Part shown: positions 1-64,000 of the stretch, piece by piece
Numbering within the stretch: the first letter of the stretch is position 1
Layout: the number at the start of each line of letters is the position of its first letter
Assembly (NCBI GenBank): GCA_029964075.1
Contig: CM057135.1
Coordinates: 32,911,366 to 32,975,365 of the forward strand
Source of the DNA: Patiria pectinifera
Taxonomy: Eukaryota > Echinodermata > Asteroidea > Valvatida > Asterinidae
Direction of reading: 5' to 3'
DNA length: 64,000 bases
Program-made: the position numbers and the translations under genes
Notes under the pieces: generated by a model
Databases searched by the model: none
The model's input: the letters and a program-made list of their open reading frames with translations, nothing else
What the model was told of the DNA's origin: nothing

Positions 1-72
1 ACCCTAATTTCCTACACGCCCGAACCTGAGGTTTCAGTAAAATCCCTTGTGCTACGGCTGCTAGTCTATACT

Positions 73-216
73 CACGCGTACGAGTTGGCTCGCGTACGAG
101 TTGGTCCGCGTACGAGTTATCCCGCGTACGAGTTGACTCGCGTACGAGTTGGTTCGCGTACGAGTTATCCTGCGTACGAGTTGGTCGCATACGAGTTGGC
201 TCGCGTACGAGTTGAC
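73..216. repeat. 16-bp tandem repeat (CGCGTACGAGTT core), nine units
   Basis: Nine consecutive units share the core CGTACGAGTT; most are 16 bp and one is 15 bp. The four bases after the core vary in a pattern (GGCT, GGTC, ATCC, then GACT, GGTT, ATCC), which suggests a 48-bp higher-order unit of three. Each unit contains the palindrome CGTACG. The array reads through one frame as a short repetitive peptide, but nothing supports translation. Confidence 0.9.
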
Positions 217-425
217 CTGTCTCAAGAAACTAACAAAAAAAATTGGATTTTGTAGGATTCTGCTGCAATGCAGAGTAATTTATTTATATGTTTTGTTATA
301 ATAATATAATGTTTGAATGCTCATTGAAGTTTAGTTGAGCATTCCAAAATCTCCAAAATGCTCTTTGCGAAATGGAGGATTTTGCAGATTTTGCATCAGA
401 TTCGAACCGGCCAACTGATCCCGTT

Positions 426-502
426 AGCTCGGTGGTCGAGTGGTAAGAGTGACATCTGCACTAGAAAGCAGGAGGTCGTGGGTTCGAGTCCCACCCGGGT
501 GA
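426..502 (+). other. tRNA-like sequence (tRNA pseudogene or SINE head)
   Basis: A cloverleaf can be drawn: acceptor AGCTCGG against CCGGGTG with one mismatch at the end, D-stem GTC/GAC, anticodon stem TCTGC/GCAGG, and a perfect T-arm GTGGG-TTCGAGT-CCCAC. The D-arm and T-arm contain recognisable A and B box motifs. The anticodon loop ACTAGAAA is 8 nt instead of 7 and the acceptor is imperfect, so a working tRNA is unlikely. It is more likely a degenerate tRNA copy or the head of a tRNA-derived SINE. Confidence 0.6.
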
Positions 503-3500
503 TGTTTTCCAACTTTTAGTTTCACTCAGGAGGTAACACACTGAGTATACAGTGTTTAAAAACGTCGGTGAAGGGCAAAACCTAATTTGATCAACTTAAA
601 CCTGTTATTATTGGAAATGGGGCGAAATGGAAATGGGGCGAAGTGACCGACTCCCCGCTAACAAATTGGTAAGGGCCAAGGTTTAAGACCCATACGTCTC
701 TATTATTAGACCGACTGCAGATATAAGAGGAATGAAAATATTCCATATCACACTATACTTACATTTATGGCTGTTATATCGAAAAGTTTGGCACTGGTGT
801 GATAAAAAAATTGAGAAATCTGCAGTCAAATCTGCCGCTAAATTTCGTACAAGATGGCGACGAAGAATTAATTCGTTCGTTCGAGAACGAGGCGCGGCAG
901 AAAACCGTTATCCGTTTATTTCACTCCTCCACTAATTGCACATGCCACGATTAGACTGGTTTGCAGTCCTTCCCCTTTCGCAATGAGTAGTGATAACGCC
1001 CTCTGTTGGTATTGTGCTGCATAATGCAAACTGTCCGACAGAATTTCTTTATAATTTTGTTCTCGCTTTATGAAGGCAAATACAATGTTTTTATGCGATT
1101 AAATTGCTTAAACTTGTTGGTATTATTTCAATTCTGTATCTGTTAAATGTGATTTGAATGGGACTATCAAATTGTGCATTGCACGGACATCGCCAGGATT
1201 TTTTCTAGAGGGGGCAAAGCACATCCACCCCCAAAAAATCCTTGTACTTTTTCTAGCATATTCTTATTTTTATCATTTTTCAAGGGTTGGCGGGGGGACA
1301 TTTGCCCACCCCCCCCCCATTGATTCCCCTCCATTTTGTTTAATACGTATCAAATTAATAGCAATATGACTACACACCTCTTTTTCCCCCTCTGTTTTTC
1401 TCCTTTTTTCTTTTCAAGGGGGAGGGGCAAGGGCCCTTGTCTCTCTCTCCCCCCCCCCTCACGACGCCCATGCTACACTACCTTGCATGGACCAGATTAT
1501 TCGCAATTTATTGGAAATATTTTAGAGACTCATTAAGTTTATTAAAACAACAATATTTTTTTTTAACTTTTGACTATCAGATTTTCCGATGATCAAAAGT
1601 TACTCGTGAAAAGAAGTATTAAAAACTAATAAAAACAAAATAGTACCATGCGAGAGTCGCAATAAAATGTTGTATGTCTATCTATCACTGGAAACAAAAG
1701 CCGTGCAACATAGGGCCACCTTGAATAAAAAGGATGTATCGGGCTTTTTGTTAAACATTTGTTAAAGAAAAAAATCCGACTTTACACTATTCCGGTTTTC
1801 CCCATCCACCACACCCCCACGCGTAACAGCTGTTTTTGTTGTTGTTTTTTTTTTAAAGCTTTTTCCCGTCCCCTCCCCCCCCCCCTCAAACTACGCCTTC
1901 GATGAGCATCTGTGATAAGTAAGATGAAGGTGAAGTAGCGCTCTGAATATTTCCTTTTGAACTACTGAGCAGGCAAGTCACGGGGTTCTAACTTTAGCCC
2001 GCCGATCCAAATCGGACGTAACATCCGACACATTCTGCTCAGAGTCAAGTCCCAATTATGACTCATGCTTAAACCGACCGGGTCCCGGGGACAGGAAATG
2101 TTTACTGTTCGGGTCCAGCCTTGGGCGCGGCGTGGTATTTCAGATACAGCCACACAATTCTCTTGAGAACTTCCTCCCTAGCCCTGTGAGGCAGTGGCGC
2201 ACCCACGATCTTGCTGGGGGGGGGGAGGCTCTCACAATATTTTTTTTTTTTTTTTGGGGGGGGGGGGGGATTCGCTCGTACCCCCCGCCCTGCAAACAGG
2301 ACGCTGGGATATTCTGATGTGCTTCACAGAATCTTCTGAAGGAAGTGGCCTATGACCTACGTATAAAGCATCTGGCTGCAGCTGTTCAAGACCGTAGTTA
2401 AGACAATGTGCGCAAATGCTATCCGAAAACTTCCAATAGAATTGCACACATTCCATACCGATGAGATTTCTGTTTCATTGCGGAACATGTGGACAAAATT
2501 TTGAGCGTCGCATAATGCAATCCGACCGTTCGTGATTCGAAACGGAGCCTGAGCGAGTGACGGGAATTGTAAATTTACAACACAGATAAGTTTTATAGAA
2601 CTTCCTACATTATTTCGCTTTTCAACGAGAAAAACATCTCTAAACTGGAATAAAAGAGTAATGAATCAGTCTTAACGGCCGTTTCAAACCTTGCAGAGTC
2701 ATGACCTTGATGACGCGCAGGTCACTGTCCACGCAAAATCTAACCAATCAGAGCGTGCATTCATCAGAGTATCCCAGCGTCCTATTTGCATGGGGGGGGG
2801 GGGTACGAGCGAAGGGGGGAGATACCTATTTTGACGTTGGTGGCGCCACGTACACCCCTATTATACTACTCGAAAAAAAGCCAACATAATCATATTATCA
2901 CCAAGGTAATTGTGGGCCACTGCCGTGAGGCTGTGGTGCAAATTGCGTGCCTTGAATCAAGAGCACGACTTATCAATAACCTGTACATTCAGTGGAAGGA
3001 GCGTTTATTTTTGCGTAATAATAAAACATTATAAAACGCAACCCGGCGCTGTTGTTTCCCCAAGACATTTACAGAAAGTATCCATCTGTTTTAGCGTAGT
3101 GAAAACCACTAAGTCTGATTCGTCATGCAGAAATTATTGTTGGAACATAGCAGTTAAAACTATGGATAAAGAAAGTTCAAGTGCAGGTTTGCGTATTAAA
3201 GGATGGGCGGTGCTCTCTTAAAAAGGGTAAACTGTGACAGAAACAGTTTCCCGGTCGGAAATTGGAGCGTCCGTTGCATTACTTGAAGCGAGTGCGCCTG
3301 TGCGCGGTATGAGGTCACCCTTGATACATGATAGAGATAGTTCAACTTAGTTGCTGCGTAAATGTCGAGACATTCTGCAGTTTTTCATACGTTATGTACA
3401 TCCTTCAGTGTCTCTACCTCAAGAATATTCTGTCACTCCTATAGCACTTCAAATGTCAATTGACGCATATAGGTAAGTTTGACATTATACTTTCGTATAA

Positions 3501-3579
3501 AAGATACAGATATCGGATAATTAAATGCCACACACAGTACGGCAGATGGGATTATGGGATTTGGTACACAGAGTATGTC
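503..3579. other. Intergenic region, no gene recognised
   Basis: No open frame here resembles a protein. The stretch has several G or C homopolymer tracts (near 1300, 1450, 1880, 2220-2290 and 2790) next to phrases such as CAGTGGCGCACCCACG at 2191. These look like degraded ends of short DNA transposons of the kind seen intact further on. A stretch with a repetitive look near 600-640 repeats GGAAATGGGGCGAA. Confidence 0.6.
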
Positions 3580-3698
3580 ATCGCAGATTTGTCCTTTGAA
3601 AAAATATAGGTAGAATAACAAGCAATGGCAGCCATTTTGAAAATGTTGAAAATGGCTTTTTGTACCTATATTCAGTTTTTAAAGGACAAATCTGCGAT
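3580..3698. repeat. Inverted-repeat hairpin element
   Basis: The left end ATCGCAGATTTGTCCTTT is matched exactly by the reverse complement at the right end, and the inner flanks (ATATAGGTA / TACCTATAT) continue the pairing. A smaller palindrome, GCCATTTT...AAAATGGC, sits at the centre. It ends a few bases before the TTAA-flanked element at 3708. It is either a foldback MITE or a remnant of one; no coding content. Confidence 0.75.
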
Positions 3699-3707
3699 GG
3701 CCCTTAA

Positions 3708-4220
3708 AGGGAATATACATCATTTGCTTTTGCTGTAATTTTCAGAAATGGATGGAATTGGGGGGTTGGAAATATATAGCAAATATAGTTACACTGACTT
3801 TGTTGAGGTTTTGGGCTCGAAAATGGTATAAAAACCAAGAAAAACAAACATTTTCCTGTAGTCTGGTTTCCTGACTCCATATAAGAAGAAACAGAGCAGT
3901 TCAAATACACTGGGGAATTGTAAGGTCAGGGAACCAGTCTAGCTGGCTTGTACCCGTTCATAGGTGTGTAATCGATTGCAAACAAGTGCGATGGTCAATT
4001 GGGGCCAGTATTTGAAGAAGAAAAACAGTTTTCCAACGCTGGTCGGCCGACCAGCGTTGGAAATTGATACAAAAATACCACTTTCTTGAAAATGACAGTA
4101 TACCAGGTGCTATGATTTTACAGGATGCTTTACACTGTCATTCACTAACAGTCCAGCAAGGTATTTCAAAATGATTTGGTAGTTTTATTTTTTGATGTTT
4201 GCAAATGTTGTATTTTCCCT
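3708..4220. mobile_element. TTAA-flanked non-autonomous DNA transposon, family A copy 1
   Basis: The element is 513 bp and flanked by TTAA at 3704-3707 and 4221-4224. Its ends are AGGGAATATACATCATTTGC and the reverse complement of GCAAATGTTGTATTTTCCCT, an inverted pair with a few mismatches. A second copy lies at 27424-27925 in the opposite sense and shares internal phrases such as TTTCCAACGCTGGT, GGTCAGGGAACCAG and GGATGCTTTACACTGTCA. TTAA target sites are typical of piggyBac-type elements; assignment to that superfamily is inference. It encodes no transposase. Confidence 0.85.
4030..4063. repeat. Perfect 34-bp palindrome inside family A copy 1
   Basis: A perfect palindrome is centred between 4046 and 4047 around GGTCGGCCGACC, with arms running out to TTTCCAACGCT and AGCGTTGGAAA. 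The other family copy (around 27570) has only one arm, TTTCCAACGCTGGTTGGAGA, so the palindrome is specific to this copy or has decayed in the other. Confidence 0.95.
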
Positions 4221-4572
4221 TTAAGCCAAATATCTTTCTGACTGTGTGCCAAATGCCATGCTTGTATCATCAAAGGCACAATCCCCCAAATATATATGTC
4301 CCCTATCTGTCCCACTAATAGTGCTTGTGTATGACGCCTGATATTTGCTTCAGATGTTAATTTTGTTTTAGGTGAAGGTCGCTTTATCCTTTGAGTGAAG
4401 GGGAAAAAGCGAGTCAAATTTTCTGTCGTCAAGGCGAATTTCCGAGGTTCAAATTCGCAAAAGTGACAAAATTTCTGAATTACGCTTATTTTTGCAGCGA
4501 GAGTTTCTTTGTTATCAATGGGGTTATCAAACAATCTTGGCTTTTTTGTTCCTGGTAATTCCTAGATGAGGT

Positions 4573-6513
4573 ATGGCAGAGGCTGCAACGAAGACCGCAC
4601 TGGGACGGATAAGTCAAAGCCACCTGGAATGTCCAATCTGCCGCTGTCGCTACACCGATCCGAAGATACTGGACTGCCTGCACACCTTCTGTCTGAACTG
4701 CCTTGACAAGCTTGTCAGCGGTGAACAGCAGCGGCAACACCAGATCATTTGCCCACTGTGCCGGCAACTGACGGACATCCCGGACGCGGGTTTACAGAGT
4801 CTCCAAAACTGCTTCTTCCTCAAGTCCCTGGTGGATGAGTTCAGCAAGCAGGAGCTGCTGCTGGGACACACCTCGGTGCAGATACCGATTTGCCAGCAAT
4901 GCGACGAGGGCTTGGAGGCGGTGGCCCGGTGCAAGGACTGCGACGAGAACATATGCAAGAAGTGCCAGGAAGCCCACGGGCGCTGGAAACGCACAAAGAA
5001 TCACCAGGTCGTCACGGTGGAGAGCCTGATGAACCACACCGATGGCCCGCTGATAGAGGTTAGAAAAACTGACAGCCAGGCCCCAAAATGTAGGACCCAT
5101 CCCGATTACAGAGTCTGTTTTTACTGCTCTACCTGCGAGATGTCAATCTGCGCCAGATGTGCAGCAGTCGAGCACCGCACGGACGAACACAAGTACAGTG
5201 AAATCGCCGACGTCGTCGGATCGCTGAGGAAAGACGTCGACGAGGCTTTGCTTATGTTTGAAGATTGCAGAGAGAGATTTCAAGTCGCCCACAGGTCTAC
5301 AGAGCATGCGAGGGACAGGTTAAAGATGATGGTTGAAAGGGCTTGCCAAGCTATTTCTGCAAAAGAGGAAGAAGAGATTGCTAAGATTAGAGAGAAATCT
5401 CGCAGTTTGAGAGAGAAGGTCGCGGAGATCGGTCGGGGGAGGGATGATAAGTACGAAGAAGTACTCGCTCGCAACCGCGAGCAGATGGAGCGGGCCGACC
5501 GAGTCGTCAAGACGGTGACCGAACTGATGCAAGAAGCCGAAAAAGACGAGCTCTTGGACCTCAAATCCAAGATCATGCACAACCTGGAGTCCCAAGGGGA
5601 GGTATGGTTCGAACCAGTGCCTTATGAACTGTCATACATTGGAGTCAAATGCAAGGACGTTGTAAGCGACGTCGACCTTGCTCAGATAGTCCAGGAAGAG
5701 AAATGGAAGCTGAAGGAAGAGTTTGGTAAGAAAGGAGACGGGCGGGGAGAATTCAAGGGAGCGACAGGGGTGGGCTGCCTGAAGGACGGAGGGATCGCAG
5801 TGACGGATACCAAACACCAACGGCTGACGATGCTGACCGCAACAGGTGCTTGTAAACATACACTGAGTCATGCAAAGGAAGGCTCGTTCAAGTTAAAAGC
5901 GCCCTACAGTGTGGCCGTGACCTGTGATGACCTCCTGTTGATTACTGACGTCGACAAAGTGAAGGTGTTTGACAGCGAGCTGCAGCTGCAGCATCAGTTT
6001 GTGCCATCCGAGGATGACCCCGATTGTCGTTTGAAGAGTTACCTCAGCGGTATCTCCGTGGACACGAAGAACCGAGTAGCTGTGGCAGACAGCGGCCGGA
6101 AGGTCATCTCTGTCCACAACCTGGACGGGTCCCTGATCACCACTGTACCCAATGACATGATTCACGGCTACATATCATTCAGCCGAGAGGACTGTCTGGT
6201 CTTCACCAATTACCACGAGAGGCGGCTTCTGTGCGTGGATCTCAAGGGGAACAAAGTGTTCGATGTCGGTACCTCTGTCGGTAGGAAGTCGGCCAAGCCG
6301 ATCGGTGTTTGTTGCGACGAGGCAGGGGACATTTATGTCTCGACTCACTACGGTCAGACGGGGAGCTGTGAGATTCACCACTATGACCCGGAAGGGATGT
6401 ACATCGGCCGCGTGGCTCGCGGACTCTTTAACCCGTTCGCGATGGCGTTCGCGTCGGACGGGAATCTGGTTGTGGCTGACATGCACTCCGTTAAGATCTT
6501 TCATCGTGCGTGA
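4573..6513 (+). CDS. TRIM-family protein with NHL repeats (probable E3 ubiquitin ligase)
   Basis: A 646-residue single-exon protein. A C3HC4 RING finger is seen at residues 20-63 (C20, C23, C35, H37, C40, C43, C60, C63). B-box 1 follows at about 107-147 and B-box 2 at about 173-206 (C173, H176, C185, C188, C193, C196, H201, H206). Residues about 210-340 are rich in E, K and R with heptad character, as expected for the TRIM coiled coil. From about residue 378 there are NHL-like blades (GRGEFKGATGVGCLKDGGIA and later repeats) forming a beta-propeller to the C-terminus. This is the layout of TRIM2/TRIM3/TRIM71-like proteins, but I see no filamin domain. Family role: ubiquitin transfer to bound substrates, often in the cytoplasm. 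The start is the first ATG of the frame. TTTTTGCAG at 4489-4497 could be an acceptor of a 5' UTR intron. GC-rich coding DNA stands out from AT-rich flanks. Exact orthology is not assigned, since such genes are often expanded in invertebrate deuterostomes. Confidence 0.93.
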   Translation: MAEAATKTALGRISQSHLECPICRCRYTDPKILDCLHTFCLNCLDKLVSGEQQRQHQIICPLCRQLTDIPDAGLQSLQNCFFLKSLVDEFSKQELLLGHTSVQIPICQQCDEGLEAVARCKDCDENICKKCQEAHGRWKRTKNHQVVTVESLMNHTDGPLIEVRKTDSQAPKCRTHPDYRVCFYCSTCEMSICARCAAVEHRTDEHKYSEIADVVGSLRKDVDEALLMFEDCRERFQVAHRSTEHARDRLKMMVERACQAISAKEEEEIAKIREKSRSLREKVAEIGRGRDDKYEEVLARNREQMERADRVVKTVTELMQEAEKDELLDLKSKIMHNLESQGEVWFEPVPYELSYIGVKCKDVVSDVDLAQIVQEEKWKLKEEFGKKGDGRGEFKGATGVGCLKDGGIAVTDTKHQRLTMLTATGACKHTLSHAKEGSFKLKAPYSVAVTCDDLLLITDVDKVKVFDSELQLQHQFVPSEDDPDCRLKSYLSGISVDTKNRVAVADSGRKVISVHNLDGSLITTVPNDMIHGYISFSREDCLVFTNYHERRLLCVDLKGNKVFDVGTSVGRKSAKPIGVCCDEAGDIYVSTHYGQTGSCEIHHYDPEGMYIGRVARGLFNPFAMAFASDGNLVVADMHSVKIFHRA

Positions 6514-9500
6514 TTCCCAAAGTTTCTACCATATCTGGCCATGTTCATATCGGCGATGGATGACCTAAGGGTATAATCCAAATCTGATATGATTGCTAGA
6601 CTGGCAAGTTCGTCAACCGCGTTATTAGCCGTCATATTGCATCAGCGCTTACCTCTGATATCACATTCCTATTGGGAACACACTTTGATTAAAATGATAC
6701 TGTCCTGAATCTAAACTACAGGCGCGCTTTAGACAAATTTTTATTACAATTTCGACACCTCAAATTAAAAATGTTAGATAAGCCACTTGACCAGCTCGGA
6801 TCGTGATGCGATACAATGCATATACGCAAGGGAAAAGGGACACAAAAGTCAAGACGGTTTAGGGCCAGCTCCATAATGTACATGTAAATAAAAAAAATAC
6901 CCCCCAAAAAATCCGTTGCTTTTGTTTTGGTTGGATTTTTATATAAACAGGATCTAGGAGCTTGAAAATTCAATATTTTTCCAATATTGATTATGCTAAT
7001 GTAAAACATTGGCCACAATATCACAAGGATAAGTTTTATCATCCTTGGTTTTTAATCACGATAAGAAACCTGTATCGGTTTAATATCCGCTGTGCATTGC
7101 GCTCAAGGTTCTCTTGTACAGAAAATGCAGTCATCGCGATCGACGACTTCGCTGTGCTTTTTACACTTCCAATGCAAGTGTTAATATCAATTGATTTACA
7201 CTGTCAGGCGGAAACTAATTAACTGTGGCACCCAACTTCTTCACATTCCCTGCAAGAGAGGCAATCTTCTGTCACAGTCCGTTTTTAGCTCTTTTTTTCC
7301 CACAGCAATGACACCACAGCCAGTGGCTCAAGAAAGTTCGCATTAAGCGTTTACTAATTATCTAACCGAGAGTGAGTCACAGTCACGTCAGAAGGCATCA
7401 ATCGACGCTTCGGGGCGTTGCTTTGTTTTAAGTGATGCTGCTCTCCCCAGTTATCCATTAGGGGGATGAGATGGAAGGCGCTGCCAAACATTTGGAGAAC
7501 AGGGCGATCCATGACGCTGCACAAGATGTTTGATTGCCTTCATTCGTGTGTGGCTGGAAAATGAGATGACAGGATAAGTCTTAAAAGGTTGAGAGCTCTG
7601 CAGCCAGGGCTTAACAGATTCGTCTTTAGTTTCCAAGCAGGTGTTGTAAAATTACTGGCCATGTGCTCCTGTGTGATCGTGCGCTTTTAAAATGGAATCA
7701 CGCTCTGGAATCGGGTTTTGTAAGAGCAAAGCACGAACATTCGATATTTGTTTCAAACGCAAAGAGCTCGGGATGTCTACACTGACTACTGGGTCGGCAT
7801 ACAGTATACTTCAGTTTATCTACTGAACATTTTTGAAATTTTGCTTCATAATAGTACAAACGAAAACTGAAATAGCACCCAGGCTCTCTGTTGAATCATA
7901 TACATGTATTTAAATAAATGTACATCTCCATGCGTTACAACGAACCCATGCGACGTTATTGCGACACCCAATATATTTGCATTTCCTTCACTTTACACGC
8001 GACTCGCAAGGAAGAGGAAGCAAAAAATGTATTTATTTCATGTATAAGCAACTCGCATCTTGAATATCAATTTACAAATTACACTGACCGAGGTTTCGTT
8101 TGACAAGGAACTTTATGTTTGATTGGAAAGCAACCCATAAATAATCTATAAAAATACATCTCACTTAATGTCAGCATTTCCCAGGCATATCTCGCAGATG
8201 CACACAGCTGGCGCGGTAACATATAGGCCTGTTTATAGCATAGCAAGCACTGGTTCGTTGCACTGTTATACTATAGTACTTAAACCCGGAATCTATAATA
8301 ATCAGGGGGATAAGTTAATTACGATTTTCCATAATAATGGCGGCTATTGTAATGACTGTCAGTCTTGTTTTCAGCTTTGATATATCACTTTATTAGCTTA
8401 ATTACTGTAGTGAAAACAAGAGCAGGTCCAATACAGGCTGAGGAAACAGTCCAAATTTACTAACTCGTAATCAAATAAATTTCTTCTTTTTATTTAAAAT
8501 TTTCAGGGGGTGTGAGAGACTAACTAACGCATTTCTTCTTCAAGTGTATACGAAGACGTAATTTTACCATAGGAGTTCACTTTTTGCATCTAATTCAATG
8601 GCGGGTTTAGAGTGACGTCGCAATAAAAGCAGGCACACAAACGTTTTGTCAGAAATTGCCTCAGATCGCACCACAGCGATAATTTTTGGACCTACTTTTT
8701 AGGGGGACCACATTTTTTTTCGCCCCCGCCATAAAAAGAATTGTGTTCTGGACAAAAAAAAATTGTTTTAGAGGCACAGAGCCACACTTCCATTTCTTGT
8801 TTTGTTTTATGTTTGGCTTTATTGTTCTTCGATTTTCATCAACAATAATTTCGATGTTTTCATATGTTCGTAACAAAAGGAAGATATCTCCCTTGGCAAC
8901 TGGCCCAACCGAGAGAGGGCGCATTTTACGCATGTCTGTGACTCAAGGTATTTATTCTTGGAAAAAAAACACCGCAAAAGTGCAGCTGGTCAAGAGTTTT
9001 TAATCCAAAAAAAGATCAGCTGTCAAGGTCGCCCTGAATAAAAAAAAACCTGTTGTGTCCAATTAGTCATGGAATAACAATAAAAACTAGCACGAAACAG
9101 AAACTGACATCTGAAATATCACCGGATTAGGCCTGCATATGATTCTCGTGAAATTGCCGGTGGTGTCAGCAAAACTCGAAATTGATTTGATATACAACTT
9201 ATTAGCCAGGTTAATTAAGGCCCGATCACTCAGCCACGGAGGTCTCAAGGACGATGTAATCCGTCAAAAAGTCATTTTGTTCTATTAGTTTTGTACATAC
9301 GATACGAGAAACACGATAATACGATCCTCAAACTTTACGTTGACAACGCTTGATGTATAGCTGAATGATATACTTAGACGAGTTGATTAGCCTTTTGACG
9401 GGAAGTACAATGGGAAGGGAGGGTCATCAATATGTAGATTTACACAGCCATTTACGCGGGAACGCGATTTAATTAAATACCATCTGCTTCTACATTTTTA

Positions 9501-12500
9501 TGTTGATGTATCGAACATTGGTACGGTTGTATACTGAGATGATATTGCCGTATCATAATGTTCGAGTGACAACGGTGATTTTGTTTTTCATAATGCATCT
9601 AATAATTTGGTTGCATAGATAAATGCACTCACCATCCGGGCGAGGTTTTCGAGATTAGAGGACATTATAAATACAATTTGTTGTATGGTTACACTTATCG
9701 ATACTGGTTGGGCCAAGCATGGCAAAATTATATTGACTGTTGCATTAGGAATTGAAAACAAAAAAATTAAAGGTTGGAATTTTTGTGTGAACGAAAGCAT
9801 CGTGATTAAAGGACTTTCTTGCAGGATATGAAGAATCATGCACGCACGGTGCTTTATGCTGGACACGTTATACAGGTGCCTTTCTGATGGCACTTACTTC
9901 GGCAAAACGCGAGTATGCAGAACGTGAGAAGGAAGCACTTTTCCCCGCATATGGTGCACTTAAGTACATATTCTTGATGGCTGGCGCAAATACAAATTGC
10001 CATAAGGACAGCTAACCATTGTTTTGTTAATTTCAATACACAGGTATGCCCATTTGCCTGTACATTTTTTTTCACGTCTAGTGGTTCAATGAAGAGCCAT
10101 TTGAAAGAGGAGGGACGATGCATAATAAACAGCCTCATTGCATGTAATGCTATTAAAATACAAAACAACAGACCAATAAAACAGTGACATGCATGGAACA
10201 ATATATGACGGCAAAATACAGACATGCATAATGCATTATAATGTTGATGCAAACGGTTTTTATATTCCAGTTTTATTTCCTCTAATTTTAAGATGAAGTT
10301 GGAAATGCAATAAACGGCATCACTGTACATATTTCATTTTGAATGTACGTCTGAAACCTTGTCTGACTTTTACAGCTAATTTAGGTGAAGTCTTTATCTT
10401 TTGGCTCTCAGAAAGGATGGGTTTCAGTTCAATTTTTACTACGTAAGACACTTCCAGTCCATCTGCATGTGTTAATAGTAATACCCGCATATATAATACA
10501 TGACATGCAATAATACGGACCATACAAATTTCAAGCACAGTTTTGAGGGTGCTTAGACTGTTATGTGATATTGCATGTGGGGATGTACACGCATGTAAGC
10601 TGAGAATCGTATAGGAATTACATTAATAAATCGGAACAATTTTCCCCCTCCCCAGATTTTGGTGTAATTTGTGTTATCGTGTCCGTGTTTTCTGGACATT
10701 ACATCAGTCATATAAGTTTGTAACCGTACCCGAAACTATACCGCAGGTATAAAATAAACGTATTAATGTTGGCGAATTTCCAAATGGTACTGAAGCCGAG
10801 GGCCTCAGTGCTGCCTTTTGTTGAGAGGATTAAAACAAATATAACAGGTCCTCAATTCATACAATGCTAATTTGAAACTCGCCTATTGCACAATGGTTTT
10901 GAATTATTAGTTGTGTCTTTGGCTGTGACATTACAATTCTTGAAATATGATGCAAAAAGCCAATTGGCGATCAAAGAAGTTCAATCCGAAAGAAACCCTA
11001 ATCGAGTGAAATATTTATGACAATTTCAAAAAGTAAAAGATTTTGTTTTGATGATAAAACACACATGTGTGCTGAAGCTTATACAGGTTTGATAAAGCAA
11101 TGTCGTTGAACGATACTACAAGACACTTGATATCCGTCAATGAGCGAAGCTTGCGTGCCATAATGTAAACGACTACTCATTCCCACGAGCACATGTGAAA
11201 ATGAAACTGTTTTTAATTAAAACGATCCAGTTTTCCAGGGGCGATTATTGACTGTGCTATCAACAGTGTGTTGTTTTGATGAAGTTTCACTCGGTGAATA
11301 ACAACATGAAGAAACACAGAGCAATAATGTATTCGCGCTTTCTCTTTCTCGCATTTTCAAAGACGTATATATAAACTGAAAGTTGCGTGTGAAAGAAAAG
11401 GGTCACACCTGACGTAAGCTCGTTCATTGAAATTCCATTTGATGAACATCGATGACAATAATACTGCAACAGTTTGTGCATTGCAATGCATATGCATTAT
11501 TATAAGCAGCCCCATAATATGCAATCTGGAGGGCTCTGCATAAGTACGCAATAACGTTATTAGATATTTCTTGTGAGAAAAATAACACAAGATATTGGAA
11601 TGTAAATCTGGTCAAAATATTTAGTTTTCTGCTTCAGTTCATGGCACCATTAGATGAGCAAACATAACACGTAATTCACATCTACTTTACTGCGGTTGGA
11701 AAAAAAGCCTGGTGGATTCAAATTACTTTTAACGTATTCAGTGTAAGATGTCCATGAGTAGACACAGTCAACAACGGTTCGGAAAATGACATGGACTATA
11801 GACACAAAATATTTGCATGTACTTCCAAAAAAACAACTACACCATAGTTGAATCTGCATAAGGGAATAATAAATGCAAATTTAATCAACAGCCTCTGTTT
11901 TGCCTTGAATTATTCTACGGTTGACGAACTTAGTGTTTTTGAAATAAAATACCCAGCAGAAGTGATCTTGTGTCTGACAATGCTTGTATAAATGCGGTGT
12001 GTAAAAATGCGGGCATCGTCAAAAAACAACATAGAAAATATCAACAAAAACGAAGAAGAAACGAAACCAGGAATGATTGAAAAGTATATTTCGTTCGGTA
12101 AATGAAGAAAAAGTAATCCCAGTTTGGCAAATATAACATTAAGGTTTTTGCTCACAAATACGATACCTCCTTCCTTGAATAAATCACTCACTTTGTAAAT
12201 ATCGATTTGCTTGTAATTTGTACTGATTTTACAAATGTGCCTTCAAGTTGGGTAATCGGTTTATGTCCGTTTCGAGTACATTATATAAAACACTTACCCA
12301 AAAGTCAAGTTTAATAATTAAAGGTTTTTGCACTATAGTGTTGTAAACGCTCACATACAGCAATTTCAACAAATAAAAAAAGAAGACATTTGGCAATTTT
12401 GTCTGTTTCATGTCTTCAATAAGAAGCAGACGTATTCCTAAAATTCAAAATCAAACGATTTGCCGAGTTCAAGGTAACGTGTAATAAAATTTATGTATTG

Positions 12501-12647
12501 CAACGGAGCGCTGAAATACATAAGGCGTGTACTGAAAGACTAAATAAATTATACGATTTTATAAATAAAATCGCCGAGTTGGAACAACAATAAGATTTTT
12601 TTTCAATTTATATCACGAGAATAAAAGAACGAAATATATTTACGCTC
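6514..12647. other. AT-rich intergenic region, no gene recognised
   Basis: About 6 kb between the TRIM stop and the GPCR 3' side. All open frames are short (about 158 codons or less) and low-complexity or AT-driven, without recognisable domains. I saw no RNA gene or long tandem repeat. The region is likely shared 3' flank of two convergent genes, TRIM on plus and GPCR on minus. Confidence 0.6.
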
Positions 12648-12779
12648 TAAAAAACTGTAGTCAGTTTCGGCTGAGGAACAGTCCCATTTGCATTTTGCAT
12701 TCAATGTAAATAGCTGCTGCTTGCATCTGCTCGACACAAGTTTGACTGTTTTCCAATCATAATTGACTACAGTTTTTTA
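12648..12779. mobile_element. 132-bp TA-flanked MITE in the 3' flank of the GPCR
   Basis: The ends are TAAAAAACTGTAGTCA and its exact reverse complement TGACTACAGTTTTTTA, a perfect 16-bp terminal inverted repeat including a TA at each end. TA duplication is typical of Tc1/mariner-type elements; superfamily assignment is inference. It ends 33 bp beyond the GPCR stop codon and probably lies in its 3' UTR. No coding capacity. Confidence 0.75.
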
Positions 12780-12812
12780 AAAAGAGTTTATGAATAATTG
12801 AACTAGTTGGAG

Positions 12813-14204
12813 TCAGGCAAGCGAGTCCAGCTCCTCCTGACTCTCTGCTCGTAGCGCGTCTACCCTGGGCCTACCCCTCGATGGAGTCCGGGTGGGGTCT
12901 GCCTGGTTCCGATCATGTCTTCGCCTGCACAACCCAAACCGTCGCAAGAAACGTTTGACTCCCTCCCGAAAAGCCAAGTTCGTGGCCCCGTAGACGATCG
13001 GGTTGCAGGCACTGTTAAAGATACAAAGCCACTGCGTAATGCCGGCCACCCAGAAGCTGGTATACTGGCACCACATGGCCTGGATGATCTGGGCTATCAC
13101 GTAAGGCGTCCAGCAGACCACGAACGTACCGATGAGCACCGTGACGGTGATGGTGGACTTGCGCTCCTTGACGAAGACCTTGGCCACCTTGCGGGCGTTG
13201 CCTAGGCTCATCTTGCGGAGTGTCACCGGAGTCGCGCAGGGGGCCGGAGTGCCTTGAGTGGCCCCATCAGCTACGGACATGAGGCTGTCTGGGGTGCTGC
13301 TTCCTGGAGTGTTCGACAGACCCTGAATGGACTGGGTGGAGCCGTTCCTGGACCGTGTGGCGCCGTTCTTGGACGCCGGTGCCATCGGATTCAGCTCGAT
13401 CGCCTGGCGATACCGGGCTTCCAAACGTTTCATGGTTCGTGCCATGCGAAGGATCTTATAATACGAATACACGATGACTATACCAGAGGGTAGCAGGACG
13501 AGGAGGATCATGGCCCACATGAAGATGGGCTCGGTGTGCCAGAGAATATTGCACAGGGCCGTGTCTGGGACCAGCCCGACCCCCTTCCAAAGTCCGGCCA
13601 CGGGGAACACGGCAGCTATCGTGCAGTATATCCACAGCAAGGCACAGATGAATATCACTCGCCCGAACGTCATCTTATTCTGGTACTCGAAGGGACAGAC
13701 TACGTAGAGATATCGCTCGTAGCTGACGAGTCCTAAGGAGAGTATGGACACGGAGCACAAGAGGCAGATGAAGAAACCCACAAACTGACACAGGAATCCC
13801 TGGCTGCCGCTTGGCCAGACGCAGGTGAAGGCGTAGTAGACGGAAGGAGGCTGGCTGACGATTCCAAGAAGGAAGTCCCCAAGTGCTAGATTCAAGATGA
13901 CCAGGAAGGAGACATTATGAAGCTGCCGGTCTGTCAGGATGACCAGGATGGTTAGCCCGTTGCCGAAGATGACCAGGACGAAGCTTATCAGGCCCAGCAC
14001 GGCTTGCACGTAGCGGGCGTCCAGGTCCGAGGAGCACGTGTGATTCTCGTACAGGTCCCCGCACATCGCATCGGCAGCGGGCTGCCAGTCAGGGCTGCCC
14101 GAGGGTGACGAACTGTTCAGTCCCACCGCCACCACCGACGACGCGTCGGTGAACTGGGCCGTCTGCGGATGCCCAGTCACCGCTTCCCGTATGTCAAAAC
14201 TCAT
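12813..14204 (-). CDS. Orphan class A (rhodopsin-like) G-protein-coupled receptor
   Basis: An intronless 463-residue seven-pass membrane receptor. The N-terminus (1-64) has two N-glycosylation sequons (N30, N54). TM1 is at about 65-90 with GN at 81-82. TM2 is about 98-120 with NLALGD (D110). TM3 is about 138-163, starting at the conserved C139, with ERY (163-165) in place of DRY. TM4 is about 181-203, and C218 in loop 2 can pair with C139. TM5 is about 225-248. A long third intracellular loop (about 249-348) is rich in S, T, N and P. TM6 carries CWTPY (364-368). TM7 carries NPIVY (401-405), followed by an amphipathic helix with a possible palmitoylated C426. These are class A hallmarks for ligand-driven G-protein signalling at the plasma membrane. 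The long loop 3 and short tail resemble aminergic-type receptors, but there is no Asp in the usual TM3 amine-contact position that I can identify with confidence, so the ligand is left open. The start ATG is the only early one in frame. Confidence 0.93.
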   Translation of the reverse strand: MSFDIREAVTGHPQTAQFTDASSVVAVGLNSSSPSGSPDWQPAADAMCGDLYENHTCSSDLDARYVQAVLGLISFVLVIFGNGLTILVILTDRQLHNVSFLVILNLALGDFLLGIVSQPPSVYYAFTCVWPSGSQGFLCQFVGFFICLLCSVSILSLGLVSYERYLYVVCPFEYQNKMTFGRVIFICALLWIYCTIAAVFPVAGLWKGVGLVPDTALCNILWHTEPIFMWAMILLVLLPSGIVIVYSYYKILRMARTMKRLEARYRQAIELNPMAPASKNGATRSRNGSTQSIQGLSNTPGSSTPDSLMSVADGATQGTPAPCATPVTLRKMSLGNARKVAKVFVKERKSTITVTVLIGTFVVCWTPYVIAQIIQAMWCQYTSFWVAGITQWLCIFNSACNPIVYGATNLAFREGVKRFLRRFGLCRRRHDRNQADPTRTPSRGRPRVDALRAESQEELDSLA

Positions 14205-14687
14205 GGCAACGCGATATTTATGACACTCGTTATTTAGTTATGCAGCAACGTGGCTTATAATAATTCCAGATGACTTCAGTGGCCGTCATCGAAAGTGGAA
14301 CCGACCAGAAGTTATTTGTGGGATATCTCTCCTGGCAGCATGGTCATGTGCTTGCTGAATTTCCTCTACTGGATATAGTTCCATTTATAACGGCATGATC
14401 TGTGAGTACAAATGTTTATCTCAGAGTGATCCAAAGTGGACCGTCACACTTTGCTGGCATGATGACGCTACCTACAGCAGAAAAAGCACGTTGAATTCAA
14501 GCACACTCCAATCATTAGTCCTGGAGATTTGGTGAGATCAAAGTCTGTGGCATATGGAATACAACCGAGTACGGTAATCGGTCCGATACTAAAATTCCAT
14601 CACTATAAAAACAGTGTTCCTGGAAGTGTCGCTAGCTCACGTTTAAACAGGTTTGGTTTTGAGGTAGAAACACAAAGCATTTTGTAA

Positions 14688-15032
14688 CTACGATAAATTT
14701 GTGGTGTTTTGGCACAAACGCAGCGAGTTGTTCCGATGAATCAGCCAGAATATTGTAACCTTGTTTTTCCCGATCGATGTATTGTTGTCTAGGGGATTCA
14801 GCCGTACATACACAAAGCGGGCAGTAGTGTCCTCCAGATCCACGGTGCAACTGTACGGCCCGACCACGGAGGACAAAGGCTCCAAAACAACTCTCAGAAT
14901 CGGCATGAACCTTTGTGTCGTGATGGTCATTGAAGACGCAATATACAGAGCAGCACGTGGGCGCAGGTTCCAGCGGAAGTCGTCTATTTTAGTCACTTTC
15001 TCCACAACAAAACTCCACACGAAATGACACAA
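14688..15032 (-). CDS. Possible immunoglobulin-like exon or exon remnant
   Basis: A 114-codon minus-strand frame contains LRVVLEPLSSVVGPYSCTVD followed by LEDTTARFVYVRLNP. This fits strands E to G of an Ig domain (leucine-rich strand E, G-x-Y-S-C turn, alternating strand G). The first Ig cysteine and clear splice sites are not evident, and the frame runs on into unlike sequence to a stop. It could be a partial exon, a decayed exon, or a chance resemblance. It lies upstream of the GPCR on the same strand but no link to it can be shown. Confidence 0.3.
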   Translation of the reverse strand: MCHFVWSFVVEKVTKIDDFRWNLRPRAALYIASSMTITTQRFMPILRVVLEPLSSVVGPYSCTVDLEDTTARFVYVRLNPLDNNTSIGKNKVTIFWLIHRNNSLRLCQNTTNLS

Positions 15033-16315
15033 GTGTCATGTGTACACACACCACCGCATAGAAATGACTGCACTTGAACCTACGATCCCGAACGTTACAT
15101 GCAATGAGAACACACTCAGTGCACGGTTTGGAAACCCGATTGAACGCTTGAATTGATTTTCCCATTGTACCCGTCGGGTCGATTTAATAACACGCTGATC
15201 ACCCCCATCCGGTCACCGCCACGGTTGAATGAGTAACGGTCCACACTCCCTGGCCTTGCAGACGAAAAGGGCCATGTTTTTGATATTTGCGCGATATAAT
15301 GACTCATAATTAGTAAAGTGCGCATGCGCGAGCAGCGGTCACGCGTTCTGGAGGAGCTGAGAAGTTCGAGCACAGATTAGCACCACCCGTCCTTGAGCAG
15401 AGAATGAACAATAAATGAATACAATGTAGACCTACCCAAACATTTACTGAAACACTTGTTGGTCAATTAATATGCGCCACTTGTCACGTGAAGGGTTGCG
15501 GATGTCAGTGACTAGTAATACTGACTAAACTTCTACATGTAGTTCCCCTCCACAGCTATGTATTGAGCAATACGGAAGCTATTCAACTTATTTTTAGATA
15601 ATTTCTCCGAATAGGTTTGATTTTAAATACGTCGTTATCCTGGTATAAGAAAACGAAAAGTGTCAACTTTTTAAACAGATTTTCCCTATTTCGAAACCAG
15701 GAACATCCTAATTACAATGGAATACACATGTAAATTCTAAAACTCCTGGAAATGAATGTCGGTGGAATTTTTGTTTCAAAATAAAAGTTAATAGGACAGT
15801 TTCCTCATGCACTTTTTGTTTACTTGATTACCAAATTTAGTAAATCCAAACAAATTAAAAACGAGGGGGGGGGGGAATCCCCTGATCTGAACCAATCTTA
15901 TTAAATTCAAGCCTGTTTCTGTTCATAGTTCAGTCCACAATTACGTATATAATCTTTGCACACAGAAGGAATCTGAAAAAGTAATATGTAAATGACGTGC
16001 AGAAATGAACAAACAGTCGTCGACAAATAGCAGGGAAGTACTACACAAAACGTATGCTGAGTATAACACACTCAAAGTCACACAGTCGTCATTGCAGAAG
16101 GCGCCAAGTCTAAGAGAATACGAAATGCAATTAACTTTGCAGTATAAACATCGGATGACGCCCACAAAAAAACCTCACCAGCCTTTTCCTCCTTTTTAAG
16201 CATACCTCAAAGTCACTGCGTGTTCGTGAGAGAGGGAAACAAAATATGACCGATAATGCAGTGTCGGTGACAGACGAAGAGTAACGAGTGTATCAACCTC
16301 GTCCCCAGTGCTTAC
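15033..16315. other. Intergenic or intronic DNA left of the assembly gap
   Basis: I see no RAD50 exon or other coding signal here, although RAD50 must extend upstream of the gap. A G-run sits near 15866. The sequence is otherwise AT-rich and unremarkable. Confidence 0.5.
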
Positions 16316-16815
16316 NNNNNNNNNNNNNNNNNNNNNNNNNNNNNNNNNNNNNNNNNNNNNNNNNNNNNNNNNNNNNNNNNNNNNNNNNNNNNNNNNNNNN
16401 NNNNNNNNNNNNNNNNNNNNNNNNNNNNNNNNNNNNNNNNNNNNNNNNNNNNNNNNNNNNNNNNNNNNNNNNNNNNNNNNNNNNNNNNNNNNNNNNNNNN
16501 NNNNNNNNNNNNNNNNNNNNNNNNNNNNNNNNNNNNNNNNNNNNNNNNNNNNNNNNNNNNNNNNNNNNNNNNNNNNNNNNNNNNNNNNNNNNNNNNNNNN
16601 NNNNNNNNNNNNNNNNNNNNNNNNNNNNNNNNNNNNNNNNNNNNNNNNNNNNNNNNNNNNNNNNNNNNNNNNNNNNNNNNNNNNNNNNNNNNNNNNNNNN
16701 NNNNNNNNNNNNNNNNNNNNNNNNNNNNNNNNNNNNNNNNNNNNNNNNNNNNNNNNNNNNNNNNNNNNNNNNNNNNNNNNNNNNNNNNNNNNNNNNNNNN
16801 NNNNNNNNNNNNNNN
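16316..16815. other. Assembly gap (500 N)
   Basis: Exactly 500 undetermined bases, a round figure often used for gaps of unknown size. Open frames drawn across it are artefacts. It interrupts the RAD50 gene. Confidence 0.99.
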
Positions 16816-22866
<6,051 letters not shown>

Positions 22867-24100
22867 TCATACCCACACCACTCACAAAAAAAGGCGCCAA
22901 GCCAGGGGGTAAACAAAACTATAATTTTCTGCATGCAAGTTTGGAAGGGGAAAAAACTCATAAATAAATGGAAATTTATTTTTTTTTTAACTAAACGAAA
23001 ACAAGATAAGGACAATTTGCATCCTGAACATATCTTGAACTACTTTTTGTCTCCGGAATGAGTACATTTTTGTTATTTTATCTTATATTTAATTGTCGTT
23101 TAATTGTTGTTTCTTTTAGTTTGTTTACAATTAATTGTCATTTTCATTCTGTTTCTTGGATGGGGCTGTGATTTTTTGTTACAATTTTTAATGGTTAAAA
23201 CACTGTGTTTAGTTTGCATTCCACTTTTTTCTTCATATAGCATCTCAATGAAGGTCAGTCATTGCAAAAAATGATGATAAGACATGAATCTGGGACTGAG
23301 AAACATTTCCAATTTTGTTAAGAAATACTTAGACCTTTGTTCAGGAAAGAGACTATGCAATCACTATGTACGTATATATGTAGTATGTATGAATGTATGC
23401 GGTATTTTGGTTGAAGTTTCATAACATTTGTCTCATTTCAAAAGTCCAATTGGAACCAAACTTGAATCATAGATGCAACGTGGGACCTTTCATATGATAA
23501 CGATGTCAAAGGTCACATAACAAGGTCAAAGGTCATCTGGGGTCCAGTTGTAAACTTGGCTGAAAATGTAAAATTGGTCTCATTTGAAAAGTTGAAGTCC
23601 AATTTGAACCAAACTTTGGTCATTGATGCAACATGGCAACCTTCATAACTGATCAGTCACTCTTTAAAGATAATCGCGAAAGCAAGCGAGACGCTTTTTT
23701 AATATCTCATTCCTTATCTGAATATCCATGGAAATATTTCAGGAATTTAGTTTAAAAGAAAGTTACCACCAAAAATAGAGACTCTCCTGTTAAGAAATTT
23801 CAAAACAAAGGACATCTAGTTGGTCATGCAGAAGTCTATATCATTGTGCCATCCATGCAAATGTATCCAAGTAACGTAAGAAGCAGATTGAAATCTCCCA
23901 ACAGCTTCAGTTTCCCTATCCTCACTTTCCGTTTCTCAACATTTTACTTCATTCCTTTGAACTTTATATTTTGTTTATTAATGAATAAACACAACCACTT
24001 CTATTTAATGAAGTGATTTTTTGGAAAGAAAGCATGCAACAAAGTAATATTGGCCATGAGCGAAGCATTTGGTTTTTGTTATGTTTTGTTTTGTTTGTTT
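22867..24100 (+). other. RAD50 3' UTR and downstream flank, with candidate poly(A) signals
   Basis: After the TAA at 22864-22866 the sequence becomes AT-rich. Plus-strand AATAAA motifs occur at 22963-22968 and 23984-23989, with another at 24178-24183 already inside the duplicated block. The first, about 100 bases past the stop, would give a short 3' UTR. Which one is used cannot be told from sequence. Confidence 0.4.
23423..23652. repeat. Two-unit imperfect tandem repeat with AGGTCA half-sites
   Basis: The phrases TCTCATTT(C/G)AAAAG, AAGTCCAATTTGAACCAAAC and GATGCAAC(G/A)TGG recur about 150 bp apart. Between the units are AGGTCA motifs at 23510-23515, 23523-23528 and 23530-23535; the last two form a direct repeat spaced by one base. 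That matches a DR1 nuclear-receptor site, but within a repeat this may be chance. Confidence 0.6.
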
Positions 24101-24259
24101 TTAATTGAACTTGTTCATCACTGCTTTGTTACTCTTGCCAATTCACTGAGTACAATTTATTAATAATCATTGTACAGAATAAATATCAAGACTAATTGAT
24201 AATGTGCCTCTTTACCAGTGTCAGTCACGACAAATTAATTGACTCATTTCATTAATCGA

Positions 24260-24490
24260 ATCCAGCTGCTGGCATTATGTTGTGTCCTTGGGCAAGCCAC
24301 TTCACCCCCACTTGCCCCTCTCCCCCCAGGAGTACAAATGGGTGCTGGTATTAGCTGGGGAGTAACCTGCGATGGACTAGCATCCCATCCAGGGGTAATA
24401 GAATATTCTCAGTCGTTTCATGCTACTGAAACTGGAGATAAACGCCGGCCTGATGGGCCACATTGGCTCGTGACAGACTATACTTACTAC
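24260..24490. mobile_element. SINE-like insertion with 13-bp target-site duplication
   Basis: The segment is flanked by TTTCATTAATCGA at 24247-24259 and again at 24491-24503. Copy 2 of the block has a single GTCATTAATCGAT at about 30290, followed by the same downstream sequence, so the empty site is visible. The body contains TGTCCTTGGGCAAGCCACTT and GATGGACTAGCATCCCATCC, phrases of a widespread SINE tail. A 13-bp duplication fits LINE-driven retrotransposition. Confidence 0.88.
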
Positions 24491-24760
24491 TTTCATTAAT
24501 CGATCGGTGAACTGATGCTAAAAGATCTTTATCACAGGTCTACTAAGGAATGTTAGCCTGTAATCAAGTTGGACCGATTTGTTTTTATACGCTGAAGTAT
24601 ATTTCATTACAGCTGACCTCTCGGGAGTTTTTGTACAGCTTGATTTGCGCCCAGTAGTTTCCGCCGATGAGCCAGGAGGGAATCTGAATGGAAGGGATGT
24701 CGATATCGCTCTTTACACTGTACGTGCCCTGGAGATGAGATAAAAAAATCAAATATTTAA

Positions 24761-25296
24761 AGGGTCCATGAAATGAATTTTTCTTAGGAACACATTTTCT
24801 GCAACTTTCTACTCCTCTTAATTATGAAAAGTATTTGACATGCCTTTTTGGTTAATTTTATTCCAAAGTGCACTTCTTTAAACATTAAAACAAATTCCAT
24901 GCTTTTCTGGACAACTGAGGGCGCTGTTGTTGCTGTGATGTCATTTCAGGAAGACACTGTTCAGTTTAAGGGATTTCTGTTCAAATGTGAACCTAAAAAT
25001 CTGCTCATTGAAAACGTGTGAGAAAAGTTTGCTCGTTGGCTTACTGCCATGCACTGCCAAAATAACGAATCAACAAAGGAAAGAAATTTACAACAGCAAA
25101 ATATCAAACATTGAACAGGTTTCTGCCTGAAATGACATCACACTTTTGCTCATGAATATGGACATTTGCATTAGCATAAAAACCAAAAACAAATACCCTT
25201 GAAAATGGCAAAACGAAAATTGAAAATAAGGGTTAAAAGGGACACAAAGGTGCATTTTCAAGGATTGCATTACAAAAATTACATTGCATGGGCTCC
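24761..25296. mobile_element. TTAA-flanked non-autonomous element in intron 3 of GM2A-like copy 1
   Basis: 536 bp between TTAA at 24757-24760 and 25297-25300. The ends AGGGTCCATGAAATG and the complement of CATTGCATGGGCTCC form an imperfect inverted repeat. Copy 2 of the duplicated block lacks it: there the sequence runs directly from GATGAGATAAAATAAAAACA to GAAATGAAGGAATCGTTGGT (about 30867-30915). It differs in sequence from family A. piggyBac-like assignment is inference from the TTAA site. Confidence 0.82.
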
Positions 25297-25794
25297 TTAA
25301 CTTGAAATGAAAGAAACATTGGTATGAAACAATGATTCTTTGCCAGTTTTTTTCCCCACTCTACTCAGACTAAATTCAGATAAAGATATATGAAACTACG
25401 TGTACTAGTAAGTTACTGAGCAGCTGTTTGGAACAGAGTAATAAAAAATAAAGATGGGGAAAATAATATGTCTGATGGCTGATCAACCGGTATTAGTCTT
25501 TGAGACGAAACGAACTTAACACCTGACAACAGTTTCAAATTCAATTTAGACAGTTGGATTAAATAACGAATTCGAGTGACTATTTCCCTAATCGAATTAC
25601 GTATTCAGGATCATTTTAACTTAAACCTAAATAAATAAGTTGTTTTGAATAATCGAATGAAAAGCTGGCTTGGAAAACCTATACAATACTCAGCGGTACG
25701 TGCCAGTCGCGCCAGTTCAAGTTAAAGAGGAATATTTAAATTATCTTAACATATGAGTTGGTAATGAAAGCCAACAAGAAGGTAAACGACTCAC

Positions 25795-25883
25795 GAGCCG
25801 GGCGGGCCGTTGTAGGCGGTAGGCAGGAACTGGCACATGTCTTGGTAGGTACAGCTTCCATAGTCGCTCACACAGGGCATTAC
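25795..25883 (-). other. Shortened exon 3 of GM2A-like copy 1 (52-bp deletion junction)
   Basis: The exon is 89 bp against 159 bp in copy 2. On the minus strand it ends GGCTC then GTGAGT, whereas copy 2 reads GGCTCGTGCCCGG and only 52 bp later reaches ACC then GTGAGT. The trinucleotide GTG occurs at both deletion ends, as expected for a microhomology-mediated or slippage deletion. 52 is not a multiple of three. Confidence 0.88.
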
Positions 25884-25981
25884 CTGGATGCAGGGCGAGA
25901 AACACATTTTAGAGATTTATTAAAACTAAACAAAACAAATTACAAAACGAGGTCAACTATAGTATTCTGAATAGGGGAAAA

Positions 25982-26202
25982 AAGGTCATTGGAAAGATTC
26001 CCATATCTGGGCATCACTATTTTTTCCCTTCAGTGACCTATCAGCCATTAGAAAGTGATGATGTGTCCTAACGAGTCAAATTTAGCAGGAAAATATTGAT
26101 GTATTAACTGAGAAAATACTTATGAATGTCGGACCAGTCTCATACGGTTTGTGCACAGGGTGACACGTGATTGCCAGATATGGGAATCTTTCCAGGTCAC
26201 TT
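25982..26202. mobile_element. TIR MITE in an intron of GM2A-like copy 1
   Basis: The ends GGTCATTGGAAAGATTCCCA and the complement of TGGGAATCTTTCCAGGTCAC form an inverted repeat of about 30 bp that includes GGAAAGATTCCCATATCTGG on both sides. Copy 2 (about 32085-32098) goes straight from AAAATGGGGGTC to TTTTCTTAGGAC and lacks it. No coding content. Confidence 0.82.
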
Positions 26203-27423
26203 TTTTCTTAGGATATTAATTTTGTCCAAGAAACAGCATTCGAGGTTAATCAGGTCAGTTAAGTGGCGGTCGTGAGCCTCAAACTATAAACAGAGTGGAG
26301 GAATGAAACATACACGTTTTGGTAGAAAGATAAAATTGTACGTACACATAGCCTACGGATAATTCAAAATGCCGGAAATTGGGTACATGCAATTGTTCTT
26401 GTCAGCATTTTTGGTTGATTTAATACATTTATTTTAGAAAAAAAAAACAGTTATAAACTTGAAAATCTAATAGAGCTTTTTTTTTTATTGGCCTCGTCTT
26501 AGATTAACTCACCCGCTGGGCAATCAGTCTTCTATGGTGTTTTTAAAGACATTTTTAGTTTATATATATTTCTTTCATGAACTGGTTTAAAAGCGAATTG
26601 TTAAACTCGTACGTAGTGTTTCGCACGCGGAAATGAAATCAAATGTCAAAGTTGGGGAAAAAGGGAAGGAAATCAGCCATACAACATTAAATTTTGCACA
26701 CATCAAATTACAAACGAATGTCGAGATGATATGCACTAGCTTTACCTTTGTCTTACGGACTTTGTGAGGGATTTTTATTAAATCTAATTTCAGGTATAGG
26801 TATTACTAGGCTTTATTTGGTAAACGTAAAATGGAAGCCTGGTCACCTTTCTCTGAATCTTAACAACGGCTTTCAGGGGTGAATCCAGTTCCTCGTCGAC
26901 GTGTGCGTCGATTGACACCCAGACGCTGTTCGGACCGGTCGGGTTCAAGCTGAAGCTCCCCGTTAACGGGGCCCCACCGCTGCTGCAGTCACTAGAACTA
27001 GCGTATTCTTCTATGTTGATCGCACTCTGTGTCACAAGGAGCGAATACCGAAAATAAAGAACCTGAAAACACTCGGAGCGTGATAAAGTATGAAACAAAA
27101 ATGGAAAGACGGACTCAAGACAAAACTGGCAATCTCTGTACGTGCAAATCAAAAGTGCATGCTGTAAAGTTGATTGGTAGAAACATTTTGCAGAATTTTG
27201 TCAGTTAAAAATAAACATACACTGAATTCTTGTATTTACCAAATCGATTTAGATGCTATAGGCTTATTCTGGTTTGGGCTTTTTAGGCCTATTACCAAAA
27301 TTTCATTGCTTTCCTTTTTCTTTCCGCTCTTAGACTGAGTTCCCGGGAGTAAAGTAAACTTGAGTGAATAACTTTAATCATTTCGAAAAATTATTAATTT
27401 TAGAATATGATGTTGCGCCTTAA

Positions 27424-27925
27424 AGGGAAGATACAACATTTGCAAACATCACAAAACGAAATGATCAAATTATCACAAAATATCAAACTGGATTGTTGGG
27501 GAATGACAGTCTAAAGCATCCTGTAAAATCATGATTCCTGATGTGCTGACATTTTCAAGAAAAATGGTATTTTTCCAACGCTGGTTGGAGAAAACTGGCT
27601 TTTTCTCAAAAACTGCTCATAATTTTTCATAATTAGTTATTCCGCGTTTTCTTTGCAATTGATTACACAACTGTGAAGGGGTACAAGCCTGCTAGACTGA
27701 TTCTCTGACCATACAATTCCCCAAAGTCTATAAATTCTCCATTTCATTTTAAATGGGGTCAGGGAACCAGACTACAAGAAAATGGATGGTTTTCTTGGTA
27801 TTTCCAGCATCTACTAGCCCAAAACGTGAAACAAGTCACTTTAACAATATTTGCTTTAACATACTAATCCTCCAAATCGATTTATTTCTGACAAGTGCAG
27901 CAAAAGCAAATGTTGTACTTTCCCT
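27424..27925. mobile_element. TTAA-flanked element, family A copy 2, in intron 1 of GM2A-like copy 1
   Basis: 502 bp between TTAA at 27420-27423 and 27926-27929. The ends AGGGAAGATACAACATTTGC and the complement of GCAAATGTTGTACTTTCCCT match the ends of 3708-4220. In copy 2 of the block (about 33168-33180) the sequence is GTTGCGCCTTAATTG with a single TTAA, the clean empty site. This shows directly that the target is TTAA and that it is duplicated on insertion. Confidence 0.92.
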
Positions 27926-29565
27926 TTAATTGCATGTACGGCCACTTGACACTTACCGCATCTTCGTACACAAGAGCCGCAGCAACCAAACACAGCGTGC
28001 TGATGAACATGGAGAAATTCATTTCGAAGTTCACTGTTTATACCAAGACTGCTTGGATCGGACTTCAGAACGCGCCAAAAGAGAAACCGAGAAAATATAT
28101 ATAGCTTACTGCGGCGGCAGAAGTACGAGTATTTATGCACAATTTATTAATGTGGATACCCAATCCTGGTGTTCTTGGCATTCGACACCGTGTCAAAACT
28201 GTCAATTTGCTTCATGCCAAGTACAGATGTATACTTTTGTTTTCGGCATTAGCGTGTCGAAACACAACAGTTCGAAATTCCCGGCATTTTATTGTGTTGT
28301 TTAATTTCCGAGAATAGGCCTACACTGTAAAAAGTGACGTGTTGGACGATAGATAAAAGTTGATGCTAATTTAAAATTTGAAATTTTATCGGAGATTTTT
28401 TTTTTAATTAAAACTCGAAATGTGCATTTTCATATGTAAATTGTAGTGTAAAGTAACAAAGTCTATGCGAGTCAAAGAAAGCTTGGAATAATCATTTTAC
28501 TACGAGGAGAAGGATGAAACAATGTATAATCTTGACATTATTGAGATCTTTGAAATCCGGATCCTGCAATCTATTCTGTCGACTTTCCTACAACATTGCC
28601 AAACTTATGTTTTGTTATTGCGCCATCTCTCGTTAAAAAGGGAATTTCTTGGCCGGGGTGACATACATAGGGAAATTCCCTTATGCGACCGATTGTGAAG
28701 AGATATCCTGTCTGTGGCATAAAGGGGAAAGGTGACCTGAACCCGTCAGAGAATAACAAATTGAGAACAACGATTTGCTTTGAAAATATACTGCACACAA
28801 AATATTGGCAAACTCCTTGGATATACTCCTTAAGATAAATAAGTAAAAAATGTGGCTGAAAAGAGTTTTGTTAACATGTCAAAAAGGGCCACCCGACTTT
28901 TATTGTCCTGGCCCCGACTTTCATCAGGATTGAAATTCCTTAGAAAACGCATTTTAATTAATGTTGATATGAAAACGATCTTACTTCGAAACTCATTTCA
29001 ACTTAGTAGATACACGTTATATTTGGGACGTTTAGAAAAGCAAGGGTATAAGAACGCATGCGCGCCGACTTGAACTTCGCCCAGCGAGAATCTTGTGTTC
29101 AGTTTGCATTAGGAATTTTTAGTTCCAAATTGTTTTGGAGGTACGTTTCGTGAGTCAAGGTAACGCATCTTTCATATCTACATATCTTTTGCACATTAAA
29201 ACGGATACAATGAAATTCCATTGGGCATTACCGGATACCAAGCATGGACGAGCATGGAGCAATCAGTACAGTGGTACTTGGCAGTGAATGATTTATTTTC
29301 ATTTCATACAAAAATAATTTAAATTGAGAGAATAATTTATGTTTCCTGAGTCAAGCTTAATAGGTAAGTACATCACACTGAAAAACAATAGTTGCACTGA
29401 TCCAATTAATTGTATCAACATCAACATGAAGAAATAACTCGACTTATTACATAAGTTTCATCTGGCATTAAACCATGTACAAAATTACTCCCAAAATAGA
29501 CTCAGTCTCCACATTATAAAACCGAAAACAAAGACATCTATTAATTTGGCCATGCAGAAGCCTGA

Positions 29566-29700
29566 CCAAACGAACAAACAAGCAAACAGTAAACGCACAA
29601 ACTGACGAACGACCAAACAGACAAACAAATCAAGTACAAAGAGACAACAAACAGACAAGTAAAGAACGGACGAACAAACAAACGGACAAACAAGCAATTA
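29566..29700. repeat. Low-complexity ACAAAC-rich tract
   Basis: A run of imperfect ACAAACAAGC / ACAAACGGAC units. On the minus strand it reads as (F/V/C/L)-rich spurious peptide. It lies in the unique spacer between the two duplicated blocks (28963-30129), where I see no gene. Confidence 0.7.
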
Positions 29701-30377
29701 CAAAAATAACAATAATAGGCCCTAGAAATAAAATCAAAATATGTGTATAACTTGCAAATTAAACTTAAAAATAGCAAACACCAGTAGCAAACACATGCAA
29801 TGTATTAAATTGGGAAAAACAATAATAGCAAAACGGACGACCAGAACGATAGAAAAATAACAAACGTTTCAAAAGACATTCCATTAACAGAAAGAGAGAA
29901 AAAACACAGGAGTACAATAACCAAATATTACAAGCATGATAAATGCCCCCTCAAATGTGAACGAAACACCCCTACACCATCCAAAATTAAACAGTTTCTG
30001 GTATCAACTATCAACTTCAAGTTCTGAAAATATTGTGGGAAAACGAACACTCGCCCTATACTTGTAAGCGTCAGTCTAGGGATTTAAGTGGAAAGTAAGC
30101 ATGTCAGTATGCTGTTTTTGGTGTTTTTTTCCAATTGAACTTGATCGTTCGTTTAACTTTTGTTACTCTTGCCAATTTGCAGAGTACAATTTTTACCCTC
30201 AGTACGAAATAAAATATCAAGATGTATTGATAACGTGCCTCTATACCATTCATTGACCTAGGGTCATGACAAATTAATTGCAAAAATGTCATTAATCGAT
30301 TGGTAAACTGATGCTGAAAGATCTTTATCACGCGGAGGAACTTTAGCCTGTAATTATTTTCAAGATATACTTTCAAG

Positions 30378-30660
30378 CAAGGAAGGATCCAGAACACATT
30401 TTTTTGGGGGGGAGGGGGACAGAAATAATTTTGGTCCCCAAAACATTTTCTGGGCCCGCTAATAAAGGGCCCAGAAAATGTTTTGGATTTTAGATACTCT
30501 GTGGTGCGATCTGGGGCAATTTCTGACCACTTCAACTATTTTATTTAGGAAAAGGTGGTGGTGTACGCAGTGCCTGCCTCTATGCGACGTCACTTTAACA
30601 ACTTTTTTTTTTTTTTGGCATGGCCCCAGTTGCCCCCCCCCCCCTCCGGATCCGCCCTTG
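30378..30660. mobile_element. hAT-like MITE with perfect 8-bp target-site duplication
   Basis: 283 bp flanked by CTTTCAAG at 30370-30377 and 30661-30668. The ends CAAGGAAGGATCCAG and the complement of CTCCGGATCCGCCCTTG are inverted. An 8-bp duplication is typical of hAT elements. The interior has G and C homopolymers and an inverted pair CCCAAAACATTTTCTGGGCCC / GGGCCCAGAAAATGTTTTGG (30436-30484, quoted in part). It sits just downstream of the GM2A-like gene 2 stop. Confidence 0.85.
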
Positions 30661-30707
30661 CTTTCAAGATACTACGTTTTGTATAATTATCATGCTCGAC
30701 CGATTCT

Positions 30708-33260
30708 TTATTCTACGTTGAAGTATATTTCATTACAGCCCACTTCACGGTAACCTTCGTACAGCTTGATTTGCGCCCAGTAATAGCCGCTGGACATCCA
30801 ATAATAAGATGGAAGCTCAAATGATGGAATGACGAACTCGCTCTCTGCACTGTACGTGCCCTAGGGATGAGATAAAATAAAAACAATCCAAAAATAGAAA
30901 TGAAGGAATCGTTGGTATGAAATGAAACAAACACTCTGTCCCCACTCTTATTATAATAGATAAATAAACAAATTGCAATGCTTATTATTGCGCTTTCCAT
31001 CGTATCAACAATCTGAAAGTGCTTTACAATTATTCCCTCGATCGTCAGACCACGCGTCAGCCGATATCAACGCACATTCGGTCCTCTCTATACCCTCGCA
31101 GGTAATACTCAGCGAGGGCGGAACACCTGTGAAAGTTGGGGGGGGGGGGGTTCAAAGCGCCGCCAGTGCCGGCTAAACCTCATTCATCAATAGGGCGCCC
31201 TTTTCCAAGAGTACGCTTTTGTGGTGGGACCTACCAAGAGTATTTAACCCCAGTGGAAAAAGTGTGTGTGTGTGTGGGGGCCCTGCGCCCCCGGTTCCGC
31301 CACAGTATTCATACTGCTGAGTGTAGAGAGGCAATTCAGAGAAAGTGCTATGAAGCTGCTTATACGTGTACGATTGAATACCGAAGTTACTGAACAAATT
31401 AGTGTTCTGTTCGGTATAATGTCTTTTTTACAGACAAACATGGGAGTAATAAATAATAAAGATAGGGGAAAATAATATACCTAATGGCTGATCAATTCCT
31501 ATTAAAACGTGTTACACCTGACAACAGTTTCAAATTTGATTTAGACGGTGGATTCGGATAACGAATTGGAGTGACTAATTTCCTCATCGAATTACATATT
31601 CAGGATCATTGTATGTTCAAATGTAATTAAGCGAAATAAATATAGTTTGTTAATTCAATGAGAAGTTGGCAAGGCCTAGAAAACTAGATACCAAACTAAA
31701 CCCATCAGTGCATGTCAGAGCTAGGCGCCTGTTCCATGCAGTTAAATAGAAATAGTATATCTCAACATGAGTTGGTAATTGAAGTACCAATGCTTGTCTT
31801 TACCAAACCGCCCAAAGACAATCAACTCACGGTTTGTAACGGGCATTGGCACGATGGCAGATCCTGGAATGGTGCCGGGCACGAGCCGGACGTGCTGTTG
31901 GAGGGAGGCAGGAACTGACACACGTCTTGATAGGTACAGCTTCCAAAACGGTCTCCATAGCAAGACACTGTGTTCCACCACCATAACACCTAATGACCAG
32001 GGGTGAGGAAAAAAAGGAAAGAGTTATTAAACTAAACAAAATAATCATTCTTACAAAACGAGGTCAGGTTGTATTCTAAAAATGGGGGTCTTTTCTTAGG
32101 ACATGTCCAAGAAAGAGCATTCGTGCACGGTAACTCAAGTCAATAAGCGGCGGCCGTGAACCGCAAAGTATGATGAACCAGAAGTGCAGGACTAAAAGAT
32201 GAATTTATTTTTTGATAAGATAAAAGTGTACGTGAACATGTTACTATAAAAAATTGAGATGATTTGCCTCATCTGTTCGTGGCGTAGAGTAACTCACCCG
32301 CTGGGCAATCAGTCTTCTATTTATAAAAATATTATTCATTGACTTAGCGAATTTTAAAATTCGTACTTATAAATAGCACGCGCAAGCTATGGCGGGCAAG
32401 CGAGACATGTAAAAAGTATGGAGCGCCGATTACATTTCGTTACAGTATTTATATTCTTCTGTATTGGTATACATTTTGTGTACAAAAATGGAAGAAGCCT
32501 GGTCACCTTCGCCTGAATCTTAACAACGGCTTTTAGGGGTGAATCCAGTTCCTCGTCAATGTGTACGTTGACGGAGAAAGAGAGGCTGTTCGGGCCGGTC
32601 GGGTTCACGCTGAAGCTCCCCTTGACTGGGGCTGAACTGCTGCCGCAGTCACTAGAACTAGCGTAGCCAGCTATGTTGATCGCAATCTGTGGCAAAACAA
32701 GTACAGGGAGTTGATGAAGAACTTAGGAACGAACACCAAAAATAAAGAACCTGAAAAAATGGAGGGGGGGGGGTAACGAAATAAAAATACGAAGACGGAA
32801 GACAAACTAGAGGTTAATGAAAACAAAGCAAAATTATTATTGAGAGTTTCTGTATGTAAATCAACAGTGCTGTAAAGTTGATTAGTACAAACATTTGCTG
32901 ATGTTTGATTGAAAATGATAAAATTATCTATCAAAAATGCTTGAACTATTTAAAATTACTCTGTAAAATAAAGCAATAAACGCTGGGGTTATTTACAAAA
33001 TCGATTTAAATGTTGACCTCTCCGATCTGTAAAACATTGCAGTTGTTTTTCCTTCGACTGTCAAACTAAGTCTTGGTCCCCGGCGTATAATGGACACGAG
33101 TTGAATTACTGTAATTATTTCGATTTTTTTGAAATTAATTTTAGAATATGATGTTGTTGCGCCTTAATTGTATATACGGCCACTTGACACTTACCGCATC
33201 CTCGAACACAAGAGCCGCAGCAACCAAACACAGCGTGCTGATGTAGATGGAGAAATTCAT
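30708..33260 (-). CDS. GM2-activator-like lipid-transfer protein, copy 2 (intact)
   Basis: Four minus-strand exons, 33195-33260, 32507-32686, 31831-31989 and 30708-30860, all with GT-AG introns in phase 0, give 185 residues. Residues 1-22 are a signal peptide (hydrophobic STLCLVAAALV). The mature part is an ML-type beta-sandwich of the GM2 activator subtype. It has cysteines at 36, 92, 100, 106, 119, 129, 131 and 177, eight in all, matching the four disulfides of that family. Motifs seen: YGDRFGSCTYQDVC, CPAPFQDLPSCQCPLQT, then GTYSAESEFVIPSFELPS and GYYWAQIKLY. One glycosylation sequon is NST at 113. Length is close to mammalian GM2A (193 residues). The family extracts or presents lipids such as gangliosides to lysosomal enzymes; in invertebrates secreted roles are also possible, so the substrate is not assigned. 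The stop codon TAA overlaps an AATAAA on the minus strand. It lies upstream of its decayed tandem copy. Confidence 0.93.
30985..31370. mobile_element. Insertion unique to copy 2 of the duplicated block (repeat of unknown type)
   Basis: Copy 1 runs from CCCCACTCTACTCAGAC to GTAAGTTACTGAGCAG with little between, while copy 2 has about 390 bp extra. The interior contains AAAGTGCTTTACAATTATTC and TCAGCCGATATCAACGCACA, phrases typical of a dispersed repeat, plus a G-run and a TG microsatellite near 31262. Ends are approximate. Confidence 0.55.
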
Positions 33261-33669
33261 TGCGAAGTTCACTGTTTACCGAGACTGCTTGATCGACTTC
33301 GGGATGCGTCAAATTAGAGAAAATATAGTTAACCTCGGTGGGATAACTCAACCAAGACAAATGAAACTTTACACACAGAGCACGGAGCATTTATGCACCT
33401 TTTATTGATGCGGATACCCAATGCTTCATTAACCAGAACATGTACGTCCGGCTTTTCTTGGCACTCGACTCCGTAATCAACCTATTGGCCAAGCACAGAT
33501 TTTTTTTGGTCAGAATTAGCGGTGCGAAACACAAAATTCCCCATTTCTGTGGTAAACGTTTAGTCAGAAATCTAGAATTGTGGGTTTTTTTTATTAACCA
33601 CTTCGACATGTCTGTCACGGTTCGCGGAGAAGGTCACATAATCGTACATTTAAATCCACTACCGTGTTA

Positions 33670-34225
33670 AAGATATTACAGATAAAAACAGGGTGAAATG
33701 TAAAAAAAAAAATGAAAAATAGATAAACAAAATATACAAGGGCTATACAGATAAACAAGGGCTGACATACATAATACAAGATTATACATACATATACAAA
33801 ATTGACAATTTCTAAACAGGACCAAAGTAATAAATAAGACTACAAGACCATACTACAAACAACACAGATATGAATGCGAAATCACTAAAATCAGGTTGAG
33901 CGGTAAAAAAAATGAAAGAAAATAAAAGGTTACTACACGTAAAAGGTATAAACTCAAGAAAGCAATAAACATGAAAAGAGAAAAAATAAATAATTAATTA
34001 ATTAAACCTTCAGTGAAGGTAACCCGTCAGAGGATAAGTTTAAAAAACAAAACTGCCAATTCTTTGAAAATACTGATAAAAAAACAAATTGGCTAACTCC
34101 TTATATATACAAATAAAAATTTGGCTGAAAAGAGTTTTGATTACATGTCAGAAAGGGCTACCCGACTTTTATTGTCCTTATTTCATCAGGATTGAAATGC
34201 CTCAGAAAACGCATTCTAATTAATA
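33670..34225. other. A-rich end of the duplicated block
   Basis: A-rich sequence with imperfect ATACAAGGGCT / GATAAACAAGGGCT repeats (33735-33765), then the block end that matches 28850-28962 (TTGGCTGAAAAGAGTTTTG). No gene seen. Confidence 0.5.
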
Positions 34226-34558
34226 ATTAAACCTTTTAAGTTTTAATTAATATTAAAACTAATATTAATAATAAAATAAAAAATTTGAACTTAATATTAT
34301 TGCACCATTATGGTAAAACCGGCAATTTATCGGGGACACACCCGGGAATTCCCTCTGCATCCGAAGCAATATCCTGTTTATTTTATAGGTCCACGGGGCA
34401 CTCGATTGATACCAGCTGGTACGAACTAAGGCCGTGCCCGAATTTCCTGGCTAGAATCTTGATACACGAAGATGAAAAAATATCAATCTTTGAAATAATG
34501 TATGGCTTACAATCTGTCTCGAACATTGCCAATTAAACTCAAAGTTATTGTAACATAA

Positions 34559-34999
34559 CATAGGCGTAGTCAGTGGGGGTGGAGGGGGGGGGGGGGAAGG
34601 GGGTTATTTATCCCCCCAATATTTTGTAAAGACTGCCTTTTTCCATTCTCTCTTTTTTTCAAAGGGGTTAACCCCCCCCCCCCCCTTTTTTTAACAAGTG
34701 CCCTTTTTCAAAAAAGAAGTGGTGCCCTTTTTTGTGGCAACTGCCGTTTGGGATGCCTTTTTCATAATTTCGCACATGTATCGCCCTTAAAAGCACCATA
34801 TATTGGCCCTATGTGTGCATAATTGTCTGTTTTGAACAGCGCCCCCATCGACAGAAGGTACCAGCCCCCCTTGCTTTTTGATTTTACAGAGACCAAGTGT
34901 CCGGGAAAAAAAACTTTCTACATTTCACAACGGATGTGCAAGTGCCTTTTTCCAAAAAAAAAAATACCCTCCAATAAAAATGACCGTGCTACGCCCCTG
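34559..34999. mobile_element. TIR element with GGCGTAG ends
   Basis: The ends CATAGGCGTAGTCAG and the complement of CGTGCTACGCCCCTG are inverted. The interior has long G and C runs and repeated GTGCC(C/T)TTTTT phrases. It resembles the element at 55430-55710 in its GGCGTAG end. The target duplication is unclear (CATAA on both sides but offset). Confidence 0.55.
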
Positions 35000-37154
35000 C
35001 ATAATGGTAAAATAAGCTGCTCGGGGGAAAGACCCGGGAAAACTCCCTCCTGACTGATTACCAAGAAATATCCTGCGGTCCGTCAGACACGAACTGATTC
35101 TCTTATAATTTATATTGACGGGAAAAACTTGAAAACTTTGGAAAGTCTGATAGACCTTCCAAACCGGTTATAACTTTAAAGGTGTTTCCTCGCCCACTTT
35201 GAACGTCAAATCTAAAGCTCTTCGCCTCATTCTTTTCCCAGTAATCAGACGGCTATTGGGATTTTGAGCCAGAATGAACGACGTAGGCCTAGATTTTTGT
35301 TGTTAATACGGACAGAAATTTAATTGCTAAACAGGAAACAGTCGCGTTCACTTATTAAGCATGAATGTTGGAAAGTTGCTTGAATTATCTGTTTTATGTT
35401 TTTCCGGCGAAGCCTTTAATTTAGAAAAACGCACTCAGGCTGTCGATTTAAATGAGTTCACCAAAGCAAAAGATATTAGCCTACAGCGTGGTACGTAGTG
35501 AGCGGGAAAAAAAATCATAATAAACCACATGTCCAACCTATACAAGTCACGTACACCATGCGGAACCGTTACCGATTCAGTAATTTCAATGAATTGAACT
35601 GAAGGCCGGTTACTGTCTTGTGCATGTGGTGATTGCCGATTTTCGATGATTGGTACAATCCTGTTTATTATGAAGGGCCACATTCAACATTTTCTTATTA
35701 CTGGACATTTTACTTGCACATTTTCTTATTACTGGAAAACAAAGGAATTGCCCTTCAACATGGGTGTTTACTATCAAAAAGTCAAAGTGGGAGTTATTCC
35801 TCATTTTGTTATAGCGAGTAATGACGCTAAGGGCCGACGGCGCTATTTTCCGCCAATAAATCAAAATTCGAGTTTTAACCGAGTATTGCTTATAAGAACA
35901 CAGTTTATTGTTACTGAAGCGAAATGAAGACTGATGATTGTGTAGCCTGGATTCGATTGCGCTTATATTAGTGACATCATCCAAGACGTCATTTTATAGA
36001 GACAGTCATAATACCAACTCAAAATCATAATAGGAATCAGTCCCTTGTGATGGTCCGTCCCCGGATGTGCCAAATTTCGGCCCTTGGCTCATGGACTAAG
36101 AGGGGATACTATTTCCTAGGAGAAACTGTCAGGGACACAATATCCTGGCAAAACAAGGAATATCCCGCGGTGGAGGGGGGGGGGGTTCAAAATCACCTTC
36201 TATAAACGTTAGCGTTGTCTCTGTGTTGTCTTTATTCAAGTCTGATTTGTTTCTGTCACTGTTGGACAATACATGGGTCTTGGTAATAGCTTAGATCTGC
36301 GTCCTAGTTCTGTGGTAATAGGCTTTAATTGAGTCTATCGATGAATGCGCGCGCAGACGTCTTCTTTAACAAGCCTGCACGTGTTTCACTGGTATTTCAT
36401 CAACTCTATAGAATTATCATGTAGGCTATGTAATTACGCTGCTACCAGTGAAACTTGAAGTCAGCCATCTTTGTTCGGCGAGGCGCGGGAATTTGGACAC
36501 GTTTCGTGCTCATATTTTGAGATAAAATTTGCATTGCCCAAATGACTTTACGAGAGTCTTCAAGTACTGATTACGTAATGAGTATTGGTCTGCCAAGTAG
36601 GTGAGCGTCGTAGTGAACAGGTGAACCTAACCTACTTCAGTATTAGTTGTCTTGCATTTTGGACCGTTGCATAACTACTGTGCAGATTTAGAGGGGGCCG
36701 GGGGGTGTGATGGCGGGGCGGGGCTTTTGTAAGATGAGAAGGGGGTGGGCTATGTGTGCTCAACCCGCCCTTCAATTTGCGGCTTTTGTTTCCTCCACAA
36801 CCTAGGCTCCCCAGGTCCCCCCCCCCCTCAGCTCTTACTCAATTTTTTTGACTTCATAAATGTTGCAAACAGTGGCGCACCGGGGGCTGCTCGGGGCTTG
36901 AGCCCCCTAAAAGTAGGCTAGAGGTTTGTTAATTTTATTTATTTTTTTTGGGGGGGGTAATTTATTATTTTTTAATCCCATGATTTGCCCTCGGTGATAA
37001 TAAGGTGGCCTATTTTTGAGTACTAGAATAGGGGTGTAAGTAAGTGATGCCACCAACGTCAACATAGTCTGCCCCCGAAAAAAAGAGAAATTAAACACAA
37101 ATTATCAAATTGCTTAGTAAGTTGAATATTGTTTTGAAAATCTTTTTTCCTCAG
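35000..37154. other. Intergenic region, no gene recognised
   Basis: Includes a GC-richer patch at 36330-36520 (GCGCGCGCAGACGTC, GGCGAGGCGCGGGAATTTGG) that could be a promoter or first noncoding exon, and homopolymer-rich remnants near 36690-36950 with CAGTGGCGCACCGGGGG at 36871. No conserved open frame. Confidence 0.4.
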
Positions 37155-37285
37155 ATCAGACAGATTTTTGCATGCTGCCCTATAGCAGGATGGACTTGAC
37201 CAGACCAGTGCCTAGACTAGGCAAGGCAGGCTGGATCTGGATGACCATCACCATGGTGACTGGGATGACCTTAAGCATGTTAAGG
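37155..37285 (+). other. Candidate exon of an unknown gene
   Basis: A 131-bp segment is preceded by TTTTTTCCTCAG and followed by GTGAGT, good splice signals on both sides, and is GC-richer than its flanks. One frame is open throughout and contains KAGWIWMTITMVTGM, which could be a membrane segment. No other exon that would join it is recognised nearby, so it may be noncoding. Confidence 0.3.
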
Positions 37286-37306
37286 GTGAGTCAAACTAAG
37301 CATGCA

Positions 37307-38063
37307 ACCTGCTCCATCAAAACTCATCACAGTGTGCACCCAGGAACCTCAAATTGTCATAGTTAAGGAAAAGATTTGGCACAAAACCAGGTCTTTCCTA
37401 AATTGTTTCTCCTTAGGCCGAGTAAAAAAAAAATAGTTACTCGTCCGGGGTTTTTAAAAAAAAGGAGGAAGCGGGGCTTTTATTTTTTATTTTTTATTTT
37501 TTTTCAACATGACCGCCTTTTCAAAATTTCCTGCAACCGTTGGTGTTCCACTGTTCAAAGACACTTTTAAAGATGAAAGACAACTGACAAGTGGGACAAG
37601 AGAACTGAACATATTTACAGTGTCATTTAGAGTTGTATTGGTATTGGTATTTATTTTCCGATAAATTTGTAGACTTTTTCGGTGTTTTTCTACTACATTT
37701 TTCAAAAATAAAAAATAATAAAAAAATCCAGGCGGCCTCCAAAAAGGAAGCGGGCGGGGACGAGAAACTTGTTTTTTTTTTACTTTGCCTTATTTTGACT
37801 TTGTTGTAATTGGTGATGAAATTTGAAACAACACTTGGACTTTCTGGACAGATCACATGCATGAATGTCTTGTCTGGAAAAAATTAAAGAGGGATGGAAA
37901 ATTGCCTCTTAAATGGTCACTGATTGATTTCGCACAAATTCAAAATCAGGGAAGAAAATCATGGAAGTGAAAGCGTGCAGTCAAATTCAAATGTTAATTT
38001 CATGATTGGTTGATTTTCTTGTTGCTACCAACATATGGTGCACACTTCTTTGATGGAGCAGGT
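37307..38063. mobile_element. Possible 757-bp TIR element
   Basis: The ends ACCTGCTCCATCAAA...AGTGTGCACC and the complement of GGTGCACACTTCTTTGATGG (then AGCAGGT) are inverted over about 30 bp, with a few extra bases in the left end. No transposase frame inside and no clear target duplication. Confidence 0.5.
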
Positions 38064-41000
38064 CTTACAGTTTTCATAGGAGCAAAGCTAGCTAGCTTTA
38101 ATGAAATGCAAATCTTTTCTAATTTTTAAAGATGAGACTGTTTCACAGGGTTGTGCCACATTAACCCTGCAAAATCCTGGAATTTATAGCTGTCGTGCAT
38201 GGAAAGTCATGGAAAAATATTTAGCTATGGCTGCATTCCAGTTTACTATACTTCTTCTTATAAATATGCTTACATGCGCAGTACTTGTTCAGTGTTCAAT
38301 GCACCATTGTGGTGCTTTTGTGGTGCTCAGTGATAACTTGTCAAACTGGAAGGCTAAAAAGCGGTTGCCAGAACAGCATCGAGGAATTGGTCATTGAAAC
38401 CCTAATTATGTTCTGGAAAAGTCATATGGGATTTCATTTGAAGATTACTGTGGGAACTTTGGTTTAAGTTTCTGCATAGCGTCCCTAAAAGTACACACAC
38501 ATGCTCATTATCTTTGGTTGTAACAGAAGACCATGGATGAACACTTTGAAAAAGTTTCACATTTTCTTGTATTCTTTAGGGTGGACCTGATCGTATCCTC
38601 TGTCTCTAAAAACCGAAATGTTTGAATGGATTGGTTTTTTTTTTTACTAAGTTATGGACAAACTTATCGTGGGTTTTAGTGGGAATAACTTTTTCATTGA
38701 TCCTGCCAATACAAAACGCTAAAACTGTTCAATTGTTGGCCCCAAAAAGTGTAATATGTAGCAAGTTCATTGCTCACTTTTCAATCTCTGAGCAACTTTG
38801 TTTTGATAAAGGAAGAAGTGTTTTTTGAAGGAAGACAATTAATCTAGACTGATACTTTGAAATTCTACATTGATAATCATTCGGTGACACATAATAAAGA
38901 GGAAAATACAAATCGTTTTTCCAACCGTGATGGTCATTTGGCTGGTTCGGGATTAGCTATAACATACCCCACAAAATTATACTTGATTTCCCTTGTAAAC
39001 AGTGGCTAGATTTGTTGGTGAAGGTGTCCTGACACTGGATAATTGACGATTCTTACCCATAGGAGAGGCCCATCAGCTTGATTGGCCAGAATATTCCACC
39101 CTCATTTCTTCATTCTTTCCTCTATGAATGACACAACTTCTACAAAGCTACATGAAGCAATTGTGTTTTCATTTTGTCCTCCATACTTTTGTCTTTCAAT
39201 CTTCCTCTATTTCCTCTGTTTGGTTTTCCACGTTTGCTCATGAATCTCAAATTGTTTCTCATATATCATGGCAATATGACAACCAATGTTAATCTTACAT
39301 GTATCTCAATTGATCTTTCATCACAAGTACGTAATAATACCACATTTGAGTAAAAACTCCTCTGCCAAAACATAAATCCAATTCTCTGCAAAACTTTGGG
39401 CTTCAAGTGTCCTAATCGGGGAAACTCTCGCAAAAGAAAAGATGTGCATTGAAACTTTTTTTAAGTACAATCAAAGTCACATAGCTTTCTTAAAGTCAAA
39501 GGCTGGTCTTAAAACTTTGTTAGCACTTCTATATTCATGGAGGGACTTTGTTCGCGTGGATCACAAAAGTGTGGATGAACAGCATTGAAGATTGGTATAA
39601 AAGCTAATAACTGTATTGCAAACATGCAAGTTTGCAGAATGTTCCCTCTTGGATTGAATACAAGGAAATCTTCAATATGTGATGTACAGTCACTAGTCTG
39701 CATTGCTACATCCACAGACTTGGTTAACCCGTTAGATGGAGCGTTCTGTTGATTGCAAAGTCCCTTCAACTCGGGCCGTTAGTAGGGGCGATCGCGTAAT
39801 TTTGTCGGTCTTGTGCACATAACTATTTTTGTGAATGTTAATGGTGGGTCACATTGTGGCAGTCGTGTTTATGTCAGTTGCTTGGGTAGTCACTCAAGTC
39901 AGCCATTCCTGAGAGTCAACCCCCTTCTCTTTGGACACTCACTTCACAAGGCACTCCATTTTCAGCCAGACTTTTTAACTCAACAAGATCCCTTTATGCT
40001 TTTCTGTTGTTTTTCAAATAAGAACAGAGGACTGTTTCAACTTCCATCAGGTTTTGTCCCTGCTGCTCTCCCTCATCTAATGAGGGTCATGTTTTTTTCA
40101 TACAGACCTTTATCAGTTCTTTTCTTTGCTCAAAATACATCATCCTTGCAACTTGAACAATATTCAGCTTTCCTTGTTTCCTGTCTGACATAATTTACCG
40201 ACATTCAAGCTGCAATACGTGTACATGTAGCTCCAGCCCATTTGTACATTATCAAAATATTGAAAACTTTCATCTTAGTTCTTGTGCACTTGTTGCCTGA
40301 CATTTTCTTTAAACTTGTTTACCACTGTACCCAAGCCCCCTCCTTTCGTTTGATCAGTAACAGACAGTCAAACCTTCAATCCTGTCCCCTGCCATGCCTT
40401 TTACACGGGCTAGTCACCAACAGTCAGATCATATTTCTTGTTGGCACGGTGACAGTTATCCGTCAAAACAGTTATCAGACAAAAGCAGGCAACTGATAGG
40501 CACAGCTGGCTTATCAGTCTCATACAGTCAAAGCATGAATGTAACTACATTTGTACATCAGGTTTCATAACAATCACAGCCAGTCAATCCTGCTTTATGA
40601 AGGCAGGGAGCACTCAACTGTTAAAAACAGTCACTTGATTTATTTTGACTGCTGGGCTGGCCTTGTTGAAATTGCCAGCAAGAGAGGGAGGTTGTTCTAA
40701 AAGGCTTCCCTTCTCTTTCTATATTTCTTCCCAAAACATACGCTTGAATGCATTCTCATTTTCAAATCATAAATGCTTGCCCTTGATTGCACTAAATACA
40801 CTGAGAACTTTTTCTCTCATGTCTGAGGCAACTTCAGCCCAGCTTCATGCAGCTCTTACTCAAGCTTCAATGAAAAACACACACATTTATCTATCTTTCT
40901 TTTGCTTTGTTTGAACCCTGTGCCAGACATTGAATTTTCTCTGGACGCCTTTGACATAAGCAAAGCTCCAGACCTTGTGTTTGCTGTACTTTCCAATATC

Positions 41001-42718
41001 CTTGCTCATCATTTCTGTCTATTTCTCATCCCCTCCAAAACAAAAAATGAGTTGTAAAATTTCAAATCTTGAAATCTTTTAATAGAGAAATTGAGTGGTA
41101 GGAATAAACCATGCCAATGATTCTCTATATTCCACCAGAAAGTTTTCTTTGCTTGCAATAAGTGCTGTCAAATGTTGATTTCAAATCTGAGACAGCTTCA
41201 TCAATTGTCATGCAGCAACACTGCTCTTCATACACCTTTGTCTTCTCTCCTTTATCTTTGTCTTCATACACCCACGCTGTTTGGCCAATATGTCAAGTAT
41301 TTAATTAACCATGTACTGGAAACTTTTTCTAGTTCCTGGAAAAATACCAAATTTCCTCAACTGCTGCAATTCTTAGATCGTGTTTATGTGTGTGTGTCTC
41401 TCTCTGTTGACTTCAATACTTGAGCCAACCACAGCCTCCTCCACCCACCTACACCTGCCACAGCTCTCCACTCTACCCCACATTTCCCCACATCCCACCA
41501 CCCCTTGTTGAACAAAAACCAAGTACATGTATCCCTTTAACCTACCACATTTTGCCTTAACTGTCAGGCCAAGCTCTGCATAGCTGTACTTTCACAAATT
41601 TCCTTTTCTCATTCTTCATGCATATTCCTGACCTCCACCCACACTTTCTGCCCCCCTTCCCGGAAAAAAACCCCAACAACAAACAAACAGGAAAAAGGTG
41701 TATCATGCTATAGAGTAGTTTAGTTTTAATCCTTTCATCTAAGGAAGCAGGCAGAAAGTTGACTGGCAATTCAGAAAAAAAAATAGTCTTTTTGCTAAAT
41801 ATTGGTTTCCGAAGTTAAAGGCAGCTTGAATGAATCCAAACATGTTTCTGGACAGGTTCAGCCATGTGTGCTTGATTTTCAAATGCAATGATCAAAATAA
41901 TGTGGATTAATCAAAGCTTTGAAGTTGTTGAATCTGATTTGAAACTCGCTTAACTGTAACTGGTTAATTGGACCTGTATCAAAGGCATTGGTATCAATAC
42001 TTTGTCAATTTAGATAATTTGGTTTGGGGAGTTTCAGCTCGCTGTAATGGCTTGAAGCATGAACCACGTCTCACTCATTCATCAAATTCAGTGGAACACA
42101 TGCTACAGTGTTTAACCTTACTGTGTTCATTCCCGGATGGAGATCCATGAATCTAAACTCCAGACAAACATGTTTACAAAATTGTTGATTCATTCAAAAA
42201 AGGTTAGAGGGCCTCATGAGGTTTTGACCCTGGCATGATGTTGGAGAAAGATTCTGCAAAAGTGCAAAGGTCCAAACCTTAGGTTCATTTACTACTGTGT
42301 ATTTCAAGTCAATCCAGTTACATGCAATAAGCAGTTGTGCAGCAGGTGGTTTTTTTTTCACTTTTCTTTATTCATCAATAAAATTCTGTTCATGTTAAGT
42401 TCTTAATATTTCTTTAACGGAATGAACCTGGACAAAATAAAATACACTAAAAATCCAGACATCATTTCCCTAGAATTACTGTGAAAACTGAGAATAGTGT
42501 TGTGGTTAAGACCTTTTTTCAAGATCTCACACAGATGCTTATAACAAGAAAGGTGAAATGTGAATCGCGTCCAACTTGAATGTATGTTTTGCTTTGAACA
42601 TGCATACAAAACAGATGCTTTCACGTTACTTTGAAAAGACGCTTATTAGGATCATCATTATTGCATTCAGATTTTCTCTGAAAATCTTGAGGTCTTGAAA
42701 GGTCTTGACTGTAGTACT
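38064..42718. other. Non-coding region with pyrimidine-rich plus strand
   Basis: No gene recognised. From about 39100 to 41700 the plus strand is markedly rich in C and T and poor in G, and from about 43600 to 45200 the plus strand is instead rich in G and T. A TG microsatellite is near 41386. The stretch holds one copy of a duplicated segment (40377-40660). Confidence 0.45.
40377..40660. repeat. Dispersed direct duplication, copy 1 (partner 47628-47866)
   Basis: Shares CCCCTGCCATGCCTTTTAC, GGCTAGTCACCAACA, CAGATCATATTTC, GGCATAGCTGGCTTATCA-like and CACAGCCAGTCAATCCTGCT in the same order and orientation with 47628-47866. Ends CACTTGATT(T/G). No coding content. Confidence 0.8.
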
Positions 42719-42938
42719 CAGAAGCGGATCCATTTACGGAAGGGGGATGGAAACCCGCATTTGCTCATGTTGGTGAAACTTTCTGTATTTGAAGTGATTA
42801 AATAGCCAGTTGACAGAATAAAAAACAGGGAACAAAGACAAGACTTTACCTCAAAACAAACAAAAACAGTGTGAAAAATGGGGGGGGGGAGGAGGGGAGG
42901 AGGCCTGCCAGCTGCATCCCCTTCTGGATCCGCTCCTG
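42719..42938. mobile_element. hAT-like MITE with GCGGATCC ends
   Basis: 220 bp with ends CAGAAGCGGATCCAT and the complement of TTCTGGATCCGCTCCTG. The right part has a G-rich run. The terminal motif (CAG-n-GCGGATCCAG) links it to 45826-46030 and 30378-30660. The flanking 8 bp are not an exact duplication. Confidence 0.6.
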
Positions 42939-43420
42939 ACCGACTGCAGGTTTTACCAATTAAAATTACTTCCATTTTTGTTGTTGGTTTGTTTTTTTTA
43001 ATTCAAAAACCAACCACGAATTGTAATTTGTGTACTCAAACATGTCAAAATAACTTCATAATAATGGGAAGCCCCATAGCTACGTTGTATAATTTCTAAA
43101 AAGTCAACATATATTCTTTACACCCATGTAGGAACTTGACCCACACAAATTTGCACAATTTGGTGGCATACACATGCAGCTACTCCTTTTGAAAAACGTG
43201 ATTCATATCATGAAATAGTGCCAAAGGTATGAAATTATTTGAAACAAATCCCCCTTTATTAAAAGTAGATCGTGTCTGCCTTGCTAAATCATAGCCTTGG
43301 GGATTACAAACAAATGATTGGTGGAGTTAACATGTAACTACTTATAGACAAACCAAAATGGGACTTGAAATTGGACTATAATTGCAACTTTAAAAATATT
43401 TTTGTTAACATGTATAATAT

Positions 43421-43680
43421 GGAGAGTTTGTTTCCAAAATGTGATGAACGTCATTTTGTTCCCTTTTAGAATCCTGTTCTCTACTGGCTGCACAAAGTCA
43501 GTTATGACAGCTATTTATAGTCAAACACAATTATTTAAGAGTAGGCCTACAATGATTAATGAAAGTGAAAAACGTAGTTTGGAAACAGCTGATATACATT
43601 TGTACTGTGTATAGTATACAACCTTTGAACTTGGAACTTTTTTTTCAAATGGATATATCACATTTTGGAAACAAACTCCT
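43421..43680. mobile_element. 260-bp TIR MITE
   Basis: The left end GGAGAGTTTGTTTCCAAAAT (then GTGAT) is matched in reverse complement by ATCACATTTTGGAAACAAAC (then TCCT). Inner sequence is non-coding. The target duplication is unclear. Confidence 0.7.
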
Positions 43681-44951
43681 CAAATAGTCAATGATAGTTG
43701 GTTTCTGATTACCAAACTTAGTCACCATTGAGAAGGGTGATCCATTTGGGAAAAAGTTTATTAAAACGAATACTACTGATGTTGACCAAGTCTCTGATCT
43801 GTCAGTTCCTGAAGGAATATTATGTTCAACTTGCTTGCAACTGGCAAACTATATGAGAATAAGGTTATAGTCATTGATGGACAGTGGGTTTTTTTAAGTG
43901 TTACTTATTCAAGTTGATATTGAGAAAGTTTGTCATTATTTGTGACCATTCATTGATGGTTGTTGACGCTACACAGTGGTCACTGGAGAAAGGATTTTGT
44001 TATGGATAAAGAAAGTCTAATCACGTTTTAAAATGTGATTACTGCAAGGATTTTTCATTCTTAATAGTTAATGGATGAAAAGGTTGATCAACTCGAAGGT
44101 TGATCACATGATTGAAAGCTGTTTGGAGAATTAACTGATCGAAGTCAGTGCAGCAAGTTTGTCATGTGTTATTGATGGCAAGAGTTAAACAGAGTGAAGT
44201 TGATTTATGGATGAAGAATTGCAGATCAGTGAGAAGAAACTGGTGACAGTCAGGATATGCTGACCAAAAAATGCTGAGTTTAATCTTTGGTTCTTCTCAG
44301 AACCAAGTTTCTCTTTTGGAGTTGGTCACTTCACATTGTATCTGTAAATTTCTCTCAACTTCCTACAAAGATGATTCATCACTTACTAAGAAGTTGAACA
44401 CTGCTGGAAACAGAATTGATGATTGATATTTATGTTTAGAAAGTCAATCATTTGCAGTGTCATTTAATTGCTGGAGGAACCTGGTCAGCCGAATTGATGG
44501 AGAGGTTGATTATTCATTGCAAACTTGTATGGAGTAATGTCTTCATCTGCATTGAATCATCACTGAACACAGTTTTGTCGCAAATATTTGACAAGAATGG
44601 CAATTGATTGTCTAATGTAAATCTGGAAAGTTACTGAACGCGTTGGAAAACATGCTACAGGTATTGGTGAATGCAATGGATGTCATCAATGTAAAGGTTC
44701 AGTTGACATCACACTGTTGGATCAGAGTTTATCACTTGTCTAGAAAGTGGATTGCTGATTTGAGTCGTCCATCATGGTAGATAATCTTTGACAGCTGAAA
44801 CCTTAATGATTTCATAGGAGTGACGAATATCACAAAATGATGACTTTAATGGAGGAGGTTGAAATCCAAAGTCAGAAGTCCGTTCTAAATGACAGAATTT
44901 ACAAAATTGCATGTCGTCCATTCTGCTGAATTGAAACACTAGCTGAGGCTG
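43681..44951. other. Non-coding region, no gene recognised
   Basis: G- and T-rich plus strand with many short recurrent phrases such as TTGATGG and GGTTGATCA, and no long open frame. I cannot assign a function. Confidence 0.4.
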
Positions 44952-45266
44952 TTACCGAGAGTCAAACCTGGTACCTGTTGTATTCATGGTGGAGGAAGAT
45001 AGTTCTTGGCCTGTCTGGTTGTTGTCAAAGTAGGAGGCGCCTGATCCTTGGAATAGCCCCACTTCAGGGTGTTGCCTAGGTAACCATTGCCTTGGTAACG
45101 GAGATGGCGTAACCCCATGCTGCTGTGTGGGAGCCCAGTTGGCATGGTGTGGGAGCCCAGTTGGCATGGTGTGGGTCAGTATTGTAAGAAGTCTGGAAGA
45201 TGCAGATGGTTTGAGATCAAGTAGGCAATAGAGCTTAACCCTAACAGAGCTCAACCCATCAAACAT
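44952..45266 (-). CDS. Possible exon of an unknown minus-strand gene
   Basis: The minus strand reads TQQHGVTPSPLPRQWLPRQH then PEVGLFQGSGASYFDNNQTG and is followed by ACAACAG|GTACCAG, a usable donor. A possible acceptor is CATCTTCCAG. The segment is GC-richer than its surroundings. The 5' part lies in a 22-bp tandem repeat, which weakens the coding case. The Q/P/S-rich peptide is not recognised. It may be noncoding. Confidence 0.28.
   Translation of the reverse strand: MFDGLSSVRVKLYCLLDLKPSASSRLLTILTHTMPTGLPHHANWAPTQQHGVTPSPLPRQWLPRQHPEVGLFQGSGASYFDNNQTGQELSSSTMNTTGTRFDSR
45126..45169. repeat. 22-bp tandem duplication
   Basis: Two exact copies of TGTGGGAGCCCAGTTGGCAT+GG in a row, followed by the start of a third (TGTGGG). 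22 is not a multiple of three, so the copies are read in different frames. Confidence 0.95.
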
Positions 45267-45825
45267 GATTTGTTGGAATCTGTCAGGATGGGTACAGTAC
45301 CCCTAAACTGACAGTCTTTTACATTGGGTTGGCACACCTCCAGAAACTAAGTCAGAAATATGTGTGTACAGTTTCCCATATGGTGTTGGAATTTGCCAGG
45401 ATGGGTATGGTTCCTAGTAAATCATGCTAGGGAGTTAGGGTTAAGGCAACTATTTCCTGCGTAATCACAGCCAATCTTGCCCTAACTTCTCTTTGCCTGT
45501 CATGCCTGTAGAGTCATGCAAGATTATACAAGAAGGTTAAATACATATTTTCAGGAGGTTAAGGCTCCCACTGTTTGAACATTGAAATTTGAAAAAAGTG
45601 CAGTAATTTTGCAGAGACTATGTAGAAAGATTTTTAAAAATCTGTAACTTAAACTCTGACTCACTTTGAATGCAGTGAATTTAATTTCTTTGTATTAAAG
45701 TGAAAAACTGTTCCTTTTCAAACTTTTAAATGCATATATGAGACTTTATAGGGGCTTTTGTGGATTGATATTTTTCTAGCATATGTACTTGTTGAATTTT
45801 TAAGCATTGAAAATGTCAAGCTTTA

Positions 45826-46030
45826 CAGGGGCGGATCCAGGAATTTTTGCGGGGGGAGGGGGGGGGGCAGGCCCCGATTTTTGTTATGTCTGATTGTTGC
45901 AGACAGGCGGACATATAGGTAATACTTAAAATTATAATGCTAAATTGTTATAACTAAATAGCCTATAAATAATACTAAATGTGTTTCAGAGCAGGGGGGT
46001 TTGACCCCCCCTACCTCCTGGATCCGCACC
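45826..46030. mobile_element. hAT-like MITE with GCGGATCCAGGA ends
   Basis: Ends CAGGGGCGGATCCAGGA and the complement of CTCCTGGATCCGCACCT. The left subterminal part is a G-run and the right has CCCCCCCTACC. Same terminal motif as 42719-42938. Target duplication not clear. Confidence 0.65.
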
Positions 46031-46061
46031 TAATTTATGCAAAGTATAGTAAGACAGTATT

Positions 46062-46182
46062 TACATTGCGCATTACCCAAACAAAAAGGATGTCTGGATT
46101 TTTAGGGGCAAAGTTTTTCATTCTGTGATATTTCACCAGGGGCAACTACAAGACCTTGTGAAAAAGATGTGAATTACTTTTT
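46062..46182. repeat. Dispersed direct duplication (partner 49662-49786)
   Basis: GATGTCTGGATTTTT, GGGGCAA, TCTGTGATA, TTCACCAGGGGCAACT and GATGTGAAT(T/A) occur in the same order at 49662-49786. Not coding. Confidence 0.75.
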
Positions 46183-48190
46183 ATTTTTTATTTTAGCAAA
46201 CTTTACTGAAGTAACATTTTTATGCAGTTCTGAACTTGCATGTCGTAACATACATACAGTATTTTAAATAAATTACAAAGACTTGTACTGTATGAGTTAC
46301 AGCGGTCAGTCTTCACTGCAACTGCGCAATCCACTTGGCTTCATTGCCAAATCATGAAGAAGGATGCACACACTGTTGAAGAAGTCCCTCAAATTTGCCT
46401 AGGTGCTAATATTCATGTGTGTTTCTCGTCTTTCATACTATGACTTGCTAAGAAATTAATGTTGAATCTATCAGTTTGGTCATGTTGGTTGGTTTAAGTA
46501 TGGTCAGTACATGTATGTCTTGGTCAGGACAATGTCATGGTTTAGAGTTGAATCTTGCCTACTTGACCTGCAATCTCTTCAATTTTGGATTGTTATTAGT
46601 GTACATATCTTTCTCTCTTCAATTCTGGATTGTTATTAGTGTAACATGCATACATATTTCTGTCCTCTACTGTTAGAATTCTCAAGCTGTGTTTTCCTTG
46701 TTACCGGCAGCTTTTCCCACAAACATGGATATTGTTGTCACACTTGAACACTCTTAATTGTTCCTACCCCCAGTCCCCACCCCTCCTTCCCAACGCTATA
46801 TTCCTGAGATCCCCTGCCTGGCACATACACAACAACCTGGGCAGAATATAATCAGCCTTGGATAAATGGACATTTTAATGGTATACATATTTTAGAGTCT
46901 GATTTGAAATTAAAATTCCACACTGGTTTCTGTAATTTTATCAGATCTGCTCAGTGGTTGGCATATTATCCTTATACATGAAGGACAATTTAATGCTCGT
47001 CTTACATGTACTTGCCTGGAATGTGTGGCATTTTTTCCCCTTCAAATTTTAGAAAACCACAAGACCTGTGAACTGCAAAGTAATGGGCAATTACATCGTC
47101 ACTCATATTACATTTATATGCCATTAGGCTACTTTGACCCCTCACTGCTTCAAACGTATTTGATCAATAAACAAATCAGCCTCACCAACTCAACCCATTT
47201 ATGCCCCTTTTTTTTGAAAAAAATGTGTTTGTTGGTCTTCACTCACGTTCCAAAAAAATACATGGACAAATTTCCTGCAATGTTCTCCTGAAGTCTCCTC
47301 AAACTGTAGTCTGCAACACAGAAGAAACATATACCTTTTATTCAACCCATACATATAAAAACCCATTTTTAATAAAATCAGTGTGTCTTTTAGATGCATC
47401 GAACATTTGATTACAGGGAGGATTGCTTACTCGCATTAAATCACTAACATTACTTACGTCACTTGCATTATATGTACTTCCTCTTCATAGTTTCTAAAAT
47501 CTGAATTTGATGAACTCCAATATTGTGAAGCTCTTTTCTCTTAAAATATTAACCTTTCTCTCTGCCTTGAAGACAAAAATGCTCACATTTATTCAATTCA
47601 AGACACTTAGTAAAAAAAAATGCATCCTCTTCCCCTGCCATGCCTTTTACTCAGGCTAGTCACCAACAATCAGATCATATTTCCAAGCAAGCGCTTTGAC
47701 TAGTCAAATTCAGTCAGTAACAGACAAAAACATGCAAGTGGTAGGCATAGCTGGCTTATCAAGTCAAAACATTGCATAAACAGTCACAGCCAGTCAATCC
47801 TGCTTTTATGTGTAGGCTGTGAGCTCTGGTTGATCTGTTGAAAACAGCCACTTGATTGGTTTTGACAACCTGGCAGTATGTTTGCATAGGAAGGTCTTAA
47901 AACTAGGTGCCAAAGTGACTACAAAAAATCCATGGTTTTAGCACAAAAGACAGTTTTCTTGGACCAGAAAAATCACACAAAACTACATTCCATCCCACTG
48001 GTATACCACTCAAATGAAAGATCTTGCATTTCCCCTTAATTTCACACCACATTTCTTATTGTGATGCTTGATTTCTTAAATTTTCCAATTTCAGCCTTGT
48101 CCACTTTTGCATGGAATCGCCCATGCCCAATTAAATGTGCATAAAGGATTTCTTTTTTTTTTAAAGTGAAATAGATTGAGCTATGTGTGT
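46183..48190. other. Non-coding region, no gene recognised
   Basis: Contains a local direct repeat TCTTCAATT(T/C)TGGATTGTTA (46575 and 46616) and the second copy of the 40.4-kb duplication at 47628-47866. No conserved open frame. Confidence 0.4.
47628..47866. repeat. Dispersed direct duplication, copy 2 (partner 40377-40660)
   Basis: Same orientation as the partner; diverged by substitutions and small indels. See 40377-40660. Confidence 0.8.
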
Positions 48191-48833
48191 ATAGTGGTGT
48201 TCCCTAACGTGGCACACTTTACCCCGACTTTCCTCATGCAGTGTTGCCAAACTTCTTTGTAGACAAACTTCAAATTCATGCAGTGAAATACTTGTACTTT
48301 TCCCTTATTAATGCGTGCTATTTAATCTCTGTGAACAATTTCGGTGTCATGAAATTTAATCCGAAATTCAAAAACAGTGGCATCCGGAAAATTGGGCACA
48401 AACACGGCTGAGTGTTCCCTGACGTGTCGCACTTGAATAAATCTCGGAAAATTCCAAATTAACATTTAAGAATTTCTGTAAAGTCAATAAATTCTGATAA
48501 ACCATTATTATCTTTATTTACATACCCAAACAGACGTTTGTCAGAAACTTGTCTTCTTATTTTTGGGGGACATTTTCAAAGGGTTCACTGTGCACCAAAA
48601 AAAAAATCGAAAAATCACGCTGAAATAAATATTTCTTCTAACTTTGTAACGGGTAGATAAACTTATGATTTACGAACAGGAGTGTTTAGAACTTAATGAA
48701 ATATCACTTTCTGTGAAATTTCAGTTAAAACTTTTGCCAGCTAGGCGCTACAGGCGAAAAATCAAAGTGCGCCACGTTAGGGGCTGCGCGACATTAGGGG
48801 CCGCGCGACATTAGGGTACATCAACAATACTAT
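48191..48833. mobile_element. TIR element with CCCTAACGTGGC ends
   Basis: The left end TTCCCTAACGTGGCACACTT is matched in inverted form at the right by AAAGTGCGCCACGTTAGGGG. The right end then repeats GCGCGACATTAGGG twice before GTACATCAAC. A related phrase TTCCCTGACGTGTCGCACTT occurs inside at 48413. Outer limits are approximate. Confidence 0.65.
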
Positions 48834-49189
48834 TAGGGTGATTAATCTCCTATGGAAACATGCATTGTCAGCCTGCTTATTACTTGGGTCAATATTGGTC
48901 AAGACCCCCATTGGTTTGTACACAGTAGGCCAGGAGGTGAGGAAGAAATTGTTGACCGTTTGTGACCTCTTAAATAGTAAGGAGGGTTAATCTAAACTTG
49001 AAAAACATTTTTAAAAACGGCTGGTTTTAGCATTTGTTTCTGCTCTGTAACTTTTGGCTGGAACCATTTGTCTTATCAGCCAATCAGAATTGAATTCCCA
49101 ACTTTAAGTGTAAGGCATTTCATTTATCTATAACTCAACAATTGCTGCTGGAAATCTGTCTTTTTATTTGTACTTTAGAAAACCAGGAA

Positions 49190-49612
49190 TTGTGATTTTC
49201 AGAATAAAATAAACTCGCAAAGCTTAGAAAAAGTGTAATAAAGTTACATCTTGACCTTTTTGTGAAAATCTGCCTGACAGTATCAATGAAAAAAAGGTCA
49301 GATCAGTGTCTGCAGAATCTAGACATCTTATTGCATGTGTTGAAGCAGATTTGAAAAAAAAAATGGTATAAAACAAATGTTAACACCAGCCGTTCAACAT
49401 GTTTTTGTGATGTACCATTAATTGATGTTGAGTACACTTTGATAACTATGGATTTTTCCTCCATCAGGTGACTGATCACATGACTAGAGACGCTGGTTAC
49501 TGATGGATTATTCATTAGGCTCATCTTGAAGACTGCTGAAGGGACTTGGCTGGACTGGAGTGGCCTGTGTTAGACAAAAGCAAATCCATGGCAATGACAG
49601 CTCCCTATCCAT
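49190..49612. repeat. Tandem duplication of about 0.4 kb, copy 1 (partner 49805-50225)
   Basis: Shares TTTTCAGAATAAA, GTTACATCTTG, ATCTGCCTGACA, GTCTGCAGAAT, TTGAGTACACTTTGAT and the highly conserved segment starting CAGGTGACTGATCACATGAC. The last 120 bp (from 49468) are much better conserved than the rest. Confidence 0.88.
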
Positions 49613-49804
49613 CATGCAAGATGTGCATGGATCTTCAATGTCCAAAATGTCAGCTCTTTTGAGAAGGTATTTACATTACTAAACAAAACAGATGTCTGGA
49701 TTTTTTTGTGGCAAAACTTCTGTGATAGTTCACCAGGGGCAACTGCAACACCTTTTAGAAAAGAATGTGAATAAGTAATTAAAAAAAATGACAAAACATT
49801 TCTG

Positions 49805-50225
49805 TCTTTTCAGAATAAATTACACTCGCAACTATAACTGCTATGAAGTCTGTTACATCTTGGACATTTATGTAAAGATCTGCCTGACATTATCATGAAG
49901 AAAACTTCAGATCAAATGTCTGCAGAATTAAGACATTTTATTGCATTGTGCTGAGGCATTTTTAAAAAAAACCACAAACATATAATGCTATTAAACGAAT
50001 GTTAAAACCAGCCATTCAATGTATTTATATTTTTGATGCACAATCAATTCATTTTGAGTACACTTTGATGAATATTTTGTTTTCCCCCTGTCAGGTGACT
50101 GATCACATGACTAGAGACGCTGGTTACTGGTGGACGCTTCATCAGGCTCATCTTGAAGACTGCTGAAGGGACTTGGCTAGACTGGAGTGGCCTGCGTTAG
50201 ACAAAAGCAAATCCATGGAGTTAAC
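49805..50225. repeat. Tandem duplication of about 0.4 kb, copy 2 (partner 49190-49612)
   Basis: The best-conserved part starts at 50093 with CAGGTGACTGATCACATGAC and runs to AAAAGCAAATCCATGG at 50219. Both copies are preceded by a pyrimidine-rich tract ending in CAG (CCTCCATCAG, CCCCTGTCAG), like a splice acceptor. Both read through stops in all frames I checked, so if this is an exon it is noncoding. Confidence 0.88.
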
Positions 50226-50647
50226 AAAAGTTTAAATCAGTAAAAGTTGCATTCCCAGTGCTGTTCAAGGAATTAATTTGTTTTTCTCATAAATTTTCAA
50301 TTTTTATGTTTTATATCCAACCCCCAAACTCAACTGGGCACAATCAGATCCACTTTCTGAGCAGACTAAGTCCTGGTCCGTACATAATTATTTACGATTG
50401 TGAAGTGGGAACCAGCCTATACCCTGCAAGAATGGAATTATTGTCGAGATGCAAGTAATTCAATCTTTAGGCCGCTTTTTTCCCCCCATGTCTCATTCAA
50501 AGTAAATAACGTTTGTTTTGCAAAAAAAAATTGCAATGTTATAATACAAATCTATTTTTTCAGGATGAAACTTAAATATAGCACAGGGAATGCAACTTTA
50601 CACTTTAAAGAAATGTACATGGCAAATAAAATGAAAAATAAATGGAA

Positions 50648-51094
50648 GAACATTTGTTCCAGGCACATGTCACAAATTCTGAATTTGTGTTTTAAACTTA
50701 AAGAAGATAACTACACATTGCAAAAATTGTACATAAGGAAACAATTGTTTAAATTTTGGCAAAAGGCCTGATTACAGACCTCTGTTGTTTCAGACCTGTC
50801 AGTCTTAACACGAATACACTCTGTATCCAAATATTTACACTGATTATTCCCTGACTCTTCATTTTGTATTAAAAGTGTTTGCACTTCAGGTCTTTATGGA
50901 ACAAAAATTGAACCTATAATAGCATTTCCTTTACTTTTAACGACCTTCACAAACATTACTTGACAAGAATGTCTCAAAAGTGAGAAAATTGTGGAATGTC
51001 TTGCAATAAGGACTGTTTTTTTTATTGCTTTATTCTTAAGCCCAATTAAAAGAAATTCAGAATTTGTTTGACATGTGCCTGGTTCATAATGTTC
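50648..51094. mobile_element. 447-bp TIR element
   Basis: The left end GAACATTTGTTCCAGGCACA (then TGTCACAAATTCTGAATTT) is matched in inverted form by AAATTCAGAATTTGTTTGAC and ATGTGCCTGGTTCATAATGT at the right, about 45 bp in all with few mismatches. No transposase frame. Confidence 0.82.
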
Positions 51095-51913
51095 AACTTA
51101 TGATAAAATTTAAAATGAAAAAAAAAAGACTTTAAAATTTTAATCATAATATTAACTAAGCTTGTAATTATCTGGATCTACATGCACAGTGGCACATCAT
51201 TATTTAGTAGTTGTGTGAATGTCTTGGATGTCTGTTACTGGTAATATTTAATTACAGCAATATAATTAAAGTTGGTGTATATGTGTTTTTCAAAATTTTG
51301 ATTTTCTTTTCTGAACAAAATTTATATGAAAATAATGACCTCCAATAAATAAATTTGCTTTTTTAATACAGTTTTAAAAAGTGGTTCAAATGGCGCGCTC
51401 TACATGTAGATCAGAAATTGCACACACTATTTAAAACACATAGGAGTGTTCGCTCTTAATTAATTCAAAAGTTGAAATTGATTGCTTGTCGTAGGCCTAT
51501 TTTTTTCGTGCGACGTCTCATTGGAAAGCTCATAACTAATAATGCTAGAACATTACCGGTATCAATTTGCAGTCTGAAAATCTATTTTTCAAGGTGCTAC
51601 ACCCAAAAAGCATGTATTCACCAACTTTAAGGTATTGTATATAATAAAGTAAATATTTATTAATGAAATTGGAAAAGTTGTTTTCACACTGAGAATCTAG
51701 ATTTTTGAAACTTGCGATTTACAGCACACTCATACGGTGGCAACCTAGCTTAGTTGAGAGATTGGTCTTATTAAAGAGCATGCCTGACTAGATAGCTGCT
51801 ATAATTAGATAAAATACAGAACCTTATTGACTTTTAATGTGGAGGAAGAAACATTACTCAAACTATTTTCTTGCAAGGAAAAACAGGGCCAAACTTTAGG
51901 CGCCCCCCCCCCC
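51095..51913. other. AT-rich non-coding region
   Basis: No gene, RNA or repeat recognised beyond simple A/T runs. Confidence 0.4.
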
Positions 51914-52274
51914 CCAAAAAAAGTCTCCGGTTTCTGGTATGCGCGCGTCGCCGTAGCCATGCGCGTCGGCAAAATGAAAAAAAAAATTTTTTCAATGAAA
52001 GATGATGTCTCAAAACCGCCGAACTCACTGGTTTGACTGGAATCCTGCTGCTGCACAAGTTTAACATGTTTTAAGATGGGGTTATGATCAAGTATAAGCT
52101 TTATGTGGCCTCTCTGGGCTCCCATATATTTTGCACTAAATTTAGTCTGGCACTATTTGCAGTCATCAGCCGACATTTGAAGGAAAAAAAGTAACAAAAA
52201 ACCCAAAAAAGGCGCGTCGTCGCACCACTTTTGGGGCAAGCTCCATACCAGAAACCGGAGACTTTTTTTTTTTG
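51914..52274. mobile_element. TIR element with AAGTCTCCGGTTTCTGGTAT ends
   Basis: The left AAGTCTCCGGTTTCTGGTAT is repeated exactly in inverted form at 52244-52263 (ATACCAGAAACCGGAGACTT), each with an outer A/T run. Inside both ends lie GCGCGTCG-type motifs. About 360 bp, no coding content. Confidence 0.85.
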
Positions 52275-53335
52275 GCCTTGGCTCACTTTACTTAAAATTT
52301 GAATGTGCATTTGACGCTTTTGCTTCTATCATGTTTCGTCACAAATTGAATAGATTTGTCAAAAGTTTATTTATGAAAAGGGTGTGTATTATGATGTGCC
52401 ATTGTAGATCCATTTGTGACTTTGGTGTGAGTGTCTTTTATTCTTGACATATCTGCTGTCTATTGCGCCTTGCGTGCATCGTTGTCATTGCGCATCAAAG
52501 CTAACTTCAGGCGCTATTACCAATTGTACACACAAACAGACAATATATGGTGCTTTTTAAGGGCGACACATGCGCAAAACTTTTAAAAGGAAAATGCAAC
52601 AGTGGCAACCACAAAAATGGCACTTGTTCAGACAAAAAATGTCACGTTAAAAAAAAAGGGGTTACTCGTTACGCCTAGAAACTTTTGAAACTGCTAAATA
52701 TAGTACTATGCACTTTAATTTCATGATAATTTGATCAGTTTATGCGCGTTGGCTTCAGCCTTGTTTGCACGTCTTTAAACACATTGCAATTACCGGTAAT
52801 TGCACCACAGCGTGAAAAACTTTATATCTTGCCTCAATTTAGTTAAAAAGTAGACAGCAGATGTGTTGACTTAATTTGAATTATGTTGGTGCAAGAGGGC
52901 GCATGATTATGTGTTTCATTTATAAGATAACCTCTGATTTCGTTAGAGAACAAGAAACAGTCTTTTTTTTAAGATTATGAGCTTTTCAATCATGATGGAT
53001 GCAATTTTGTCCTTTTTTGAAGACCCATTAGTTAAAGTTGCTTCCTGTACTCTTTAAGCAAAATGTATTATTCTCGCAACAAATTTTGTATGTTTTATTT
53101 TGATGACATTTTTCTAGGGCATCTGCAATCCGTTAGAAAAAAGCGGTTGCTTTTGCACCTCTAAGCGCGCAAAAAGATCTGCCTGAATTACTGTCGCGCC
53201 GCTTGCAATTCTAACATTGGTATTGCTGATTAAAACATTGTGATCAATGCATGTCTTATTCCAAAGTAAAAATTAAATAAAGTGCCCCCTCTTGTGCCAA
53301 CTTGATTTTTTTTAAGTCAATTTATTTAATAATAG

Positions 53336-53470
53336 AGGGCGTCCTCTATAGTTTGAACTTCCAATTTAATTTTTTTTAATAGTTAAGCAGGACACAAGAG
53401 GGCTCCCTTTTATGCCCTGCTTTACTTTAAAAAAAATTAAAGTTGGAAGTTCAAACTATAGAGGGCGCCC
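53336..53470. repeat. Inverted repeat with GAGGGCGC-type ends
   Basis: Left arm AGGGCGTCCTCTATAGTTTG...GCAGG pairs with right arm CCTGC...CAAACTATAGAGGGCGCCC over about 57 bp with few mismatches. A further TATAGAGGGCGC follows at 53486. The GAGGGCGC motif recurs elsewhere in the window (for example 24917). Confidence 0.85.
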
Positions 53471-54391
53471 TTTTATTTTTTAATTATAGAGGGCGCTATT
53501 TGATATAATAAAATACTAGAGAGGAGACAGCACTTTGTTTCATTGTTTTTTTATTGAAATGACTGGCCAAAAAAAAAGCCCAACACATGCAAGTCCCCCC
53601 GAGGCGTGCACGCGCGGTGTTCCCCGCCCACAGACACCGACAAGCCCAGCGAGTCGCCCGCTATCTACATCGACTCATGATCAGTTGATCTTAGTGCGCA
53701 CTAACTCCCCAAACTTGCAAGTCCAAATAATCGCAAATGACTTGGTTAACTCCAACATGATAAGGATCCTTATGAACTTCGACAATCCGTTTACTTTTCT
53801 GACAAAGTCGATGCCTTATTAACTATTTCAATTACTAAGTATTGCCATGGAAATTATATACCAACTATCACTCCGAAAATTGCCCAAGTAGAGACCTCTC
53901 TCACATCTACCCATGATTGTCTCACTCAACATTTCCGTCGTTCACTGTTGCATCATGTTTCTGATCCATTTAAATGAAATGCAATACAAACAGGCTACAA
54001 TTTGTCAGCTTTCTCCGATATTTCCAACGCAATAAGATTTTAGGACATTTATCTCAGCTACCATTTACATAAATAACTTCCACGATATAACTCTGAAATC
54101 TCCCTGCCGTTTAATCACATCAACATGTACATTGATCAGTTCATCTCATGAGTGTGTCATTTCAAAATGCGTATTATTCGTAAGATTTTCACAAGTAATT
54201 GTAAGTATATATTTGGTTTTGACGGACATGCACGTTTAACTTGAATTGGCAAAGACCAAAAAACCAATTCAGCAACTGTTTTACAGGAGGCAGACGTAAC
54301 CTTTTAAGAGAAGGTAACAGTATTATCGTCAAATTTGATCTTCAGGCTCTAAAGCCTTGCCAATTTTGGAAAGCTTCTTTGTACTTGGGTA

Positions 54392-54466
54392 GTACATGTA
54401 CATGCACATGCTATGTACATGTACATGCACATGCTATGTACATGTACATGTACATGCTATGTACAT
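54392..54466. repeat. 23-bp tandem repeat of GTACATG-type units
   Basis: Three units of GTACATGTACATGCACATGC+TAT. The self-complementary words GTAC and CATG make it palindrome-rich. ATGTACATGT words are also frequent from 53 to 60 kb. Confidence 0.9.
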
Positions 54467-55429
54467 CGCATTTCCATCAGAGTATTCGACTGAATAAAAG
54501 TGTCAATTTTGATGTTTTCTGGCAGCACTGATACTAGTTTTAAGAACGTCAGATTTTGCAGACAAGATATAGTTGTGCCAAGTGAATTTAGGTAATTATT
54601 TAGACTTTAATTTAATTAAATGTTTCAATTTGCAAGTTTGAATTTACCAAAGTTATCTTGGTAGGATTTACAGATTTTAAGAAGTGAGATTTTCTGCCAA
54701 AACTTCAACCAATATTTTGGTCGGACAAGTCCAATTTCAAAGCAACTTTTTTCTTTATCTACCTTGTACTCAGAAAGATAGAGTTTTTGGTATTCTCTTA
54801 GTAAATTTTGCACTTAATTTTGTTCTCCCTTTTTCTGACAAAGTTTACGTACATTTTGTACAGTAAAAAGTCAATATGTTACATGTCTCAAACAGTCCTG
54901 ATGTATATGGGCAAATACACAAACGGTTTCTTTCAGTGGAGAAGAGTGATCGCAATTTTTTCTTTGTGCCATCATAAATATCTCCAACAAAGCTGTTGTA
55001 CTGTGCACTCAATGTACATGTACATCATTTAATTTGTGCACTCAATGTGCATGATGTACATGTTAATGTACGTGATGTACATGTTACAATCTAAAACAAC
55101 CCACACATTTTGATTGGGAGTTTTACGAGAGAGAAATTGGTTGGACTGAAACACATTTGCAGGTTTTCTTTTGGGTTTCTCTTGATTTCACACAGTGTTT
55201 CAATACTGAGTGATCGTTTTTGTCTTTTCTACGGACATCTGGCCAAACTCTTTTTTCAATACGCAATTTGCACACTAAGTGATTGCTAGCCGATGAAGTT
55301 ACTGGCTCCTCGTACTTTTGTCGAAGGAGTTTTTTGGGGGGGATTTTGAGGGGGAGTATTTTGTTTTTACTCCCCATTTTCAACCCAATGTGCCCTTCTG
55401 AAGAACCATGCTATTTCCTGGCTAATGTG

Positions 55430-55710
55430 CAGTGGCGTAGCTCATGGGGATGGGAGGGGCCTTCTAACATTTGGAGGGGGCTGTCTGTCCAATTGGACAA
55501 AATGGGATCTATCAAAATCCCATGCTCGGCCCATATTTTGGCCAACTCAAGACCGGTCCAAAAAATGAAGCCACAAACAAGGCGACCGGCCATGTACATT
55601 CAAATGATAATTTCAAATTTCATGTTGGCCCCACATGGACAATTGCATGGGCTTTAATTTGCCCCCTCCTGTTTTGTTGTGGCCCCTCCTTCATTCTAGC
55701 TACGCCACTG
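55430..55710. mobile_element. hAT-like MITE with CAGTGGCGTAGCT ends
   Basis: 281 bp with ends CAGTGGCGTAGCT and AGCTACGCCACTG. Flanking 8-mers CTAATGTG and TTGATGTG agree at six of eight positions, consistent with an aged 8-bp target duplication. It is inside the left inverted arm and absent from the right arm. Confidence 0.8.
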
Positions 55711-55917
55711 TTGATGTGGTGGCAATCTGCCCCTCAGCATCCTCAGAAGCTGTGGCATCATCATGACACAGGGACAGCCTTGTCCCGCCATGGCCATCCA
55801 TGGTCAAGTTTAATTGAAGTTTTCATTAATTCATGCACTGTACAATGACAACATACATCCTCATCTGTTTTTGCTTGCTAAACCCACATGTGTATCATGG
55901 CATTCGGAGTAAACATA

Positions 55918-56501
55918 CAGGGAGAGTCAAAAAGAAAGTGACCTGGATTAACAATTTTTGTTCTTAAAGAGCAATCAAATTTGAAATTTGATACATGCAC
56001 ATCAATGAAACACGTCTTTATTACTGAAATTGATCCATTCTACCAGAAGAACCTATTTTTCTAGCTGTTCATGGAATGGGATATTACAAAACCGGCAATC
56101 AAATACAGATCAGATTTGAGTCAAGATTGAACCATTTGTACTGTCCAAATTTGTGAATATGAAGAACAGGTCCACTCTTTTTTCCTGATAAACTGGTGAC
56201 AACTTTTGTCTGTTTTCGTTTGCAAGTCTTCGTTCATTCATGGAGGTGGGAAAATTTCCATATTTCATTTGATTTAGTAGAACGGCAAATGACTAATGGT
56301 GGACAGTTGAATTTTGTGATTTTTTAAAATTAAATTTAGACATAACTTAGGAATAGAGTCCGGAAATTACGTGAAATTTTCACAGTTACTAGTCAATAAC
56401 GTGTACTTTATCCCTATGTTATTTGTATGAAATAGAGTGATCCAAACATTTTTTCAAAACATGTTTTTCTAATTTTGTCACTTTCTTTTTGACTCACCCT
56501 G
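55918..56501. mobile_element. TA-flanked non-autonomous element (Tc1/mariner-like)
   Basis: 584 bp between TA at 55916-55917 and 56502-56503. The ends CAGGGAGAGTCAAAAAGAAA and the complement of TTTCTTTTTGACTCACCCTG (CAGGGTGAGTCAAAAAGAAA) form a 26-bp inverted repeat with two mismatches. When it is removed the left arm of the large inverted duplication joins up with the right arm sequence. No transposase frame is intact. Confidence 0.88.
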
Positions 56502-56559
56502 TACTGCTATATGCCTACATTACAACAGATATTGCACATTTATGCTCACATGCAAACCT

Positions 56560-57030
56560 AGGCAGGCCCCAGGACAAATTTAATGGCAGTTTCTGAGATT
56601 GATTCTGAAACAAGACGCTTGCTACGTAGAAAGAATTTCAGTGATGTTTAGGCAACGCACCATGCAAAACTGGGCAAACATCTAGGATTGTTTCTCCTTT
56701 TTTTCTCCTTTGAACATTCAAAGTGATGAAGTGGTATTTATACCGAGTGGTATTTATACATCACAAATTGATGTCGGCCACAAATTTAAAAAATATTCTG
56801 CGGGTACATTCATGTAGTGCCAAGGATTGACAGAGTCATTTGTGGCTAAGATTTTCCTGGTTTTTATTTTTCACCTTTTTTCCTGATCTGTTCATATCAA
56901 TAAGAAATGAGGCCCCTGAATTTTTGGCCGTCTTATTTCGTTCCAAACCGCCAACTACATGAAATCAGATATTATTTAATCAGCGAAACTGCCATTCATT
57001 TTAAGATTTATCCTGGGACCCGCCCCTTAC
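56560..57030. mobile_element. TIR element with GGCAGTTTC-containing ends
   Basis: AGGCAGGCCCCAGGACAAAT...AATGGCAGTTTC at the left matches the reverse complement of GAAACTGCCATTCATT...TAAGATTTATCCTGGGACCC at the right. Ends are approximate. It is also absent from the right inverted arm. Confidence 0.7.
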
Positions 57031-58172
57031 AACCTATAAGACAAGACCGACCTTTCACTTTTAACCACTAAAAAAAGCAACGTAAAAGAGTACTAATTTT
57101 ACAGGCTAAACATGTCTTTCTTGGGACAATGTTATAAAATGTATCCCTCTTGCAGTTGCATAGAGCCTGGTGTACCTACATGTACATGACCTGAGATCAA
57201 ACCAAGTGACGTCAACACAATCGCTAAGTCCTAGTTATTTCAGATCTCTCTGAGTTGACCCCAGCAAATTTAGGTTTTACTGTAAGTTAGGAACATCATA
57301 ATAATGCCTTCTTGCAAAGATATTCCTGACAAAATTAAATGTACATTTATGTACCTGTCCAAGTTGGCTATCAACTTCTTTATTTTGAATCGCATTGTGG
57401 TTTATAGAACAAACCCTGTGAAGGCAAAATACACCCCTTTTTCCAAGTGTGCTGACTATATTCCTCTGACTTAAAATCTGACTGTTCTTTTTTGGCTAAA
57501 AAAATGTAATTTCATTTGATATCCTGACTTGATCGTTTAAGAGTTTCTTTTACTCATTAATTCAGCCTTGTCAAAAGCAACTTTATTTGTAGTGTTGAAC
57601 ACTTTAATTTGTAGAGCTGGGCACGTTTGTTTAGTTTAGGTACCTACATTTATAACTTGGTTAACTATTATATTGCTCAGATTTTTGACCCTACGTACAA
57701 TTTTGTGTAATTTACATCAAGTTTTATTCACTGTTCACTGCATTAAACTACTCAAAAATGTTCTCATCGACTTTCTTCAGCAGAACTGACATGAAATGCA
57801 ATGAATCATTATTTATGACGAGGAAAAAAAGATTTAAGATGCTACATGCCGGGCTCAATTTAAAAAAAGTACATTTAAACCTTTGTGAAGGATTTATTCA
57901 ATGCAACATTGAATTAAGAAAGTTTGCTGAAATTTAACTTTAGTAGACTTGTTTATATTACCTTTTAGCGTTTAACTTTTGTTTAAAAAAAAGGAAGAAA
58001 TTACTGAGATTTTTTGGTCAATTTTAAAGAGATTTTAAGCGATTGCACATTTCTTACTGAAAGACCTGTCCTACATGTGTACCGTTTTTTTCCCTGCAAC
58101 CCTCTTAGTACTAAACTGAATCTTAACTTGACCTGAGCAATGACTAGGAAAACCTTTGACTTTTCTTTTTAA
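57031..58172. other. Non-coding region, nothing recognised
   Basis: AT-rich sequence with no gene or clear repeat. It has no counterpart in the right inverted arm and may contain further insertions whose ends I could not find. Confidence 0.4.
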
Positions 58173-58467
58173 CCCTTTAGTGACCTTAGCCGCCCGAGGC
58201 GGCGAGAACTGAATTGCCTGTAATGCCAAAGGAGGACCAGCATTCTTAACCTGGCCATCTTTTTATTCTTCTGTTTAGCTATTTTGGTATTTGATAAAAA
58301 TCACAACTAACAAAGTTGCCTCGAATAGGAACTGCATTTACAGCTTGCAGGATTTTTGTCAGTTAGTTTAGCATGTAAATAAGTCGCAACTCACAATACC
58401 AGCCTTATTAGACAATGCACTTGGAGAACTAGCGTTGTACACCGAGAGAAGTGTGGTCACTAAAGGG
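58173..58467. mobile_element. TTAA-flanked MITE with CCCTTTAGTGACC ends (piggyBac-like)
   Basis: 295 bp between TTAA at 58169-58172 and 58468-58471. The ends CCCTTTAGTGACC and GGTCACTAAAGGG are a perfect 13-bp inverted repeat. A short stem GCCGCC-CGA-GGCGGC lies just inside the left end (58189-58203). CCC-type ends next to TTAA are typical of piggyBac elements. No open frame of interest. Confidence 0.92.
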
Positions 58468-59299
58468 TTAAAGCATGGAGCATAGCTAGTCTTCAGTCTG
58501 TGGCAATACCAACATGTGTCCTGAAAGATCTTCACCTTATTTGACAAATGACACCCAATGGTTACACCGTCATGCCAAAAACTATATTTCTAGAATTGTA
58601 TTGGTTGAGAATCAGTCTAATTCTTTGAACTCTTGGGGATGCTTTTTGTTTGAAGGGATCCCTTGAAAATGCATTGGAAGACGTGCATCTGAATGATACA
58701 CGTTTGAGGTTGCTTACATGTACATGCAAAGTACATCTCAAGGATCAATGGTTTGAAACTTTAAACTTATGCACAGATGTGCATCAAACCAGATCGGTTT
58801 AAGCATTAATTCAAAGATTTATGAAATTTTGAGGATATATTTTATGGCAAGTAGCACCGATTTTTTGTTACATTTTTGTAAAACCTACTCATTGACTTTG
58901 TTTCTTAGCAGCAAGTTGTACACTGGTCAGATATCAGACTAAGATCCAATTACTGCTCTCTGACGAGACGTTGTACAAACGATATACATTTACTGCTACA
59001 TTTTCAAGTGCATATGATCAAATTTGGTCTGAAAGGTAGGGTACAATTTTCTTTTCCAGGCTGGCGCACAAAAGTACAAACTGGTTATTAAGAATATATT
59101 CAATTGAAAATCGCAAATTTTGATTGCGTCAGAGCTAAGGTGAAGATCTCTCAGGAATCTCAAAGACATTCAGAGTTAAATGTCTTCATTTATAAAACTT
59201 ATTCTTTGCATAAAGAATACAAACATGTGGATATAAGGCATGACATTTGCTTTTAGCTTTCCATGAGCAAAAATAAAGTGAAGCTTTTGCTGCAAGCCT

Positions 59300-61268
59300 A
59301 GATATACAAAGGCTTCATTGAAAGTCGATTCATATCACACTTTGCCTAGATTTTCAATGCAAAGAAATGAACACATCAGATCACAATTTTGTGATCACAA
59401 AACGGTCCTTTTAAATAGACCTGGTAGGGGATTCCCCCATGCAACCACCTATCAGGTGGGTGATGAATCTATGGGAGGCTGCAGTGATTGCTCAAGCCCA
59501 AGGTTTCATCCAATTATAGGATTGGAGTGCAGAGGTCCGAACATTTGACCATGAGTTGAGTAGCAGCACTTTGAGCGCTTGCAGTGAGTGTCGAGTCCAG
59601 AAAGTTTGCTGAGATTGAGTGAGATGTTTGCGCACCAATACACTGGTTGCATCTCTGTATGATTGTAGGACTCAATGGACACTCATAAGAAGAGTATTGA
59701 CAGCTCTTTGTCAATATCAAAAGTTTATGAGGACTGACCAATTCCTAGAATTGTCATGTCAATGCCTTGATCAAATTTTGATTACAGATGACAAATAGCA
59801 GATTTTTTGTTTCTCTTACTTTCTTTTAAGTGCCAAATTGAGGCTAATTGGTATTGCCACAGACTGAAGACTATAATGCACAATACTGTTTTCCTGTAAT
59901 GCAGACAGATAGCGTTTACTCCTAGCCATGAGATACACATTTTACCGTTGGGTTTAGCAAGCAATGAGGATGTACACAGTGCATGAATTCATTCTACAAA
60001 CTTCAATTAAACTTACCATGGATCCATCTGGCAGGACTGGCTCCCTGTGTCTGACACCACAGCTTCTATTTGTTAGGATGCAGGGGGCCTTTTTTGTCCA
60101 CCACATCTTCCATCTGGCCAGGAAGCAGCATGGTTCTCCCCCTCTGCACACCAGGACTTCTCCCTACAATTTGAAGAGTTTGGCCTTCTCTCCTTTTTCT
60201 CTCAATTTCTGAATTTTTCTCTCAATTTCTGATTTTTTTTTTACTGCTGTTCTGATGATAAATATGATGGCACTGGCCCATTCTTTGATTTATTAGATAG
60301 ACTTTGTTTCCTTTGTGTTTTCATAAGAGCTTTTTTTATTTTTAAAAGTCACATTTAAGTTGCTTTGAAATAAGGGATGCTTTTCTTTTTTTCACATTTT
60401 TTCCCTTTTTTTTCTATTTCACCAAAATCTAGTATTTTGAATGACATAATACGGAAAGATAATATTTGAGGCAGGGAAGCTGCCTTTTTGAAATTTAGGA
60501 GTTTTGAATATTATTGGTTTTTTTGTAGGTTTATCAACTCATGTGCTGCCAAAAACTCAAACATTATTTTAAGTTTGCAAAGATTAATTTAAGTGCTACA
60601 TCAGATGCTGAATTTAGAGAAGATTTAACTTTTGATACAGTTAATTTTAATGGATTTCTATTTGCTATTATTTCCTTATAGTTTTTATCCGTGCATGTCT
60701 AAGATTTGAACACACTCTATGAGAGAACTGATTGTACATGATGACACAATAAAAGGCAATGAGATTTCAGAGTTATACCATGGAAGTTATTCACATAAAT
60801 AGCGGCTGAAACACCTGTCCGAAAATCAAACCGCATTGAAAAACATCAGATTATACCAGCAACAGTACCCATTTGGTAGCAGATCATTTGGATCAACATG
60901 ATGCCATGGAACTATTGAAATGCAAGCAGGACATCAAGAGTAGATGCTCGATTAATCTCTAGATTTGCAATCTCCAGATTGATAGATGGTACATAATTTC
61001 CACAGCAACACTCAGTAAAGAAACAGCCAAAAAGACATCTCCTTCGCAGAAAGGCAAACTGATTGTCAAAGTTCAAAAGGATCCTTACCACGTTGAAGTC
61101 AACCAAGTCATCCACGATTATCCAGACCACAAGATCAGGAAGTTAGCACACACCTTGAACAACTGACCACTCGCCAATGCAGATAGGGACGACCCACCAG
61201 ACAAGCCGGCATCTGCGGGCGGGGAACACCGCACATGCACGCCCCGGGGGGACTTGCATGCGTTGGGC
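59300..61268. repeat. Right arm of the large imperfect inverted duplication
   Basis: Outer end GCCCAACGCATGCAAGTCCC (minus strand, from 61268) corresponds to GCCCAACACATGCAAGTCCC at 53578. The match goes on as described for the left arm. The inner limit near 59300 is uncertain because similarity fades. This arm appears free of the four nested elements found in the left arm, so it is closer to the ancestral unit. The minus-strand frame at 60912-61130 and the plus frame at 53535-53822 lie in the matching parts, but most differences between them change amino acids, so I do not call them genes. Confidence 0.7.
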
Positions 61269-62865
61269 TCGAGCATATCAGAACATTGCCTGTTGGTTAA
61301 ACGTCAAGTATATTGGTTGGTTACTCAACAAATTATCATAAAAGATTATGTAATGTACATGTATGTACAGCCAGCACTGGAAGCATCATTTTTTTATTGT
61401 TCGATTTTAGAGCGAGGATAAACTTTTGATCATTAGCACTCAGTAAGTAATGAACAGTGGTTTAGCATTTGTTTTTGTATTGCTTGACAAATGAACAAGT
61501 GAAAACTGGATTCTTGAGGTTGTCAACATGCGCGCTTATGCAAAAAAAGCTACGTGTAAAGGAAACTGTCAAATAACAGTTATTTTTGCTATTTTGTGAG
61601 TGTTTTCGCTTTGAAATGGAAAATACGCAGTTTGCAACTTTTTGGAAAATGTGTGATTAACGCCAATATTTTTCATTCACAGCCAAACTTTGTCTTAATA
61701 CATTGGACCAGTGCTGGCTATACTTGATAAACAAAAGCTGGGTACAAGATTGGCATGGCTGCTGATAGTAGTCGCTAAGGTATGATGTACTGGAAAATGC
61801 ATCAAGTATTTTGAAAAACTCATTTGTGAAGACAAATTTGGAGATATAGAAACAAAACCTTAATTTTGTATATTTGTTGGCAACATTGGATTTTTTTGAC
61901 AGAGTATTTCCAGCTCATAGTTTTAATGCAAGGTAATTTGGATTTTTGGGAATCTAAAACAGTTTTTGATTTAAATTTGAACCAAATTTTAGTCTAAATG
62001 AGAGATTTTGGGTTCAATACAGCAAATATCAAAAGTTTGGTTCAAAGAAGTGGGTTCAAATTGCGCGCAAACATAGTTTGTTTTTAAAGAATTTTGTTCG
62101 AGAGAAACCAATCTTGCACCCAGCTATTACCAATCAGGCAATGCCATTAAGAAATATTTCAGATTAAAATATCAATTCAACGTAACCAGCTCTCTCTGTT
62201 ATAAACATTGTATCATAAACATTTCTCTACGAGAGGACTTTCTGCATTTTGAGCAGTCTTTGGCTTTAGCGAATCTTGTCCAAGAAATTGTTTGATTCTT
62301 TCAAGAATGCACCAAAAAAGAATACAACTTTAGGAAATTGAAATGCAGCGCTTAAACTGTCTATTTTTTTTTTCAATAATTGACCGTTTCAAGCTAATGA
62401 ATAGAACTGAATATGGTCAATGAAACCATTGCCTAATCACTTTTATGAACTGCGCCTAAACAACTGATTGCTGTGAGAGGCTGGTTACGTGGCATTTGTA
62501 GAGGCCTCTCCTCCATTTTCATAACTTGTGGTTTGATTTGATCTCAGCTATGAGTGTCATCAATTGTATATCCACCAAAAAAGAAAAGCACATTTTGAAG
62601 GCTTTTCTGCAACACTTTTCTTTGCAGACAAAATTTTAGAGGATCATGTCCCATTTTTTTGTTAAATACATGATGACTTTTGCACTTCTCCATCATCAAA
62701 TACTGTGAACGACAAATATTGCGTCAGCTTTTCAATATTCTTGACGTCTTTCAAACTGTGGTTACCCGAGGCAACCCATTTTGCATAAAGGCCACAGAGG
62801 TGATTTCTGAAGACCTCTAGTGACCTTGAGGAGAAAGAGACCTCTACTTCTTAAATATAAGACGT
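61269..62865. other. AT-rich non-coding region
   Basis: No gene, RNA or repeat recognised. GTACATGTATGTACA-type words continue at 61356-61370. Confidence 0.4.
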
Positions 62866-63345
62866 CTTTTCAAAAGAGTTCCATTTCAAACAAGTTCCGT
62901 TTCGAAAGAGTTCCGTTTCGACAGAGTTCCGTTTCAAAAGAGTTCCGTTTCAAAAGAGTTCAGTATCGAAAGAGTTCCGTTTCGAAAGAGTTCCGTTTCA
63001 AAAGAGGTCCTTTTCAAAAGAGAGTCATTTCATAAGAGTTCCGTTTCAAGAGTTCCATTTCAAAAGAGTTCCGTTTCAAAAGAGTTCCGTTTCAAAAGAG
63101 TTCCGTGTCAAAAGAGTTCCGTTTCATAAGAGTTCCGTGTCAAAAGAGTTCCGTTTCAAATCAGTTCTGTTTCAAAAGAGTTCCGTTTCAAAAGAGTTCC
63201 GTTTCAAAAGAGTTCTGTTTCAAAAGAGTTCTGTTTCAAATCAGCTCGTTTCAAATGAGTTCTGTTTCAATTGAAAAGAGATCCGTTTCAAAAGAGTTCC
63301 ATTTCCATATAGTTCAAGTTCAAGAGAGTTCCATTTCATAAGGGT
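62866..63345. repeat. 15-bp minisatellite (TTTCAAAAGAGTTCCG)
   Basis: About 30 units of AAAAGAGTTCCGTTTC-type, mostly 15 bp with some 14- or 16-bp and a few longer steps. Variants include CGAAAGAG, CATAAGAG, CAAATCAG and TTCTG. Because 15 bp is five codons, the array stays open and reads as repeats of KEFRF/KRVPF, but there is no start context or conserved flank to suggest a gene. Confidence 0.93.
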
Positions 63346-64000
63346 GTATTTCACAAGTCAGTTCAGAGCTGAGGTATAATCTCATGATGGGTCCGATGGT
63401 GATCTCATGATCTGTGGCGCATGACTAGTCCATGTATATATTGCTCTCATTTCTCAGCAGTTCTCCAAACATTTGGGCCGACCGTTGTAGATACACAGGT
63501 TCGGGAGTGGAGTGTCGAAAGTCACACTTTCTCAAATCAGGGAAAAACACAGCTTTCTCAAGACGCTTCTGAGGACATCCATGCGTCTAGCAAAACGAAA
63601 ATTTCACATCTCACGACACACTGAGATTGAGAGTAGAAAGGTTCCAGGTGATTATTATGGAGGGAGACACAATTGTTCTTGTACAAGTCCTGCTGTCCGT
63701 GTTGTAGCTCGTGAAGTCCATGTAGTCAATATGCAGATCCAATGGAGATGTACATGTACAGGGGAGTATCTTTGAAGAGATATCAGTGTTGCTGAATGGC
63801 ATCTCACAACAGCCAGGCAAGAGAGATCTCCAGATCATCTCAGACTGTTTCATGTTGGCTTTCAGGAATCAGTGGTTGTGATCGGTAGTCAGATTTCCTG
63901 CGACTGAAACTGGGGCAGCTTATCTGATTCAATGCTGATTGCTTGCAAGTCAAGGGGCAGCTTGCTGTAGTGACATCCAGCAGTTTGAGAAAGATGAACT
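63346..64000. other. Window end, no gene recognised
   Basis: Short open frames on both strands without recognisable domains. GATGTACATGTACA occurs at 63748. An exon of a gene lying beyond the window cannot be excluded. Confidence 0.35.

Follow-up and report, generated by a model that had tools for sequence, protein, structure and literature searches.

Transposon insertions probably bracketed by two nested duplications at a GM2-activator-like locus of Patiria pectinifera

Introduction

Do transposable elements that sit in one copy of a tandemly duplicated gene, and are missing from the other, post-date the duplication, and can the locus itself place them in time? A 64,000-nucleotide stretch of Patiria pectinifera DNA (C7:32911366-32975365, C7 being contig CM057135.1; hereafter the window) raises this question: an earlier note, made from its letters, described there a tandem GM2A-like duplication with six transposon insertions, four in one copy and two in the other, all taken to post-date the duplication and to provide a natural clock for several element families. 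In related-empty-site (RESite) logic, an empty site in a relative reveals both the target duplication and an insertion after divergence. We used the empty sites of the two gene copies, c1 and c2, in the same way; the difference here is that several families share one locus and that a larger second duplication supplies a lower bracket.

We propose a history in which transposons inserted between two nested duplications, and hold it to be highly probable. The locus is a compact worked example in which two duplications of unequal age bracket insertions of several families; because they do so, relative insertion ages can be obtained without a separate clock for each family. The events are those of ordinary gene duplication and transposon insertion, with no new kind of system, and general understanding is unchanged by the locus.

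Results

A tandem pair of GM2-activator-like genes

Two four-exon GM2-activator-like genes lie in tandem on the minus strand, in regions at 24.0-29.1 kb (c1) and 30.0-34.3 kb (c2) of the window. Twelve collinear blastn matches of 71-97% identity join 24082-28962 to 30113-34224, and the global alignment that the earlier note had proposed as a check placed 2493 columns at 81.4% identity, with about half of c1 aligning; for this we used a gap-tolerant alignment in place of default MAFFT, which scattered gaps across the unalignable c1/c2 introns. Reversed c2 gave 4 aligned columns and another stretch of the window none, so that collinearity, alignment and near-zero controls together make the tandem duplication real.

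In our exon models c1 (24585..28022) has exons at 28022-27957, 27026-26847, 25883-25795 and 24728-24585, and c2 (30708..33260) at 33260-33195, 32686-32507, 31989-31831 and 30860-30708; the introns are phase-0 and GT-AG. The frames of c2 and of c1' and c2', the counterparts of the two genes in an upstream block described below, are open, with exons of 66, 180, 159 and 144 or 153 bases and proteins of 182 (c1') or 185 (c2 and c2') residues. The frame of c1 is broken: compared with the near-identical c1', its exon 3 lacks 18 bp (in frame) at the start and 52 bp at the end, and because of the latter loss the gene is frameshifted, its translation meeting a stop right past the exon 3-4 junction.

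The GM2A-like name given by the earlier note was borne out. Both proteins scanned against Pfam carry an ML domain (c2, 27.6 bits, E 4.3e-06; c1', 34.1 bits; curated cut-off 22.7), whereas the one raw open reading frame around exon 2 that was scanned matched no Pfam family. Against solved structures, all four sequences matched by the c1' protein at E<=0.1 were GM2 activators (E 9e-25 to 6e-22), aligning to residues 35-179 of its 182. The GM2 activator (GM2A) is an ML-domain lipid carrier; the genes here are putative lipid carriers and differ in being tandem paralogues, with c1 of the window frameshifted.

A tblastn search with the c1' protein returned two relatives. In the one at C7:33.36 Mb, portions of each of the four exons were matched; the other, at about C7:33.028 Mb, is more distant. 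The genes c1 and c2 are therefore part of a local gene cluster. Over the 60 residues of exon 2, c1' and c2' share 41 identities, c1' and the C7:33.36-Mb gene 36, and c2' and that gene 40, so judged by this exon the relative is no clear outgroup to c1 and c2.

Two noncoding stretches of the pair deserve mention. The conserved segment 28740-28962 / 34021-34224 was considered as an exon and rejected, as it precedes exon 1 and c1' lacks most of it; the stretch at 28734-29015 upstream of c1, kept upstream of c2 at 34021-34224 and mostly absent in c1', is a possible promoter-side element. Within intron 2, 31 bp (26505-26535 and 32290-32320) are identical in c1 and c2 and end, in gene orientation, in a donor-like GTGAGT, which may mark an extra exon or an exchange between copies.

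Six elements of several families

The six elements, here i1 to i6, were delimited with the help of family copies fetched from elsewhere in the assembly (613.5 Mb in 1020 contigs): four each for i1, i2, i3 and i5, six for i4 and none for i6. Five of the six borders given by the earlier note held to within 10 bases; i6 lacks definable ends. The first five elements are multi-copy across most of their length and i6 only in its left part. Beyond the window and the block copy, each has at least 38 further places in the genome, with 40 candidates scored per element: i1 at 91-94% identity; i2 at 76-83%, i3 at 85-90%, i4 at 88-94% and i5 at 73-81%, ranges that omit extra partial or lower matches (one, 14, one and three, respectively); and i6 at 78-85%, confined to about its first 160 bases.

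Four elements belong to c1. The first, i1, is a tRNA-type SINE on the plus strand (element 24260-24490, whole 24247..24503) between 13-bp target copies at 24247-24259 and 24491-24503. All four family copies examined extend upstream into one shared head reaching GGGGTTC(G/A)AATCC, which we take, from comparing the heads by sequence rather than by a tRNA-model score, to be the tRNA internal promoter box. By comparison i1 is truncated at its 5' end: it starts at the TCGAATCC box, and its first four bases equal the last four of the 13-bp target, which suggests truncation at a microhomology.

A 203-bp MITE, i3 (element 25991-26193, whole 25983..26201), has inverted ends GGAAAGATTCCCATATCTGG and 8-bp targets at 25983-25990 and 26194-26201 that differ by one mismatch; the flanking 8-mers are identical in one family copy and carry one or two mismatches in the three others, and the ends name no superfamily.

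The other two c1 elements sit between TTAA copies. The 502-bp MITE i4 (element 27424-27925, whole 27420..27929) starts 31 bp within the first intron of c1, following 27 bp and the TTAA, with inverted ends AGGGAARRTACAACATTTGC and TTAA at 27420-27423 and 27926-27929; a TTAA flanks each side of the window copy and of five of the six other copies examined, the sixth having an altered left end. The 536-bp element i2 (element 24761-25296, whole 24757..25300) ends in AGGGT and GGAGC in the window, with TTAA on both sides; in four other copies the left end reads AGCGT or AGTGT and the right, where visible, AGGGC or AGGGA. Work on Xenopus (PMC6004289) gives TTAA target copies and a terminal AGGRR motif as features of the T2-MITE/Kolobok superfamily. 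The termini of i4, AGGGA at both ends, agree with the AGGRR inverted-repeat definition, and i2 resembles the superfamily less well, its ends matching the motif only partly; judged by these ends, i4 is T2/Kolobok-like and i2 tentatively so. A relative of the i4 MITE (about 73-77%) lies in inverse orientation at 3704-4225 of the window, and further relatives at C7:32857342 and C7:32993129.

The two remaining elements belong to c2. The 283-bp i5 (element 30378-30660, whole 30370..30668) has CAAGG ends and 8-bp targets CTTTCAAG at 30370-30377 and 30661-30668; identical flanking 8-mers were also seen in three of four other family copies. Target copies of 8 bp are typical of hAT elements, and we describe i5 as a hAT-like MITE. 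The stretch found only in c2 at 30950..31370, with i6 itself at about 30985-31370, has undefined ends, and its dispersed repeat covers only about 30950-31110.

Empty sites in the other gene copy

Searches for i1-i4 in c2 and c2', and for i5 and i6 in c1 and c1', yielded no match reaching 30 bp at E<=0.01. The four c1 elements are thus absent from c2 and the two c2 elements from c1, as the earlier note had described; remnants of an element shared by c1 and c2, which it had named as the observation that would overturn its reading, were looked for at these thresholds and not found.

To view the sites themselves, we joined the flanks of each element and aligned them to the other gene copy; some joins were slightly off (i1 one extra T, i3 one base short, i5 two short), which does not affect the reading. 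Two sites are fully empty. That of i4 is a single TTAA in c2 with matching bases on both sides, although at 33164-33167 and not at about 33173, where it had been placed; that of i1 is a single target at 30287-30299 with 12 of 13 bases alike, where about 30290 had been proposed. The i3 site is near-clean, with 5 and 4 bases missing beside the target, and at the i2 site the length is about kept (116 vs 113) while the TTAA is not recognisable. At the i5 site the joined c2 flanks exceed c1 by about 45 bp, with no clean empty site, and for i6 a clear empty site in c1 was looked for by joined flanks and not found. The empty sites claimed in the earlier note are therefore visible for i1 and i4, partly so for i2 and i3, and not for i5 and i6.

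Absence from one copy could also arise if some of these elements were ancestral and had been deleted from the other copy. The shorter c1 at i5 and the lack of a clear site at i6 are consistent with such loss, as are the gaps of about 18-220 bp that are common among the four gene copies; i1 and i4, by contrast, leave a single target and little if any further loss, and i3 comes close. Because a chance deletion rarely leaves a single target copy, loss is unlikely at i1 and i4. The C7:33.36-Mb gene, though not a clear outgroup, points the same way: searched for the elements, it shows none of them clearly, the longest match being 29 bp and the lowest E values 0.003 (i5, 15 bp), 0.006 (i2, 18 bp) and 0.008 (i3, 21 bp). 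As an explanation for some of the six differences, we regard ancestral loss as possible but on the unlikely side; it has most room at i5 and i6, where c1 departs from c2, in length or in sequence, outside the element as well. Of the proposal that all six insertions post-date the gene duplication, the part concerning i1-i4 is supported by the aligned sites, and that concerning i5 and i6 is not fully borne out, as they have no clean empty site.

A second copy of the block upstream

Searching the assembly with the i4 MITE and exon 2 revealed a second gene pair about 70 kb upstream, within a second copy of a block of about 45 kb. The downstream copy, D, defined by its homology with the upstream one, covers window 22765..64000 and about 3.8 kb beyond (C7:32934130-32979206); the upstream copy, D', covers C7:32865218-32912310, its right tail being window 1..945. 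Matches at C7:32864592-32864928, considered as a left extension of the block, fall on the edges of an i3-like element (C7:32864680-32864884), and we left them out of the block. The window alone hides this second copy, and the frame of one of its two GM2A-like genes is broken; the earlier reader could have known of neither, and the block copy gives the insertions a lower bracket.

D and D' differ at 2033 of 41106 aligned bases (4.9%), with 2.0-13.8% per 2-kb bin and 2.2-4.0% at the genes. One stretch of D, 1401 bases long and lying downstream of the genes, is matched nearly in full at a single other place, in D' at 94%, the remaining 40 matches being partial and repeat-like. Across window 54000-60000 the divergence rises to as much as 8.7-13.8% per 2 kb, peaking at 56-60 kb.

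All six elements are present in both block copies, and their insertion therefore predates the block split. A seventh, i7, 627 bp with a palindromic end of about 165 bp, is found only in c2' (C7:32873182-32873808). Its family comprises at least 40 near-full-length places at 97-99% identity, three at 90-95% and 44 shorter matches, mostly of the palindromic end (87 matches excluding i7 itself), so i7 is probably a very recently active non-autonomous element. The c1' copy lacks about 220 bp upstream of the gene.

Is the upstream block a true duplication, or is it the second haplotype, which the assembly failed to collapse and set in tandem, so that the differences between blocks, among them i7 and the frameshift of c1 by 52 bp, would be allelic polymorphisms? 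A divergence of 3-4% at the genes would suit a very heterozygous animal. The two copies are similar, lie on the same scaffold and have one 500-N assembly gap (window 16316..16815) between them; a gap between similar copies on one scaffold is a described mark of false (heterotype) duplication (PMC9516828). Unlike such false duplications, however, D and D' have unrelated flanks and a single-copy receptor gene between them. When the 15.4 kb to the right of D' was compared with the 56 kb to the right of D, the one match, of 550 columns at 74%, was repeat-like and none was allelic; on the left, the roughly 6 kb beside D and the 36 kb beside D' share only pieces of 44-154 bp. The uninterrupted rhodopsin-type receptor open reading frame in the unique 15.4-kb flank of D' (12813-14204, minus strand, in the spacer between the block copies) has one match in the assembly, itself, and 1480 bases of one unplaced contig (of about 1000) likewise match only themselves. 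Because the flanks are unrelated and the intervening receptor is single copy, we favour a true segmental duplication, which we judge probable from these comparisons; an uncollapsed haplotype seems to us improbable. The conclusions on i1-i4 are independent of whether the block duplication is real.

A related reading, which we rate as doubtful, takes D and D' to be alleles, or paralogues so recent that they still segregate, with the frameshifted c1 and i7 as living polymorphisms. Were it true, the birth of a GM2A-like gene, the arrival of transposons and the death of a gene would be found in one population, each step datable.

Ages and order of events

Under the segmental duplication that we favour, the two splits differ in depth. 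Synonymous divergence (dS) is 0.40-0.42 between c1' and c2' or c2 and 0.33 between c1 and c2 (three exons), compared with 0.012 for c1/c1' (three exons) and 0.017 for c2/c2'. The noncoding Jukes-Cantor (JC) distance between c1 and c2, 0.227, covers 1850 of 4622 c1 bases (4622 including the inserted elements; blocks >=12) and is probably biased low; the noncoding distances between block copies are 0.032 (c1/c1') and 0.044 (c2/c2').

Stem estimates per lineage, which come from the four to six best-hit family copies of each element (six for i4, four for the others) and so are biased and serve for ranking only, are 0.118 for i5, 0.081 for i3, 0.074 for i2, 0.039 for i1 and 0.022 for i4. Halving the split distances gives 0.11 (introns) or 0.20 (dS) for the genes and 0.016-0.022 for the blocks; i3, i2 and i1 fall between the two splits, i5 lies slightly above the intron value of the gene split and below its dS value, and i4 coincides with the higher of the two block values. 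The firm lower bracket on insertion age is the presence of the elements in both block copies, not these numbers. The natural clock of the earlier note thus yields a relative order, if a coarse one, with 1850 of 4622 c1 bases aligning and a JC distance of 0.23 set against a dS of 0.33-0.42.

Gene conversion between copies could have reset divergence and made the order read from it wrong. The uneven D/D' divergence (2.0-13.8% per 2 kb) would fit such exchange, as would the 31-bp stretch of intron 2, which c1 and c2 share without a difference and from which c1' departs at 4 positions and c2' at 1; the presence and absence of the elements, however, are consistent across the four copies, and most of the aligned blocks of c1 and c2 are highly diverged. 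We consider it very unlikely that conversion has misled the order.

In the history of nested duplications that we propose, a GM2-activator-like gene would first have duplicated in tandem to give c1 and c2 (dS about 0.4). The SINE i1 and the MITEs i2, i3 and i4 would then have entered c1, and the hAT-like MITE i5 and the partly repetitive i6 may have entered c2; the SINE would have arrived by reverse transcription with 5' truncation and the MITEs presumably by transposase-driven insertion. A block of about 45 kb with both genes and all six insertions would later have been copied about 70 kb away (about 3-4% noncoding divergence at the genes), after which the young 627-bp element would have entered c2', c1 would have lost 52 bp of exon 3 and with it the frame, and a stretch of about 220 bp upstream of the gene would have been deleted from c1'.

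Neighbouring features

Four further features of the window were noted. The spacer between the block copies holds, besides the receptor, an uninterrupted RING/B-box/NHL (TRIM-like) open reading frame at 4573-6513 on the plus strand. A repeat at 37122-37397 has no Rfam match at E<=1 and no evident long frame; among the best 40 of 832 candidates it gave 25 matches, 22 on C7 and three on unplaced contigs, with none on other chromosome-sized contigs. At 425-503 lies a tRNA-like match (Rfam 36.5 bits; without a clear anticodon in ARAGORN), perhaps the head of a SINE. A tandem array of about 30 copies of a 16-bp unit occupies 62868-63342 and can be read as a repetitive frame; a similar array is present in D'.
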